Origin: a virus | DNA: 53,720 bases | Virus record (IMG/VR): IMGVR_UViG_3300025809_000027 | Span: 1 to 53,720 of that record | Direction: 5' to 3' (one strand) | Shown here: one piece after another, positions 1 through 53,720 of the stretch | Layout of the letters: each line of letters opens with the position of its first letter | Position numbering within the stretch: the stretch's first letter is position 1 | Notes under the pieces: model-generated | Seen by the model: only the letters and a program-made list of their open reading frames with translations | Databases searched by the model: none | Told to the model about the DNA's origin: nothing | Translations under genes and position numbers: made by a program

Positions 1-127
1 AACAAAATAATATTTACATTAATTTACTAATAATCTCGTTTTATTTTGTATATTTGCTTAAAATAAAGATATAAATGAGCTTATTAAGGTTAAATGAGAT
101 ATTAGATAAAGATTATACAGGCAGGGC
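1..127 (+). repeat. Terminal repeat, copy 1 (identical to 49384-49510)
   Basis: These 127 bases recur without a mismatch at 49384-49510; the first difference is A at 128 against G at 49511. The repeat covers the promoter and the first 17 codons of the HTH gene. An exact identity of this length at the very start of the window suggests a circular or concatemeric genome, or an assembly-graph junction between two strain variants. Confidence 0.95.
49..56 (+). promoter_or_regulatory. Probable promoter -7 box of the HTH gene
   Basis: TATATTTG matches the Bacteroidota -7 consensus TAnnTTTG and lies 18 bases before the ATG at 75, giving a short leader. No clear -33 TTTG was found. The same box is at 49432-49439 in the second copy. 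Confidence 0.6.
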
Positions 128-344
128 ATTGGCTAAAGAATTAGGGGTTACACCTAATACTGTGAGTAATTGGGTTAAAGGTTATTCTACGCCAAGCGGT
201 GACGACTTACTGAGAATCGCCAAAGTCCTAGACGTGGATGTAAGAGAGCTGTTCCACTCCACGAAAACAAAGGAAGCAGATGAGATTTTGAAACAAGCAA
301 TAAATGACCTGCAAGTGGTTTACTCTAAGATTAAAAAATATTGA
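75..344 (+). CDS. Small XRE-type helix-turn-helix regulator (version 1)
   Basis: An 89-residue protein with a helix-turn-helix of the XRE/Cro type at about residues 14-58: GRALAKELGV, then the recognition helix around TPNTVSNWVKG, then DDLLRIAKVLDVDVRELF. A short charged C-terminal tail follows. It is almost identical to the protein at 49458-49724, the start of the second lysogeny module, differing at a handful of positions. It is transcribed away from the leftward accessory operon that would precede it if the genome is circular. By family it binds DNA as a small dimeric regulator, perhaps of the adjacent divergent operon or of the lysis-lysogeny choice; the target is not visible. Confidence 0.85.
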   Translation: MSLLRLNEILDKDYTGRALAKELGVTPNTVSNWVKGYSTPSGDDLLRIAKVLDVDVRELFHSTKTKEADEILKQAINDLQVVYSKIKKY

Positions 345-367
345 ATAACGTGATTAAAGAAATAACC

Positions 368-492
368 TAACGGTTTGTATATGAAATGTGCGACATTGAA
401 ATAAGAACTAACTAAATAAAAATACATTAATTATGAAATTAAAAATAGAAATCACAAAAAAGGAAAAGCATTTTTTATATACTTTGTTATGC
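368..492 (+). repeat. attC-like cassette site A
   Basis: Folded-site architecture: CTAAC at 367-371, a 5-base spacer, left arm GTATATGAAATGTGC (377-391), a long loop, right arm GCATTTTTTATATAC (468-482), spacer TTT, then GTTATGC (486-492). The arms pair at 12 of 15 positions, with a G.T wobble at the seventh base. The order R''-spacer-L''-loop-L'-spacer-R' is that of integron attC sites. The loop holds the start codon of the gene at 433, and the right arm is translated as part of that gene. Confidence 0.6.
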
Positions 493-648
493 TTTGTTTT
501 TTTAATATTAAACATGGCTTGCGGTATAATGATAGGTGTGGAAATATTTAAAGACACCAATAGCTTCGGATATAACGCAACCTTAGTATATACAGCTTTA
601 AGTTGCTTTTTCTATTATTATGTAATGTTTCAGCGAAATAAAGCATAA
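433..648 (+). CDS. Small membrane protein in a gene cassette
   Basis: A 71-residue protein with two strongly hydrophobic segments: about residues 13-36 (FLYTLLCFVFLILNMACGIMIG) interrupted by the attC-coded stretch FLYTLLC, and about residues 48-65 ending near FFYYYVMF. It is probably a two-helix inner-membrane protein. The ATG lies within the loop of site A, and the stop codon TAA is the first three bases of TAAC in site B, so the gene occupies the whole cassette. No function is recognised; the setting suggests an exchangeable accessory gene rather than a core phage gene. Confidence 0.6.
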   Translation: MKLKIEITKKEKHFLYTLLCFVFLILNMACGIMIGVEIFKDTNSFGYNATLVYTALSCFFYYYVMFQRNKA

Positions 649-774
649 CGTTTATGGTATGGTGACGTTGCGACCTTACAGCATGGACTTAATTAATAAA
701 CATAAAACTTTGAGATATGAATAAAGACAATAAGAAAACAGAAACCGAGCAATGCACTATACCAAGTGTTAGCA
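646..774 (+). repeat. attC-like cassette site B
   Basis: TAAC at 646-649 (its TAA is the stop codon of the upstream gene), spacer GTTTAT, left arm GGTATGGTGACGTTGC (656-671), loop, right arm GCAATGCACTATACC (749-763), spacer AAGT, then GTTAGCA (768-774). The arms pair with one bulged base and a G.T wobble at base 6. The next gene starts inside the loop, and the right arm is read as its residues CTIPSVS. Confidence 0.6.
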
Positions 775-998
775 GTAGTATTTCTCTATGGATGGAAGGA
801 TTCTCTGCTACAGGACAAAGACAAGGTGCAAGTATGATAGGAACTTACCAAGCGAAAAACCTTGATGATGCGGTTAAACAGTATATGGAAACCCATAAGG
901 GCGATGTTGATTGGGATAGGTTTGGCAGAGGCAGACACGCTATTTGGGCTTGTGAAATATTTGATAATGAAAAAGAAGCCCGTAAATCGTTTGGCTAA
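717..998 (+). CDS. Small cassette-encoded protein, unknown function
   Basis: A 93-residue protein. Residues 1-24 are encoded by the loop and right arm of attC-like site B (including EQCTIPSVS). The globular part runs from about residue 24, ISLWMEGFSATG, to the end, with an acidic AKNLDDAVKQYMETHKGDVDWDRF stretch and CEIFDNEKEAR. An internal ATG at 792 would give only the conserved part, so the true start is uncertain. The family is not recognised. It is the last cassette before the integrase, and its 3' flank carries the TAACTACCGTATA motif that recurs near other cassettes here. Confidence 0.55.
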   Translation: MNKDNKKTETEQCTIPSVSSSISLWMEGFSATGQRQGASMIGTYQAKNLDDAVKQYMETHKGDVDWDRFGRGRHAIWACEIFDNEKEARKSFG

Positions 999-1005
999 TA
1001 TTACT

Positions 1006-1046
1006 GCTAACTACCGTATATGCGTACTAAAAAGTGTCTTAACGGG
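1006..1046 (+). repeat. 41-base cassette tail repeat
   Basis: These 41 bases are identical to 11596-11636 and begin GCTAACTACCGTATATGCG. The first half also recurs at 50737-50753 and, in shorter form, at 13118-13130. It lies just after the stop codon of a cassette gene and ends in TAACGGG. At 11630 that motif opens a complete attC-like site; here the site is cut off by the integrase flank. Confidence 0.7.
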
Positions 1047-1082
1047 CATATATGTCGGGATAATACAACTTTTACAGTATAT

Positions 1083-2222
1083 TTAAAAATCAGGACTCTG
1101 ATCTATAATCATCTTCCGATTCACTTCTTTAACAACAGTCGCATAACGCTTTGTCATCAATTCAGATTGATGCCCGTACAAGTCCCTCAGAGCTTCCAAA
1201 TCAATACCTGCCAAAATTTTCGCATTAGCTCCTGTATGTTTCATGGCGTATAAATTCACATTAATTCCTAAGTCTTTTTTTACCAGAGCATTCCAATTAC
1301 GATTAGAAGTATCACGCTTTAACATTCCAGAAGCAGGCAAAAACTCAATTCTATTACGCCCACGCTTTCCAGTTGGAATGCGTCCAAACAAATAAAAGTC
1401 TTCTGGATATTGACTTAAATCCATAGATTCAAACTCCTTCAGTAAATGGTGATTGATTGGAACTACTCTTTGTTTTTTACGTCCCTTCGTAATGTGAGCA
1501 GGCATTACAATAGTTTGGTTTTGAAGATCAATCATTCCCACTCTTAGCCGTGTCAACTCAACTGGTCTTATTCCTGTATGGAAAAGCGTCACCACAAATC
1601 TGTAAAATCCTAAATGTTTTTTTTGAAGGTGTTTTTTGATTCTCGTTATTTCGTTTGGAGTTGCTGGACGGTTGGCGGTGCTTTCTTGTTCTGGTAGTCT
1701 TTTGATTTTAAAACAAGGGTTGTTTTCAAGTAAATCCCACTGCATAAGCTCCGTGAAGATTGCAGACAAATACCCCAGATTCTTGTTGTAAGCTTTGCTA
1801 GACCAGTTCCTATCTTTTTTCATGCGCTCCATTACGAGCTTCACATGAAGCCGTCTAACGTCTTTAATATAAAGATTTGAAAGTCTTATGTCTTTGATGG
1901 CTTGAATTACAAAGCCTAAAGCATTACTATAATCGTGGAATGTTTTCTTTGCAATAAACTCTTTCTTTTTTTCTAAAGCGAAATTCAGAGCATCGATTAA
2001 AGTGTAATTAACTTCGGTCATGGGATTGTCGCTCGACCATCCAGAGGCTATATTTTTTTTAAAAGATTTAAGAAGTACGTTAGCGGCTGCCTGACGTTTT
2101 TTAAGGTTCTTAATCCTATTAAGGTTCCCTGTAAAGCGTCTTTGCTTCCCGTTAATTGAGAAGTAAACATACCATCTCGAAGATGATTTGCATAATTTCG
2201 GTGTTGTGATGTTTTGACTCAT
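1083..2222 (-). CDS. int: Tyrosine recombinase / phage integrase 1
   Basis: A 379-residue site-specific integrase that would join attP to a host tRNA gene. An N-terminal arm-binding/SAM-like region occupies roughly residues 1-180, with the catalytic domain after it. Visible catalytic features are the first Arg in HTGIRPVELTRLR, YAMKHTGAN where the usual HxxR box has Lys in place of Arg (common in Bacteroidota recombinases), LYGHQ at 348-352, and the nucleophile Tyr360 in KRYATVV. It is transcribed away from the attP region at 2274-2467, the usual arrangement for a phage integrase. The last 32 codons are preserved as a remnant at 50814-50912 beside integrase 2. Confidence 0.9.
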   Translation of the reverse strand: MSQNITTPKLCKSSSRWYVYFSINGKQRRFTGNLNRIKNLKKRQAAANVLLKSFKKNIASGWSSDNPMTEVNYTLIDALNFALEKKKEFIAKKTFHDYSNALGFVIQAIKDIRLSNLYIKDVRRLHVKLVMERMKKDRNWSSKAYNKNLGYLSAIFTELMQWDLLENNPCFKIKRLPEQESTANRPATPNEITRIKKHLQKKHLGFYRFVVTLFHTGIRPVELTRLRVGMIDLQNQTIVMPAHITKGRKKQRVVPINHHLLKEFESMDLSQYPEDFYLFGRIPTGKRGRNRIEFLPASGMLKRDTSNRNWNALVKKDLGINVNLYAMKHTGANAKILAGIDLEALRDLYGHQSELMTKRYATVVKEVNRKMIIDQSPDF

Positions 2223-2273
2223 TTAAATTAAATTAAATGCCTACAAGCGTGTCAATCATCATAACCGTACATA

Positions 2274-2467
2274 TTATGTACAGTTTGGATATAAACCCCT
2301 GATAAACAGGGGTGTATAAACCAAAGCGGAGAGTAAGGGAGTGTCTTTTTTAGAAACTCAAAAACTCAACTGATTGAATTGCAATGTTTTACATTTTGCG
2401 TTAGTATTCGTTTTTTGCTATTTTTGGCGTAATTATGTACAGTTTTTATGTACAGTTTTTATGTACC
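2274..2467. other. attP region of integrase 1 (tRNA-Ser-like core with arm repeats)
   Basis: Upstream of the integrase start lies AGCGGAGAGTAAGGGAGT (2325-2342). Its complement resembles the last bases of a bacterial serine tRNA (acceptor strand CTCTCCG). On both sides are copies of the 13-mer TTATGTACAGTTT: one at 2274-2286, two in tandem at 2433-2458, and a partial copy at 2459-2467. Repeats flanking a tRNA 3' end fit integrase arm sites around a core. A hairpin ACCCCTGATAAACAGGGGT sits at 2295-2313. Phage genes lie on both sides, so the site is not split by integration. Confidence 0.6.
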
Positions 2468-2471
2468 AGAT

Positions 2472-2597
2472 TTAAACCATTTTTTTAATTAATGGAATAC
2501 CTTCTTTTAATCCACCAATGGTTATATCCAAGTCTTCAATACGACATCTTAGCTTATCGATTGCTTCGATTAACTCGTTTAATTTTTCTTCATTCAT
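2472..2597 (-). CDS. Small coiled-coil protein, unknown
   Basis: A 41-residue open frame starting MNEEKLNELIEAIDKLRCRI. The pattern of Leu/Ile at heptad spacing suggests a short coiled coil. It is preceded by an AAACCC-rich leader ending CTTATTATG that resembles the leaders of the genes at 2658 and 2920, which supports it as a real leftward gene. Function not recognised. It lies between attP and the repressor, where version 2 of the module instead has an HsdR-N nuclease gene. Confidence 0.5.
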   Translation of the reverse strand: MNEEKLNELIEAIDKLRCRIEDLDITIGGLKEGIPLIKKMV

Positions 2598-2657
2598 AAT
2601 AAGTAGGGTTTTAAGGGTTTTTAATTTAGGTTTATGTAGTTATTAAATTTTTTAAGA

Positions 2658-2825
2658 TTAATCTAGCTGACTAGCAATTGCAATCAAAGATCCAATAACA
2701 GAAAGCCAACAAACTATTTGCACCCACGTACTTGTAATAGATGCTGATTTTGATGCTGATTTTAGGTAGCGATAGATTCCTTCCTGTAATTCTCTATCGG
2801 AGAGTTCGGGTATTTTCTTTGTCAT
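2658..2825 (-). CDS. Small tail-anchored membrane protein, unknown
   Basis: A 55-residue protein with a polar N-terminus (MTKKIPELSDRELQEGIYRY), a Ser/Ala-rich linker and one hydrophobic segment at about residues 33-52 (WVQIVCWLSVIGSLIAIA). It is probably an inner-membrane protein with a short cytoplasmic domain. Its upstream sequence up to AAATAGATCGGGGC is shared with the region upstream of the HsdR-N gene at 53407-53455, so it occupies the same exchangeable slot. A superinfection-exclusion role is possible but not shown by the sequence. Confidence 0.55.
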   Translation of the reverse strand: MTKKIPELSDRELQEGIYRYLKSASKSASITSTWVQIVCWLSVIGSLIAIASQLD

Positions 2826-2877
2826 AATAGTAGGTTTTAGGTTTATGGTTTAGTTTAAATAGATCGGGGCAAGATTC

Positions 2878-2903
2878 TAAAGTGGTCAAATTCGACCACT
2901 TTA
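2878..2903. terminator. Palindrome, copy 1
   Basis: A 10-bp perfect stem (TAAAGTGGTC / GACCACTTTA) with loop AAATTC lies just downstream of the stop codon of the leftward gene at 2920. The same stem and loop recur at 12738-12767 just after another stop codon. There is no U-tract, so it may be a factor-dependent terminator, an mRNA-end stabiliser or a protein-binding site. Confidence 0.5.
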
Positions 2904-2919
2904 AAATCTATGTATGATA

Positions 2920-3402
2920 TTAAAGACAGTAAGTTTTATAACTAACTATTCCAGAAGACGCAATATTAATTTTTCTTGCATAAGTTTTAAAGGTAAAACT
3001 ATAGATGTTTCCATCATAAAGATTTTCTATATAAGCAAATACGCTCCTGTCATAATCATAATTAGTTATCAATTTTACAAATTCATTTTTCTTCACAATA
3101 TCAATAATACCATTTTCTATGTAATGAAACCTCCAAGACTTATCTTTTTGGCTATTTTTCTCTCGGGTGATTAATTCACCTGTATTTCCTTCTTTTGTTT
3201 TTAGGATGTTATTCCCATTGACATCTCTAAAGTAAATACCTAATGTTTTGTTGTTTAAAACGATTGTTACAATTAAAGGGTGCTTGTCTTTATTTAAGTC
3301 TAAGTAATTGCCTTCAGTTTTGTAAATATGTTGTTTTGAGTTGGTTTTTTTTTCGTCTTGATCTGTTAGACTGGTTTCAGTCCATTCGTTTAAATTAATC
3401 AT
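2920..3402 (-). CDS. Unknown protein in the integrase-repressor slot (version 1)
   Basis: A 160-residue soluble protein without signal peptide or membrane segment. It has a Lys/Glu-rich N-terminus, then alternating hydrophobic strands (PLIVTIVLNNKTLGIYFRD, FVKLITNYDYDRSVFAYIENL), suggesting an all-beta or alpha/beta fold. No family is recognised. It is leftward, directly downstream of the repressor gene, and is probably expressed from the repressor promoter in the lysogen. The second lysogeny module has no counterpart and carries a nuclease at this position, so this is a candidate lysogenic-conversion or exclusion gene. Confidence 0.6.
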   Translation of the reverse strand: MINLNEWTETSLTDQDEKKTNSKQHIYKTEGNYLDLNKDKHPLIVTIVLNNKTLGIYFRDVNGNNILKTKEGNTGELITREKNSQKDKSWRFHYIENGIIDIVKKNEFVKLITNYDYDRSVFAYIENLYDGNIYSFTFKTYARKINIASSGIVSYKTYCL

Positions 3403-3423
3403 AATAAGTAGGTTTTAAGGGTT

Positions 3424-3801
3424 TTAAATTATAGGGATTATTAAGTTTTTGTTTTTATCTAGTCTAAGTTCCATGATGCTGAGTCGTGCTTCTTGACCTT
3501 TAATAAGTTGTTCTAAAAGCTCAACTCTTTTTAATAGTAAACTATCAATAGGCGTTTCTTTTGGTTTAACAAGCATCGTTCCTTTGCCTGTTAGAATCCA
3601 TTCATAACTGATCTCGGGGTATCTGTTTGTTATTTTTCTAGCAAGTCCTGCTGAAATTCCATTGCGACCGTTTATGACGTTATCTATCATTGTGCCACTT
3701 GTGTGTCCTATTGACATACCAAAAGCCCTTCTACTCAATTTAGCATGAGATATAATGGCTAGCATTATTTCTGGGAAACTTTTTTCTTCTTGATTTTTCA
3801 T
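3424..3801 (-). CDS. CI-like phage repressor
   Basis: A 125-residue DNA-binding protein. Residues 1-75 form a helix-turn-helix domain (FPEIMLAIISHAKLSRRAFG, then GTMIDNVINGRNGISAGLARKITNRYPEISYEWILTGKG), typical of Bacteroidota phage repressors. Residues 85-125 form a coiled coil for oligomerisation. There is no LexA-like Ser/Lys peptidase domain, so induction would need another route. It diverges from the early operon across the palindrome-rich region 3802-3957. A second copy begins at the right edge of the window, with the same HTH part and a diverged coiled coil. Confidence 0.85.
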   Translation of the reverse strand: MKNQEEKSFPEIMLAIISHAKLSRRAFGMSIGHTSGTMIDNVINGRNGISAGLARKITNRYPEISYEWILTGKGTMLVKPKETPIDSLLLKRVELLEQLIKGQEARLSIMELRLDKNKNLIIPII

Positions 3802-3957
3802 TTTTTAAATTTGTTTAAGTTATTGATAAACAGGGGTTTATTAATCCTTTAACAAAATTTTATATTTTTTTTAACAAATTAGTTTGTCAAAAGATGTTAT
3901 TTGATGTTATTAATTGTTACATTTGTAATGTAAAACTTTTATAACCGTAAATATAAC
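3802..3957. promoter_or_regulatory. Divergent operator/promoter region between repressor and early genes
   Basis: The 156-base gap holds two palindromes: ACAAATTAGTTTGT (3874-3887) and TTACATTTGTAATGTAA (3917-3933). The second overlaps TACATTTG (3918-3925), a good TAnnTTTG -7 box for the rightward early operon starting at 3958. A repressor bound there would block it. TGATAAACAGGGGT at 3824-3837 repeats one half of the hairpin at 2295-2313. Confidence 0.6.
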
Positions 3958-4290
3958 ATGAAAACCGAGACCTACAATAAAATTTTAGAAAAAATCAAGT
4001 GCGACGAGTCAACCGAACAGTTAATCGGATTTAACGGCAGTTTAGGGAGTTATGAAATTAATTTCTATGCAGAACAAGAAAACGGATACAAGCTTCAGGT
4101 TGATTCTTTCGGATATAAATCTAAAAGCGGTTGGATTCAGCAAGAACCAACAACCGAGCAAATAGAGCTTATGGAAAAGAAAATTCAAAACGCAGTTGAC
4201 TGCATCCAAAGTGAACCAAAAGAATTAGAGTCTACAAGCCTTAGAAATCTTTACCAAGAAAACGGAGTATCACCACTAATGTTTATTTAA
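3958..4290 (+). CDS. First early protein, unknown
   Basis: A 110-residue soluble, acidic protein. The N-terminal half reads as beta-strands (FNGSLGSYEINFYAE, YKLQVDSFGYKSKSGWIQQE). A Glu/Gln-rich helix follows, and the C-terminus ends ENGVSPLMFI. It is the first gene of the rightward early operon, with its ATG 33 bases after the predicted -7 box. No family is recognised. The position immediately downstream of the switch suggests an anti-repressor or early regulator, but nothing in the sequence proves it. Confidence 0.65.
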   Translation: MKTETYNKILEKIKCDESTEQLIGFNGSLGSYEINFYAEQENGYKLQVDSFGYKSKSGWIQQEPTTEQIELMEKKIQNAVDCIQSEPKELESTSLRNLYQENGVSPLMFI

Positions 4291-4301
4291 AAAATTTAAC
4301 A

Positions 4302-4586
4302 ATGCCACAAATCGGAGAACCAATTACCAAAGAGCAAAAAGACCTTTTGAATAGGCTTTTAACAACCCAAGACTTAATAGACGTGTCTACAACTGTTGAT
4401 GCCAGCTACTCAACAGTCAAGAGTCTATTTTACCGCACAGCATCTGTTACGGAAGAAAACCAACAAGCCGTTTATAAAATGATTAGCCGTGCTTTTCAGA
4501 AAGCAGAAGAATCTCTAGTGTATTTCACTAAAGCAAAATCTGAATTAGAAGCTATGCTTCCAAAGGTTCAAAACAAAACAGCATAA
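4302..4586 (+). CDS. Small early protein with HTH-like segment, unknown
   Basis: A 94-residue, mostly helical protein. Residues 20-50 (QDLIDVSTTVDASYSTVKSL) have the spacing of a helix-turn-helix with a recognition-type second helix, and the rest is amphipathic helix. It starts 11 bases after the preceding stop. A DNA-binding role is an inference only; no family was identified with confidence. Confidence 0.55.
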   Translation: MPQIGEPITKEQKDLLNRLLTTQDLIDVSTTVDASYSTVKSLFYRTASVTEENQQAVYKMISRAFQKAEESLVYFTKAKSELEAMLPKVQNKTA

Positions 4587-4595
4587 CCAAACGGT

Positions 4596-4850
4596 ATGAC
4601 CGACACCATAACCATACCGACAGAATTACTAAAAGATATAGTTGATGTAAACAATCGACTAGTCGAACATTACAACCGCCTACAAGCGTGTTCAAATCGA
4701 AGTCCCGAAGTTAAGGGGTCGGGAACTTCACTTAAGGGGGGTAAGGATAGACCAAGCCTCCCTTCTAAAAAAGTAATCCTTGAAAACAGAACTAAAAAAT
4801 ACGTAGAAAAAAAACTAAAAGAAATTCAATCTAAAAGAAATTCAATCTAA
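4596..4850 (+). CDS. Small early protein ending in a tandem repeat
   Basis: An 84-residue protein: an N-terminal helix (PTELLKDIVDVNNRLVEHYN), a flexible middle (GSGTSLKGGKDRPSLPS) and a basic C-terminal helix. The last 12 codons are inside a 16-bp tandem repeat (4815-4894). Because a stop always appears in the third unit, changes in repeat number would not alter the protein as long as three units remain. Unknown function. Confidence 0.5.
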   Translation: MTDTITIPTELLKDIVDVNNRLVEHYNRLQACSNRSPEVKGSGTSLKGGKDRPSLPSKKVILENRTKKYVEKKLKEIQSKRNSI

Positions 4851-4894
4851 AAGAAATTCAATCTAAAAGAAATTCAATCTAAAAGAAATTCAAT
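4815..4894 (+). repeat. Five tandem copies of a 16-bp unit
   Basis: The unit CTAAAAGAAATTCAAT is repeated five times without change. The first two and a half units are coding (end of the gene at 4596); the rest is the leader of the 4921 gene. Perfect repeats of this kind arise by replication slippage and are probably variable between isolates. Confidence 0.95.
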
Positions 4895-4920
4895 TATGAA
4901 CCCAAAAAAACCCAACAATT

Positions 4921-5346
4921 ATGAATCCAGAAATTAAACAAAAACTAGAAGAATTAACTGATTTAATATTGAAATCCACCAAAGGAGATCAAAACAATGT
5001 AGATGCTACAATCAAAGGAAATCAATACAATCAAGGTGTTACAATCGGAGGATGGCAAGACAATGTAGATGCTACAATCAAAGGAATTCAAGACAATGTA
5101 GGTGCTACAATCGAAGGAAGTCAAAACAATCAAGGTGTTACAATCGGAGGATGGCAAGACAATGTAGATGCTACAATCAAAGAAAGTCAAGACAATAGAA
5201 GCGCTACAATCAAAGGAAGTCAAAACAATCAAGGTGCTACAATCGAAGGAAAAATGATTATAGATTCCAAAACAAATTTTAAAAAAGGTATTTGGAAAGT
5301 TGAAAAAACAGGGTTGGTTGAATATGAATTAACTCCTAAAAAATAA
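4921..5346 (+). CDS. 11-residue-repeat (beta-solenoid-like) protein
   Basis: A 141-residue protein. After a helical start (residues 1-22) come about eight 11-residue repeats, of the form DNVDATIKGIQ, between roughly residues 24 and 110, followed by a 30-residue globular end. The regular Asn/Gly turns and the ATI core strand suggest a small beta-solenoid. At DNA level the unit is 33 bp, and a block of three units is duplicated with a 99-bp offset (compare 5031 onward with 5130 onward). The ATG is in the AACAATTATG context used by several genes here. Function unknown; repeat proteins of this kind may mimic DNA or bind repetitive ligands. Confidence 0.7.
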   Translation: MNPEIKQKLEELTDLILKSTKGDQNNVDATIKGNQYNQGVTIGGWQDNVDATIKGIQDNVGATIEGSQNNQGVTIGGWQDNVDATIKESQDNRSATIKGSQNNQGATIEGKMIIDSKTNFKKGIWKVEKTGLVEYELTPKK

Positions 5347-5351
5347 ACATT

Positions 5352-5702
5352 ATGAACCCAACAACCCAACTTAAACCAATCACCGCAGAAGGTGAGAAAG
5401 AATTTCTAACTGAATTAAGCCTTTCAGATGTGTATGTAAGCACAGAAGACAGGCGAGCAACTGTAACAACATTATGGCGGTATGACATCGAGCGAAAGTC
5501 AAAGTACATAAATTTCAATGTTTACACCAAACAGGCTAGAATCACCCTTTACAATGACGAAGGCAAAGAGCTAGGTGTCTATGATACTCTTGTGAATGAC
5601 GAATGGACTGTTGAAGACAAGGGAATTAATTTAAACGACACAATAATCCCTCAATATGCAGAGGTGGACTTAGAAGATAAATCAATAATCATTAACTGGT
5701 AA
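5352..5702 (+). CDS. Early protein, unknown
   Basis: A 116-residue acidic protein, predicted mainly beta: ATVTTLWRYDIERKSKYINF, ITLYNDEGKELGVYDTLVND, then AEVDLEDKSIIINW. It starts 5 bases after the preceding stop and shares the MNPTTQ/MNPTIH start with its neighbour at 5764, including the leader sequence, which hints at a duplicated translation start region. No family is recognised. Confidence 0.6.
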   Translation: MNPTTQLKPITAEGEKEFLTELSLSDVYVSTEDRRATVTTLWRYDIERKSKYINFNVYTKQARITLYNDEGKELGVYDTLVNDEWTVEDKGINLNDTIIPQYAEVDLEDKSIIINW

Positions 5703-5763
5703 CTTAACTAACCAACCCCACTAATTAAGAAAATCAACAAAAACTTAAATAAACCCAACAATT

Positions 5764-6282
5764 ATGAACCCAACAATTCATTATTTAAAAGCTCGTAACA
5801 GCGACTTCCTTGCTAGTACAGACTTAGAAGTCTTTGAGCTTGAAGGAAAATCAAAAATATTAACAGTTAAAAACGTTGAGTACAAGGAAAATTTCAAGGT
5901 CAACGGAAGGATCAAACCCAAAGGCGTGGTGATGTACTTTGAAGAGATTTATGCAAAACCTTTAATCGTGAACACAACCAATTCCACTTTAATAAAAGAA
6001 GCGACAGGTGTTATTGACGCTAAAAAATGGATAGGTTTTTCGGTAGAATTTAGATTTGATGATAAAGTAGAAATGAAAATCAGCAAAACCGAAACCAGAA
6101 AGGGCGGCATTAGAATTAAGAGTGTAAACACAAACGGACTTGCAGCCCCTTTAACAGACGTTAAAACACGAATAGATCAATGTACCAAGAAAGTTGAAGT
6201 CATGGCTATATGGCAAGAATTAACGGAGCAGGAACAAGCCCAGCATAAGCTTCAGATTTCTGAAAAACATAAAACACTTTAA
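5764..6282 (+). CDS. Conserved phage protein paired with recombination nuclease
   Basis: A 172-residue protein with the pattern seen in a widespread Bacteroidota phage family: LTVKNVEYKENF, VVMYFEE..AKPLIVNTTN, then an aromatic-Gly IGFSVEF and IRIKSVN. Related genes usually lie immediately before a PD-(D/E)xK exonuclease, as here, with only 2 bases between the genes. That suggests a role in phage recombination or single-strand DNA handling, possibly as nuclease partner. The C-terminus (residues 130-172) is a charged helix. The family match is from memory of the motif pattern, not a search. Confidence 0.6.
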   Translation: MNPTIHYLKARNSDFLASTDLEVFELEGKSKILTVKNVEYKENFKVNGRIKPKGVVMYFEEIYAKPLIVNTTNSTLIKEATGVIDAKKWIGFSVEFRFDDKVEMKISKTETRKGGIRIKSVNTNGLAAPLTDVKTRIDQCTKKVEVMAIWQELTEQEQAQHKLQISEKHKTL

Positions 6283-6284
6283 TT

Positions 6285-7196
6285 ATGGATTTTTCAAACT
6301 ACCTGTTTCGAGCCCACATGGTTGGCAAGATTATAACCGTGCCCAAGCCACTAACCGAAAACCAAACAAAGACCTTAGAGTCTTTTAAATTAAAGGGATA
6401 CCCAAATATAACGGACAAACAAAAAGAAACCTTTGTAAGCCTTGAAAACAAGCTGATTGAAAGTAAGAAATTCAAACTTACAGATGCGAACAAAAAGACA
6501 TTATCGGGATTAGTTTACGCTACAAAATACGGTAGAAGGACTGAAATAAATTCTGATAAAATAACCAAAGGTTTGACCGTTGAAAAGGACTGTCGAGACA
6601 TTCTGTCGAGAGTTTCAAATTTGTTCTTGACTCACTCGACTGAAAGGAAAACAAATGAATGGGTGAGTGGTGCAATTGACATGGAGCCAAGCGAAGTAAT
6701 TGTAGATATAAAGTCCTCGTGGAGTTGGGAATCATACTCTAAAATACTTGAAGATAGCGCAAATGAAATCTATCTAAGACAACTAGATTCATACATGGAT
6801 TTATGGGCTAAAAAAGATTCTTTGCTTTGCCATATACTAACAGACACGCCTTTTAAATTGGTAGAAAAAGAAATAAAAAGCCTTGACTACAAGTACAACA
6901 TTCTAAACATGGAAGGTGATGTAAGAGACGAAAACATTGAAGATGTTGTAAAGGTCGTTACAAATCATATTTTTTCAAGAAAAGGTTTGGAGGAATTCTG
7001 TCAGCACTCAACCAACGTGCATATTGAATGGTTCAAGGACTTTATCGAAATCCCAGAACAGGACAGGGTTCACATGATACCACACGCTTACGACCAAGAA
7101 AGGATTGAGCAAAGAAACAAAAGCATAATCCTTTCACGAGAGTACATGAACACAGTAAAATCAATCAATAATTTTAATCCTAAATTAATCAAATAA
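6285..7196 (+). CDS. PD-(D/E)xK recombination nuclease (YqaJ/RecB-like)
   Basis: A 303-residue nuclease, probably the phage 5'-3' exonuclease of a Red-type recombination pair. Motifs in order: Glu in KGLTVEKDCRDIL (about residue 100), GAIDMEPSEVIVDIKSSW (residues 127-143) supplying the Asp and the D-x-K, and QLDSYMDLW (about 166-174) matching the Qxxx(Y) helix of the YqaJ/Cas4/RecB-like group. The N-terminal 90 residues are a helical substrate-binding extension. It is tightly coupled to the upstream partner gene and followed by an SSB-like gene, which completes a recombination cluster. Confidence 0.75.
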   Translation: MDFSNYLFRAHMVGKIITVPKPLTENQTKTLESFKLKGYPNITDKQKETFVSLENKLIESKKFKLTDANKKTLSGLVYATKYGRRTEINSDKITKGLTVEKDCRDILSRVSNLFLTHSTERKTNEWVSGAIDMEPSEVIVDIKSSWSWESYSKILEDSANEIYLRQLDSYMDLWAKKDSLLCHILTDTPFKLVEKEIKSLDYKYNILNMEGDVRDENIEDVVKVVTNHIFSRKGLEEFCQHSTNVHIEWFKDFIEIPEQDRVHMIPHAYDQERIEQRNKSIILSREYMNTVKSINNFNPKLIK

Positions 7197-7198
7197 CA

Positions 7199-7564
7199 AT
7201 GAAAATACAAGGCAAAGTAAAAGTAATCGGACAAGTACAAGAAATCGGATCAAAAGGATTCAAGAAACGTGAGTTAGTTATAACCGTTCCAGACGAGAAA
7301 TACCCTCAACACATTCTGGTGGAGTTTATTCAAGACAAAACAAGTCTTCTAAACGATATAATCGTTGGTCAAAACATAACCGTACACATCAACATCAACG
7401 GTCGAGAATGGATCAACCCACAAGGCGAAGCGAAGTATTTTAATGCGATTCAAGGATGGAAAATAGAAATAGACCCAAAGTCTGAGATTCCTGAAGCACC
7501 ATTTGAAGCTGCAACAGATTTGACAGTAGGCGAGCCAAACGATTTACCATTTTATAACCTATGA
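7199..7564 (+). CDS. DUF3127 protein, SSB-like
   Basis: A 121-residue OB-fold-type protein of the Bacteroidota DUF3127 family, recognisable from IQGKVKVIGQVQEIGSKGFKKRELVITV...YPQHILVEF and the VTVHININGREW segment. The C-terminus is acidic and ends EPNDLPFYNL, resembling the DDLPF tip with which bacterial SSB recruits replication and repair proteins, though four residues from the end. It lies 2 bases after the recombination nuclease. It is probably the phage's single-stranded DNA-binding protein. Confidence 0.75.
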   Translation: MKIQGKVKVIGQVQEIGSKGFKKRELVITVPDEKYPQHILVEFIQDKTSLLNDIIVGQNITVHININGREWINPQGEAKYFNAIQGWKIEIDPKSEIPEAPFEAATDLTVGEPNDLPFYNL

Positions 7565-8043
7565 AGACACTTCATTTAACTTTAAAAAAACAATGGTTCG
7601 ACATGACTAAATCAGGTATAAAAACCGAAGATTATAGAGATGTTAATAAGTATTGGTTTAAGAGACTTATTTTTAAATGGCGTGATGTGATGCTTTTTCA
7701 CGGATATAACGATCTAACTGACGAAATCGCTATATATATTATTGAAAACTCCAAGATGTATGGGTTTAAGCCTTTTAAAAGTAACATAATGACTTTGGGC
7801 TATGCAAAAAAAGGAGACAAAGAAAGGACTTTAGAATTAGAGCATAAGGGCATTGAAGTAGGGACAGGCAACCCTGAATGGGGCGCAGAGCCAAACAAGA
7901 TGTACTTTGTTATCAAGCACGGGAAAATAATAAACACGGACTTGCAAGAAGCAATTAAAAAAGCCAAACCAAATTTGGATAAAATAAAAGATGTTGACAA
8001 GCATCTTGATGAAATTAGAAACAGTAGAATAAAAACAATTTAA
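7561..8043 (+). CDS. ASCH-domain protein
   Basis: A 160-residue protein with the ASCH fold signature: LHLTLKKQWFDMTKSGIKTEDYRD (residues 3-26), VMLFHGY (41-47), then a conserved GTGNPEWGAEPNKMYFVIKHG block (about 101-121). A charged C-terminal extension of about 35 residues follows. ASCH domains are RNA-binding relatives of PUA domains, and some are RNA- or nucleoside-processing enzymes. The start overlaps the previous stop (ATGA), indicating translational coupling. Its role in the phage is not known; it may act on modified nucleotides or RNA during replication. Confidence 0.7.
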   Translation: MKTLHLTLKKQWFDMTKSGIKTEDYRDVNKYWFKRLIFKWRDVMLFHGYNDLTDEIAIYIIENSKMYGFKPFKSNIMTLGYAKKGDKERTLELEHKGIEVGTGNPEWGAEPNKMYFVIKHGKIINTDLQEAIKKAKPNLDKIKDVDKHLDEIRNSRIKTI

Positions 8044-8054
8044 AACCTAATCCT

Positions 8055-8378
8055 ATGCAAGCAGAAATCGACTTTACACACCAAAGAGACTTATCAAGAG
8101 GTAGGCATAATGAGAACTCAATAATTGCTCATGAACGATTAAAGCCGTTTAAAGAAACTATGAGAAAACAAGTAGAACAATGTGTAGATGGGCATAGATG
8201 TACACTGGAGATTGCTGAGATGTTAGATAAACATCTCCATAAAATAAGCGGTCGATTCACTGCTTTAAAAGCGTCAGGAGTTATCGAGCAAACGGGACGT
8301 AAAAAATATAAAGGAAGTACATATACAATATATAGTAAAGCAAACACCAGTAGATACTTGCTGTTGGGGCAGGAGTGA
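8055..8378 (+). CDS. Winged-helix-like early protein
   Basis: A 107-residue protein. Residues 35-85 (CTLEIAEMLDKHLHKISGRFTALKASGVIEQTGRKKY) read as a winged helix: a helix-turn-helix with the recognition helix HKISGRFTALKASGVI and a basic wing. Proteins of this type in phage early regions help decide which strand or gene is read, but no specific target can be assigned. A stem-loop follows the gene at 8395-8445. Confidence 0.6.
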   Translation: MQAEIDFTHQRDLSRGRHNENSIIAHERLKPFKETMRKQVEQCVDGHRCTLEIAEMLDKHLHKISGRFTALKASGVIEQTGRKKYKGSTYTIYSKANTSRYLLLGQE

Positions 8379-8394
8379 AAAATAGGTAAAGTTG

Positions 8395-8445
8395 GTTTTT
8401 TGGTCTCAAGGTACAGGTTATAGCCTCCCTGTACCGTGCCAAAAA
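8395..8445 (+). terminator. Two-step stem-loop after the early winged-helix gene
   Basis: An outer stem TTTTTGG / CCAAAAA encloses a perfect inner stem GGTACAGG (8410-8417) / CCTGTACC (8428-8435). The internal loop is asymmetric, with 6 bases on the 5' side and 3 on the 3' side. This asymmetry is like that of the attC-like sites elsewhere in the window, but no TAAC/GTTA pair frames it. It could be a terminator or the left edge of the cassette carrying the 8500 gene. Confidence 0.5.
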
Positions 8446-8499
8446 TAACGTTACTTGTGTATGATTAGTAGCGAATTATTAAAACTAAAACTTATAAAA

Positions 8500-8799
8500 A
8501 TGAAAGAAATAAACACACAAATTATCCAAACAGGATTTACACTTGATAGATTGCACCAAGATGGCAAAATAGACAATGAAGCCTACACAATTTTAAAAAA
8601 TAGGAATAAACAAGCTATTAATTATACACGTTGTTCTGAGCTTTTGATTTGCCTTGACAATGGTAATTATGAAATGCTAACAAACTATAAATTATACAAG
8701 TTAGTTTCTGAAAGTAAAGGTTATTATAATCTATATGATGATGATGGAAAATTAGTTCAAATGAGCAAAGTTCGCTTCAAAAAAGTAGTGGCAAATTAA
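8500..8799 (+). CDS. Cassette-like small protein, unknown
   Basis: A 99-residue soluble protein (MKEINTQIIQTGFTLDRLHQ...). I chose the ATG at 8500, in an A-rich CTTATAAAAATG context, over the upstream in-frame ATG at 8461, because the latter lies closer to the stem-loop. It has helices to about residue 55 and then strands (KGYYNLYDDDGKLVQMSKVRFKK). It is bounded by a stem-loop on the left and attC-like site C on the right, and interrupts an otherwise compact early operon, so it is probably an inserted cassette gene. Confidence 0.55.
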   Translation: MKEINTQIIQTGFTLDRLHQDGKIDNEAYTILKNRNKQAINYTRCSELLICLDNGNYEMLTNYKLYKLVSESKGYYNLYDDDGKLVQMSKVRFKKVVAN

Positions 8800-8806
8800 T
8801 TACTTA

Positions 8807-8855
8807 GAACACCCGTATAAAAGCCGTTTCAATGGCGGTTTATACTAAGTTATTT
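8807..8855 (+). repeat. attC-like cassette site C (short loop)
   Basis: GAAC at 8807-8810, spacer ACCC, left arm GTATAAAAGCC (8815-8825), an 8-base loop, right arm GGCGGTTTATAC (8834-8845), spacer TAA, then GTTATTT. The core AGCCGTTTCAATGGCGGTTTA is nearly the same as that of the leftward site at 48086-48132, 39 kb away, so these two belong to one sub-family. Confidence 0.6.
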
Positions 8856-8872
8856 TTTTAATAGAACAAAAC

Positions 8873-8971
8873 ATGAAAAAACTAAAAGTATTAATAATAT
8901 TCCTGTTTGGCGAAAGAGTCAAAAGCAAAAGAAAATTTTGGAATCCAGAAATAAAAGGAACTAGTGGATGA
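8873..8971 (+). CDS. Short peptide (32 residues), possible gene
   Basis: An open frame starting MKKLKVLIIFLFGERVK with a Lys-rich, hydrophobic start and a polar end (FWNPEIKGTSG). It lies between cassette site C and the 8964 gene and overlaps the latter by 8 bases in another frame. It may be a real small peptide translated ahead of its neighbour, or the N-terminal part of it displaced by a frameshift. Confidence 0.35.
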   Translation: MKKLKVLIIFLFGERVKSKRKFWNPEIKGTSG

Positions 8972-9185
8972 TGTCTTAATAGTCCCTGAGCTTATTAAAT
9001 CATCAAAAGGCAATAGGTACTATATTTTTCGACCCAATGGACAAGAAGTAGCGATAGAGATTAAAAATAATATTCTAGACCCTCAATTCCCTCTCACTCA
9101 AATTGAAAGAGAATTTATTTACAGAAATATACAACCGTTTAAAACGAACAACCCTGAATTATTAAAGATTAAAATAAATGGCTAA
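8964..9185 (+). CDS. Small early protein, unknown (GTG start)
   Basis: A 73-residue protein: DDVLIVPELIKSSKGNRYYIFRPNGQEVAIEI, then a helical end. There is no in-frame ATG near the start, so a GTG at 8964 is proposed; it overlaps the end of the preceding short frame. It overlaps the replisome-organiser start by 8 bases, as expected in an operon. No family is recognised. Confidence 0.5.
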   Translation: MDDVLIVPELIKSSKGNRYYIFRPNGQEVAIEIKNNILDPQFPLTQIEREFIYRNIQPFKTNNPELLKIKING

Positions 9186-9930
9186 CCGATTAACAAGTAC
9201 CGACAAATATGCAGATTCGTGGTTTATTGAATTAGAAACGATAGAGAAGCTTGTGTTTTATTACTTAATTGACCACGTAGATAATGCAGGCTTTTATGAA
9301 ATATCGATAAGACACATACAATTTCACTTAGGAATTAGTAAGGATGAAATTTTAAGGGCTATAAAGGGGCTGTGTAGGGGTTTATTAGGGGCTGATTCTG
9401 AAATTAAAAACGGAGATAAAATATTTTTAAAGAATTTCTTAAAACACCAGAAGATGCAACCTTTAAACCCTTTTAACTCTTTTCATTCCAATGCTTTAAA
9501 GTCTTTTGAGTTGAATATTGATTTTGTAAATAAACACCCTTTTATTCAAAAATTAAAGGTTTACGGTGAAAAAAAATTAGATGGAAAAGTTGTAAAAACA
9601 ATAGATACAAATTTAATTAATTACATAAATAAAAAACAGGGGCTAGAAAGCCCCTTAGTAGAAGTAGAAGTAAAAGTAGAAGTAGAAGTAAAGGATATTC
9701 CAAATAAAAAAGAGTTTTTAGAATTTGCAAAATTGAAAATTGAAAATATCGACTTGGAAGATGTGGGATTGAAATACGAAGCATGGAAATCTAGTGATTG
9801 GCATACAGGCGGTGAAAAACCTCGAAAGATTAAGAATTGGAAAACAACGCTGTTAAATACTCTGCCGCATTTAAAAAAAACAACCGTAAAAAAAACAGGA
9901 AAACTTAACGCATATAACCCGAACAAATGA
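9178..9930 (+). CDS. Replisome organiser / replication initiation protein
   Basis: A 250-residue protein with the layout of phage replisome organisers. The N-terminal winged helix (residues 1-95) contains RLTSTDKYADSWFIEL, KLVFYYLIDHVDNAGFYEIS and SKDEILRAIKGL. An acidic, low-complexity linker follows, made by a Val-Glu/Val-Lys codon repeat (9658-9695). The C-terminal DnaD/DnaB-like tail has the conserved KPRKIKNWKTTLLNTLPHL motif. It is coupled to the DnaC-like loader gene, whose start overlaps its stop. The two would recruit the host DnaB helicase to the phage origin; no phage helicase or polymerase is present. Confidence 0.75.
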   Translation: MANRLTSTDKYADSWFIELETIEKLVFYYLIDHVDNAGFYEISIRHIQFHLGISKDEILRAIKGLCRGLLGADSEIKNGDKIFLKNFLKHQKMQPLNPFNSFHSNALKSFELNIDFVNKHPFIQKLKVYGEKKLDGKVVKTIDTNLINYINKKQGLESPLVEVEVKVEVEVKDIPNKKEFLEFAKLKIENIDLEDVGLKYEAWKSSDWHTGGEKPRKIKNWKTTLLNTLPHLKKTTVKKTGKLNAYNPNK

Positions 9931-10682
9931 TTTCAACTAGAAAATACAGACTGATGAAGCGGTTCAGAGGAACGCTGACAACTGAGCAAGAAAGCCAAAT
10001 ATCTGAGTATGAAAATTCTACCCTGTCCGTAAAATTCAGCGAACCAGAACCAGAGGAAATACCCCTCACGAGACTGCCATTCGACTGGTTACAAAGAATG
10101 TTTATGAAGTGTTGGAAAATCAACGAAGGAAAAGATTTAATCTTCACAGAATCTACGAAACCAATCTACAGGGCTTTGACTCAGTATTTCGCAAGGAGTG
10201 AAAATTTTACAAACACGAATATTACCACAAATATACCCGAGCTTAAAAAAGGGCTTTTAATTATTGGCGATTATGGATGCGGCAAAACATCAATGCTAAG
10301 AGCTTTTCAAATGGTGGGTAAGGCACTGCTGCCAGATCCTATACTTTGGTTTAATAGCGTGTCCTGTAATGCCTTAGTAATGGAGTTTGAGGGCATGGAC
10401 ACAAAAGATAAATCAGCAAAGAAACATTTCTTTCAAAAATACAACAAAGCTGCTGTAATGTATTTTGATGATTTCGGCACAGAATCCAATGCTTCAAATT
10501 TTGGAATTAAAAACTTAATGAAAGACATTCTGGAAGAAAGGTATGCGAATAATAAGCGAACATTTTTGACAAGTAATTTATCACTACCAGAAATTCAAGA
10601 AAAGTACGGAGACAGAGTGTATGACCGACTTCAAGAAATGTTTAACATAATTCAAATGTCTGGGGATAGCTTCAGACGTTAG
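9927..10682 (+). CDS. DnaC-like helicase loader ATPase
   Basis: A 251-residue AAA+ protein. Walker A is GDYGCGKTS (about residues 112-120) and Walker B is VMYFDDFGTE (about 177-186). Sensor and arginine-finger parts are in RTFLTSNLSLPEIQEKYGDRVYDRLQEMF, a run typical of DnaC. The N-terminal 70 residues would contact the helicase. It follows the replisome organiser in the common organiser-loader order, with a 4-base overlap. It is expected to load host DnaB helicase at the phage origin. Confidence 0.85.
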   Translation: MISTRKYRLMKRFRGTLTTEQESQISEYENSTLSVKFSEPEPEEIPLTRLPFDWLQRMFMKCWKINEGKDLIFTESTKPIYRALTQYFARSENFTNTNITTNIPELKKGLLIIGDYGCGKTSMLRAFQMVGKALLPDPILWFNSVSCNALVMEFEGMDTKDKSAKKHFFQKYNKAAVMYFDDFGTESNASNFGIKNLMKDILEERYANNKRTFLTSNLSLPEIQEKYGDRVYDRLQEMFNIIQMSGDSFRR

Positions 10683-10704
10683 ACAAAGCAAAACAAGAAC
10701 TAAA

Positions 10705-11028
10705 ATGAGCCTAGAAAAAATAACACCAAAAAACACGGAGTACGCAAAGCAGACTTTAAGAAATAGAGGTGATATGTTTAGCGTCTATATTTTAAAGCTA
10801 ATAGAAAGCTTTGAAAACTCGAAAGACAACCCGATCAAAGACAATCGAATAGTGAGCGACCGAACGTTTGCATATCGTTTAAAGTCTCATCTGAAAGATG
10901 TTAGAGCGGAATGTCAGATGGGACAGGAGGAACTCGAATATCTTACAGGGGTTGCAGACAGGCTCTTAGAATATCAAAAACAAACAATGCCAGACGATGA
11001 GAAATGGTTTTTTAAGAATCTTCAGTAA
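10705..11028 (+). CDS. Early protein after the helicase loader, unknown
   Basis: A 107-residue helical, charged protein ending DDEKWFFKNLQ. It starts 22 bases after the loader gene and is probably the last core gene of the early operon. Its stop codon TAA is the first three bases of TAAC in attC-like site D, so the cassette region begins exactly at the end of this gene. Unknown function. Confidence 0.6.
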   Translation: MSLEKITPKNTEYAKQTLRNRGDMFSVYILKLIESFENSKDNPIKDNRIVSDRTFAYRLKSHLKDVRAECQMGQEELEYLTGVADRLLEYQKQTMPDDEKWFFKNLQ

Positions 11029-11120
11029 CGGGTTTGGCTATGATTATGTAGCCTTGAAACACAGAACTTTGAATTAAATATAAACTTTAATAAGGGTATT
11101 AATTATAGCCCTTGTTAGCA
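11026..11120 (+). repeat. attC-like cassette site D
   Basis: TAAC (11026-11029, overlapping a stop codon), spacer GGGTTT, left arm GGCTATGATTAT, loop, right arm ATTATAGCC (11102-11110), spacer CTT, then GTTAGCA (11114-11120). The arms pair with a G.T wobble at base 7. The loop contains ACTTTGAATTAAATATAAAC, a stretch resembling those in the loops of sites B and E and possibly carrying a promoter. Confidence 0.6.
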
Positions 11121-11132
11121 ACTTTTAAAATT

Positions 11133-11276
11133 ATGGATTATACAATAACTTATACTTATAAAGACAAAGAAGACACTATACTATTACAAGATACGCAAAA
11201 CATACTCGGAGCAATAGGGCAATTTTACGAAGACCATGTTAGAGAATGTAGAATAATAAAGATTGAAGAATACTAG
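11133..11276 (+). CDS. 47-residue cassette protein, unknown
   Basis: A short frame starting MDYTITYTYKDKEDTILL and ending RIIKIEEY. It reads as two beta-strands, a helix and a strand, a plausible small globular domain. It lies between attC-like sites D and E, starts 12 bases after the GTTAGCA of site D, and fills the cassette. The amphipathic pattern and position support it being coding. Function unknown. Confidence 0.5.
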   Translation: MDYTITYTYKDKEDTILLQDTQNILGAIGQFYEDHVRECRIIKIEEY

Positions 11277-11295
11277 TAATTTTTATTGTGGGTAA

Positions 11296-11484
11296 AACGG
11301 TTTGTGTATGGGTAGGTTTTTGACTTTGAATAATGAACTAAATTGATAGATATGGTACAAGAAATAGAAATGACAAAAGAAGAGCAAATGACAATGTATA
11401 TGAAATGCTCGAAAAAAGAACTGTGTGAAATGCTGATTGAAGCAAATAGGCACTTAAAAAACTTACCTATACACGTTGTTACCC
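11296..11484 (+). repeat. attC-like cassette site E (long loop)
   Basis: AAC at 11296-11298 (a weak R'' form), spacer GGTTT, left arm GTGTATGGGTAGGTTT (11304-11319), a 140-base loop, right arm AACTTACCTATACAC (11460-11474), spacer GTT, then GTTACCC (11478-11484). The arms pair at all but two of about 15 positions, both G.T wobbles, one of them at base 7. The loop carries a coding start, and the right arm is read as NLPIHVVT in the 11343 gene. Confidence 0.55.
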
Positions 11485-11600
11485 AACAAAGTGAACTGGT
11501 TTGTGATTGTTTGCCAATGAGTACGCAAGTAAGCACTATAAATGGTAGATACATTTGCTGTACTTGTAATAAACCACTCTTATCACAAACTTGTGGCTAA
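11343..11600 (+). CDS. Cassette protein with Cys-rich C-terminus, unknown
   Basis: An 85-residue protein read through the right arm of site E. The N-terminal half (TKEEQMTMYMKCSKKELCEMLIEANRHL) is helical and encoded in the site's loop. The C-terminal half has Cys pairs (VCDCLP, YICCTCNKPL) that could bind zinc. The two halves lie on opposite sides of the GTTACCC crossover point, so the gene may be a chimera created by cassette insertion. Other possible starts are at 11352 and 11370. Confidence 0.5.
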   Translation: MIDMVQEIEMTKEEQMTMYMKCSKKELCEMLIEANRHLKNLPIHVVTQQSELVCDCLPMSTQVSTINGRYICCTCNKPLLSQTCG

Positions 11601-11629
11601 CTACCGTATATGCGTACTAAAAAGTGTCT

Positions 11630-11756
11630 TAACGGGATTGTATAAGGAACGTTGCGTTTAGGAAACCAAAAATTAACGATTAGAAATAAAGAAAATTAAT
11701 ATTAACAGACCTTTGGTATAGCACAAATTAGCAATGTTTTTTATACGGTGTTACCC
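11630..11756 (+). repeat. attC-like cassette site F
   Basis: TAAC (11630-11633), spacer GGGATT, left arm GTATAAGGAACGTTGC (11640-11655), a 75-base loop, right arm GCAATGTTTTTTATAC (11731-11746), spacer GGT, then GTTACCC (11750-11756). The arms pair at 13 of 16 positions, with the G.T wobble at base 7. It precedes the RNA ligase gene. Confidence 0.65.
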
Positions 11757-11803
11757 ACTTTTTAAAAAGCCGTGCGTGAGGTACGAGGGCAAATACACAA
11801 ACT

Positions 11804-12730
11804 ATGGAATTTAAAAAATACCAACATTTAGAGAGATTTGGAACTACAGAAGTTCAAAATATTGTATTAGGGAGAACACATATATTCCCAAAAATTGACG
11901 GAACAAATGCAAGTGTTTGGATTAATGACAAAGGAGAAATACAAGCAGGAAGCAGAAAAAGACATTTAACTTTAGACGCTGATAATGCAGGTTTTTACGC
12001 TTGGGTTAAAGAACAAAATAATTTATTAAAATACTTAACAGAAAATCCAACACATAGACTTTATGGCGAATGGCTTGTACCACATTCTCTTAAAACCTAT
12101 AAAAAAGATGCGTGGCGAAACTTCTACATTTTTGATGTAGCTATTGACAAAGAAGAGTCTGAAATAACACACGAAGGCGATGATAAAATTAAATATTTAC
12201 CTTATGATGAATACAAACCACGACTTGAAGAAAAAGGTTTGAATTTCATTGCACCAATTAGTATAATTACAAATGCAAGTTATGAGCAATTAGTAAATCA
12301 ATTAATGAAAAACGTTTTTTTAATTGAAGATGGTAAAGGAGTTGGAGAAGGTATTGTGATTAAAAACTATGACTTTAAAAATAAATACGGAAGAAATACA
12401 TTTGCTAAAATTGTAACCTCTGAATTTAAAGAAAAACACTCTAAAGTTATGGGTGCCTCTGAAATTAAAGGTAAAAAGATGGTTGAAGAAGAGATTGCGA
12501 AAGAGTTTGTTACAACCGCTTTAGTTGATAAGGTTTACGCTAAAATTGAAAATGAAAGTGGTTTTAATAGTAGAGCAATACCAAGATTATTAAATACTGT
12601 TTTTTATGATGTAGTAAAAGAAGACGCTTGGAACTTTGTTAAGAAGCACAAAAACCCAAGTATAAATTTTAAAACATTACAACACTTTGTTTTTGTAGAA
12701 GTAAAAGAGAAAGCACCGCAATTATTTTAA
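11804..12730 (+). CDS. RNA ligase family protein
   Basis: A 308-residue nucleotidyltransferase of the RNA ligase family. Motif I is FPKIDGTNAS with the predicted AMP-accepting Lys30, motif III is RNFYIFDVA, motif IV is GEGIVIKNYDF and motif V is FAKIV (residues about 200-207). A helical C-terminal domain of about 100 residues follows. It would join RNA ends using ATP. Phage RNA ligases commonly reseal tRNAs cut by host anticodon nucleases, although no partner kinase is seen here. It sits in the cassette region directly after site F and is followed by a palindrome also found at 2878-2903, so it appears to be a mobile accessory gene. Confidence 0.8.
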   Translation: MEFKKYQHLERFGTTEVQNIVLGRTHIFPKIDGTNASVWINDKGEIQAGSRKRHLTLDADNAGFYAWVKEQNNLLKYLTENPTHRLYGEWLVPHSLKTYKKDAWRNFYIFDVAIDKEESEITHEGDDKIKYLPYDEYKPRLEEKGLNFIAPISIITNASYEQLVNQLMKNVFLIEDGKGVGEGIVIKNYDFKNKYGRNTFAKIVTSEFKEKHSKVMGASEIKGKKMVEEEIAKEFVTTALVDKVYAKIENESGFNSRAIPRLLNTVFYDVVKEDAWNFVKKHKNPSINFKTLQHFVFVEVKEKAPQLF

Positions 12731-12737
12731 AGCAATA

Positions 12738-12767
12738 TTTAAAGTGGTCAAATTCGACCACTTTAAA
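12738..12767. terminator. Palindrome, copy 2
   Basis: A 12-bp stem (TTTAAAGTGGTC / GACCACTTTAAA) with loop AAATTC starts 8 bases after the RNA ligase stop. The stem core and loop are identical to 2878-2903. A run of A, not T, follows, so it is not a classical intrinsic terminator on the + strand. Confidence 0.55.
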
Positions 12768-12791
12768 AAACTAAAAAAACTAAAAAAAACA

Positions 12792-13112
12792 ATGAACATA
12801 ACAGATAAAATAGAAAAAATAATAGAAGAACTAGAAAAAGAAAAAGGAACAAAACAGGATATTACCTGGCATCAAATAGCTATAAGATTAGCTCAAAATA
12901 CAACAAAATCGTTAACCGCTGATGAATTGATAAAATCGTTAGGTACGCCAGAACTTGAGAATGAATACATACTAAAACCAGATAAGGACGGAACTTGGTG
13001 GATAGAACACAAACACGTTGGAAGTGGCGAACCATTAAAACAATGGTTAACAAATAGAGGAATATGGGAAACTTATCCAGAAGATCCCGCTCCGCAAAGT
13101 CTCCCGACTTAG
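12792..13112 (+). CDS. Small soluble protein, unknown
   Basis: A 106-residue protein starting MNITDKIEKIIEELEKEKG. I chose the ATG at 12792 because the upstream in-frame ATG at 12744 lies inside the palindrome and would add only a Lys-rich tail. Residues 22-55 are helical. A WWIEHKHVGSGEPLKQWLTNRGIW segment suggests a small mixed fold. It is the last gene of the cassette region; TAACTACCGTATA at 13118-13130 follows it. No family is recognised. Confidence 0.55.
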   Translation: MNITDKIEKIIEELEKEKGTKQDITWHQIAIRLAQNTTKSLTADELIKSLGTPELENEYILKPDKDGTWWIEHKHVGSGEPLKQWLTNRGIWETYPEDPAPQSLPT

Positions 13113-13226
13113 CGAAGTAACTACCGTATAAAAGAGTAAAAATCTTTAAATAATATTCAAAAAAACATCTTATTTATTGGTAATTCCATAAAAGCATTAA
13201 AATACTAAAGTTTTTTCAAATAAAAC

Positions 13227-13257
13227 TTGTATATATTTAAGTAAACACGTATCTTTG
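13227..13257 (+). promoter_or_regulatory. Strong predicted promoter (TTG-N20-TATCTTTG)
   Basis: TTG at 13227-13229 and TATCTTTG at 13250-13257 are separated by 20 bases, close to the ideal Bacteroidota -33/-7 arrangement. It starts a new transcription unit at 13297 after the cassette region. The preceding gap (13131-13226) has no other visible feature. Confidence 0.65.
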
Positions 13258-13296
13258 AAGTGTTGCAAGGAAGCAATGAAACTAAAAAACAACAAT

Positions 13297-13434
13297 ATGG
13301 GAACTACAATGAAATTAGCAATCGAAACTTACGCAAACTTAACTAACAGAGCTTTTAATGAAGTATTAGAGCAAATGCAAACATGTGAAGTTATTCAGAA
13401 ATCAATAATGAAACTAATGTTTTGTGTAGCGTAA
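13297..13434 (+). CDS. 45-residue peptide, unknown
   Basis: An open frame MGTTMKLAIETYANLTNRAF... ending KLMFCVA, about 40 bases downstream of the predicted promoter. It is predicted helical and amphipathic. It is the first frame of the operon that continues with 13470. It could be a small regulatory or toxin-like peptide, or a leader; no family is recognised. Confidence 0.4.
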   Translation: MGTTMKLAIETYANLTNRAFNEVLEQMQTCEVIQKSIMKLMFCVA

Positions 13435-13469
13435 TGCCTCAACAGTGAGCACCATCTAAATTAAATGTT

Positions 13470-13958
13470 ATGACAAATTTTGAAAAAGTAGAATACAACG
13501 AAAGTTTTAAAGAAAGTAAAATAAATGAAGTGATTGAATGGAAAAATGAAAATTTTCCAGAATTAAAAATTTCACAAGTAAAAGTTTCTTATATAAATGG
13601 AGAGTCTGTTTATTTTTCATTATCCAATGAAGTTAAATCAATATCTGTTAGAGTTTCTGATCACATGAACGGAAGTGGATGGGGATTCACAAGCGGAACT
13701 CTTGGAGATTCAATAAGTAAGCGAGTTTTACCAACAATGGAACTTGACTACTATTTTAATGGGGGCAGAATAGAATATACCCCAACGGATTACAAGAGAG
13801 TGATAAGTGAATTGCCAGAGCAAATGTTTGAGAGTCAAAAGGACAACTATTCTAAAGTGAAAATAGAGTCAACGAGATGGACAAAAAAAGGGACAAAAAT
13901 GATTACATATAGCCACGAAAAAGGAATCTCATTCAAACAGGTTCTCGTTAAAAAATAA
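13470..13958 (+). CDS. Unknown protein, beta-rich
   Basis: A 162-residue soluble protein. Strand-forming stretches alternate with turns (ISQVKVSYINGESVYFSLS, SISVRVSDHMNGSGWGFTSG), followed by an LDYYFNGGRIEYTPTDYKRV segment and a Lys-rich C-terminal strand. It belongs to a cluster of three small acidic proteins (13470, 13992, 14341) expressed together and separated by short gaps with AACAATTATG-type starts. No family is recognised. Confidence 0.55.
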   Translation: MTNFEKVEYNESFKESKINEVIEWKNENFPELKISQVKVSYINGESVYFSLSNEVKSISVRVSDHMNGSGWGFTSGTLGDSISKRVLPTMELDYYFNGGRIEYTPTDYKRVISELPEQMFESQKDNYSKVKIESTRWTKKGTKMITYSHEKGISFKQVLVKK

Positions 13959-13991
13959 TATAAAAAATATAAATTTTAAAACCTAACAATT

Positions 13992-14321
13992 ATGAAAAAA
14001 GTAAACTTAAATTTAAGAATGTACGATCAAAGACTCTCGAACAAAGTAGAAGAGTTGAAAGAAATTTTTCAATATGCAGATGATGTGCAGCTTTATTACG
14101 TCTCAAAGTCCTTCAGCGGGCACGGGCATTACAGAATTACTCTGGAATTAATTCTTAACGGAACTTCAAAAACATTCTCTACAGTAATAGACAACATGGG
14201 AGTAATTGATGATTGGAGTGATGAAGATGGCAATGTAACGGCAGAAACGATCATGTATGTAATTGGAAAATTTGAAGATCAAATTGATGAATATTTAATT
14301 GAAATATCTGAAAAAGCATAA
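13992..14321 (+). CDS. Unknown acidic protein
   Basis: A 109-residue protein: VNLNLRMYDQRL, then YADDVQLYYVSKSFSGHGHYRITLELILNG, then an acidic DDWSDEDGNVTAETIMYVIGKFEDQ helix. The WSDEDG stretch resembles WSDEELK in the next gene, hinting at a shared motif. The start is in the context ACCTAACAATTATG. Function unknown; it may bind nucleic acid or act as a DNA mimic, given its acidity. Confidence 0.55.
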   Translation: MKKVNLNLRMYDQRLSNKVEELKEIFQYADDVQLYYVSKSFSGHGHYRITLELILNGTSKTFSTVIDNMGVIDDWSDEDGNVTAETIMYVIGKFEDQIDEYLIEISEKA

Positions 14322-14340
14322 ATTTTAAAACCCAAAAATC

Positions 14341-14613
14341 ATGAAAAATTACAAATTAGTGTGGAGAAACGAAAATTCACAAGAACTAGACTTAAATTAT
14401 GGTAACGCAAAAATCAAAACAGAATTTGACGATTTAAAAGACGCCTACAATGCTTTTAAAAAACTAGATGTAAATAGTTTTGATTTTGAAGAGGGACATG
14501 AGTATGAGCTATGTAAGATTGTTGATGGACAGCATACCGATTGGAGCGATGAAGAGTTGAAATCAATTAATCAACCTCTGAATACTTGGATAACAAAAAC
14601 TCAAAAAGCATAA
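14341..14613 (+). CDS. Small protein, unknown
   Basis: A 90-residue protein with a helix rich in Asp/Lys (KTEFDDLKDAYNAFKKLDVN) and a strand-turn ending DWSDEELKSINQPL. Its stop codon is immediately followed by the ATG of the 14614 regulator, so the two are co-translated. No family is recognised. Confidence 0.55.
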   Translation: MKNYKLVWRNENSQELDLNYGNAKIKTEFDDLKDAYNAFKKLDVNSFDFEEGHEYELCKIVDGQHTDWSDEELKSINQPLNTWITKTQKA

Positions 14614-14880
14614 ATGAAAAACTACAAAGAAAAATCAAAAGTAGGGCAGCAATTAACGATGTCCTATTTAAAAAAAAGAATGAAGGAAAAAAAAGTAACC
14701 ATCAGAAAGCTCGTTATAATCCTAGAGGTCAGCGAGCCCACTCTAATAGGTTATTTTAAACTAAAAACACCAATGCCGCTAGGTGTGTACTTAGAGATAT
14801 GTGGGGCTTTAGACTTAAGACCTTATCTCATTCCATCGGAAAGTGATAACACCGAAATGAAAAGTATGTTTTTCAGTTAA
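14614..14880 (+). CDS. Small helix-turn-helix protein
   Basis: An 88-residue protein with a helix-turn-helix at about residues 25-60: VTIRKLVIILEVSEPTLIGYF, then YLEICGALDLRPYLI. A basic N-terminus precedes it. Such small XRE-like proteins in phage accessory operons regulate middle or late genes. It is the last gene before the terminator at 14922, and it may be the transcriptional activator that the late-promoter repeats require, although nothing ties it to them directly. Confidence 0.6.
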   Translation: MKNYKEKSKVGQQLTMSYLKKRMKEKKVTIRKLVIILEVSEPTLIGYFKLKTPMPLGVYLEICGALDLRPYLIPSESDNTEMKSMFFS

Positions 14881-14908
14881 ATATTTTTATTACTCTATAA
14901 GAATCACT

Positions 14909-14965
14909 ATATTTGTATTCCAACGCAGTAACTAATGGTCAATCCAGAAGGTTACTGCGTTTTTT
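14909..14965 (+). terminator. Intrinsic terminator with an embedded promoter-like box
   Basis: AACGCAGTAAC (14922-14932) pairs perfectly with GTTACTGCGTT (14951-14961) and is followed by a T run, making a strong intrinsic terminator after the 14614 gene. Directly in front is TATATTTG (14909-14916), a good -7 box. If it is active, it would make a short hairpin RNA of about 40 bases. Confidence 0.75.
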
Positions 14966-15006
14966 AGTTTCTAAAAGTACCGTAATTTCTGGAAAACAAA
15001 AACGGT

Positions 15007-15402
15007 ATGGAGGTTATCAGACAAATAAAAGAAATTAAAAACATAGACACACTACTAGACACCGCATGGAGTCAATTAGTCAAGCTATTGGGAAACAATA
15101 AGTGCGCCTACTGCAACAGCGAACAAGACTTACACTCACACCACATTCACACACGCAAGAACAAATCGACCAGATGGGACACAGACAACGGCATTTGTTT
15201 GTGTGCAGATCACCACGTTCACAATATTTTTTTCTCAGCTCACAGGACTCCGTATAAGTTCTTACGATGGATGTATGTGTTAAAGGGCATAGTGTTTATG
15301 CAGAAATTAGTAATCAAAGCAAACTCAACAGTAAAGCGTTTCAACTTTGAAAAACAAGAATTGCTAAAGGAATTACAAACTCAAATCAATGAATTTAAAT
15401 GA
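15007..15402 (+). CDS. HNH endonuclease-like protein
   Basis: A 131-residue zinc-type HNH protein. It has CAYC at residues 33-36, the HSHHIHTRKN box at about 43-52, WDTDNGICLCADHHVHN at about 57-73 and a following AHRTPYKF. This is the Cys4/HHH arrangement of small phage HNH nucleases, including NinG-like Holliday-junction factors. It lies in the middle region, upstream of packaging genes, where HNH proteins often assist DNA cleavage in packaging or recombination. Confidence 0.7.
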   Translation: MEVIRQIKEIKNIDTLLDTAWSQLVKLLGNNKCAYCNSEQDLHSHHIHTRKNKSTRWDTDNGICLCADHHVHNIFFSAHRTPYKFLRWMYVLKGIVFMQKLVIKANSTVKRFNFEKQELLKELQTQINEFK

Positions 15403-15578
15403 GCCTAGTACTAGACATACAAGGAAACAAGACCTTCATAGACTGCAATGGAAAGAAGACAGAGCACAGAACAGTCTTCATAAAAAAAATGACAGTGAAT
15501 GATTTATTGTTGTATGTGAATTATAAACCTTTAAAAAACAGTCTCCACCCCGTGTGGAAAGTAGACCTTAACAGATAG
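15399..15578 (+). CDS. 59-residue protein, unknown
   Basis: A small frame starting MSLVLDIQGNKTFIDC whose ATG overlaps the stop of the HNH gene (ATGA), strongly suggesting co-translation. It has strand-like N- and C-terminal parts (NSLHPVWKVDL) and a basic centre. No family is recognised. Confidence 0.5.
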   Translation: MSLVLDIQGNKTFIDCNGKKTEHRTVFIKKMTVNDLLLYVNYKPLKNSLHPVWKVDLNR

Positions 15579-15590
15579 AAAAATAAAATC

Positions 15591-15692
15591 ATGAAAAAAA
15601 GAAACCGAGGCAAAGAAACTTCTAATAACATTATAGCGTGGTGTACGGTAGGCTTTGTAATTACACTTATTTGCTACAAACTGTTAAATTAA
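15591..15692 (+). CDS. 33-residue membrane peptide
   Basis: A basic start (MKKRNRGKETSNN) followed by one hydrophobic segment of about 16 residues (IIAWCTVGFVITLICY). The gaps to its neighbours are short. It is probably a small single-pass inner-membrane peptide; role unknown. Confidence 0.4.
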   Translation: MKKRNRGKETSNNIIAWCTVGFVITLICYKLLN

Positions 15693-15702
15693 AAAAAGAT
15701 AT

Positions 15703-16344
15703 ATGAATTTAGAATCAGACAACAATTTTGATTTAGGAATATGGGGAGATCAGCCAGACGTCATTACTCAAGATGGTGTTGAGGTATCAAGGGAGACTAT
15801 TTTAAAACAACGGGCGTTAAAGCGTGTTGTTAAAAACGACAACATTCATTATATAAAAGCTAAGGCATTATCTGACTTATGCGAGAGACCAAAAAAAAAT
15901 CAACAATATAGAATAATAACCGAAAAGCAATTTAATGCATACGCTTTAATTCTTCATTTGTTGCAGTCTGAACAAATAATAGAAATGCATTTAGCTATCT
16001 ACAGAATCAATCAACCAACTGTTGACAGCTTAATAGACTTAATTCAGAGCGGTAAAATTCAAAAAGCAACTTTTATTATTTCTAACTTTTTTAACCAAAC
16101 AAAAAAACCAGAAAAATGGGCAATAAAATTAAGAGAATTTTGCGACCAAAACACACAATGCAGCCATGTATATACTCACAACCACAGCAAGGTGCTTGCT
16201 GTTAAAATGAAAACTGGTCATTATATTTTTGAGGGAAGTGGTAACATGAGTGACAATGCTCGTATTGAACAATACGTTTATGAAGAATCAAAACAAACGT
16301 ATGAGTTCCATAAATCATGGATGAACGAATTATTAACGAAGTAA
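15703..16344 (+). CDS. Phospholipase-D-like (HKD) protein
   Basis: A 213-residue protein with one HKD-type half-site: HNHSKVLAVK (about residues 158-167) followed by FEGSGNMSDNARIEQY (about 175-190), which supplies the GSGN signature of PLD-superfamily nucleases. A single HKD motif implies that a dimer forms the active site. The N-terminal 70 residues are polar. The gene precedes a ParB/methylase gene and the terminase, so a DNA-cleaving or DNA-end role in packaging is more likely than lipid hydrolysis. The exact family was not established. Confidence 0.6.
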   Translation: MNLESDNNFDLGIWGDQPDVITQDGVEVSRETILKQRALKRVVKNDNIHYIKAKALSDLCERPKKNQQYRIITEKQFNAYALILHLLQSEQIIEMHLAIYRINQPTVDSLIDLIQSGKIQKATFIISNFFNQTKKPEKWAIKLREFCDQNTQCSHVYTHNHSKVLAVKMKTGHYIFEGSGNMSDNARIEQYVYEESKQTYEFHKSWMNELLTK

Positions 16345-16366
16345 TTGAAACCAAAAAACTCAACAA

Positions 16367-17542
16367 ATGAAGAAAATAAAGACGGTACATGACTTGGAAT
16401 TCGATAAACAGAATTTCAATAAAGGAAATGAGCAAGGGAAATCTCTAATAAAAAAATCCATAACGGAACACGGCACAGGTCGTTCTATTTTAGTGGATAA
16501 AAACGCTAAGATAATAGCAGGAAATAAAACTACCGAGAACTTTAAGGAATTAGGGTTTGAAAAAGTAAAAATAGTGAAAGCAATGCCAGACGAATTAGTT
16601 GTAGTTCAGAGAGACGATATAGACTTAGACACTCCACAGGGGCGGGCTATGGCATTAGCAGACAATAAAACGTCAGAGGCAAACTTAGAGTGGGATTTTG
16701 AAATAATGCAAGAGGAGTTACCTACTGAAATGTTAGAGGATTGGGGGATCGAATTACTAGAAGATGAGATTGAAGCAGTTGAGGACGATTATACAGAGCC
16801 AGACGATATGCAAGTTGATGTTGTTTTAGGGGATTTGATTGAAATAGGAGAGCATCGATTGCTTTGTGGGGATAGTACGGACAGCGACCAAGTGGTAAAG
16901 CTGATGAATGGGGAGAAGGCGGACATGGTTTTTACCGACCCACCTTATGGAATAAGCATTGTTAAAAATGAAAAAGTCGGTGCTGATTTTGGTATTGCTA
17001 AAAAAGGGAAGTATTCTAAAGTTATAGCAGATGACACAACGATAACTGCAAAGTCTTTTTATAACACTTGTATTTCTTTAGGGATGGATAAATTTATTAT
17101 TTGGGGAGGAAATTACTTTACTGATTTTTTGCCTTTTAGTGATGGCTGGCTAATTTGGAATAAAAGAGCAAATACAGAGATAAGAAATACTTTCGCTGAC
17201 GGAGAAATGGCTTGGTGCAGTTTTCATACTCCAATAAGAATATACGACCAACTATGGAACGGAATGATTAGAGAAGGCGAGAAAGAAAAACGAGTACACC
17301 CAACACAAAAACCAATAAGAACTTTGTCTGAAATAATACAAGACCACGTAAAAGGGGATGTCATTTTTGATGGGTTTTTAGGTAGTGGCTCTACAATGGT
17401 AGCATCACATCAACTTAAAAGAAAATGTTACGGAATGGAGTTAGAACCAAAGTATTGTCAAGTTATCATAGACAGAATGTTAAATCTTGATGAAACTTTA
17501 TCAATTAAAATAAACGGAAAAGAATATAGAAAAGCAGCATAA
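16367..17542 (+). CDS. ParB-like domain fused to DNA methyltransferase
   Basis: A 391-residue fusion. Residues 1-115 resemble a ParB/sulfiredoxin-like domain (GNEQGKSLIKKSITEHGTG, IIAGNKTTENFKELGF, GRAMALADNKTSE). Residues 150-391 are a beta-class amino-methyltransferase with DPPYG (about 190-194) before DGFLGSGSTMVASHQLK (about 334-350), followed by YGMELEPKYCQVIIDRM. It would methylate adenine N6 or cytosine N4 in phage DNA, protecting it from host restriction. Such fusions commonly precede terminase genes in Bacteroidota phages, as here. Confidence 0.85.
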   Translation: MKKIKTVHDLEFDKQNFNKGNEQGKSLIKKSITEHGTGRSILVDKNAKIIAGNKTTENFKELGFEKVKIVKAMPDELVVVQRDDIDLDTPQGRAMALADNKTSEANLEWDFEIMQEELPTEMLEDWGIELLEDEIEAVEDDYTEPDDMQVDVVLGDLIEIGEHRLLCGDSTDSDQVVKLMNGEKADMVFTDPPYGISIVKNEKVGADFGIAKKGKYSKVIADDTTITAKSFYNTCISLGMDKFIIWGGNYFTDFLPFSDGWLIWNKRANTEIRNTFADGEMAWCSFHTPIRIYDQLWNGMIREGEKEKRVHPTQKPIRTLSEIIQDHVKGDVIFDGFLGSGSTMVASHQLKRKCYGMELEPKYCQVIIDRMLNLDETLSIKINGKEYRKAA

Positions 17543-17574
17543 AATCAAAACAAACGGCTTAAAAACGGCTTGAT

Positions 17575-17991
17575 ATGGCAAAAATAGGAACAGACCCAGA
17601 CATAGGAAAAGATACACGTTTCCCACACAACGACCCCACTAAGGGAGGGCGCAAGCCTTCTATCAGAAAACAGTTAGTTGAGCTGATGGAAAAGGACGGG
17701 CAGATAACTATTCCTGCAAAACAAATAGCTAAAGTAAACGATGACGGGAGTGTCACAATGGTATTACCTACCCAAATGCAGTTAGCAATGAAGCTCACAA
17801 GTTGGGCTATGAGTAGTAAGGGCGGTGATAGTATTAAGAGTATTCAAATGATAATGGAGCAGATGGACGGCAAGCCTAAGCAAGAGATAGACGTTAACCC
17901 AACAGGCGAATCAGTGCCTATAACCGCATGGATCAATAAAAACACCTCAACCAATGTCAGTAGTAATAGTGAGAAGGATCAAGAAGAATAA
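17575..17991 (+). CDS. Probable terminase small subunit (DUF5681-like)
   Basis: A 138-residue protein. The start FPHNDPTKGGRKPSIRKQLVEL is the pattern of DUF5681 proteins, which lie before large terminases and may recognise phage DNA. A helical middle follows, and the C-terminus is Ser/Asn/Glu-rich and probably disordered. It overlaps the next gene by 38 bases. The assignment as small terminase rests on position and this N-terminal pattern. Confidence 0.6.
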   Translation: MAKIGTDPDIGKDTRFPHNDPTKGGRKPSIRKQLVELMEKDGQITIPAKQIAKVNDDGSVTMVLPTQMQLAMKLTSWAMSSKGGDSIKSIQMIMEQMDGKPKQEIDVNPTGESVPITAWINKNTSTNVSSNSEKDQEE

Positions 17992-18331
17992 AGTTAAGAG
18001 CGACCCTATTCTTAAAGTAAGTGCATCAAAGGCTTCGTTTGCATTATCCTACAAAGCAAATGAAATTCTTGATGTTTCAGTTGGTGACGGGCTTATGTTC
18101 TCGTTTAACAACTCAACTCAAATAGCGAGGGTGTGGAAAGACTCCGAAGAGGGAAACTATTCACTTAACAAAGTCAGCGGTCGCAATATTCTAAGGTTCT
18201 CAGACAGCGTGTTGTTAAACTACTTATTAGAATGCTACGCACTAGACCGCCATGGTATTCACAGCTTCACTATAACAGACACTAAGAACAAAGACCCTCA
18301 AAAACGATTTGAACTCCATTACAAGGCATGA
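17954..18331 (+). CDS. Unknown protein before large terminase
   Basis: A 125-residue protein with a basic start (MSVVIVRRIKKNKVK), then a beta-rich domain (VSVGDGLMFSFNNSTQIARVWKD). It overlaps the previous gene by 38 bases and the large terminase start by 4. The basic start suggests nucleic-acid contact. No family is recognised; it may be a packaging accessory. Confidence 0.55.
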   Translation: MSVVIVRRIKKNKVKSDPILKVSASKASFALSYKANEILDVSVGDGLMFSFNNSTQIARVWKDSEEGNYSLNKVSGRNILRFSDSVLLNYLLECYALDRHGIHSFTITDTKNKDPQKRFELHYKA

Positions 18332-19608
18332 TTAAAACGCAGTCCGTTTACGATCCATTATACCAAACTGACAAAAGAATCATCCTCTTAACAGGAGGGC
18401 GTGGGGGTGCCAAGTCGTTTAACGCTTCCACTTTTTTAGAACGATTAACATTTGAGAAGGGTCACAAGATACTTTTTTCAAGGTTCACCTTAACTTCAGC
18501 AGAGTTATCTATTATACCAGAGTTCCAAGAAAAGATAAACCTAGAAGGAACGTCTCAATACTTCAAAACAACCAAAAAAGAAATAATAAACACAAAGTCA
18601 AACAGTGTTTTAATGTTTCGAGGTATCAACACCTCGCAAGGGAATCAGACAGCGAATCTAAAGTCCATACAAGGACTCACCACCTTTGTAGTTGATGAGG
18701 CAGAGGAATGGGTGAGCGAGGATGATTATGATAAACTAAGACTATCGATTAGAACTAAAGGGGTTCAAAACAGAATTATAATCATCATGAATCCCACCAA
18801 CTCGAATCATTGGGTTTATGAGAAGTATATCAAAAACACACATAAGATTGTGCAGGTTGATGGCGTGGACGTTCAGATTAGCACCCACCCACAAGTGGAG
18901 CACATCCACACTACTTATTTAGACAATCAAGAAAACGTTTCTAAAGACTTTTTGCAAGATATTGAAGATCTAAGGAATCAGGCAATTTCAAGGCGTAACC
19001 AAGGCACTACAGACGCTGAAAAAAAACAACTCTGGAACACTTCTAAATACGCCTTTAAGGTCGTTGGTAGGTGGGCTGACCAAGCAGAAGGGGTTATCTT
19101 CACCTATACTGAAGGAGAGTTTGACGACAGGCTTCCGTACTGTTACGGGCAAGATTTTGGGTTCAGTAATGACCCCACAACCCTTGTTAAGATAGCGGTT
19201 GACATCAAGCGAAAGAAAATGTATTGGAAGGAATATCTCCACAAAACACACATGACCACAGACCAGATTTATAGTCATAATTTAGCGATCACTGGAAAGA
19301 AGGAGTTAATAATGGCAGACGGTCACGAAGTGCGTTTGGTTTTCGAGCTTAAGAAAAGAGGTTTAAACATTATAGGCTACACCACGCCACCAAACGGCAT
19401 ACGTGAGGGCTTAATCTCAATGCAAGATTATGAGCATATAATTGACTCAGGCAGCTCGAACATTAAAGATGAATTCAATAATTATGTTTGGTCGGATAAA
19501 AAAGCGAACATTCCAATAGACGACTGGAATCACTGTATAGACGGAGGTCGTTACGCATTCAAGAAACTAACCACCAGAAAACGGGTTACAACGTATCGTC
19601 AGTATTGA
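18328..19608 (+). CDS. terL: Terminase large subunit (PBSX/Terminase_3 type)
   Basis: A 426-residue packaging motor. The N-terminal ATPase has Walker A GGRGGAKS (about residues 24-31) and Walker B TFVVDEAEEW (about 119-128), with a coupling-type IIIMNPT afterwards. The C-terminal RNase-H-like nuclease has acidic residues in YGQDFGFSNDPTT (about 270-283), IMADGHE (about 328) and DDWNHCIDGGRYAF (about 397-410). The length and motif spacing match the PBSX-like group. The late-promoter repeat array starts at the base after its stop codon. Confidence 0.92.
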   Translation: MIKTQSVYDPLYQTDKRIILLTGGRGGAKSFNASTFLERLTFEKGHKILFSRFTLTSAELSIIPEFQEKINLEGTSQYFKTTKKEIINTKSNSVLMFRGINTSQGNQTANLKSIQGLTTFVVDEAEEWVSEDDYDKLRLSIRTKGVQNRIIIIMNPTNSNHWVYEKYIKNTHKIVQVDGVDVQISTHPQVEHIHTTYLDNQENVSKDFLQDIEDLRNQAISRRNQGTTDAEKKQLWNTSKYAFKVVGRWADQAEGVIFTYTEGEFDDRLPYCYGQDFGFSNDPTTLVKIAVDIKRKKMYWKEYLHKTHMTTDQIYSHNLAITGKKELIMADGHEVRLVFELKKRGLNIIGYTTPPNGIREGLISMQDYEHIIDSGSSNIKDEFNNYVWSDKKANIPIDDWNHCIDGGRYAFKKLTTRKRVTTYRQY

Positions 19609-19673
19609 CGTGCTTTTCCCGTGCTACTTACGTGCTACTTAAAAATGAATACTTACAAAAGGCTATATTTTTG
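19609..19673 (+). promoter_or_regulatory. Late promoter 1: three 11-bp repeats plus -7 box
   Basis: CGTGCTTTTCC (19609-19619) is followed by two CGTGCTACTTA units (19620-19641), three head-to-tail 11-bp repeats. After exactly 24 bases comes TATTTTTG (19666-19673), a TAnnTTTG box. No -33 TTTG is present, so the repeats probably bind an activator in its place. The array drives the head operon starting at 19708. Confidence 0.7.
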
Positions 19674-19707
19674 GGTCAATTAAGTATAATTTTTAAAAAA
19701 AGATAAG

Positions 19708-20319
19708 ATGGATTTATGTAATTGCCCAAGCACAACTTTAGAAGCAATACCAGCAAGTACTTGCTCCTTTGATTTAAAGCAACTTCAGAAGGGAGTTTTC
19801 CAGAAAATAGGAAGCTCTTTTGATACTGCAGCAGGAACACCAACCGACCCAACGCTAAAAGCAGATTGGGATACATTTATTGCTGCTACCGACAACACAA
19901 AAGCGGTTGTTACGCCTTTCATTAGAGATGTTAAAATTGCAGCAGGTGATTTTATTACTGAAGGTGGTGGAGATAATACAACTCTAAACGGTGTAGAAGA
20001 AATTAACGGAACTAACCCTTCAGCGGTTACAGGAATGTTTAGAAGCATCACGCCAGAGCAAGAGAAATCACTTAAGAAATTAATGTGCGACCCACTTCAT
20101 GTTTACCTAATCAACCAAAATGGAAGAATTTTTGGTAAAAAAGTTTCAGCAACCGTAACTACTGGTATTCCTGTGCAAGCATTAGGAGTGAAAGACCGAA
20201 CAAACGAAGGATTTGGAACAAAGGATGTTAATGAAATTCAATTTTCATTAGCTGCTGGATGGTCTGAAGACTTAGTAGAAATTACACCTGCTGATTTTAA
20301 CGCATTAACAGACCTGTAA
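19708..20319 (+). CDS. Probable virion structural protein
   Basis: A 203-residue protein, the first gene after late promoter 1. It has a Cys-containing N-terminus, an Ala/Thr-rich middle (FDTAAGTPTDPTLKADWDTF), a GGGDNTTLNGVEE loop and a beta-rich end (VPQALG-like, NEIQFSLAAGWSEDLVEI). The composition and size fit a tail-tube or head-decoration protein, made in large amounts. No defined family is recognised, so the structural role comes from position and composition. Confidence 0.5.
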   Translation: MDLCNCPSTTLEAIPASTCSFDLKQLQKGVFQKIGSSFDTAAGTPTDPTLKADWDTFIAATDNTKAVVTPFIRDVKIAAGDFITEGGGDNTTLNGVEEINGTNPSAVTGMFRSITPEQEKSLKKLMCDPLHVYLINQNGRIFGKKVSATVTTGIPVQALGVKDRTNEGFGTKDVNEIQFSLAAGWSEDLVEITPADFNALTDL

Positions 20320-20528
20320 TGGCAATAATTAAACTAAAAAGAGTAAGGGATAAGGCTATTGTTGATTTCAACATGGATCACGCCCTTGCTCTTTTGCGTA
20401 GAAACAGTAAAGACTGGGTAATAGCAGACGACACAAAACACGAGTTCAAAGCCAATGAAATTATCAGACGACCAAGTAAAGGAGTTGCTAAAAAGCCCAA
20501 ATCTGCAAACGCAGATAGAAAGGGGTAA
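20319..20528 (+). CDS. Small basic protein before portal, unknown
   Basis: A 69-residue protein with a beta-hairpin-like start (MAIIKLKRVRDKAIVDFNMD) and a Lys/Arg-rich tail (SKGVAKKPKSANADRKG). It starts on the TAATG of the preceding gene and overlaps the portal gene by 74 bases. Small proteins like this before portals can be head-completion factors. Function unknown. Confidence 0.5.
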   Translation: MAIIKLKRVRDKAIVDFNMDHALALLRRNSKDWVIADDTKHEFKANEIIRRPSKGVAKKPKSANADRKG

Positions 20529-22215
20529 AAAGTACGAAAGTCGTTTACGAGTTTTCACAGAGCCAAAGAGCAAAGAGGAAATTAAAAACGAACACGGTTG
20601 GAAAGAAGTCATTAATTTTTTAGACGACATTTTCACCGAAAAGAGAAGCGAAAAAATAAAGCAATTTATTGCGTTTCCATTAGCGTCAATTGATATTACC
20701 GAAGGTATTCTAGCAGACCTATACAAAGTATTTAACGCCAGAAACACGTTCTTTGACTTTGAGTTACCCAAAAATAAAGGGGGTGACAAGCTTACCGAAA
20801 CCATCAACACAATTGAGCCTGTAAAATGGATTGAGAAAGTAGGTCGAGAGGTTTTAAAAAATAAACCAAACACCGTTGTGGCGATTGATAAGTTAGAAGA
20901 TGGGACACCTTATTTATTAGAAATAAACAACGACCGCTTAATTGACTGCATGGTTAATGGCGATTCTACACTTGAATACATTTCATTTATACATTCTATT
21001 GAGAATTACGGTAAAGACGATGAGATTAAGCGAGTGGCGTTCTATGATGCGTTTGCTTACCGTATATTTTTAGAGGCTAAAGATGGAGAATACACGCTAG
21101 AAAGCGATATTTCACATACAGCAGGCGTATGCCCTGCAAGGATGTTTATCAGCGACCGTTTGAATTCTAAAGACTCTTTTAATCGAAAGATTCCATTTTC
21201 ATCTACACTAAGCAAAATTAGAGAATGGCAACTGTTTGACTTCTACAAGTTCTATGGAGATCATTACGTGCCGTTTCCAATTATTGAAAAGGTAAAAGAC
21301 GTTTGTGATTATGATGGTTGTGATAATGGAATCATTACAGAAACTAGTGAGTATATTGAAGATGGCGTACCTGTTTTTAGAGACAAGCATGTGAATTGCC
21401 CATCCTGTATAGATAAGCAAATTATGGGGCCAGGGATTGTAGTAGAAATCCCCGCAAAAGACACGAAAGACGACCCAGACAGTGCAGGTGTTTTTAGAAT
21501 GATTACGCCAGACACGTCAAGTATGACTTACCTTCAAAACAAATCGGACGATATTGAAAAAAGCATCCGATTTAAAACGGTAGGAATTGATAACACAATC
21601 AACAAAGAAGCTGTCAACGAGTTGCAAGTAAAAGGGAGTTTTGAAAGCCGTGAGAATGTGCTTTTAAAAATCAAATCAAACCTTGACGAGTTGTACCGAT
21701 GGATGGTTACAACAGTTGCTAAACTACAATCGGGAGCAGATGTAGAGGTGAAAGTGAGTGCTAATTTTGGCACTGAATTCTATTTACTTACGGAATTAGA
21801 ACTTCAGGAACGGTACGAGAAAGCTAAGAAAATAGGCTTACCAATTGAAGAGGTTGATATGATCTATGAGCAACTAATTGCTACCAAATACAGAGGTAAC
21901 CCTAGCAAGGTATCCAGACTGGAACTTATAAAGTTACTCGACCCTTTACCTCACGAAACGATGGATGTGGCTCAGTTAAGGCACGAAAGCGGTTTAATAA
22001 CAGAGCAAGAGTATTTTCTAAAAGGACGGCTTATAAGCTTCATTGATCGATTTGAACGAGAACAGGCACCGTTAGTGCAATTTGGGAAAGAACAAGAATT
22101 AAATTTAAGAATAAACAACATACGTAACATTTTAAACAACTATAGCGATGAGTACATTAAAGCCAAACCGACTAGAGATAGTCAAGAAGCAACTGGAAAA
22201 GGAGAAGATACCTAG
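20455..22215 (+). CDS. Portal protein with zinc-knuckle insertion
   Basis: A 586-residue protein with the size and position of a siphovirus portal: helical N-terminus, an IEPVKWIEKVGREVLKN region, a long central helix around SNLDELYRWMVTTVAKLQ, and a C-terminal crown with LRHESGLITEQEYFLKGRL. An unusual insertion has CDYDGCDNG (about residues 283-291) and CPSC (315-318), four Cys that could hold a zinc ion, DnaJ-like in look. It forms the dodecameric DNA channel through which the terminase packages DNA. The start at 20455 lies inside the previous gene; no other ATG fits. Confidence 0.7.
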   Translation: MKLSDDQVKELLKSPNLQTQIERGKKYESRLRVFTEPKSKEEIKNEHGWKEVINFLDDIFTEKRSEKIKQFIAFPLASIDITEGILADLYKVFNARNTFFDFELPKNKGGDKLTETINTIEPVKWIEKVGREVLKNKPNTVVAIDKLEDGTPYLLEINNDRLIDCMVNGDSTLEYISFIHSIENYGKDDEIKRVAFYDAFAYRIFLEAKDGEYTLESDISHTAGVCPARMFISDRLNSKDSFNRKIPFSSTLSKIREWQLFDFYKFYGDHYVPFPIIEKVKDVCDYDGCDNGIITETSEYIEDGVPVFRDKHVNCPSCIDKQIMGPGIVVEIPAKDTKDDPDSAGVFRMITPDTSSMTYLQNKSDDIEKSIRFKTVGIDNTINKEAVNELQVKGSFESRENVLLKIKSNLDELYRWMVTTVAKLQSGADVEVKVSANFGTEFYLLTELELQERYEKAKKIGLPIEEVDMIYEQLIATKYRGNPSKVSRLELIKLLDPLPHETMDVAQLRHESGLITEQEYFLKGRLISFIDRFEREQAPLVQFGKEQELNLRINNIRNILNNYSDEYIKAKPTRDSQEATGKGEDT

Positions 22216-22570
22216 TAAACTTATTCCATCCACAATCAACGAATGTGATAAAGAAATCTACCACCTTCTTTTCATTGAATCAAAAGCCGATTACAGCACA
22301 AAGGAATTCAAACATTCGGTTGTGTTAAAAAAGTTCAATCAAATGAGTTTTGACGTGAACAAAGACCAGTTCCCTAAGTTGGGATATACGGAAGCACATA
22401 TTTTGCACGATCCGACATTACCAGAAGTACTAGAGGATGAATTCAATATTGACAAAGCAATAGGCGATCAAATACGTGCATTTGCTATTAAAAATGAAAT
22501 TGAATTAGTCGAAAAAGCCTCGGTAACAGAGATTAGAGAGGTTGTAAGAGAGTGGATTAAAAACAATTAA
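22148..22570 (+). CDS. Unknown protein downstream of portal
   Basis: A 140-residue helical, charged protein (PNRLEIVKKQLEKEKIPSKLIPSTI...). It overlaps the portal end by 68 bases in another frame. It has a conserved-looking LLFIESKADYSTKEFKHSVVLKKF and an acidic EVLEDEFNIDKAIGD. It may be a head-assembly or scaffolding helper; no family is recognised. Confidence 0.55.
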   Translation: MSTLKPNRLEIVKKQLEKEKIPSKLIPSTINECDKEIYHLLFIESKADYSTKEFKHSVVLKKFNQMSFDVNKDQFPKLGYTEAHILHDPTLPEVLEDEFNIDKAIGDQIRAFAIKNEIELVEKASVTEIREVVREWIKNN

Positions 22571-22595
22571 TAATTAACAATCATAAAGGGGAATT

Positions 22596-23528
22596 ATGAA
22601 CATAAAAGAAGTAACGGATTTTCTATCCACAGACAAAGAAGCGTTAACAGGGGTAATAGCGCACATTCAAACAACAGATGAAGGTAAAGAATTACTTACC
22701 AATCATGCGAATGCTCATTTTGAGCAAGAAATTAAGCCACGTTTAGCAAAGGTCTATTCAGACCTTGACAATGACATCTTGACAACCTTAGGAGAGGCAA
22801 GACCAAACGAGGTTAAGACGTATGAATTCATCAAGCAAAAGATGGGTGAATTAAAAACACTCAAAGCAGGGAAAGGCTCAAACACAAAAGTTAAAGAGCT
22901 TGAAGCCCAAATAGAAACCTTAAAGAAGGAAGGTGGACAAAGTGAGTATTGGAAAAAAACACATGAAGAGGCAGTGTCTAAATGGGACACGGAGAGAACA
23001 GGGTTTGAAACCAAGTTGACAGGATTACAAAAAGAGCAACTAAACACGCAAGTAAAAAGCTTTTTAAATTCTGGGTTATCAGGTTTAGAATTTTCAGTAC
23101 CGCAAGAAGCAGTGGACGCACTTAAACAAGTGCATAGCAACTCTATAATTAATCACGCAAAAGTGATTGAAGGCAAAGTAATATTGCATAAAGAGGACGG
23201 CACACCAATGCTGAACGATCAATACAAACCAATCACTCCAAAAGAGTATTGGGAAACAAAATTAGCAAGTGTAATCAAGAAGCCTGCACAAGGCGGAGGG
23301 AATGCACCTACTGGTAATAAGGGGAATATAATAACCGTTGGTGAAGGGGACGCAGCAACAAAGAAACTAGCACTCGATCGAAGCGAGTTTAGCACTAGGT
23401 CTGAATTCTATAACAAAGCCGCAGAAGTTCTCACAGCCCAAGGGGTTGCCAAGGAATCTGAGGTGTGGAATAAGCTTATTGATGGCGCACGAAAAGAGTA
23501 CGAAGTTTCAAAACTATCATTGAATTAA
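22596..23528 (+). CDS. Probable scaffolding protein
   Basis: A 310-residue protein that is largely coiled coil (about residues 75-160: KVKELEAQIETLKKEG and similar), with a Gly/Asn-rich hinge (GGGNAPTGNKGN) near residue 240 and a C-terminal helix. It lies immediately before the major capsid gene, 21 bases apart, the usual place of scaffolding proteins. Scaffolds shape the procapsid and are removed before packaging. No protease domain is visible. Confidence 0.7.
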   Translation: MNIKEVTDFLSTDKEALTGVIAHIQTTDEGKELLTNHANAHFEQEIKPRLAKVYSDLDNDILTTLGEARPNEVKTYEFIKQKMGELKTLKAGKGSNTKVKELEAQIETLKKEGGQSEYWKKTHEEAVSKWDTERTGFETKLTGLQKEQLNTQVKSFLNSGLSGLEFSVPQEAVDALKQVHSNSIINHAKVIEGKVILHKEDGTPMLNDQYKPITPKEYWETKLASVIKKPAQGGGNAPTGNKGNIITVGEGDAATKKLALDRSEFSTRSEFYNKAAEVLTAQGVAKESEVWNKLIDGARKEYEVSKLSLN

Positions 23529-23549
23529 TAATTTAAACTAAAAAAAAAG

Positions 23550-24602
23550 ATGAGTTTATTTGCAACGTACAAACAAGAGCTACGAGCTATGTACCCAAAC
23601 CGTTTTGACGGACAAGAATGGAGAGGGACACAATACGGATTGTTAAGAGCAATCCAAAACATGTCAAACAGCCCACAATCTATTGTGACGCCAGATATTG
23701 CTGAACAAGCAAAGGTATCTGAAGGCAGAATCCTTAAGATTCCTGTAATGAAGGACACAGGAGATGTCACTATTGCCAGTGCAAGAAGTTGTACTATTGG
23801 TGACTTAACTAGCGAATCTGGACTTGTTCAGGTTAATTGGTTAACTATGTCGGCTGATCTTCACATGATTAAGGAACAGTATCGAAAAAACGAAGTAAGT
23901 TATTTAACCGACTTCGGAAAAAAATTAGAACGTATTGAGCGTTCATTTGGAAAGGCGATTGAAAACGCAATCTATGCCAAATTAGACGCTGACAAATCAA
24001 CGGTATTCAATTCTGGATACATTGGAGCGGGTAAGAAATTCCCATTAGTAGGAGACACCCTGCAAGTCGCAGCAGGAGATCAAGAGCAGTTTTTCAATTA
24101 TTTGGACGCAATCCAAATGAAAGATGACTTCGATTCAGAAGAGCATGTGGTAATTGGATCAACAGGATTGATTCCACCAGTGAATCACTACATCAATCAA
24201 GGGGGGTCGAATGACGAGAATTTAAACTACCAATTTGGTAGCAAGCAATTCACATTTTCTAACCGAGTTGTAGATGCTGCAACCGCCTTAGGAACAGCAT
24301 TCTTTATGCCGCAAAATTCTTTTGGATTCTTAACACGCATCAATGCGGATTCACTGTCTGGAAATAAAACAACGGACGGCACCGAATGGAGCACAGAGCG
24401 ATTAAGTAAATTAGGTTTAGATATTGGAGTTCAGTACAAGTCTTCTTGTGAGGATTTATCAGGAACAACAGGACTAGAGCACCTAGACGCTACAACTGTA
24501 GAGAGATGGCAACTATCTTTGGACATTGCTTACTTAACACCATACAACAGCGACCCTTCTACGAAAGCGAGCGGTATTAAGAAATTTGAGTTTTTAACTT
24601 AA
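23550..24602 (+). CDS. Major capsid protein
   Basis: A 350-residue protein, followed by an intrinsic terminator as abundant capsid genes often are. The sequence is rich in Gly, Asn and Ser. It has an N-terminal helix (TYKQELRAMYPNRFDGQEW), a long mid-helix (LTDFGKKLERIERSFGKAIENAIYAKL, an E-loop/spine type segment) and a C-terminal beta region. This order is compatible with an HK97-type fold. It follows the scaffold gene, and no other late gene fits a capsid. Confidence 0.75.
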   Translation: MSLFATYKQELRAMYPNRFDGQEWRGTQYGLLRAIQNMSNSPQSIVTPDIAEQAKVSEGRILKIPVMKDTGDVTIASARSCTIGDLTSESGLVQVNWLTMSADLHMIKEQYRKNEVSYLTDFGKKLERIERSFGKAIENAIYAKLDADKSTVFNSGYIGAGKKFPLVGDTLQVAAGDQEQFFNYLDAIQMKDDFDSEEHVVIGSTGLIPPVNHYINQGGSNDENLNYQFGSKQFTFSNRVVDAATALGTAFFMPQNSFGFLTRINADSLSGNKTTDGTEWSTERLSKLGLDIGVQYKSSCEDLSGTTGLEHLDATTVERWQLSLDIAYLTPYNSDPSTKASGIKKFEFLT

Positions 24603-24625
24603 AAACATTGGGTTTTTTGTTGGAG

Positions 24626-24654
24626 AGCCCGCCTGTAATGGGTGGGCTTTTTTT
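24626..24654 (+). terminator. Intrinsic terminator after the major capsid gene
   Basis: AGCCCGCC and GGGTGGGCT pair around the loop TGTAAT, followed by a run of seven T. The GC-rich stem plus T-tract is the clearest intrinsic terminator in the window. It would limit capsid-level transcription of the connector genes downstream. Confidence 0.9.
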
Positions 24655-24671
24655 AATTAAAATATAAAAAT

Positions 24672-25817
24672 ATGTTCAAAGCATCTATACTTAAAAACTG
24701 TTTACAAAATCTTCTCGGATGGAAAAATCATTTTGATTTAACTGAAATATCAGCACTTACACCAACTTTAAACAATTCAGACAGCGGTGAGTATTACGGA
24801 GATTACCACCCAGCTTTAAGGCTTGATTTGATTGAAGCATCACTACCAGAAGGCAGATCGTTAAGCGACTACTTAACTGAAAAAATTAGTACAGGAATAA
24901 CCCAATTAGGGAATCAAATATTCACTGAAAAAAAATTAAACGACTTCTCTCGGGAGTTGTTAGGAAACGGCACCATCATTAATGGACACGGATGGGCAAA
25001 CGACACCATTATTAACGAGGGTCGTTTCGTTGGTTTCAAAATAAAAGAAAGCTCCGATATTGGAGTAAAAACGATCATTAACCGTTTAGGGTTTCAATTC
25101 ACACTACCACAAACAGCTTTAAATATATACGTCTATCATTCATCAAAAGTTGATCCCGTACAGATACTACCATTTACATCTACAAAAGGTTTAGAATGGG
25201 GGTGGATGGACACAGAGATTGATTTAAGCTTTAATAATGACGATATGTCTGGAGGCTCGTGGTTTGTGGGGTATTATCAAGATGACATTACAGGTCAGGC
25301 AATTCAGTATAAGAAAATGAATTGGAAAACAGGGTTTTGCAGCACCTGTAACGGAGGAAGAGATTACAGCCGTTGGAACACCATTAAGAAATATGTATCT
25401 GTAGTGCCAATATATGTGCCAGCAGCGTCTATCAATGCCAATAAGACCGTATTTGAGTTAGACGCAGCTTTTAGCACTTACGATAACAATCACGGTATGA
25501 ATTTGAATGTGTCCGTAAAATGCGACCTTTCTGATTTTTTATGTGAACACAAAATGCTACTCAAAAACGCACTGGCTCTAAAAGTGACTTATCTAATTCT
25601 AAGAGATATTCAGTTTTCTCAGCAGATTAATTACATTGAGGAAAATCTTAAGAATTTAATTATAAGAGACTTGGAAGGGGATAAAGACACCTATCACACT
25701 AAGATAGTCACGCAGCTTGATAGAGCCGTCAAGGCAATCGATATAGACACTAACAGCCTTTCTAAGGACTGTATGCCTTGCACTAAAAAAAATAGGGTTC
25801 GCTATGGCGTTGCGTAA
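24672..25817 (+). CDS. Unknown virion protein (head-tail region)
   Basis: A 381-residue protein, with an N-terminal region FKASILKNCLQNLLGWKNHF, a beta-rich middle including the paired Cys segment GFCSTCNGGRDYSRW, and a helical C-terminus ending SKDCMPCTKKNRVRYGVA. Position after the capsid and before the gp10-like gene suggests a head-tail connector or a neck protein. No family is recognised. Confidence 0.55.
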   Translation: MFKASILKNCLQNLLGWKNHFDLTEISALTPTLNNSDSGEYYGDYHPALRLDLIEASLPEGRSLSDYLTEKISTGITQLGNQIFTEKKLNDFSRELLGNGTIINGHGWANDTIINEGRFVGFKIKESSDIGVKTIINRLGFQFTLPQTALNIYVYHSSKVDPVQILPFTSTKGLEWGWMDTEIDLSFNNDDMSGGSWFVGYYQDDITGQAIQYKKMNWKTGFCSTCNGGRDYSRWNTIKKYVSVVPIYVPAASINANKTVFELDAAFSTYDNNHGMNLNVSVKCDLSDFLCEHKMLLKNALALKVTYLILRDIQFSQQINYIEENLKNLIIRDLEGDKDTYHTKIVTQLDRAVKAIDIDTNSLSKDCMPCTKKNRVRYGVA

Positions 25818-26263
25818 TGGGGGTATTTGCAAAGGAAATAAAACTCATAGACAGGCTGCCTAGTTTGATAGACCAGACAATTAGGGATACCGTTACAAAG
25901 TATGGCTTTGTTATTAAGAATTATAATATACTAAAGCAATTAGATGAAAAAGGAGAAGACAGCGAAGGAAAGAAATTAAGTCCTAGTTACTCCAATCCTT
26001 ACAAAAAAATTAGAATCAAAAGAGGGTTGCAAGTGAAGTATGTGGATACCCATTTCACGGGTGAATTCCACGCTAATTTAGAGATTGTTGCAGAAGATGG
26101 ACAATTTAAAATAACCTCGACTCTTGACTATGGAGAACACGTCATCAGGCGTTACGGAAAAGCAATGTTAGGGATCCAGAAACGATATTTAGAAGACTTT
26201 ACAAATACTTATTTAATCACAGAACTTAAAAAAGCAATAGATGGTTACTTTACAAAATCCTGA
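25817..26263 (+). CDS. Tail-completion / gp10-like protein
   Basis: A 148-residue protein of the size of HK97-gp10-like connector proteins. It has helices at both ends, and a KLSPSYSNPYKKIRIKRGLQ segment and strands around GEFHANLEIVAEDGQFKITS in the middle. It starts on the TAATG of the upstream gene and overlaps the next by 23 bases. The family call is tentative. Confidence 0.5.
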   Translation: MGVFAKEIKLIDRLPSLIDQTIRDTVTKYGFVIKNYNILKQLDEKGEDSEGKKLSPSYSNPYKKIRIKRGLQVKYVDTHFTGEFHANLEIVAEDGQFKITSTLDYGEHVIRRYGKAMLGIQKRYLEDFTNTYLITELKKAIDGYFTKS

Positions 26264-26978
26264 CATCCCTACAAAATTACAACCCATTGAAATTGATGCG
26301 GTCATTCAAGACATACAGGCAAAGTTAGACACCAATCTAAATTGGTTAACACATGACTATGCACGAGCATATAGACATATAGAACGAAAGGATGGTAAGT
26401 ATTTGTATTTTCCAGAGGTTTACGTTGGTAAAAAGGGGCTTAAATACAGTTACCACAGAGTCACGCCAGATAATGATAAAAAAGGGATGGCGTTCTTTGT
26501 AGTAGGTAAAGAGGAAAATGATTTTCACCAGAATGAACACAACTATTTGAGCTATGATTTAGGGATGGTGTTTTGGGTCAACCTCAAAAAAATAAACGAT
26601 CCTTTACTAACCACTGAAATATTTACGCAGCACTTGATCCGAGACGTTCGGGAAATATTGACACGTAAAATGACAGGAGTTTGGTATCAATTAGAGATTG
26701 AAAATGTAGTACAAGAATTTCAGGAAATATACAGAGAGTTCAGTTTAGAGGAAAATGAGAACTATCTAATGGCACCGTTTGGAGGGTTTCGATTCAACTG
26801 TAAATTAACACTTCAGGAGGATTGTCCCGTGACTTTGCAGCGCAATACAGCAATACCAAACAACATCAGCCAGAGCGAGATACTGCAACTATTACTACCA
26901 ACACTGGACTTTTCAGACAATACCGTTTTTAATGCTTTGACAGCTCAACAAAGGGCTGATCTTTTAATAAAATTGTAA
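26241..26978 (+). CDS. Probable tail-terminator or neck protein
   Basis: A 245-residue protein. The start is helical (PIEIDAVIQDIQAKLDTNLNWL). A beta-rich core (YLYFPEVYVGKKGLKYSYHRV, FGGFRFNCKLTLQEDC) follows, then a C-terminal helix with TAQQRADLLIKL. Position between the gp10-like gene and the tail module is that of tail-terminator proteins. No firm family match. Confidence 0.5.
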   Translation: MVTLQNPDIPTKLQPIEIDAVIQDIQAKLDTNLNWLTHDYARAYRHIERKDGKYLYFPEVYVGKKGLKYSYHRVTPDNDKKGMAFFVVGKEENDFHQNEHNYLSYDLGMVFWVNLKKINDPLLTTEIFTQHLIRDVREILTRKMTGVWYQLEIENVVQEFQEIYREFSLEENENYLMAPFGGFRFNCKLTLQEDCPVTLQRNTAIPNNISQSEILQLLLPTLDFSDNTVFNALTAQQRADLLIKL

Positions 26979-27244
26979 TGGAAAAATTTATATTTATATT
27001 CTTAGTGTTTTGGGGGCTTCTTGTGATAGCCAAAAAATACCAATTGCCTTACAAATTAGGAACACTAGCCAATAAATGGAACTCTAAAATCTTATACGAA
27101 ATATCCGAGTGTGAGTTCTGTTTTGAACACCACCTAGCAGCAGTCACCACAATAGTATCTTTCTTATTTTTTGCCCCAGAGTTGAAAGACCTTTGCACCC
27201 CTATTATGGTAGCTGCACTAAGTAATTTTATTAAAAGAGGTTAG
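26978..27244 (+). CDS. Small membrane protein with a C-x2-C motif
   Basis: An 88-residue protein with an N-terminal hydrophobic segment (residues 3-18, FIFIFLVFWGLLVIAK) and two more around AAVTTIVSFLFFA and PIMVAALSNF. Between them lies ISECEFCFEHHLA. The CxxC-and-His pattern followed by a hydrophobic run resembles small DUF1360-like phage membrane proteins. Its start overlaps the TAA of the gene before, and its stop overlaps the end of the convergent 27241 gene by 4 bases. Role unknown. Confidence 0.55.
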   Translation: MEKFIFIFLVFWGLLVIAKKYQLPYKLGTLANKWNSKILYEISECEFCFEHHLAAVTTIVSFLFFAPELKDLCTPIMVAALSNFIKRG

Positions 27245-27576
27245 GGTTGTTTTTTTAAACATTTTACCACAGTGGCCGTTACTTTTTCTGACCCATCAAC
27301 ATCATACAGCTCAACGTCAATACACAGCTTAAGTGCTTCAGCTTTTTTTCTAAATTTTTTATCTAAAACCGAAAAATTTGCACTCTTTCTACTCATGTAG
27401 GTCGCTAAAAAATCAGCACAAGTAGCAAGTTTATTGCTTTCAGTAGCGTTTAACCAAGTATCAATATTAACAGAATGCAAGTTACCGCCATCCATCCATG
27501 CAGTTAGTTCTTTTTGCCTTGAATTGCCGTTACAAGAAACTAGCAAGGCAATCAATAATAATTTAATAATTTTCAT
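27241..27576 (-). CDS. Phage-encoded lipoprotein (moron)
   Basis: A 111-residue protein with a lipoprotein signal: MKIIKLLLIALLVSC, with the lipobox LVSC at residues 12-15. The mature part is small and helical with a few Cys. It is leftward, against all neighbouring late genes. Its ATG overlaps the stop codon of the 27573 gene (ATGA), making a two-gene unit. Phage lipoproteins made from the prophage often block superinfection at the envelope; that is an inference. Confidence 0.75.
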   Translation of the reverse strand: MKIIKLLLIALLVSCNGNSRQKELTAWMDGGNLHSVNIDTWLNATESNKLATCADFLATYMSRKSANFSVLDKKFRKKAEALKLCIDVELYDVDGSEKVTATVVKCLKKQP

Positions 27577-27692
27577 GTGTATTTATTTAAGGGTTTTTTC
27601 TCAAAGTACCGACCACACCCCTCACAAAGCAAGGGTCTTTCGTCAGGTTCTAGCCCTAATTCTTCAGCACACGTTTTGCAAAATTCAGCCAT
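27573..27692 (-). CDS. 39-residue zinc-ribbon-like protein
   Basis: An open frame MAEFCKTCAEELGLEPDERP ending NKYT, with FCKTC and LCEGCG, four Cys in two C-x2-C pairs, the layout of a small zinc ribbon. It is immediately upstream of the lipoprotein gene and translationally coupled to it. The motif regularity makes it a likely real gene despite its size. Confidence 0.6.
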   Translation of the reverse strand: MAEFCKTCAEELGLEPDERPLLCEGCGRYFEKKPLNKYT

Positions 27693-27719
27693 TTAATTAA
27701 ATATAAGTTACTACTTATT

Positions 27720-28190
27720 CTAATCCTCAATTTTAAGAATTAAACCATATTTTTCTCTACCGTATCTCGCAAGTATGGTTGCTGTTGCGGTATCTAGAAT
27801 CAAAGCCCCAAAGGTGTTTTTTGCACGGTATGAAAATTCAACCTCATACTTTTCAAGTGAATTTTCTAAAATACCGCTCTTCATATCTTCTATTTGAACT
27901 TCAAGCTCCTTAATTTGGACTGTATATTCTTTAATTCCAGTTTTAATATGTGGGTAATTTTTTATACTTGTAAAGCCTTTGTATATTTCTAACTGATCTC
28001 TGTTATACTTAATATCCTCTTTAAGTTCATCAATTGAATATATCTCCTTGATTTCTATAATCTCAACAAAACTAAAACTATTAGGGTCGTGGATTTTATT
28101 TGAGTAGTGTTTTTCTATTTTTGACTCTAAACTATCTTGACAAGAGAAGAAAAGGATGGTAATAACTGGAAGCACAAGTAATTTCTTCAT
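27720..28190 (-). CDS. Phage-encoded lipoprotein 2 (moron)
   Basis: A 156-residue protein starting MKKLLVLPVITILFFSC, with lipobox FFSC at residues 14-17. I chose the ATG at 28190 because it gives a clean signal peptide; the frame opens further upstream at 28241 without one. A DPNSFSFVEI motif follows, then a long charged coiled coil (DELKEDIKYNRDQLEIYK, IKELEVQIEDMK) and a hydrophobic end. Leftward, in the same cluster as the other lipoprotein. The leader ends CCTACTTATG, like the other leftward accessory genes. Confidence 0.75.
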   Translation of the reverse strand: MKKLLVLPVITILFFSCQDSLESKIEKHYSNKIHDPNSFSFVEIIEIKEIYSIDELKEDIKYNRDQLEIYKGFTSIKNYPHIKTGIKEYTVQIKELEVQIEDMKSGILENSLEKYEVEFSYRAKNTFGALILDTATATILARYGREKYGLILKIED

Positions 28191-28241
28191 AAGTAGGGTT
28201 TTAGGGCGTAAATATATAAAAAATACTTTAAACACTCCCAA

Positions 28242-28306
28242 CGTGCTTTTCCCGTGCTTTTCCCGTGCTACTTAAAAACATAAAAAAAGGATTCCCCTTA
28301 AATTTC
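28242..28306 (+). promoter_or_regulatory. Late promoter 2: three 11-bp repeats plus -7-like box
   Basis: Two copies of CGTGCTTTTCC (28242-28263) and one CGTGCTACTTA (28264-28274), head to tail. Twenty-four bases later comes TAAATTTC (28299-28306), an imperfect TAnnTTTG box at the spacing seen in the other two arrays. The ATG of the 28311 gene is only 5 bases after the box, so the transcript may be leaderless. Confidence 0.65.
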
Positions 28307-28310
28307 AGCC

Positions 28311-28718
28311 ATGAAAACAAAAGTAGGAAGCCACTCCGTTGAATTTTACGACAGCCCAGAAACACTACCGATTATCAGGTATCAAAAATTCAATAAATTT
28401 TTAATGATCGACAACGAGGTTGGAAGCTCTATTTCAGACTATGACAAGCGAATGCAAAAAGCCATCAAATTCCTAAACAGCGATCTAAAACCAGAGGCTC
28501 TTAAAGAATTGGAAAACAACAGGCAAAACGTGTTTAATTGCCTTAGCGAATACACCCCTAGAAACAAAGCCTTAGTTGTTTTGGTAAAAAGTATTGACGG
28601 CAAAAAATACCACGGCATAGATTCTGAAACCTTAAAGGAGGTTGAACTCGACTTGGATAGGATTGGTTTCACAAAGAAGATGATGGACGAGGTAATTGAT
28701 GAAGTAAAAAAAAAATAG
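28311..28718 (+). CDS. Tail assembly chaperone (G-like)
   Basis: A 135-residue protein, first of the tail module. It ends in Lys codons reading through a run of ten A (28706-28715) directly before its stop. The frame at -1 from this run is open to 29083, so a share of ribosomes would make a longer G-GT-type protein. This arrangement, just before the tape-measure gene, is the hallmark of tail assembly chaperones in long-tailed phages. The sequence itself is helical, without a known domain. Confidence 0.75.
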   Translation: MKTKVGSHSVEFYDSPETLPIIRYQKFNKFLMIDNEVGSSISDYDKRMQKAIKFLNSDLKPEALKELENNRQNVFNCLSEYTPRNKALVVLVKSIDGKKYHGIDSETLKEVELDLDRIGFTKKMMDEVIDEVKKK

Positions 28719-29083
28719 AATTAGTACTTGAAAAATACTTTCCACATCATTTTAAAAACAATGATTTACAGGAAAACGCTCTCTTAATCAACCAAATGAA
28801 GTCGATGGTAGATTATGTAAAAAGTGACAATGAGGATAGTTTAAACAAATTCAACTCCTTAGAAAAGGAGCTGCTAACAGAGCAAAGCCCAAACGTTTGG
28901 AACATTAATCTGGACGGGAACATGGAGATTAAGATGGAGGTGGATTTTGAGAAGTTTATTTTCTCAATTTTAGAGCACACCAGTATAAAAGTAAGAGAAT
29001 TAACAACCTTTAAATTTTATGCGTTGTTGGATTATTTAAAGGACAAAAAAAACAAAGATGGCAGAGGCAATAATCCCGTATAG
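28706..29083 (+). CDS. GT extension of tail chaperone (by -1 frameshift)
   Basis: The -1 frame entered at the A10 run reads KKKIELVLEKYFPHHFKNND and continues to a stop at 29083. It includes an ATG at 28796 that could also start a separate 95-residue protein. The fused product would be about 257 residues. The T part would bind the tape measure protein. The slip site is inferred; a homopolymer sequencing error is an alternative. The end overlaps the tape-measure start by 26 bases. Confidence 0.7.
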   Translation, partial: KKKIELVLEKYFPHHFKNNDLQENALLINQMKSMVDYVKSDNEDSLNKFNSLEKELLTEQSPNVWNINLDGNMEIKMEVDFEKFIFSILEHTSIKVRELTTFKFYALLDYLKDKKNKDGRGNNPV

Positions 29084-32000
29084 TAGAATCATTGGTGACG
29101 ATGGAGCGATAAAAAAAGCCATTACCGATATACAGCAACTTGAAAAGGTGGTGGAAGCCACCGCAGCTAAATTGGAGGGCAAACTCCGTGTCGTGCAAGT
29201 AAACGATACCAAAGGAGTTCGTGCCCTGTATGCAGAAACTTTACAGTTAAAAGCAGGTAAAGAAGCGTTGACAAAGTCTAAGAAAGCACTGAACAACGCT
29301 ACTAAAAAATCAACCGAACTAACCAATAAAGAGCGTCAAGCAATTGCAAATCAACGGGAAGCAACAAGGAAAGCAAATGTAGAAGCCAGAGCCGTTGCAA
29401 AAATCAAAAACACACAAGCAGGCTCAATTGAAAATCTAAGAGCAAAATTAGCACTTGTAACAATTGGATGGGCTAAACTTACCAGAGCCGAAACCGAAAA
29501 CACCAAAAGAGGCAAGAGGTTAACAGCATCTAAAAAAAATCTCAATGCAGAACTTTTAAAACTCGAACAACGGACGGGAGACAACCGCCGTCAAGTTGGA
29601 GCATACCACAAGGGATTAGGAAAACTAAGAGGGTCACTTATTAGCGTTGCACAAGCGGCAGGGGTTACTTTAGGGCTTTTTGGGGCGTTTAGACTTCTTA
29701 AAAACACTGTTAGTATTGTTAGAGACTTTGAAAAGCAAAACGCCACATTAGCAGGGGTTCTACAAAAAACAAAAGGAGAAATAAGCGAACTAACAGAGGA
29801 TGCGAAAAGATTAGGCTCAATTACCGTAAAAACAGCAGGTGAAGTTGCAAAATTACAAACGGAATACGCCCGTTTAGGATTTACTCAAAGTGAAATACTA
29901 GCACTTACAGAACCAACAATCGAAGGTTCTATTGCGATGAATGCAGAGTTAAGCGAAACCGCTTTATTAGTCGGTGCCGTTGTAAATTCTTATGACGATT
30001 TAAGCGCAACAAACGCCCCAGAGATTATTGACACCCTAGCACTAGCAACAGCAAGCAGCGCTTTGAATTTTCAAAAGTTAAGTGTAGGACTTCCAATTGT
30101 TTTGGGTGCTGCAAACGCCTTGAATGTACCGCTTACAACCGTAACCGCTACATTAGGGAAATTGGCAGATGCAGGGATTGACACAAGTTCGGGAGCAACT
30201 TCATTAAGAAACATATTTATTGAATCCTCTAAACGTGGAATCGATTACAAAGATGCATTGGAACAAGTCCGTAAAAGTACGGACAAACTAAAAACAGCAA
30301 ACACCTTATTTGGAAAACGTGCTGCAATATCAGCACTTGTAATAGCTAACAACACCGAGGCGGTTGATGAGTTAGATATTGCTTTGCAAAATGCAGCAGG
30401 TACAGCCAAGTCTATGGCAGACAAAGAACTTAACACCTTAGACGGCTCAATTAAGTTATTAACAAGCGCATGGGAAGGCTTTGTATTAAAAATGAACGAT
30501 GCCACCGATGGGGGTAATACGTTAAGTCGTAGTATTCGATTTTTAGCGGAAAATTTAGAAACTATTTTCAAAGTTATAGGAATTGCAACCACCACCTACA
30601 TTTCTTATGCACTTGCGATAAAAGTGGCAAACTTAGCCACCAAAGCGAGTATTGTTTGGAACAACGGAGCAACTTTAGCAACCAACTTAAAAACCGCAGC
30701 CACAACCGCAGCCACCGCAGCGCAAAAAGCGTTTAACACAGCCGTAAAAGCGAACCCGATAGGTTTATTAGTTGCATTACTGGCAGCAGCCGTAACCGCC
30801 TACTTTGCATTTAGGGACAGTGCCACCGCAGCACAGAAAGCACAAAAAGCATTTAATGATTCTAAGAAAGAAAGTTTTGATATTGAAACGGCTAACATTC
30901 AAGAAGAAAAAAAGACACAAAACGAGCGTGTAAGCAATCTAGAACAAGAGATTAGGTTAAGAAAAGCAAAAGGGGAAGATGCAGCAAAATTAGATAAAGA
31001 ATTCATAGAGCGTAAAAAGGATATTCTACTAGAAGAAATTGCGAACAATCAAAAAATAATTGATTCCCAAAACAATGTCTTGGCTAATAATAAGAAATTT
31101 GTCAACGAAAGATTAGCAGATAGTAAAAAACTTCAAGACGATTTAAACCAACTAGCGATTAACGCAGGCTCTAGAGGGCAAGCCAAGGCGTTTGGGCGAG
31201 CTATCACAGACCCAGTAAGGAGTAAGGTAGCAGAAAATAACAACCTTATCAGGGAAACCGAAAGAGGGAATGGGGCTATATTAGGAATTATAGAAGCAAG
31301 AAACAAAGAAATTTCTCAACTTAATGACCAACTCAATACAATAGACAAAAACCTAAATGTTCAAACAGAAAAAAACAATGCAGAGTTAAAAAAACTATAC
31401 CAAAAACGCTTAAAGGAACTTGCATTACTAAGAAGACGTTTAGAAGACTTACAAGACGGCTCAATTAAAAATGACGAAGCCAGAGAAATACAGCAAACCA
31501 AACGAAAATTTGACCGTGAGATAGCAGTCATCAAAGGAAATTCACAAGTTGAGAAGGATTTACGGGAAGCACTAGAAACAGAGAAACAAAGTAGAATCCA
31601 AGAAGTTAGAGATAAGTTCTACCAAGAACGATTGGACGCACTGGACAGAATTCAAGTCTTAGAGCGTAGTTTAATCGAGGACGACACCGTTCGTCAAATT
31701 CAATTAGAGAAAGCGAAGTCTAAAAAAGTATTGGATGAAATACTGAAAAACGAACAAATTAGTTTAGCTAAAAAATTAGAACTACAAACCGCAGAAGGAA
31801 AGCGTTCGAACGCCGTAATTGACGGTATTAATTTAAAAGCAAATCTAAAGACGCTTGAAGACGACAGGGCAATTGATGAAGCTAAAATAGAACAACAGCG
31901 TGGGCAGTTTAAAACTCAAAAAGCGTATGAAGAATTTAAGAATAAGGAATTTATAAGAATACAAAGGGAGTACTTAACAAAACGCCTAGAATACTTATCA

Positions 32001-32897
32001 GCATTTGGTACGGAATTCCAAGTTGAGATTGAGCAAATCAAAGCGCAATTAGCAAACTTAGGTATTGAGCCACCACCAACCGACCCGTGGGTTGAATTTG
32101 GGAATGAATTAAAACAAATACTTTCACAAGTAGGTGTTGAGATAGCCAAAAATATGCAAGCATCTGTAAACGCCTCCAAAAAGGCTTTAAGCGAACAACA
32201 AAAAGCAGTTGACAACCAACAGGCAAGGGCGCAAAATGGACTAACCAATACACTAGCCTTTGAGCAAAAGGAACTAGCCAAGCGAGAAGCACGAGCAATC
32301 CAACAGCAAAAGAGACTGGATCGAATCCAGAAACTACAATCCTATTGGAATACCTACAATGCTAATTTAAGCTCTTTAAAAGAGGGTGAGGATTCCAATA
32401 CTGCAATCGTTAAAACATTAAAAAGTATAGCCGTTATAGAGGGTATTACAGCAAGTTTACAAAGTTTTGGAGAAGGTGGAATTATAGAGGACAAACTTCC
32501 AAGAAGCGGTATATTTAGAGGACAATCTCACCAAGGAAGTAAGGGTGGTATTCCTATTATGGTTGAAGGCAAAGAGGGTATTTTTTCAACAAAAGAAATG
32601 GCAAACATGGGGCGTGACAATTTCTATGCGCTCAAAGATTTAGCAGGCAAAGGACAATTAGATAGTAATTTCTTTTCAAAACAGCGTTCAAGCTTTTCCA
32701 CTGCCGTACCGATGGTGCAAAGTAACAAGAATTTGGAGCGTAAAATGGACGAGGTAAGAGCAGCGATACTCAGCAAGCCGATCAGCTCATTTGACTTTGT
32801 GTCACTAAACAACGGAGTTACAAAAATGATTGAAACAGTCAAGACCAAAAATAAAACAGTTCGTAACCATTATAAAATCAATAAGTCAAGGTTATGA
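29058..32897 (+). CDS. Tape measure protein
   Basis: A 1279-residue protein, the longest in the window. Residues 1-190 are coiled coil. A hydrophobic segment lies at about 195-215 (ISVAQAAGVTLGLFGAF), followed by a tape-measure core around ANALNVPLTTVTATLGKLAD. Strong membrane-like segments lie at about 500-535 and 566-588 (PIGLLVALLAAAVTAYFAF). Long coiled coils (about 610-1130) and a C-terminal domain with GIPIMVEGKEGIFSTKEMAN follow. It sets tail length and forms a channel for DNA entry. By the usual rule of about 1.5 angstrom per residue, the tail would be near 190 nm. Confidence 0.9.
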   Translation: MAEAIIPYSRIIGDDGAIKKAITDIQQLEKVVEATAAKLEGKLRVVQVNDTKGVRALYAETLQLKAGKEALTKSKKALNNATKKSTELTNKERQAIANQREATRKANVEARAVAKIKNTQAGSIENLRAKLALVTIGWAKLTRAETENTKRGKRLTASKKNLNAELLKLEQRTGDNRRQVGAYHKGLGKLRGSLISVAQAAGVTLGLFGAFRLLKNTVSIVRDFEKQNATLAGVLQKTKGEISELTEDAKRLGSITVKTAGEVAKLQTEYARLGFTQSEILALTEPTIEGSIAMNAELSETALLVGAVVNSYDDLSATNAPEIIDTLALATASSALNFQKLSVGLPIVLGAANALNVPLTTVTATLGKLADAGIDTSSGATSLRNIFIESSKRGIDYKDALEQVRKSTDKLKTANTLFGKRAAISALVIANNTEAVDELDIALQNAAGTAKSMADKELNTLDGSIKLLTSAWEGFVLKMNDATDGGNTLSRSIRFLAENLETIFKVIGIATTTYISYALAIKVANLATKASIVWNNGATLATNLKTAATTAATAAQKAFNTAVKANPIGLLVALLAAAVTAYFAFRDSATAAQKAQKAFNDSKKESFDIETANIQEEKKTQNERVSNLEQEIRLRKAKGEDAAKLDKEFIERKKDILLEEIANNQKIIDSQNNVLANNKKFVNERLADSKKLQDDLNQLAINAGSRGQAKAFGRAITDPVRSKVAENNNLIRETERGNGAILGIIEARNKEISQLNDQLNTIDKNLNVQTEKNNAELKKLYQKRLKELALLRRRLEDLQDGSIKNDEAREIQQTKRKFDREIAVIKGNSQVEKDLREALETEKQSRIQEVRDKFYQERLDALDRIQVLERSLIEDDTVRQIQLEKAKSKKVLDEILKNEQISLAKKLELQTAEGKRSNAVIDGINLKANLKTLEDDRAIDEAKIEQQRGQFKTQKAYEEFKNKEFIRIQREYLTKRLEYLSAFGTEFQVEIEQIKAQLANLGIEPPPTDPWVEFGNELKQILSQVGVEIAKNMQASVNASKKALSEQQKAVDNQQARAQNGLTNTLAFEQKELAKREARAIQQQKRLDRIQKLQSYWNTYNANLSSLKEGEDSNTAIVKTLKSIAVIEGITASLQSFGEGGIIEDKLPRSGIFRGQSHQGSKGGIPIMVEGKEGIFSTKEMANMGRDNFYALKDLAGKGQLDSNFFSKQRSSFSTAVPMVQSNKNLERKMDEVRAAILSKPISSFDFVSLNNGVTKMIETVKTKNKTVRNHYKINKSRL

Positions 32898-34654
32898 ATG
32901 AAATTAGACACTACATAAACGGACAAGACTTTGGAGAGCCTCGCAATTGGCAAGACCTTGAAATAACCGTGGATTGGCTCAATAAAAAAGACGATGCCAA
33001 TATAAATATCACCGATTTAGAATTTGTGCTAGAAGCCAAAGACTATTTAATGAAGCGTATGTTAAACGGCACAACGGGAGGTGTTGGAATATTTGAAGGT
33101 GAACCCTACACCATAAAAGTAAGAGACGAAAACACTCAGGAATTTGTGTTTGACGGCTATTTAGATTTTGCAGACGACAGCACTTTTTTAGGCAGCGAAG
33201 AGGTGATTTGTTCACTTAAAAAACAACAAGGAAGCGATTGGTTAAACGATGTGGCGGATGGATTTAGCTTTGCATATCTAAAAGATAAAGGAGTCATTAC
33301 AAACGGTGATTACGTCAAAGTACCTTACGTGATTAATTACGTTCCTGACGGGCTTCAGTTAATCGTATTGTCCATGTCTATTTTTATGATGACTAAGGAA
33401 TTATATGAGAACGTACAAAGTTTAGCAGATACGGTGGCAGATACAACAGATGCTTCAACACCCGTTATTGGAGCGTCCGTCGGAGTAGGTGCAGGTGTCG
33501 TCACAGCATGGGATTTAGGGAATTTTATTTTAGTTGTTCTAAAAACAATCGCACGAATAGCCTATATAATTGTTATCACAATTGCAATTAAAAAGCTAAT
33601 TGATGAAATTTTTGAGCAACTACTACCAAAGAAAAGAGACCATTACGGCATTCGAGTAAAAACACTTTTTGAGCGTGGGTGTCAATACCTTAATTTGCAA
33701 TTAGAAAGCAATTTATTAACCGAATTAAAGGACTGGGTTTACATACCCTCCAAAGACAGCAAAGGCAACAAGGGAGATACGGGACACCCTAACAACTCCG
33801 ATCCAGTCTATACATTTGGAGACTGTATTCGGGTTTTTATGGAACAACTAAATGCAGACTACCGAATCAAAAAAGGAGTCTTTCACTTTGAGCGCAAAGA
33901 TTCTTTTGAAACCGTTTCTAATTACCAGATACCTAACTTTTTTAGCGACCAAGAACGGTTGCTAGACCGACCTAAATTTAATACCAGTGAAATAATTTCA
34001 AACTATAATATTTTTTGGGCGTATGACACCCAAGACCAGAACACATTAGACGACCAAACAGGACGGGTATTTCAAGCCATTACATCACCTATAACAGTTC
34101 AGAATCAAAAGCTAGTCAATATTAAGAACCTAGCGCAAATTAATATTCCATTCTCAATAGGAAAGACCAAAACAAGCCTTACCGACATTGAGAAAGTCGC
34201 AAAGGGATTAGGGCAAGTCGTGGACAATATTACGGGTATTTTTGGGGGCGGTACTAATTTCGCTTCGCAAATCAAAAATAGATTAGGATCACTTTTGTTG
34301 AGCTCTCATTTTTTGACCGCTCCTAAAATAGTGGTAATGACAGGTAATAAACTAGCAAAAGACCAACGAGGATTATTGTCAGCCCGTTCCTTGTGGGATC
34401 GTTACCACTACATCAACAGTTTTGCAGAAGTCAACGGACACCACAATCAATATTACAGGTATGAAGGTCAGCGCATTCCAATGAAATTAAAAGACTTTGA
34501 TTCGTTGCTTGAAAACAACAACGGAACAGACAGTGAAGGAAAACCGTTTGTAGTTGAGAAATTTGTTTGGAAACCAGAAGACGGCACCGCTATAATGGAT
34601 TATAGAGTCAAAAAAAAATACACCAACAATTTAAAAATTGAATACGTAGAATAA
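32894..34654 (+). CDS. Distal tail / baseplate protein with central membrane-like segment
   Basis: A 586-residue protein. The start (EIRHYINGQDFGEPRNWQDL, FVFDGYLDF) resembles distal-tail proteins. A hydrophobic part lies at about 187-235 (VIGASVGVGAGVVTAWDLGNFILVV...IIVITIAIKKLI). The C-terminal 350 residues are beta-rich with an FERGCQYL region. It starts on ATGA of the tape-measure gene, the usual place of the distal tail protein. The membrane-like part may be released or inserted on DNA entry. Confidence 0.6.
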   Translation: MNEIRHYINGQDFGEPRNWQDLEITVDWLNKKDDANINITDLEFVLEAKDYLMKRMLNGTTGGVGIFEGEPYTIKVRDENTQEFVFDGYLDFADDSTFLGSEEVICSLKKQQGSDWLNDVADGFSFAYLKDKGVITNGDYVKVPYVINYVPDGLQLIVLSMSIFMMTKELYENVQSLADTVADTTDASTPVIGASVGVGAGVVTAWDLGNFILVVLKTIARIAYIIVITIAIKKLIDEIFEQLLPKKRDHYGIRVKTLFERGCQYLNLQLESNLLTELKDWVYIPSKDSKGNKGDTGHPNNSDPVYTFGDCIRVFMEQLNADYRIKKGVFHFERKDSFETVSNYQIPNFFSDQERLLDRPKFNTSEIISNYNIFWAYDTQDQNTLDDQTGRVFQAITSPITVQNQKLVNIKNLAQINIPFSIGKTKTSLTDIEKVAKGLGQVVDNITGIFGGGTNFASQIKNRLGSLLLSSHFLTAPKIVVMTGNKLAKDQRGLLSARSLWDRYHYINSFAEVNGHHNQYYRYEGQRIPMKLKDFDSLLENNNGTDSEGKPFVVEKFVWKPEDGTAIMDYRVKKKYTNNLKIEYVE

Positions 34655-34911
34655 TGGATTTAAAGGGGTTGAGTACAGAAGAATTAATTGCGTTATCAAA
34701 ACAAATAACCGCACAATCTAATATACAGATAGGTATCATGAACAACACCCTTGACGACTTGATTAAGGAGCTGCCTAACAATGATGCTAGAGAAGTGGAA
34801 AGATTAAAAGGGTTGACACAAAAGGCTATTGCACTTGCAAAACAAGGAAAAGGAACGGAAGCACAGGATTTAATAAGAAACTATAACAATGGGAGTAAAA
34901 GTAACAAATAG
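34654..34911 (+). CDS. Small coiled-coil tail protein
   Basis: An 85-residue, entirely helical protein (LSTEELIALSKQITAQSN..., VERLKGLTQKAIALAKQ), starting on the TAATG of the distal-tail gene. It overlaps the large protein at 34889 by 23 bases. Probably a small baseplate or chaperone component; function unknown. Confidence 0.55.
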   Translation: MDLKGLSTEELIALSKQITAQSNIQIGIMNNTLDDLIKELPNNDAREVERLKGLTQKAIALAKQGKGTEAQDLIRNYNNGSKSNK

Positions 34912-37456
34912 AGAGTACCGCAACCAGTTTTACCCAGTCGCACAAGAAACGGATTGGCTCATTGGCAATGTAGGAGATTGGCAACAACTCAGAGTGGAGT
35001 TTGATGTAACCATAGACTTTTTAGCGTCCTCTAGTGAAACAGTGACCCTTGACGATATAAACAAAACAATCAAGCTGAATAATGGCAAGTCGTGGCAATC
35101 TTACGGGTTTGACATTGGCGATTCACTAAAATTCGATTGGTCATTCGCAGATGATTACAACAATAACGGCACCTTTAGGCTGGTTGATGAAACCAGAACA
35201 TATACGATTGTAAATGTGTTTGGAGACACCATTCAGCTTGCCGCTTCTGATGACTTAGATATTAGTATCGAGCCTCTAAAACCACCATTCCAGATAATAC
35301 CAACCGATAGAGGGAACGTTAAAATTTATAATGTTCGATTCTCAACAGTCAAAGAGCCCGAAGGCTTAAAGTTTCGATATTCCCACATCACCAACGAAGC
35401 GTTTTCCTCAGACAACCTAAACTCATTTATTGACGGAAGTGTCACGGAATTTTCATTTGCAGGACTCAACAATCTTACCACAGGTATTCCAGCCACAATG
35501 AACCCTGATGGGATTCAATCGGGCATGGCTATTGATAATTGTCAAGTTATCAAAAATGCCCCTGTGAATGGAGTTTATAAATACACGGTTACTTGCGACT
35601 TTATGATTGCTAGTTTCTTTGAAGACCCTTCTAATTTAGAGGATAGAGTCGCACCAAGCACCGTCTTTAATGCAGGCTCGTTGACAGATAACTTTGAGTT
35701 GATTTTATACCCCGAATGGAACAATCCAAACACGGTTATAAAAAATAACCTAGACCACACGGAACGTCTCGGGAACACAGGTTGGTTTGATGAAAACTTC
35801 AACGGGCTAGATAACAACTTTACATTAGATAAAGTCTCTTACACGGACGCTGATGGAAATACTTTACAGCAGTTGGACTATGCAAACCCCGTAAACATTG
35901 AGATTGATATTTCTGGAATTAAAAACCTATCGTCAAACTCAGAATTTAATATTGGTTTTGCATGGATTCCACAAGATGAAGCGGATTATCAAAACAAAGA
36001 AACGCCATTTCATCAAAACCTTTTTATGAATACAGGAAAGGTGTCTTCTCAAGGATTAAACGTAAATGGCTCGTTTAATTCCAACGAAAACACAGGTACA
36101 ACCGTATTCCCTGGTTATAGCAGCGGAGATCCAAAAATGGATTTAAAAGCCACAGACGACATAATGTTTAAGCCAACAGGAACGGATAAAACAACAGTCA
36201 AAGCGACCTTTATTCCAAACGCTTTTTTTACAGAGTTTTTTGAGAACAAAAGCGAAAACGATCGAAACTACATTATATGGGTGTCTGTGGCAGATCATAA
36301 CCTTGCAATTAACTTTTCCGACAGGGTGTCCGTGCTAGTGGATTACTCCAATATGTTGAAGGTAATTCCGCCCGCAGGAGAATACCAAGGAATGACAAAT
36401 CAATTTATTGAACACCCACAAAACGAAAGCGTTGTTGGGGTTGATAAGTATTTTGGCTTTGTTGAAGACGATATTCTGTCAAGAATTTCTTTTAAATTAA
36501 GTAAAGATGTAGGAATTAGTTTGCGTGGAATGATTTTTGGATATGAAGTTGTAAATGAAGTTACGGGTGCTGCGTTTGCACTAGAAGAATACCCCGTTAA
36601 TTTATCTATTTTCCCAAAGGACACAAACGGTGTTCAGCAAATTAATTTTGATGACACTAGAGGTTTTAAACTAGAAATAGGAAACAATAAAAACTGGGTT
36701 AAAATACAAAGAGACGAAAATAACGATATTGATTCAGAGGCAGCCTACAAGGTTTATTTTGGAACTAAAATACGTTGGGAAAATTGGCTACAAAGAGACA
36801 ACGTGCCAATTGAGTTTTACAACAATACACTCGAAAATGATGGTTATAATAATGATTGGCTTGACTACTTAAGAGCGACTGGAGATTACAAAATAAATTT
36901 CTTTGTACTGACGGATGCAATAGAAGATGACGAGTTTAAAGTTTACAAAAATACTTTTGAAATTACTTTTAATGATTATGACGAAAATCTAAACATTACA
37001 ACGGATCACAAGTATTACAGGGATGCAACCAACACACTTCTGAACGTAGGCACCGACCCAGTGACAGGCAAGCCGTTGGGGGTTCTGTTAAACAATGAGT
37101 TCACTAGGATAGAAATAACCTATACGCATTTGACAGAGAATTTTGATTTCCCTAAAATGTACGCCGTCACCTCTTTGGAGATTGACAAAGGAGCAGGGGA
37201 ATTTGAATACCGACAACTATCAAGCGTTTGGGGGCGTGAATCAGGCAATCCGTTAACACCTGTTAGCGGTGAAACGAAATTAAAATTTGAGTTGCTGACA
37301 GCAAACAGCGTAAAAGCAACTTGTTTGGTGGATTCAAGTTTACTGGAAAATGCAGCACTCTACAAAATAACAGGTAGAATCGGGTGTTGGGCTGAAGGCA
37401 GTAATACTATTGTAAACGGAAAATACGAAGACAAATACGAAGACAAATACGAATAA
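34889..37456 (+). CDS. Large tail/baseplate protein, unknown family
   Basis: An 855-residue beta-rich protein with many Asn/Asp turns, lacking transmembrane segments. Repeated strand-turn patterns (VTLDDINKTIKLNNGKSW, FRLVDETRTYTIVNVFGDTI) suggest several jelly-roll or Ig-like domains. The C-terminus ends in a threefold KYED repeat, from a 12-bp DNA repeat at 37420-37453. The size and position behind the distal tail protein suggest a baseplate hub or tail-associated protein. No peptidase or lysozyme motif was seen. Confidence 0.6.
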   Translation: MGVKVTNREYRNQFYPVAQETDWLIGNVGDWQQLRVEFDVTIDFLASSSETVTLDDINKTIKLNNGKSWQSYGFDIGDSLKFDWSFADDYNNNGTFRLVDETRTYTIVNVFGDTIQLAASDDLDISIEPLKPPFQIIPTDRGNVKIYNVRFSTVKEPEGLKFRYSHITNEAFSSDNLNSFIDGSVTEFSFAGLNNLTTGIPATMNPDGIQSGMAIDNCQVIKNAPVNGVYKYTVTCDFMIASFFEDPSNLEDRVAPSTVFNAGSLTDNFELILYPEWNNPNTVIKNNLDHTERLGNTGWFDENFNGLDNNFTLDKVSYTDADGNTLQQLDYANPVNIEIDISGIKNLSSNSEFNIGFAWIPQDEADYQNKETPFHQNLFMNTGKVSSQGLNVNGSFNSNENTGTTVFPGYSSGDPKMDLKATDDIMFKPTGTDKTTVKATFIPNAFFTEFFENKSENDRNYIIWVSVADHNLAINFSDRVSVLVDYSNMLKVIPPAGEYQGMTNQFIEHPQNESVVGVDKYFGFVEDDILSRISFKLSKDVGISLRGMIFGYEVVNEVTGAAFALEEYPVNLSIFPKDTNGVQQINFDDTRGFKLEIGNNKNWVKIQRDENNDIDSEAAYKVYFGTKIRWENWLQRDNVPIEFYNNTLENDGYNNDWLDYLRATGDYKINFFVLTDAIEDDEFKVYKNTFEITFNDYDENLNITTDHKYYRDATNTLLNVGTDPVTGKPLGVLLNNEFTRIEITYTHLTENFDFPKMYAVTSLEIDKGAGEFEYRQLSSVWGRESGNPLTPVSGETKLKFELLTANSVKATCLVDSSLLENAALYKITGRIGCWAEGSNTIVNGKYEDKYEDKYE

Positions 37457-37469
37457 TAAATTTTGAAAC

Positions 37470-38183
37470 ATGGCAGATAATTTAAAAATCACAACAGGGG
37501 ATGTTGACACCGTAATTGACCCTAACGCAGCAGTTGGCGGGATATTAGCGCAAGACCACAACACTCTTTTAAAAGACATCCTAACAAAGGTCGGAAAGTT
37601 TACAGGAGCACCCTATTTAGCGCAAGTCGATACAAATGTAGGACTTGTACCCGTAGGTGTATTAGTGTGGAATAGCAACGCATTTAACAACACAACAGCT
37701 TTTGAGTTGACAGTTGCAAAACAGACGGCAGACCTAAATGATATAGGTATTATTTTAGGAGTTATAAATACAGGCTCCTTAATCCACTTCAAGGACTTTG
37801 TGGGGCGGTCATGTTTTTTAGAATACATCTCACACGTTGCAGCAACGGATTCAGGTGGTGGTGCTATTTACCGAATTACAGTCAAAGGGAATGTAGACAA
37901 CTCAAACTACACCTACCAACCATTAGAAAAAGAGCCTTGTGTAATTGAGTTTTTCAACAAAGCTTCTGGAAGTGCTTTAAAAAGCACTGTAATTGAGGGT
38001 AATGTGTTCCAATGGCAACCGTCACCCTCTAACACAACAGCAACCCCCTTAATTGGAGATATAGCAACTAATGGCTGGATTGAATACATTGACGCTAATA
38101 ACAACAGATACGGCGAAAGGCTTGTTTTACACGCAGCAGACTACACCTTATTCACGAATTGGACAATTGAAAAAGAAAGATAA
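37470..38183 (+). CDS. Tail/baseplate protein, unknown
   Basis: A 237-residue protein starting MADNLKITTGDVDTVIDPNAAVGG. It has Gly/Asn/Thr-rich strands, and a DSGGGAIYRITVKGNVDNSNYT stretch typical of a beta-sandwich. The stop overlaps the next start (TAATG). Probably a structural tail protein; no family is recognised. Confidence 0.5.
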   Translation: MADNLKITTGDVDTVIDPNAAVGGILAQDHNTLLKDILTKVGKFTGAPYLAQVDTNVGLVPVGVLVWNSNAFNNTTAFELTVAKQTADLNDIGIILGVINTGSLIHFKDFVGRSCFLEYISHVAATDSGGGAIYRITVKGNVDNSNYTYQPLEKEPCVIEFFNKASGSALKSTVIEGNVFQWQPSPSNTTATPLIGDIATNGWIEYIDANNNRYGERLVLHAADYTLFTNWTIEKER

Positions 38184-39658
38184 TGTGCAATAAAAATATA
38201 AATACGATTTTAGATGTTGATTTCAATCAAGTTAACGATGCCGTAAATTGGTTGCACGATTCTCTAAATGTTCTACAAACTTCTGGGGGTAAGCTAATTA
38301 TAGATGCAGACGCTAATGGACGGACATTCACTCGGCAATTAGGAACGTTTGACAATGCAAATGATCGAGTTCAAATAAAATGCAACATCGAAGCTGCAAA
38401 CCTCACATTTTTAGGGTCAACGACTATGGAGGCTACTTTTGAAATTTGGGCAGGAACTCAAAAACTACACGAAAGTTGCGCCTCTTTTGATGCGATAGCC
38501 ATCGGTAGTAATCACAACTATTTTTTAGATAGAATTTACAAAATAGAAAATTCATTATCCGCACCTTTAACTTTGAAAATCACAATTACAACAGGATTTG
38601 AATACGAATTACGATTAGAAGATTTAGAGGTTACAGATTTTAATTATTGCCCAGAAGATGTAAGAACTTACTTTGTAGTCGATCAACTTCTTGAAGATAG
38701 TTTAGTTTCAGCATCTTCAGGGATTCAATTAGAATCGTGGAAAGTCGATGGCGTGGAAACTTTAACAACAGAATTTTTTAATGAAAATAATGTTCTAGGA
38801 GGCAATCCTTTGTTAGAATGGAAGTTTGCTAATGCAGACTTGGACGGCACCAACAGAGTATCAGAAAATACGAACCCTAAAAGCTTCAACCCTTTTGTAG
38901 ATGAGTTAGGACTTACTTTTGACACCGCCACTAGTTTCCATGGCGGTAAACCTCTATCTGTTACATCAGGAAGTGATTACGGGACAGGTATAATGCAATT
39001 AGGATTTTTAAAACCTGCTATTTTAAACGGTAATTTGGTAGTAAAAAAAGGAGCTTTCTTTATTGATATTGACTATACAAAACCTCTTAAAATAGAATTC
39101 AATGTTGTTGTAAATGACTTAAATGTAAATGTATTTACGAATCCAAAATATTATAGAAAATACTGCATTGAGTGGAATCCTTTGACCTGTGAGAAGAAAT
39201 TTTTCTATACGGAAAACGGGGTGGTTGTAGATCAATTAATAAACGGCTTCTTGTCAGGATTAACAGCGGTTGAGATATTAGAAACGGTCATTCCTTGTGA
39301 CGGCAAATTCAGCAGCTCAGGACAGCAAGGTAATTTTACGTTCACGATAGACTTTGGTACGGGTGTCGGTTTTGCAGGTATCAATTACAACGCTTACAGT
39401 ATTCCAGATCGTTTTATTATAGAATGGAACGGACAAACATTTGACACAGGGTTTGTAGGAGATAGCTCTAATGACGCTCAATTAATTGCAGCAGGCGTTG
39501 ATCCAGCAGATATAAACACTGGCAGTCCGTCAACAGGATCAGGCTCTTTGATTTTTACAAAAAATTTACCATCACCTTCCACAGCAAAAATAACAGTTCT
39601 AGCCCCTTTGGGAAACACGGGTTGGAATATAACAGGCGTTTGTCCATATAACATATAA
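38183..39658 (+). CDS. Tail protein, unknown
   Basis: A 491-residue beta-rich protein with few helices. It has runs such as GGKLIIDADANGRTFTRQLG and FTIDFGTGVGFAGINYNAYS and a C-terminal GSGSLIFTKNLPSPSTAKITV of fibronectin-like appearance. No Met-rich or membrane segments. It is likely part of the baseplate or a side fibre. The gene is followed by a short direct repeat ATAACATATAACAT. Confidence 0.5.
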   Translation: MCNKNINTILDVDFNQVNDAVNWLHDSLNVLQTSGGKLIIDADANGRTFTRQLGTFDNANDRVQIKCNIEAANLTFLGSTTMEATFEIWAGTQKLHESCASFDAIAIGSNHNYFLDRIYKIENSLSAPLTLKITITTGFEYELRLEDLEVTDFNYCPEDVRTYFVVDQLLEDSLVSASSGIQLESWKVDGVETLTTEFFNENNVLGGNPLLEWKFANADLDGTNRVSENTNPKSFNPFVDELGLTFDTATSFHGGKPLSVTSGSDYGTGIMQLGFLKPAILNGNLVVKKGAFFIDIDYTKPLKIEFNVVVNDLNVNVFTNPKYYRKYCIEWNPLTCEKKFFYTENGVVVDQLINGFLSGLTAVEILETVIPCDGKFSSSGQQGNFTFTIDFGTGVGFAGINYNAYSIPDRFIIEWNGQTFDTGFVGDSSNDAQLIAAGVDPADINTGSPSTGSGSLIFTKNLPSPSTAKITVLAPLGNTGWNITGVCPYNI

Positions 39659-39668
39659 CATATAAAAA

Positions 39669-40613
39669 ATGGCAGAAAATTTATCAAATATTGTTTATGT
39701 AGATATAAGTGATTTTAGTTGCGGTGGTGATCTTTGCGAACACAAAGAGCGAACCCTGTCATACGCTTTGTTCGTGGACATTCCACAGCAAGCAGAAACG
39801 CCTGACGAAGTTTTTAAGGAGTGTTGTTATTCGCACAAAGTGCTAGCAGACCTAACCAGTACAGAATCGTATAAAAATGATTTTTCTGGTTTTTTCCACA
39901 AACGACAAATATCCTCTGAAACTTGTGATTTTGTAATGGTGGACACGGCAACTAGTACGGAGTACGTTTTAAATGACAGCACTTACGGCACTTACAATGA
40001 TTTCAACTCAATCACAGGACTTCCAGATTTAAAAACATTCAAATTAGACTGGAAAAAAGTACTTCAAGGATTAGGTTCTGGGTCTTATAAAGTTCTAAAA
40101 AGGGTTGTTGTAGTCGGCGTAGCGGTTGATATTGAATACCTTGTTTACAATCTCTACCAGTACTCATCTTCTCTAGCGAACACCACGGCAAGGATAGACG
40201 TGACGATGGATGGTTATTTGGAAAATATTGGAGTGAATTTTGAAGGTTCAGGGTTTGAGACAAGTTTAAGAGTTTCAGGATTTTTTGGAAGACGAAACCC
40301 AAAGTTTGAAGAGGATAATATCGTGAATCGAGATTACGAAAAGAGACAAATTTCCATCAAACAAACTAATGAATACAAGTTTCAAACTAATTTCATCCCT
40401 GTATGTTTAACCTCAGAAATTTTCGACTTTCTATTGATGTCGGACGATATTCGTATTTCAGACTACAATCTAAACAACCATTCATATAGCTATAGATTCA
40501 CCCCCGTTTCAATTGAGGAAAATGGAGAGCCAGTCTATTTGCCACAAACCAGAAAAGCGCAGCTCAATGTGACGTTTTCTGATAAAGTAGTCAATAAGAT
40601 ACGACGGTCTTAA
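39669..40613 (+). CDS. Tail protein with Cys-rich N-terminus, unknown
   Basis: A 314-residue protein. The N-terminus has DFSCGGDLCEHKER and a later ECCYSHK, so four to five Cys and a His are close together. The FSCGGDLCEHK start echoes the segment DLSDFLCEHKMLL in the 24672 virion protein, suggesting a shared small motif. The rest is beta-rich. Its stop codon is directly followed by late promoter 3. Function unknown. Confidence 0.5.
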   Translation: MAENLSNIVYVDISDFSCGGDLCEHKERTLSYALFVDIPQQAETPDEVFKECCYSHKVLADLTSTESYKNDFSGFFHKRQISSETCDFVMVDTATSTEYVLNDSTYGTYNDFNSITGLPDLKTFKLDWKKVLQGLGSGSYKVLKRVVVVGVAVDIEYLVYNLYQYSSSLANTTARIDVTMDGYLENIGVNFEGSGFETSLRVSGFFGRRNPKFEEDNIVNRDYEKRQISIKQTNEYKFQTNFIPVCLTSEIFDFLLMSDDIRISDYNLNNHSYSYRFTPVSIEENGEPVYLPQTRKAQLNVTFSDKVVNKIRRS

Positions 40614-40689
40614 TGTGCTACTACCGTGCTTTTCCCGTGCTTTTCCCGTGCTACTTAAAAAGTCATTTTAGAAATTCCATATATTTTTG
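40614..40689 (+). promoter_or_regulatory. Late promoter 3: four 11-bp repeats plus -7 box
   Basis: A degenerate unit TGTGCTACTAC (40614-40624) is followed by CGTGCTTTTCC twice (40625-40646) and CGTGCTACTTA (40647-40657). After 24 bases comes TATTTTTG (40682-40689). Spacing and box match late promoter 1 exactly. It drives the tail-fibre and lysis genes from 40712. Confidence 0.7.
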
Positions 40690-40711
40690 AATGAAATAAA
40701 ATCTAAAAAAG

Positions 40712-41167
40712 ATGGCAGTAAAAGTATATTTAAAAGGGGTTACCGTGTTTATAGATGACGGCACGACTATAAAAAGGATTCCGTCAGGGTACGTGACGTA
40801 TGACATTAGCCAAGGGAATATCTACATTCATAACCTAATAGATTCAAGCTCAAAAACCATCCCATTAGCAGATTTGCAAGATGAGGGAGGGGTGGCTCAA
40901 ACACCTGCGGATGACTATCTAAGCACATTTATAGGGTCTTTTGAAAAAGGCGGGGGCAACGGCATGGGGTTGCAAGGGAGTAACACTCTTTATTTCGATG
41001 ATGCGACCTATATTTACATATCAGGACTTCTTGCCAATGGAAATTGGTATGTAAATAGAAATACTATTGCTAATAATACACAAACAACAGCTACAGAGAC
41101 TAACAACACAGGACAAGCAACACAACCTATTGACTTAGCAACAGTACATGGTTTAACTTACTCTTAA
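40712..41167 (+). CDS. Probable tail-fibre-associated protein
   Basis: A 151-residue protein, first behind late promoter 3. It has beta strands (VKVYLKGVTVFIDDGTTIKR, YVTYDISQGNIYIHNL), a Gly-rich loop (EKGGGNGMGLQGSN) and a Thr/Asn-rich tail. It probably assembles with the following fibre protein. No family is recognised. Confidence 0.5.
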   Translation: MAVKVYLKGVTVFIDDGTTIKRIPSGYVTYDISQGNIYIHNLIDSSSKTIPLADLQDEGGVAQTPADDYLSTFIGSFEKGGGNGMGLQGSNTLYFDDATYIYISGLLANGNWYVNRNTIANNTQTTATETNNTGQATQPIDLATVHGLTYS

Positions 41168-41179
41168 AATAATAATACT

Positions 41180-43210
41180 ATGGCATTAGATAACACAACA
41201 TTTACCGCATTAACCTCAGGAACAAGAAATAGTAAAGCAGAAAAAGGTGCTCAATATTTTCTTAATGGTAATACTACAAACGGAAGATTAAATATAGACT
41301 CGTCTGCTATTTGGGAAGTAGGGGATAATACTCATATTCATGTAAACGGAAATCCAAATCATAGTTATATGGAAGGTATAATCAAAGCAACAGGTTTGAC
41401 TTATATAGGAAATCCAACTGGTGGAGGTAGATTAGATTTTTCGGGATCAGATGGAGGACTTCAAACGACAGATTTAACTTATGTTTATTTAGGCAATGGC
41501 AGAATATTTAATCACTTAGAAAATACTAGAAATATCTTTAATGGTTTTACAAGATTTATTATAGATATGACAGGTGGAGATGCTTTTATTCAATTTGCCA
41601 ACAGAGAGTACAAAAATATTCTTTTTAATGTAAAATCATCAAATTTAGGTAGAATAGCTATATATATGGCAAGAAGACACGACCAATATACCTCGCTCCC
41701 GAATTTTGGAACAAGGGGGCTAGGGGATAGTGATATTTTAGAATTAATAGAAGGTGATGGCACAAACTCTCACGGGAGAATATATGACCCTGTATATGAG
41801 GGAGTGACAGATAATCTTTTAAAATTAAAAGTAAGCACAACAGCAGGCGTCGCAAATAATGACTTTGAATATTTTACAATAGATGTGACTGCTATCAGAC
41901 ACGATGATGCAAGAATAAGAGTTGTTTCTGGGGCTTCCATACAAAGACATAACAAAAACTTAACTGTGGCAAATACCACTCTTGATGCATACGGAGGAAC
42001 TCCACTTGATTATTACAGCGGGAAAAATGTAGTAGAGTGTTTAGTTAGAACAATTACAACAACTACATCAAGTACAAGAGAGGTTATTTCTTATGTTATT
42101 CGTAGGGCAGGGTATCAAGAAATAAAAGTAGATAACTTGGCAATGAATGCTCCTGTTATTATTGAAGAAATGATAATGGATACCGACTACTCAAGCACAG
42201 GAACGATAACTCTGTTTTCAAATCTTGATGAGGTATATGACAAATTGGAAGACTGGCTTGTAGATAATCTAGCAACAAACAATTTCGTTTCAAAAGACGG
42301 AGTGGCTCTTGATTTAGCAGGGTATAGTTTGATAGTCGACAAGACAGCAGGCACTCTTTTAGATGTAAATACAACTACTGATACAATCACTATCAAAGCA
42401 GATGATTTAGTAGTAGGCGAGTTCAAAACAATCAAAACAACTGGAACTATATCAACAGCAAACGGAGGCATTATTTCTGTACCTTACGAAGACACCAATG
42501 GTGTGATTGTAAAAGTATCTGCTCCTGCTAACTTCACAATCAAAGGAACAGGAATTGCTTATACTCAAAACACAAACAACATCACAACACAAGTAGCAAG
42601 TGGAACAGTAGTTGAATATGCTATTTGGAGTTTAGGTAAAAAAATCGTGTATGTAACTCAAACAATTAATGAACCAACTACTATAGACATAAATTATGAA
42701 AGTGAAGCTTTTGTAGATACTGGACTTGATGTCTCTGCACAAGTTTCAAATATAGATGCAAGTAATGTAGGAGGAATCCTTACATATAAGTTTGGAGAAA
42801 TGGAGCTTACTCTTGAACAAGCAAAAGCAGTATCTCATAGAATATTTGAAGATGAAATAGCTCTTGATTTAGTTCTGACAAATAACGCAACAGGGGTAGT
42901 GGACTTGTTACAAGATAGTATAAGAATTAATGCACCAGTTGTACACTTGGAAAGAAAAGATGCTCTGACAATATCTCAAGAAGTTAATTTGAGGTCTTAT
43001 ATTGATATAACAAATGCAGTAGCAATAAATCCAGCATATATACTTACTCCTGCTGATACAGATGGATTAAGAGTTATCTACTATAAAGACCCTATTGCTA
43101 TTGATTATGACCAAATAGAAAACAAAGTTTGGAATGGTACAGATGGAACTCTTATAAAAGCACAACAAAAAAATCAATTAACAGAAATTTCTAAAGTCTC
43201 TAATCCATAA
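41180..43210 (+). CDS. Probable tail fibre / receptor-binding protein
   Basis: A 676-residue protein. Residues 30-200 have short strand-turn units typical of a beta-helix (NTTNGRLNIDSSAIWEVGDN, THIHVNGNPNH). A Thr/Asn-rich middle and a mixed C-terminal 150 residues follow. Codon use (many AGA, CTT and ATA) looks more AT-rich than the tail genes before it, hinting at separate acquisition, as is common for receptor-binding proteins. The position after the tail and before lysis genes supports a fibre. Confidence 0.6.
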   Translation: MALDNTTFTALTSGTRNSKAEKGAQYFLNGNTTNGRLNIDSSAIWEVGDNTHIHVNGNPNHSYMEGIIKATGLTYIGNPTGGGRLDFSGSDGGLQTTDLTYVYLGNGRIFNHLENTRNIFNGFTRFIIDMTGGDAFIQFANREYKNILFNVKSSNLGRIAIYMARRHDQYTSLPNFGTRGLGDSDILELIEGDGTNSHGRIYDPVYEGVTDNLLKLKVSTTAGVANNDFEYFTIDVTAIRHDDARIRVVSGASIQRHNKNLTVANTTLDAYGGTPLDYYSGKNVVECLVRTITTTTSSTREVISYVIRRAGYQEIKVDNLAMNAPVIIEEMIMDTDYSSTGTITLFSNLDEVYDKLEDWLVDNLATNNFVSKDGVALDLAGYSLIVDKTAGTLLDVNTTTDTITIKADDLVVGEFKTIKTTGTISTANGGIISVPYEDTNGVIVKVSAPANFTIKGTGIAYTQNTNNITTQVASGTVVEYAIWSLGKKIVYVTQTINEPTTIDINYESEAFVDTGLDVSAQVSNIDASNVGGILTYKFGEMELTLEQAKAVSHRIFEDEIALDLVLTNNATGVVDLLQDSIRINAPVVHLERKDALTISQEVNLRSYIDITNAVAINPAYILTPADTDGLRVIYYKDPIAIDYDQIENKVWNGTDGTLIKAQQKNQLTEISKVSNP

Positions 43211-43229
43211 AAATATAAAAACAATAAAT

Positions 43230-44660
43230 ATGAAATCTATATTCAAACTAATTTTATTAATTGCCTCTTTAAATTTAGGGGCGCAAAACGGAAAACCTGA
43301 TAAGTTAAATTACGGACTCATAGTACCTAACGCCACAGAGGTCACAACAGCGGTGAAAATTCCTTTGTTGGACACGAATTTAAAAATGAATACTTGGATT
43401 ACGGCTGCTAATTTGTTGGCTCAAATCCAACTGGAAACGTTTACAGAAAGTGGAACACGGGCAGGGGGTGATGCATTTACGAAAATAGGAGATTATGACA
43501 ATTCTAGCAATGGCACACACATTGAGATAGATGATAGTAATAAAAAAATAGCACTGAACACAGACACTTCAAAAATCATGCTAGAAGACGCTACTGAAAA
43601 AATATCATTACTAGCTAAAAAATTATCAATTGGAACAACAGAATTGCACCCATTATATTCAACTGTATTTCAAAAAACAACAGCAGATCCGCTTATAGGA
43701 GGTGAGCTAGCGATTAACGCAAGTATTTTAGAGAGAACCAATAATCCAACTGGAACGGGGTATTACTATGGATCACACAAGACAATAACTCGGTCAGGAA
43801 CGGATAATGAAACGGGCACTAAAGGGTCTGATATAACGGTTCAAAAAACAGGTAATTTTAATTCTACTGTACTTTATGGTCAAGATTTAAAAACAATTCT
43901 AACAGGAGGAGGTACAACTTCCTATCTAATAGGTCAAGTGCTACGTGTCAAGGCTTTAGGAACTGAAACATTAACAGTTAATGGTGTCGCAAGAGGGCAG
44001 TCGGCAGACATTGAAATTAATAACCCAAACTTCACAGGCTATGTTCAGGCTCTGCATCCGACTTTGAATTTAAAAAAAGGAAATATTACGGGTGGAGAGA
44101 TTATCTTTATGGATTTTGATTTAGACCACGCAGACACAGATCTCAATGTAACTGGAGATCTTACCTATTTAGCAGGAGGTGGAGGTTCTGATGTGGCTGC
44201 TATGAAAACTAAATTAGAAGCTATTAACAAAAAGTTCAGATTTATACACAACCAAGGAGAAACTGAATCAGATTTTGGAGGAATATTAAATTATACAGGC
44301 AGTGTTTCTAATATTGAAAACGCAAGCAATAAAGTGTTGATTAACAAAGAGTATTTAGAATCATTAAATTACATAGATGGCACAGGAACAGCTAATTATT
44401 TATCTAAATTCACTGATTCAGACACTGAGGCAGACAGTCAAATATTCGACAACGGAACAAATGTAGGTATAGGAACAGCAACGCCAAGCGCTTCAGCAAA
44501 GCTACAATTAGACACCACCTCACAAGGCTTTTTACCACCACGTATGACGGAAGTACAGCGAGATGCTATTACAAGTCCAGCAGAGGGGTTAATGATCTAT
44601 CAAACAGACGCTACTAAAGGATGGTACGGCTACAATGGAACTGCTTGGGTTCAATTATAA
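43230..44660 (+). CDS. Tail fibre-like protein with signal peptide and Bacteroidota adhesin-type end
   Basis: A 476-residue protein. The start MKSIFKLILLIASLNLGAQN looks like a Bacteroidota Sec signal peptide cleaved after GA. The middle is beta-rich, with LYGQDLKTILTGGGTTSYLIG. The end has GIGTATPSASAKLQLD, GFLPPRMTEVQRDAI, AEGLMIYQTDATKGWYGYNG, the C-terminal fibre module found widely in Bacteroidota phages and surface proteins. A signal peptide is odd for a virion protein; the protein may be exported, or the fibre may be derived from a host secreted gene. Confidence 0.65.
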   Translation: MKSIFKLILLIASLNLGAQNGKPDKLNYGLIVPNATEVTTAVKIPLLDTNLKMNTWITAANLLAQIQLETFTESGTRAGGDAFTKIGDYDNSSNGTHIEIDDSNKKIALNTDTSKIMLEDATEKISLLAKKLSIGTTELHPLYSTVFQKTTADPLIGGELAINASILERTNNPTGTGYYYGSHKTITRSGTDNETGTKGSDITVQKTGNFNSTVLYGQDLKTILTGGGTTSYLIGQVLRVKALGTETLTVNGVARGQSADIEINNPNFTGYVQALHPTLNLKKGNITGGEIIFMDFDLDHADTDLNVTGDLTYLAGGGGSDVAAMKTKLEAINKKFRFIHNQGETESDFGGILNYTGSVSNIENASNKVLINKEYLESLNYIDGTGTANYLSKFTDSDTEADSQIFDNGTNVGIGTATPSASAKLQLDTTSQGFLPPRMTEVQRDAITSPAEGLMIYQTDATKGWYGYNGTAWVQL

Positions 44661-44684
44661 TAAAAATAAAAAAATGAAAAAAAA

Positions 44685-45146
44685 ATGAAAAAAACAATTC
44701 TATTACTCGCATTACTAATTTCAAGCTTGTCATTTTCTCAAACATTTGAGAAGGCAATTATTTCTAAATCAGCACATACGTATGATTTGGTAAACAACTT
44801 ATCGTCTCGAATCATTCGAGCTGTCCCATCTAAGGGTGGCGTTCAAATATCAGACGATACCTTGACGATTTATATTGTCGTTTATGGACTAACAATTGAA
44901 GAATACACCGATGAAAATGGAGTCGCACAGACACGAGACAAACCGTTTAAATTGTCTCAATTTTCAGAGAAATTAGTTTATACAAAAACAGAAGTAAATG
45001 CTTTGTTTTCGCAAATTGGCAATCCGATAGAAACAAACGAAGATTTTATAGATGAACTTAACAAGCTCATTGAAACAGCATTACTAAGTGAAACGCTTCG
45101 TAAAGGCTATTTTAATGGAGACACATTCACAGTATATAACCCGTAA
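44685..45146 (+). CDS. Secreted protein, unknown
   Basis: A 153-residue protein with a classical signal peptide, MKKTILLLALLISSLSFSQ, cleaved after SFS or SQ in Bacteroidota style. The mature part is small and mixed, with KAIISKSAHTYDLVNN and LTIYIVVYGLTIEEY. It lies between the fibre gene and the holin cluster. A second ATG overlaps upstream; 44685 gives the best signal peptide. It may be a surface-exposed accessory or a chaperone for the fibre. Function unknown. Confidence 0.6.
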   Translation: MKKTILLLALLISSLSFSQTFEKAIISKSAHTYDLVNNLSSRIIRAVPSKGGVQISDDTLTIYIVVYGLTIEEYTDENGVAQTRDKPFKLSQFSEKLVYTKTEVNALFSQIGNPIETNEDFIDELNKLIETALLSETLRKGYFNGDTFTVYNP

Positions 45147-45148
45147 TT

Positions 45149-45433
45149 ATGAACAAAAACTGGAAGCTTTACTGTTGTTTTATGATTGCATTATTTTTAG
45201 TTGCAATGATTGCTAACATCATTAATACTAATTTCTTTTACGGTCACGAAAATTCAACGATTCAGAAACTGTCCTTCAATTTTGCGAGCCTTATAATATT
45301 AGATATTAGTCTAGTTGTTTTGCATTATGTTTTCATAGTGGAAAATAAAACACCGTCAAGATGGTGGCAAATCTTCTTGACGATTGCAAATGTTTTTGTG
45401 GCTATTGCTAACATAATCCTTTTAATCGACTAA
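45149..45433 (+). CDS. Small three-helix membrane protein (holin candidate)
   Basis: A 94-residue protein with three hydrophobic segments: about residues 7-26 (LYCCFMIALFLVAMIANII), 44-65 (FASLIILDISLVVLHYVFIV) and 75-92 (FLTIANVFVAIANIILL). It starts a run of four small membrane proteins before the endolysin, the typical lysis cassette. Any of the four could be the holin; this one has three segments like class I holins. Confidence 0.6.
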   Translation: MNKNWKLYCCFMIALFLVAMIANIINTNFFYGHENSTIQKLSFNFASLIILDISLVVLHYVFIVENKTPSRWWQIFLTIANVFVAIANIILLID

Positions 45434-45434
45434 T

Positions 45435-45695
45435 ATGGCAGGGGAAATAGAAAAAATTGAAGCGTTGGAGCGTGTGTCAAAAAATCCACTTGTAATCCTT
45501 CTAATCGTCTTGATTGGATTGGGCTGGCTTGTTTTTAGTCAAAAAGAAGATCAAAAACAGGAGGTTTTGAGACAGGAAAAAAGAATGGATCGATTGTTTG
45601 AAAACACAAACGGAGTTATTGAAAAAAATACAGATGCGTTTGAAGACCAAAAACAGGTGATTACAGAACTTAAAATATTAATTCAAAATAGATGA
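45435..45695 (+). CDS. Single-helix membrane protein with coiled coil
   Basis: An 86-residue protein with one membrane helix at about 16-35 (NPLVILLIVLIGLGWLVFS), then a charged coiled coil (KQEVLRQEKRMDRLFENTN...). The layout resembles BhlA/UviB-type holin-like proteins, or a spanin subunit. Its stop overlaps the next gene's ATG (ATGA), giving translational coupling. Confidence 0.6.
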   Translation: MAGEIEKIEALERVSKNPLVILLIVLIGLGWLVFSQKEDQKQEVLRQEKRMDRLFENTNGVIEKNTDAFEDQKQVITELKILIQNR

Positions 45696-45937
45696 TTATG
45701 AAACACTTAGATAAAATTTTACATTTTTTAGCAGGTTTTACCATTGCAACTCTCGTGGTTGTTCTATTTAGAAACCACATCGAATCCCTACTTTTTGGCT
45801 TCATAGCCTCAATAGTTGGTGGCATTTTAAAGGAAGTTTACGACATTAAAGTTAAAAAATCTCGATTTGATTGGTACGATGTTTTCGCAACAGTTGCGGG
45901 CGGAATTGCTGCAATTTCAGTACTTCAATTTTTATAA
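45692..45937 (+). CDS. Conserved small membrane protein (holin region)
   Basis: An 81-residue protein with three hydrophobic segments around LHFLAGFTIATLVVVLF, LLFGFIASIVGGIL and DVFATVAGGIAAISVLQFL. The pattern DKILHFLAGF...GGILKEVYD...DWYDVFATVAGG is the one seen in a common phage and bacterial membrane-protein group (DUF2279/YfiM-like). In the lysis module it may be a holin partner or regulate lysis timing. Confidence 0.6.
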   Translation: MIMKHLDKILHFLAGFTIATLVVVLFRNHIESLLFGFIASIVGGILKEVYDIKVKKSRFDWYDVFATVAGGIAAISVLQFL

Positions 45938-45958
45938 ACTTAAAATAAATAAATAACT

Positions 45959-46255
45959 ATGGAACAATTAAACGAATTTTTAGCACAATATATAGATAAC
46001 TATCTATTTGCGATTATCATTTTAAGCGGTGTTTTCATTACTAAATACACAAAATCAATTACTATAATCGAGACGAAATACAAGGTTTTAATTATTGCAA
46101 CCTTAGCATCTATTACTTCCTACTTTATTACAGAAAGCGATTCTAGTTATTTACCAAAATATCTATTTACATACACATTGGCGACCTCGTTTTATGAGGT
46201 GGTTATGAAGTGGTTTACCGCAAAAATTAAGGGACGTTTTAAAATAAAGGAATGA
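45959..46255 (+). CDS. Holin candidate
   Basis: A 98-residue protein with three or four hydrophobic segments: about 14-29 (NYLFAIIILSGVFITK), 40-58 (KVLIIATLASITSYFI), and around YLFTYTLATSFYEVVMKWF. It has a basic C-terminus (KGRFKIKE). The ATG of the endolysin overlaps its stop (ATGA), so it is the membrane gene directly coupled to the endolysin and the best holin candidate of the four. Confidence 0.65.
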   Translation: MEQLNEFLAQYIDNYLFAIIILSGVFITKYTKSITIIETKYKVLIIATLASITSYFITESDSSYLPKYLFTYTLATSFYEVVMKWFTAKIKGRFKIKE

Positions 46256-46668
46256 AACACCTAAATATAGCACTTAGTGAATTTGGTGTCAAAGAAATAG
46301 TAGGAGGGCGACACAATCCAGAGGTCTTAAAATACTTTCATGATACAGGTCACGAGTGGGTTAAGACCGACGAAACAGCGTGGTGTAGTGTCTTTATGAG
46401 CTGGGTTTGTAAAAAGTCCGATCTACCGTATTCAAGGGCTTTAGATGCGCGTAGTTGGCTTAATATCGGTTGTGAGGTTGATACTGCATACATAGGTGAT
46501 TTAGTTGTCTTTTCACGTGGCAATCCAAACGGGTGGCAAGGTCATGTAGGGCTTTACATAAGAGAAACAACAAATTGGATTTATGTTTTAGGAGGAAATC
46601 AAAACAATCAGGTAAAAATATCTAAGTACCCAAAAACCCGATTGTTACAATACAGACGTTTGACATGA
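46252..46668 (+). CDS. Endolysin, CHAP-type peptidase (TIGR02594-like)
   Basis: A 138-residue peptidoglycan hydrolase with a papain-like triad: Cys45 in AWCSVFMSW, His98 in GHVGLY, and an Asn/Gln in GGNQNNQV at about 114-121. The DTGHEW and GDLVVFSRGNPNGWQGHVG segments are the TIGR02594/CHAP signature. It would cleave the murein cross-links after holin opening. No signal peptide is present, consistent with export by the holin. It is a short, single-domain enzyme without a binding domain. Confidence 0.85.
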   Translation: MKHLNIALSEFGVKEIVGGRHNPEVLKYFHDTGHEWVKTDETAWCSVFMSWVCKKSDLPYSRALDARSWLNIGCEVDTAYIGDLVVFSRGNPNGWQGHVGLYIRETTNWIYVLGGNQNNQVKISKYPKTRLLQYRRLT

Positions 46669-47321
46669 AAAAACTAAACTACATAATTATAGCAGTCTTG
46701 ACGGTGTTTTGTTTCTATTTATGGAGGAATGGCCAGAAAATGCAATACACCACCACTAACAATATTGGAGCCTTAACAGACAGTCTCGGACATTACCAAA
46801 CCAAAGAAGGGGCGTGGGTTGCAGAAAAGAAGCTGTTTCAGGGCACTGAGAAGGATTTAAAGCAAATCATAAAGAGTAAGGACGCTGCATTTCAAAAACT
46901 CCTAAAATCGTTTAAAAAGCCTGTTGCAGCAGCGGTTATAAAAACAGTTACCCAAATAGATACGGTATTCATTCCTTATAAAACTAAAATCGATTTACCT
47001 GTATTTGAGTTGTCATTTAGCAAAAATGCAAAACACTACTCAATCAACGGGATTTCCACAAATGAAGGGATTAATATTTTAGATATTTCAATTCCAAACA
47101 GTCAAAACGTGGTGGTCGGAAAAAAGAAAATAGGATGGTTTAAGCGTGAGTACAGAATTGAGGTAGCAAATTCTAATCCACACATAAAAGTAACGGACTT
47201 AGATGGTTTTTCATTTCGTCCAAAACCTAAGCGATTTGGGTTGGGCGTTTTCGTTGGCTACTCCACAGATTTAGAGGTGGTTATAGGTGTAGGGGTTGCC
47301 TATAATCTACTTTCGTTTTAA
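46665..47321 (+). CDS. Spanin-like membrane protein
   Basis: A 218-residue protein with an N-terminal membrane anchor (residues 4-20, LNYIIIAVLTVFCFYLW), a coiled periplasmic part (LFQGTEKDLKQIIKSKD), a basic middle and a C-terminus with FGLGVFVGYSTDLEVVIGVGVAYNLLSF, strands typical of an outer-membrane end. Its ATG overlaps the endolysin stop. One protein reaching from the inner to the outer membrane fits a unimolecular spanin. The assignment rests on architecture; no family name is certain. Confidence 0.55.
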   Translation: MKKLNYIIIAVLTVFCFYLWRNGQKMQYTTTNNIGALTDSLGHYQTKEGAWVAEKKLFQGTEKDLKQIIKSKDAAFQKLLKSFKKPVAAAVIKTVTQIDTVFIPYKTKIDLPVFELSFSKNAKHYSINGISTNEGINILDISIPNSQNVVVGKKKIGWFKREYRIEVANSNPHIKVTDLDGFSFRPKPKRFGLGVFVGYSTDLEVVIGVGVAYNLLSF

Positions 47322-47381
47322 AAGTTATTTGCATTTTGTTTGTATTTTATTTAGATTCGTTGAACTATAAACCAATTTAGC

Positions 47382-47795
47382 GTGTCAAAAAAAATTAAAA
47401 AAGTAAAGAGATACCCTCATAAATTAGCAGAGAATTACCCATCAAACAGCCTGTATAACTGGGAATTATTTAGTGATAAAAAATTCAAATTAAGACAAGA
47501 AGCGACTCTACTAATCTTACAAGATCACATCCGTAACTACGATATGTTTTGGGTGACGAATGATTTTATCAACTTTGATAATGAAAAAAAAGATAATATC
47601 TTCAGAACCGAAGAGAGGTTGAACGGAATATCAGCCCTGTTTGTTTTGGGTATGATTGAGAGTCCTGTGCATCAAGATGACTTACTTAAAGTTGCACAAG
47701 ATATAATTGAAGGAACTAGAGGTTCTACTATGTCAATTAATGATCGTGCTGAGATGGTTGAAATAAGTTGGAGGCAAAGGATTCTACATTTGTAG
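47382..47795 (+). CDS. Unknown protein after lysis genes (GTG start)
   Basis: A 137-residue helical, basic-then-acidic protein. The GTG at 47382 is the most likely start (MSKKIKKVKRYPHKLAENY). It has FWVTNDFINFDNEKKDNIF and AQDIIEGTRGSTMSINDRAEMV. It is separated from the spanin by a 60-base gap containing TTTG-rich promoter-like sequence, and ends convergently with the leftward accessory operon. No family is recognised. Confidence 0.55.
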   Translation: MSKKIKKVKRYPHKLAENYPSNSLYNWELFSDKKFKLRQEATLLILQDHIRNYDMFWVTNDFINFDNEKKDNIFRTEERLNGISALFVLGMIESPVHQDDLLKVAQDIIEGTRGSTMSINDRAEMVEISWRQRILHL

Positions 47796-47805
47796 GGTCG
47801 AGCGT

Positions 47806-48000
47806 TTAAAAACTAGCTTCCTCATAAATTTGGTAGTCAAAATACCAAGAGCTTTTTTCGTTTGCATTTTCTGTCCTTAATATTTCCTCTGCTGATTTTT
47901 TAGCACTTTCATAACTGCTATGTTCTTCTTTCAAATTATGACTATCAACGTCAATATGTGGTTCTCTATGGCTATTTCGCCAAACAATTATATATCCCAT
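47806..48000 (-). CDS. 64-residue accessory protein, unknown
   Basis: A small soluble protein, MGYIIVWRNSHREPHIDVDS..., with a helical middle (YESAKKSAEEILRTENANE) and an aromatic end. It is the last gene of the leftward accessory operon, separated from the rest by attC-like site G, so it is probably a cassette gene. I have the impression of having seen similar short proteins in Bacteroidota, but no function is known to me. Confidence 0.55.
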   Translation of the reverse strand: MGYIIVWRNSHREPHIDVDSHNLKEEHSSYESAKKSAEEILRTENANEKSSWYFDYQIYEEASF

Positions 48001-48085
48001 AATTTTCTAATTTTAATTTGAACTATTAAGTCTTTCTTAATAGTTGGGTGCTTACCTTATTCATGCGGTGAGCATTGAAACGCTC

Positions 48086-48132
48086 GATAACAGTTGCTAA
48101 ACCGCCATTAAAACGGCGTTTAGCTTTGTGTT
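48086..48132 (-). repeat. attC-like cassette site G (leftward, short loop)
   Basis: Read on the minus strand: AACAC, spacer AAA, left arm GCTAAACGCC, loop, right arm GGCGGTTTAGC, spacer AACT, then GTTATC. On the plus strand GCTAAACCGCC (48096-48106) pairs with GGCGTTTAGC (48115-48124). The core is nearly identical to site C at 8807-8855. It points the same way as the leftward genes that flank it. Confidence 0.6.
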
Positions 48133-48142
48133 GTAAATAATA

Positions 48143-48373
48143 CTACTTAGGTAAGTGTAAATCATAATCACCATTACATCTATTGCACTTTACTTCATTG
48201 TATTTAAGTTCGTTCCATCTACACGTAGTACAATCAACAACAACAGGTGTATTTAATACAGGTTCAGTTCTTTTTGCCCTGCGCTCGTTTAACCATTTAG
48301 CTAGGGTTTCTTTTGTTTCTTTTGCAAATACTTCATCTACTTGCTTTGCTAATTTTTTTAAGTTTATGTTCAT
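48143..48373 (-). CDS. Small protein with C-terminal zinc-binding Cys pairs
   Basis: A 76-residue protein: a helical N-terminal part (LKKLAKQVDEVFAKETKETL) and a C-terminus with CTTCRWNE and CNRCNG, two C-x2-C pairs expected to bind zinc. It is leftward, in the accessory operon. The first gene after site G read on the minus strand is downstream, so this gene may be part of the same or the neighbouring cassette. Possible nucleic-acid binding. Confidence 0.6.
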   Translation of the reverse strand: MNINLKKLAKQVDEVFAKETKETLAKWLNERRAKRTEPVLNTPVVVDCTTCRWNELKYNEVKCNRCNGDYDLHLPK

Positions 48374-48385
48374 TGTATTTATCCG

Positions 48386-48529
48386 TTAAAAAATAATAAA
48401 AAAGGCTACTAATAATTCAATTACACAAGCCCAAGCGATTATTTTGAGAAATATATCTATAATATCAGGTTTTCCTAAATTCTTTAAGAATAAATACTGA
48501 AGTATGGTTAAAAATTCTTTTGTTTTCAT
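48386..48529 (-). CDS. 47-residue membrane peptide
   Basis: A small protein, MKTKEFLTILQYLFLKNLGK, then a hydrophobic end (IFLKIIAWACVIELLVAFFIIF), probably one or two membrane helices. Its ATG overlaps the stop codon of the upstream gene (TAATG), so the two are co-translated. Unknown function. Confidence 0.5.
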   Translation of the reverse strand: MKTKEFLTILQYLFLKNLGKPDIIDIFLKIIAWACVIELLVAFFIIF

Positions 48530-48696
48530 TATTGCTCACATTTAAATAGCCACCTTTTGCATTTAGGACATTGTTCTTGTTCGTGCCCTGCGTTTACCAT
48601 GTTAGCAGTCCAGTTATGCAAATCAATATACCTTAATTTTTTAAGGTTATGGTCTGAGCAAGGATTAGTTTTGAGATTTTCAGGTTTTACAGGCAT
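48529..48696 (-). CDS. 55-residue zinc-ribbon-like protein
   Basis: A small protein, MPVKPENLKTNPCSDHNLKK, then an aromatic helix and CPKCKRWLFKC. Cys and His (CSDH, CPKC, C) suggest a zinc site. It lies in the leftward accessory operon, coupled by TAATG to the following gene. Unknown function. Confidence 0.5.
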   Translation of the reverse strand: MPVKPENLKTNPCSDHNLKKLRYIDLHNWTANMVNAGHEQEQCPKCKRWLFKCEQ

Positions 48697-48697
48697 C

Positions 48698-48835
48698 TTA
48701 TTTAGGGTTTAGTTCTGCATACTCTTGTTCAGTTAGTATTACGTACTTGCCACCTTTTAAAATCATTTCTCCTTTTATTTCAAAAGTCATTGTGTTGTCA
48801 TTAAAATCTCCTGTTACTAATTGTGCTTTTATCAT
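48698..48835 (-). CDS. 45-residue protein, unknown
   Basis: A short frame, MIKAQLVTGDFNDNTMTFEI, with strand-turn-strand character and the end YVILTEQEYAELNPK. It is one base from the next gene of the operon. The amphipathic strands and the tight spacing support it being coding. Confidence 0.45.
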   Translation of the reverse strand: MIKAQLVTGDFNDNTMTFEIKGEMILKGGKYVILTEQEYAELNPK

Positions 48836-48876
48836 TGTTTTTTAGTGTATATAGTATTTATTTGCCTTCATCTTAT

Positions 48877-49086
48877 TTAGGGTTTAGTTTTAAGTGATTC
48901 AATTAATTGGTCAGCAATCCGAACTGCAAATCCTGATGCGTCCTCGTGTATATTAAATCCTCCTGCAAATAATCCTTGCATTGCTTTAGCTGCAAAGTAT
49001 TCTCTTTTAGTCACCCCTAACTCTTGTTCCCATACTCCTTCTTTTTGGCTTATTGGGTGTATGAATTTTGATTCTGTTTTTGCCAT
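48877..49086 (-). CDS. Small accessory protein, unknown
   Basis: A 69-residue protein: GVTKREYFAAKAMQGLFAGGFNIHED and a C-terminal helix (FAVRIADQLIESLKTKP). The REYFAAKAMQGL stretch is a motif that recurs in short phage proteins of many hosts, of unknown function. Leftward, in the accessory operon next to the HTH gene. Confidence 0.6.
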   Translation of the reverse strand: MAKTESKFIHPISQKEGVWEQELGVTKREYFAAKAMQGLFAGGFNIHEDASGFAVRIADQLIESLKTKP

Positions 49087-49105
49087 AATTATATTTATTT
49101 AGGGT

Positions 49106-49306
49106 TTAGTTTGTTTTTAAAGGTTTTGCATATTTTGGTAATTCATTTTTTACTTCATCATAATTAGAAACACTTATTTTAGCATCCCAATTACCAGATT
49201 CAGTTCCTAAAAATTTAACGTCTTTAAAGTACTTTTTTACAAAAGGTTTAAATTCATTTCTTGTAAATAAGTTTCTTGTGTGTGTGTAAGTTAATGTAGT
49301 TGTCAT
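49106..49306 (-). CDS. Small accessory protein, first gene of the leftward operon
   Basis: A 66-residue, basic protein (TLTYTHTRNLFTRNEFKPFV, KKYFKDVKFLGTESGNWDAK). It is the first gene of the leftward operon, diverging from the HTH regulator gene at 49458. The 150-base space between the two genes holds AT-rich promoter-like sequence (ATTATTTG on the minus strand), so the HTH protein may control both. Unknown function. Confidence 0.55.
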   Translation of the reverse strand: MTTTLTYTHTRNLFTRNEFKPFVKKYFKDVKFLGTESGNWDAKISVSNYDEVKNELPKYAKPLKTN

Positions 49307-49383
49307 AACCTTTGTTTTAAATTATATTTAAATACAAATAATATCATTATTATTAAAGCAAAAATACAAAACATTTAACACAT

Positions 49384-49510
49384 AACAAAATAATATTTAC
49401 ATTAATTTACTAATAATCTCGTTTTATTTTGTATATTTGCTTAAAATAAAGATATAAATGAGCTTATTAAGGTTAAATGAGATATTAGATAAAGATTATA
49501 CAGGCAGGGC
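49384..49510 (+). repeat. Terminal repeat, copy 2 (identical to 1-127)
   Basis: This marks the point where the window begins a second round of the genome. After this stretch the sequence diverges from the beginning of the window, first by scattered base changes and then completely. The offset of 49,383 bases defines the phage unit length. Confidence 0.95.
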
Positions 49511-49724
49511 GTTGGCTAAAGAATTAGGGGTCACGCCTAATACTGTGAGTAATTGGGTTAAAGGTAAATCAACACCAAGTGGTGACGACTTACTGAGAAT
49601 CGCCAAAGCCCTAGACGTGGATGTAAGAGATCTTTTCCATTCCACGAAAACAAAGGAAGCAGACGATATTTTGAAAAAAGCAATAAATGACTTGCAAGTC
49701 GTTTATTCTAAGATTAAAAAATAA
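49458..49724 (+). CDS. Small XRE-type helix-turn-helix regulator (version 2)
   Basis: An 88-residue near-copy of the protein at 75-344, with the same HTH (GRALAKELGVTPNTVSNWVKG). It differs mainly at KGKS for KGYS, in ALDVDVRDLF, and at the C-terminus (ADDILKKAIND...). Unlike version 1, it is followed by two other genes before the cassette site. DNA contacts should be the same as those of version 1, since the recognition helix is unchanged. Confidence 0.85.
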   Translation: MSLLRLNEILDKDYTGRALAKELGVTPNTVSNWVKGKSTPSGDDLLRIAKALDVDVRDLFHSTKTKEADDILKKAINDLQVVYSKIKK

Positions 49725-49734
49725 AACAACTAAA

Positions 49735-50028
49735 ATGGAATTAATACACACATACAGAGGTGCTAGAGAATTAAAGCATATACGGTTTGGTTTTGATGAC
49801 GAGAAAGAATTTATAAATAGATTTAACTTATCAATTATAACTGCAAAAAAACTTTGCAACTATTTAGAAAAAAATAACAAAGTTGTAGACATGACGGAAA
49901 GCTATGACCCGCAATCTGGTTGGAGTGGCTTTAACTTCATCATAGGAGACCAAGACCTTTCTGTGAATGGTTTTTGCTTTAGTCCTGAACGGGTGGATAG
50001 TTTTTTAATAAAGAATAAAGATAACTAA
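49735..50028 (+). CDS. Unknown protein (version-2 module)
   Basis: A 97-residue protein starting MELIHTYRGARELKHIRFGF. I chose the ATG at 49735, 10 bases after the HTH stop; the in-frame ATG at 49687 would overlap the HTH gene. A helical FINRFNLSIITAKKLCNYLEKNN and a C-terminal beta part (SGFNFIIGDQDLSVNGFCFS) follow. It has no counterpart in version 1. No family is recognised. Confidence 0.55.
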   Translation: MELIHTYRGARELKHIRFGFDDEKEFINRFNLSIITAKKLCNYLEKNNKVVDMTESYDPQSGWSGFNFIIGDQDLSVNGFCFSPERVDSFLIKNKDN

Positions 50029-50035
50029 AAAACAA

Positions 50036-50230
50036 ATGAGCATTATAACCCTAGAAGGCAAGGCGTATGAAGTAAGCGAAGCACATCTTAAAATGCTACT
50101 CGATAAACAGAAACAAATTAATGATAAGCCATACTATCACGGAAGCGATGTTGAAATGGACGGCTTTATAAATACGCTAAAGCCATCATTCAAATGCCTT
50201 GGTTATATTGAATTTGACTTTAGACTTTAA
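50036..50230 (+). CDS. 64-residue protein, unknown
   Basis: A small protein (MSIITLEGKAYEVSEAHLKM..., GFINTLKPSFKCLGYIEFDF). It lies 7 bases after the previous gene and 2 bases before attC-like site H. It has strand-helix character. Present only in the version-2 module; probably a cassette-associated accessory gene. Confidence 0.5.
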   Translation: MSIITLEGKAYEVSEAHLKMLLDKQKQINDKPYYHGSDVEMDGFINTLKPSFKCLGYIEFDFRL

Positions 50231-50232
50231 GA

Positions 50233-50295
50233 TAACGGACTTGGGTATGAATAAGCGATAGCGACCCGTAGGGTTATTTATACCCTGTGTTAGCC
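50233..50295 (+). repeat. attC-like cassette site H (best example)
   Basis: TAAC (50233-50236), spacer GGACTT, left arm GGGTATGAATAA (50243-50254), 19-base loop, right arm TTATTTATACCC (50274-50285), spacer TGT, then GTTAGCC (50289-50295). Eleven of 12 arm positions pair by Watson-Crick, the other being a G.T wobble at base 7. The whole site is 63 bases, a usual attC length. Confidence 0.7.
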
Positions 50296-50326
50296 ATCTG
50301 GTGCGGATTTTAAATGAAATATTGAA

Positions 50327-50728
50327 ATGAAAGACTTAACTGATAAAGAATTTTTTGAAGTCCCTAATAAGGTGCAGTATATCTATATGATGGGTATGAT
50401 GAAGCAGCCCATTGGCTCAAGCACTTATGAAAAAGCTATCAAAGAACATCCTGAATACTTTCCTGATGAAGTTGAACATAGAAAAAAATGGGCTGCGATA
50501 CCGCAAGAAGTACACGATAAATACTGGGAAGAATATTGGAAGATTGAAGAAGAAGTAATGAAAGATGTATCACCAAGCAAAGGTATTATGGGTTGGATAG
50601 ATGACCAAGAAGGATATAGCGAATGGAATAAGAAATGGACTGAAGCAAACGAAAAAGCTAAACCTTTGCGTGAAGCATTACACAAAAAATTCTATTCCGA
50701 ATATGGTATTGAATGGAACGGCTGGTAG
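50327..50728 (+). CDS. Cassette-encoded protein, unknown
   Basis: A 133-residue acidic, aromatic-rich soluble protein (EHRKKWAAIPQEVHDKYWEEYWKIEEEV, GIMGWIDDQEGYSEWNKKW). It starts 31 bases after site H and is followed by GCTAACTACCGTATATG, the cassette tail motif also seen at 1006 and 11596. It is the only cassette between the site and the integrase remnant in version 2. No family is recognised. Confidence 0.55.
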   Translation: MKDLTDKEFFEVPNKVQYIYMMGMMKQPIGSSTYEKAIKEHPEYFPDEVEHRKKWAAIPQEVHDKYWEEYWKIEEEVMKDVSPSKGIMGWIDDQEGYSEWNKKWTEANEKAKPLREALHKKFYSEYGIEWNGW

Positions 50729-50813
50729 CACTTGTTGCTAACTACCGTATATGTCAACAAAAGCCCGTATTAACGGGACTATGTGTCGGGATAACACAAC
50801 TTTTACAGCACAT

Positions 50814-50912
50814 TTAAAAATCAGGACTTTGCTCAATTATCATTTTCCGATTCACCTCTTTAACAACAGTAGCATAACGCTTTGTCATTAATTCAGATTG
50901 ATGCCCGTACAA
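50814..50912 (-). pseudogene. 3' remnant of integrase 1
   Basis: Ninety-nine bases align with 1083-1181, encoding the last 32 codons of integrase 1 in frame, from LYGHQSE through the catalytic Tyr (KRYATVV) to the stop. The match ends 5 bases before the stop codon of integrase 2. It shows that the version-2 module once had integrase 1 and that integrase 2 replaced the rest of it by recombination at the gene's 3' end. Confidence 0.85.
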
Positions 50913-50916
50913 ATCT

Positions 50917-52122
50917 TTAATACTTCAACAACTTACTATAATCATCTGGAAGCTCAATATCATTTACTTGAATATAACCGTAGATAGCTTTACTTGTGTG
51001 GCCCGTAATTAATGACAGTTTTGTAACCGTCTCACTTTTAGAAAGTGTTTTGCGCAACTCCAAATATATTTTAGTTATAAAAGTATAACGGAAATGATAA
51101 AGCGTAAATTCTGGATCAATATTATTTTTCTTTCTAAACTTCAAAAATTCCTTACTGTAAAAACCACGCCTATTAATTTCGGTGGTCTCGTTCCAGTCAG
51201 TATTTAAGGGTTTAAAAATATAACCCTCTTTTCCTTTTACAAAATCTTTTAGTTTGTCTAATAAAATAGAAGGAATAATCTTTGTCTTTTGCGCTTTGGT
51301 TTTCGTCTCAATCCGAATTACATTTTTTTCAAAATCAATATCACTTACTTTAATCCTCACAACCTCCAGGGGTCTCCAAAACATGTGACCAACAAAATAA
51401 ATAAACATCAGCATCGTGGGATCCTGAACCGTCAACAGCTTAACAATATTATTAACTTCATCAGCGGTATAGACTTTGACGGGCTTTTTGATTACTTTTT
51501 TATTGCGAATTTCCTTGATGAAGTTAAACTCAATATAACTTTCATCTGAAAGAATGTTAAAAATAGAACTCAAAGCTATTTTACAATTGTTCCTGTTTTT
51601 TGCCCCAGAGAATTGATTTAAGAACTGAGACACGTGACGCTTATTAATTTCAGTAATAGCTACACGTAACTCGTTATTCTTGCTTAAAAATGCCTTAAAT
51701 TGCTTGACACGGCTAAAATAGTCCTTATAAGTTGTTTGTTTTACTTCTTTCTCTTTTATAGACAGCGCATAATCTAAACAGGCTTCAGCCGTGTAGTTTT
51801 CAGAAGATATATTAATTTCATGGGGGGACCACCCTTTTTTCAAAAAATCATTGACTGTTTTTTTAATCAGCTTCAAATGATGCAGCCGTTCTTTTTTAGT
51901 TTTGAATCTACGATTGACGCTAAAAGTGATCGGAGTTTGTCTTTTCATCACCCCTGAGGCTTCATCTATGAAGGAATAGTACACATACCAACGTTTTGAC
52001 AGGTTAAAATCTTTGCCCCCGTGATATATTTTTGGCGATATGTAGTTCTTTGCTCCCATTTTTTTCTTCTTACTGTATGCGGTTTTGTATGCGGTAAGAA
52101 TTTCATTGGTTAAAAAAGCCAT
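50917..52122 (-). CDS. int: Tyrosine recombinase / phage integrase 2
   Basis: A 401-residue integrase unrelated in detail to integrase 1. It has an N-terminal arm-binding part, a SAM-like domain (KAFLSKNNELRVAITEINKRH), and a catalytic domain with Arg in FWRPLEVVRIKV, YHFRYTFITK, LITGHTSKAIYGYIQV, and nucleophile Tyr383 or Tyr381. Its start lies beside attP with the Met-tRNA 3' half, so it would target a Met tRNA gene. The stop codon abuts the remnant of integrase 1. Confidence 0.9.
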   Translation of the reverse strand: MAFLTNEILTAYKTAYSKKKKMGAKNYISPKIYHGGKDFNLSKRWYVYYSFIDEASGVMKRQTPITFSVNRRFKTKKERLHHLKLIKKTVNDFLKKGWSPHEINISSENYTAEACLDYALSIKEKEVKQTTYKDYFSRVKQFKAFLSKNNELRVAITEINKRHVSQFLNQFSGAKNRNNCKIALSSIFNILSDESYIEFNFIKEIRNKKVIKKPVKVYTADEVNNIVKLLTVQDPTMLMFIYFVGHMFWRPLEVVRIKVSDIDFEKNVIRIETKTKAQKTKIIPSILLDKLKDFVKGKEGYIFKPLNTDWNETTEINRRGFYSKEFLKFRKKNNIDPEFTLYHFRYTFITKIYLELRKTLSKSETVTKLSLITGHTSKAIYGYIQVNDIELPDDYSKLLKY

Positions 52123-52312
52123 TGATTTATAGAGTTAAATAACTTAAAACCAATGACTTGAAATTGTAGCGAGAGCGGGGCACGATCCCGCGACCTCCGG
52201 GTTATGAACCGCCAAAAATAGGTGCTAAAAAAATTAAATCATTGATTTACAGTCTGTTGATTTTTTACTAAATGTTAAAATAAGGCGTTTTGTATGCGGT
52301 TTTGTATGCGGT
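52074..52312. other. attP region of integrase 2 (Met-tRNA 3' half with arm repeats)
   Basis: On the minus strand, 52210-52167 reads as the 3' 44 bases of a Met tRNA: anticodon loop TTCATAA, variable loop, T-stem GCGGG/CCCGC, and acceptor strand TCTCGCT. The 5' half of the tRNA is missing, so it is not a gene. An identical 22-base repeat made of two TGTATGCGG units lies on each side, at 52074-52095 (inside the integrase start) and 52291-52312; these are probable integrase arm sites. Phage genes flank both sides, so the site is intact attP. Confidence 0.8.
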
Positions 52313-52368
52313 CTGTTTTTTCAATAATCTATACACGTTATTTTTATGTGTAAAGAAAATTTGATAAT

Positions 52369-53406
52369 CTATGTATAATATTTAACAGTTTCATTTAACT
52401 CGTTTCCAAAATTATAAATATCATCAATAGAATTTATTAAATGTTTCACCTCTTTTTTAGACGCATCAAATAAGCCTATATACTTACTTCTGCCGTCAAG
52501 GTATAGCCTACATATTGGCTTGCGATTATTGTCATCTAGTAAAACACCAAAGTAGGATTGAGTATCCCTATGGGTGACTCGTTCAACTGGAATCGATTTT
52601 CTTAGTATTGCAACTAAAATTCTAAATGCGTCAATCTCTTCTTCGGTTGTTATTATCTTACTTTGCTCCTCAATAACAATTGGCTCAGCAACCGTTTCTT
52701 TTGTGATTGCACTTTGTAGCCGATCGCTTACCTTGTCACTTATGAGTTGAGAAATGCCCTTAGGAACGATGGTTTTAAATAGGTCAACTACTTTTTTAGT
52801 CATCATACTACTGGTTATTCTGGAAGCGAAAAATTTAGCAAAATCATCAGATGTTTCAGTAATTTCTTGTTCAAATATTGACTTAACCTCATGGATATAT
52901 TTCAAACTTGAAGCATTGGACGTTATTTTGCTTGCGTCAAAATTATCTTTATGAAACTTTTGAACCTCCTGTATTGTAGTGTCCTTTAGACTATTTAATG
53001 ATAGTGTCAAAAAAGGTTTTTCATCCATTATATTAGGCTTGGCTAAGTCCGTAAAAAACAAAAAACTATTTCCGTTAGTTAGAATGCCGAACTTGGTTTT
53101 AGAAACATTAAAATATCTATGTAGTTGAGATGAATGCTTGGAAAGTTTTTCTTTCCAGTGTTTGCATTCAATTATAATTATAGGTTTACCGTCGTGAATT
53201 ACTGCATAATCAACTTTTTCACCTTTTTTTATTCCTAAATCAGCGGTAAATTCGGGAATAACTTCTCTGGGGTCAAATACATTATACCCCAATAAACCAA
53301 TAAAAGGCAAAACGAACGCTGTTTTTGTAGCCTCCTCTGTGTTTATTTCTGATTTTAATTCCTTAAATTTTTCTGCTAGGGTTTCTAGTCTCGATTTTAA
53401 TTCCAT
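52369..53406 (-). CDS. HsdR N-terminal-type nuclease (possible defence gene)
   Basis: A 345-residue protein. Residues 20-150 match the type I restriction HsdR N-terminal nuclease group (PD-(D/E)xK): PFIGLLGYNVFDPREVIPEF, then Asp66 in KVDYAVI and Glu80/Lys82 in IIIIECKHW, then ILTNGNSFLFF. The C-terminal 190 residues are helical with a small beta end (GVLLDDNNRKPICRLYL). There is no helicase, so it is a stand-alone nuclease. It lies between attP and the repressor, where version 1 has other genes, and could act as a phage-borne anti-phage system in the lysogen. Confidence 0.75.
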   Translation of the reverse strand: MELKSRLETLAEKFKELKSEINTEEATKTAFVLPFIGLLGYNVFDPREVIPEFTADLGIKKGEKVDYAVIHDGKPIIIIECKHWKEKLSKHSSQLHRYFNVSKTKFGILTNGNSFLFFTDLAKPNIMDEKPFLTLSLNSLKDTTIQEVQKFHKDNFDASKITSNASSLKYIHEVKSIFEQEITETSDDFAKFFASRITSSMMTKKVVDLFKTIVPKGISQLISDKVSDRLQSAITKETVAEPIVIEEQSKIITTEEEIDAFRILVAILRKSIPVERVTHRDTQSYFGVLLDDNNRKPICRLYLDGRSKYIGLFDASKKEVKHLINSIDDIYNFGNELNETVKYYT

Positions 53407-53438
53407 GATAATAAATAGGGTTTAGTTTATGGTTTAGT

Positions 53439-53720
53439 TTAAATAGATCGGGGCATTAAATTTTTTTTGGTATCAAATAGTGTTTCAAGATTTTCAATTC
53501 TTGAAGCTTGTGCGTTAATTTCTAAGGACTGTAACTTTATACGAGCGTCCTGACCTTCAGAAATACGCTCTAAGACTTCAACTCTTTTTAACAGTAAACT
53601 ATCAACAGGCGTTTCTTTTGGTTTAACAAGCATCGTTCCTTTGCCTGTTAGAATCCATTCATAACTGATCTCGGGGTATCTGTTTGTTATTTTTCTAGCA
53701 AGTCCTGCTGAAATTCCATT
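53439..53720 (-). CDS. CI-like repressor, version 2 (partial, 5' end outside)
   Basis: The C-terminal 93 residues of a repressor homologous to 3424-3801. The last 114 bases of the window (HTH end and linker, NGISAGLARKITNRYPEISY...) are identical to 3550-3663. The coiled-coil tail (EVLERISEGQDARIKLQSLE...) has diverged in sequence and length. The start codon lies beyond the window. The same linker and presumably the same HTH imply similar operator specificity. Confidence 0.85.
   Translation of the reverse strand, partial: NGISAGLARKITNRYPEISYEWILTGKGTMLVKPKETPVDSLLLKRVEVLERISEGQDARIKLQSLEINAQASRIENLETLFDTKKNLMPRSI

Follow-up and report, generated by a model that had tools for sequence, protein, structure and literature searches.

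The 53,720-nt stretch of viral DNA analysed here (the window) raises the question of whether the hairpin-forming repeats beside its small genes are recombination sites of an integron and, if so, which enzyme would act on them. A first-pass annotation had proposed that eight sites (A to H) share one attC-like architecture, that they bound small genes as gene cassettes, and that either the host would supply the enzyme or a different one would act. Integrons are considered rare among Bacteroidota, and an added helix is believed to be required by IntI for folded single-stranded attC sites. The evidence presented below indicates that the window very probably represents a phage of flavobacterial type, whose CALIN-like arrays belong to an integron system specific to Bacteroidota.

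The window was searched with a scanner for stems of the form NAAC-spacer-arm...arm-spacer-GTTN. A covariance model was also used, which is limited to short sites and misses those of 90-200 b. The following sites were obtained, with spacers given as 5'/3' lengths in nucleotides:

368-489, plus strand: site A, attC-like (scanner score 26, spacers 5/3), with the start codon of the next gene in its loop
646-771, plus strand: site B, attC-like (score 33, spacers 5/3), 82% identical in DNA to the first Freya_2 cassette
8446-8636, plus strand: additional attC-like site (score 34, spacers 7/3), its loop containing the start of the gene at 8500-8799
8807-8855, plus strand: site C, short, hairpin subtype of the GTTTCAATG type, from the covariance model
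11026-11117, plus strand: site D, attC-like (score 32, spacers 6/3), with cassette gene 11133-11276 (47 aa)
11295-11481, plus strand: site E, attC-like (score 39, spacers 5/3), with cassette gene 11352-11600 (82 aa)
11630-11753, plus strand: site F, attC-like (score 33, spacers 6/3), with an RNA ligase gene downstream (11804-12730)
48088-48133, minus strand: site G, short (score 27, spacers 5/4), downstream of a minus-strand ORF at 48143-48373
50233-50292, plus strand: site H, attC-like (score 26, spacers 6/3), included in model alignment A3

Sites A, B, D, E, F and H are among the scanner's top matches, each with a 5' spacer of 5-6 nt and a 3' spacer of 3 nt, and share with the stem at 8446-8636 a common geometry (NAAC, 5-7 nt, arm, loop, arm, 3 nt, GTTN); the first bases of site E are AAAC, not TAAC. 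The single architecture first proposed holds for these six sites, whereas C and G form a separate subtype of short hairpins, and the site at 8446-8636 had been missed. A covariance model trained without C (R1) recovers it at 8807-8852 (16.6 bits, E 0.019). The arms pair far better than they do in shuffled sequence: when the window was put through 200 dinucleotide shuffles, stems with a score of at least 26, 5-6/3 spacers and TAAC/GTTA ends arose at 0.005 per shuffle. An Rfam scan of the window, sites and border elements included, returned nothing at the gathering score.

The cassettes, their borders and the neighbouring genes are arranged as follows:

75-344, plus strand: repressor-like gene (PHROG transcriptional regulator), flanking cassette array 1
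369-646, plus strand: cassette 1, from AAC to the next AAC, its ends complementary at 7 of 7 bases beyond GTT
433-648, plus strand: ORF of cassette 1, 71 aa, membrane-protein-like, with its stop codon inside the following TAAC
647-1008, plus strand: cassette 2, with ORF 717-998 (93 aa), its ends complementary at 7 of 7 bases
1008-1062, plus strand: AACTACCGTATATG border element adjoining the int1 3' end, its border set by complementarity, with copies at 11597 and 50738
1083-2222, minus strand: int1, ordinary phage integrase (Pfam PF00589 and Int_N; TIGR02249 48 bits)
11597-11629, plus strand: copy of the AACTACCGTATATG border element, 80% identical to 50736-50779
50234-50739, plus strand: H cassette, with ORF 50327-50728 (133 aa), limited by H and a border element, its ends pairing at 4 of the first 5 bases
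50738-50780, plus strand: third copy of the AACTACCGTATATG border element, 87% identical to 1005-1184, ahead of a remnant of the 3' end of int1
50917-52122, minus strand: int2, ordinary phage integrase (PF00589; TIGR02249 46 bits)

The two clearest cassettes are bordered by 10-bp inverted repeats, GTTATGCTTT...AAAGCATAAC for the one from A to B and GTTAGCAGTA...TACTGCTAAC for the one from B to 1009. Three cassette borders (1009, 11599 and 50740) carry the border element starting with AACTACCGTATATG, and its copy at 1008-1062 could possibly be an attI-like site or a relict. Since the ends of the D-to-E cassette are unpaired and those from 8446 to C are paired only in part, some sites of the window may be relicts. 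The repressor-like gene has a second copy at 49458-49724, the two being 95% identical in DNA. As candidate cassette enzymes, int1 and int2 were rejected on their TIGR02249 scores (below 50 bits each) and their ordinary phage integrase features, and a search of the window for a cassette-type integrase found none. By the calls of the stem scanner, the A/B and D/E/F arrays are CALINs, with no integron integrase adjacent. With no such integrase in the window, its cassettes would therefore be moved in trans; the enzyme would come from the host or a co-infecting phage, as in a CALIN.

Scanning genome contigs with int1 gave no relative. When viral sequences were scanned with the DnaC-like protein, with the repressor and with AACTACCGTATATG, one useful relative emerged (L007), the closest one found, which has site G alone in common with the window; there, at 93% identity, G abuts an int2 homologue. 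The window's cassette genes are absent from all other fetched loci, with the exception of the RNA ligase linked to F (86% to Cellulophaga phage phi19:3), and for this reason movement of these particular cassettes was not seen, although the proposed movement is observed in phages with related sites (see below); the window's own cassettes may well still move.

The site family itself is much wider, comprising 175 distinct sites across viral and Bacteroidota DNA. The pattern TAACGNNNNNGTATATG...YATATACNNNGTTR matches 30 viral contigs, and all 29 loci matched in GTDB belong to Bacteroidota. On one 71-kb viral contig, about 33 sites form two co-oriented clusters, and tandem co-oriented cassettes, usually with one gene and one site each, are seen on this contig, in the window arrays and in host arrays. 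The features typical of attC sites are present, including R''/R' boxes with AAC/GTT, imperfect inverted arms and a preference for one strand in hairpin folding; compensatory changes occur in 13 of 19 pairs. As to the extrahelical bases of a folded attC bottom strand, two conserved G.T pairs, located 9 and 14 nt from GTT (63% and 75%), are seen in their stead, and some host sites contain unpaired bases.

Integrases related to that of the Polaribacter phage Freya lie beside arrays in other phages as well as on Bacteroidota chromosomes. Those of the phage type measure about 265-271 aa and those of the host type about 375-400 aa, with an extra N-terminal region. A search with the Freya integrase protein retrieved four more distinct viral loci, and an array of 4-6 sites lies just upstream in all three for which upstream DNA was available. 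Host integrase loci have 25 sites in 223 kb, as against 2 in the 353 kb surrounding 20 XerC/D-like genes from these genomes; some Parvibacillus matches (224-313 aa; a multi-copy element) were excluded from this test. In the randomly drawn genomes G114, G183 and G207, sites lie 1-8 kb from such an integrase, while the best integrase is on another contig in 5 of the 12 drawn genomes with sites. No array is located near the host integrases L103 and L109, others stand at contig ends, and no sites were found alongside the related integrase of Ingeline. The distance from GKG to HxLRH is 57-59 residues in array integrases versus 99-101 in IntI, and the former are without the IntI-specific insertion (I2) of about 42 residues; in a tree, they group with IntI and apart from Bacteroidota XerC/D (100/100). 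An AlphaFold model of the L137 integrase (pLDDT 64.5) was too poor to use. The IntI-specific added domain (I2) has been described as defining for integron integrases (PMC9668308, PMC7790495).

These data bear on the best-surviving alternative, namely that the sites are ordinary attC sites (CALINs) derived from bacteria with a classical IntI and moved by that enzyme. In its favor, Qi et al. (2023, PMC9892861) found IntI1 to recombine attC2 of Polaribacter phage P12002L into attI1, and to do so solely through the bottom strand, and the P12002L sites are members of the present family. However, the Bacteroidota-only GTDB matches, the array-adjacent integrases without the IntI insertion, the asymmetric spacers and the two conserved G.T pairs all argue against this origin. 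In addition, TIGR02249 exceeded its cut-off in none of the 22 genomes tested, and within Bacteroidetes proper IntegronFinder 2 reports a complete integron in Salinibacter ruber only (PMC9024848). A classical IntI is thus an improbable explanation, and a distinct, IntI-like enzyme fits better, in line with the enzyme proposed in the first-pass annotation.

Sequence complementarity provides another line of evidence. At successive positions beyond GTT, the two ends of a cassette are complementary in 93, 86, 85, 77, 81, 68 and 48% of cases (n = 88 pairs), whereas corresponding positions within one site reach 64, 32, 29, 27, 42, 31 and 22%, as do shuffled partners. Over three positions, cassette ends show 2.49 matches versus 0.97 +/- 0.09, about 17 s.d. 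above shuffled partners. Complementary cassette ends, rather than site ends, are a hallmark of integron cassettes. The AACG...GTT strand gives the more stable fold in 160 of the 175 sites. The hairpins might alternatively be RNA elements of small phage genes, such as terminators or translation-controlling leaders, with no role in recombination: genes in phage cassettes are usually oriented along AACG...GTT, the start codon lies in the loop in 19 of 40, and folding of the sense RNA would involve G-U pairs. Yet genes in bacterial arrays lie mostly on the other strand (12 versus 22) with the folding strand unchanged, the complementarity joins neighboring sites across a gene instead of both ends of one site, and isolate breakpoints fall at AAC. 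A purely RNA-level role is accordingly very unlikely, while a regulatory side effect of the hairpins is possible.

Cassette gain and loss can be observed among Polaribacter phages, in which Freya and Danklef carry the same site family but are not close relatives of the window phage. Sister isolates of Freya have the same flanks where compared and differ by whole cassettes, with inserts of 842, 902, 472 and 307 b and further ones of 3793 and 4040 b, and all junctions lie inside AAC (GTT on the other strand). The integrase-proximal side of the junction always reads AAC followed by ACCCCTATAACAAC, apart from one internal cassette difference, and four distinct whole-cassette differences occur at an attI-like insertion point beside the integrase, at AAC followed by ACCCCTATAAC. 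Danklef_1 and Freya_10 have in common a 1169-b block (99.6%) with AAC at both ends. The junctions and the cassette-end complementarity place the crossover within GTT, at the resolution of the triplet, in keeping with the G|TT crossover and cassette-donated R box of classical integrons. Bartlau et al. read the Freya/Danklef integrase as a sign of lysogeny, and the terms "integron" and "cassette" are absent from their text (PMC8776804). Ordinary mosaicism, as homologous or illegitimate recombination produces it in phages, with hairpins as incidental borders, is an extremely unlikely explanation even though phage genomes are mosaic and the common AAC could be mere microhomology of 3-11 b, since each distinct Freya junction falls on AAC, nearly all at one fixed integrase-proximal sequence with flanks identical in the compared region, and random mosaicism would not predict the site geometry or the complementarity of cassette ends. 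Arm pairing, the position of breakpoints and the movement of genes as site-bounded units had been fixed beforehand as the points on which the cassette interpretation could fail; all three were examined and all came out in its favor, and the interpretation, with a different enzyme, proves largely right.

In the integron-type mechanism favored here, each small gene and one hairpin site would form one cassette, and the AACG...GTT strand would fold into a hairpin recognized by an IntI-like tyrosine recombinase, with the crossover inside GTT (AAC on the opposite strand). The cassette would then leave as a circle, or enter an attI-like point beside the integrase gene or another site. The array-linked integrases are presumably the catalysts, and the reacting DNA is probably single-stranded. 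We lean towards the broader view that Bacteroidota and their phages harbor a separate integron lineage, whose tyrosine recombinases would recombine folded single-stranded sites without I2 and may branch near the IntI root, so that I2 would be unneeded for cassette recombination as such; phages would then be both carriers and active, cassette-collecting integrons. With a widespread system of helix-less integrases, the origin of single-strand cassette recombination can be put to a direct test, and the Freya isolates offer a natural series, from zero to several cassettes, in one phage and one host strain. Such a system would also account for a large part of the turnover of small genes in flavobacterial phages, and would provide a phage route carrying cassettes between genomes.

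Compared with classical integrons (IntI1 and the Vibrio superintegron), the present system has the same tandem one-gene cassettes with a hairpin site each, crossover at the R box GTT, complementary cassette ends, insertion beside the integrase and preference for one folded strand. It differs in its integrases, which lack the IntI-specific domain, in its spacers (mostly 5-6 nt versus 2-3 nt), in the two conserved G.T pairs and, by the GTDB pattern scan, in its restriction to Bacteroidota and their phages. By sequence, the closest solved structure is that of XerA (5hxy, 145 bits), yet the array integrases fall with IntI in the tree. Freya and Danklef have the same site family in an array between conserved genes and the integrase; unlike the window, Freya encodes this integrase, and Danklef has a fragment only. 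CALINs in phages were known before, including those of P12002L with sites of the present family (Qi et al. 2023, PMC9892861), and the window resembles them in carrying cassette sites in a phage genome without an integrase. Whereas that study dealt with isolated CALINs and IntI1, the present analysis adds an own integrase family, a spread across Bacteroidota and natural gain and loss; what is apparently new is the system's extent throughout Bacteroidota, together with its integrases and the natural series of cassettes.

A scanner built for the purpose, covering stems of the form NAAC-spacer-arm...arm-spacer-GTTN, was applied to the window, a linear IMG/VR record carrying terminase, portal and tape-measure genes. 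The single architecture that the first-pass annotation had proposed for eight attC-like hairpins holds for A, B, D, E, F and H, which were among the top matches with spacers of 5-6 nt and 3 nt. C and G form a shorter subtype; site C was recovered by a covariance model without C among its members. An additional site, overlooked previously, lies at 8446-8636 (spacers 7 and 3). Stems with spacers of 5-6 and 3 nt and TAAC/GTTA at the score of the weakest site arose at 0.005 per shuffle (200 dinucleotide shuffles).

A search with a two-armed pattern gave hits on 30 IMG/VR contigs and, among GTDB species genomes, at 29 loci, all of the latter from Bacteroidota (Saprospiraceae, Flavobacteriaceae, Cyclobacteriaceae, Vicingaceae, Chitinophagaceae, Pontibacter and Bacteroidales). 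On one viral contig of 71 kb there are some 33 sites, grouped into two co-oriented clusters, and of 198 Bacteroidota genomes drawn evenly, 29 had sites by a short-site covariance model. Among 175 distinct sites gathered over all loci, the stabler fold belongs to the AACG...GTT strand for 160 sites and to the complement for 9 (p ~1.6e-27). Most of this asymmetry is accounted for by two G.T pairs at constant distances of 9 and 14 nt from GTT, present in 63% and 75% of sites, respectively, versus 0-13% at nearly all other positions. When 34 short sites are aligned, compensatory changes occur at 13 of 19 pairs. The end of one Bacteroidales MAG contig (L078) has 11 sites within 7 kb, with genes oriented as in phage arrays; it may belong to a prophage or to a phage contig. 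Candidatus Parvibacillus calidus (L101, L102, L104) harbors a multi-copy element of ~2.5 kb that combines a tyrosine recombinase of 224-313 aa with an ORF of 375 aa; most copies start exactly at attC-like sites, and it may be a cassette that moves itself or a transposon targeting such sites.

Differences between isolates were examined in Polaribacter phages Freya_1 to _10 (43,978-48,920 b, all obtained with a single host strain), over the stretch that starts at gene 66 and stops where the integrase gene ends. In all seven pairwise comparisons, which represent five distinct junction sets, the isolates differed by a single insert (842, 902, 472, 307, 902, 3793 and 4040 b) between identical flanks, with all junctions within a common AAC and microhomology of 3-11 b. 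Six of the seven differences fall at a fixed AAC|ACCCCTATAACAAC directly upstream of the phage integrase gene, an attI by both position and behavior; the inserts may represent gain or loss, in either direction. A 1169-b block with AAC at both ends is shared at 99.6% identity by Freya_10 and Danklef, a separate phage species with a disrupted integrase gene. Danklef (L167, L168) retains its array despite this, and the part compared is the same in both isolates examined, in contrast to Freya. The paper describing these phages regarded the integrase as pointing to lysogeny, and the words "integron" and "cassette" are absent from its text (PMC8776804).

In integrons, the shared R box produces complementarity between the ends of one cassette rather than of one arrayed site. 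Across 88 pairs of neighboring sites, the flank after GTT paired with the flank before AAC of the next site at 93, 86, 85, 77, 81, 68 and 48% over successive positions, whereas flanks of a single site paired at background level. In the window, all 7 of 7 positions beyond GTT pair for A to B and for B to 1009, so that both cassettes are bounded by a 10-bp inverted repeat; the remaining cassettes have poorer end pairing, suggesting that some may be old. Most genes run along AACG...GTT in phage arrays (40 versus 4 opposite), often with the start codon within the site loop, but most have the opposite direction in bacterial arrays (12 versus 22; Fisher p 4e-7).

A search with the Freya integrase protein, ignoring site positions, yielded four more distinct viral loci, and all three with upstream DNA have an array of 4-6 sites immediately upstream of the integrase. 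In many site-bearing bacterial genomes, the best integron-integrase-like gene, a host type of ~375-400 aa with an additional N-terminal region, lies near an array; site density was 25 per 223 kb for 14 such genes versus 2 per 353 kb for 20 XerC/D-like genes in those genomes. In three independently drawn genomes (G114, G183, G207), sites lie at a distance of 1-8 kb from such a gene; in five others the gene and the sites are not on the same contig. In two host array integrases (L114:1043-2785 and L115; 580 and 494 aa), the extra N-terminal region, with repeated W...WYIP-type segments, is duplicated. Array integrases cluster with IntI to the exclusion of Bacteroidota XerC/D, IntI being a sub-branch, in a tree of narrow taxon sampling and arbitrary root.

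The cassettes in the lysogeny modules of the window are as follows.

Module cassettes of the window
369-1008: module 1, two cassettes between the repressor gene and the integrase end
50234-50739: module 2, one cassette between the repressor gene and the integrase end

The flanking repressor genes are near-identical, and the cassettes of each module terminate at AACTACCGTATATG, an element with a third copy at 11597 and a possibly attI-like role. A related phage, L007, has site G next to its homolog of int2. As first proposed from the lack of a visible IntI, with an enzyme supplied by the host or a different one, the window contains no cassette-type integrase; it is thus a CALIN-like carrier (at least two attC-type sites without an adjacent integron integrase), whose cassettes would be mobilized in trans and not by a window-encoded enzyme. 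Both int1 (1083-2222, minus strand) and int2 (50917-52122, minus strand) were ruled out as cassette integrases, being ordinary phage integrases. A remnant of the int1 3' end next to int2 (50800-50915) indicates that two lysogeny modules, which may be tandem prophages, are present on the contig; it looks as if the module 2 integrase had been swapped. The stretch at 52166-52212 (minus strand) resembles the 3' half of a tRNA-Met gene (CAT anticodon) and is possibly the attP core for int2. Close to the contig end, a gene at 52369-53406 has an HsdR-like nuclease N-terminal domain; an ORF at 4921-5346 is built from short ATIKGNQYNQGVTIGGW-like repeats, preceded by tandem AAAAGAAATTCAATCT copies (~4822-4890).

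CALINs in phages are already known, and one site of phage P12002L recombines with IntI1, via the bottom strand only (PMC9892861); the P12002L sites belong to the family described here. IntegronFinder 2 reported Salinibacter as the only complete integron in Bacteroidetes proper (PMC9024848), and no description of the Bacteroidota cassette system was found in the open-access literature. Judged from its sequences, this system appears to work like an integron. Most genes in its bacterial arrays have the direction usual in classical integrons, whereas those in its phage arrays are mostly opposite. The IntI-specific domain is described as the defining feature of IntI (PMC9668308) and as having made single-strand recombination possible by docking extrahelical bases (PMC7790495). 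Array integrases lack this insertion: the distance from GKG to HxLRH is 57-59 residues versus 99-101 in IntI, and the solved Vibrio IntI structure matches an array integrase in two pieces only. Loss of the insertion is accompanied by G.T pairs instead of extrahelical bases, a correlation rather than proof. Because this domain, present in classical integrons, is missing from its integrases, the Bacteroidota system is not a classical integron.
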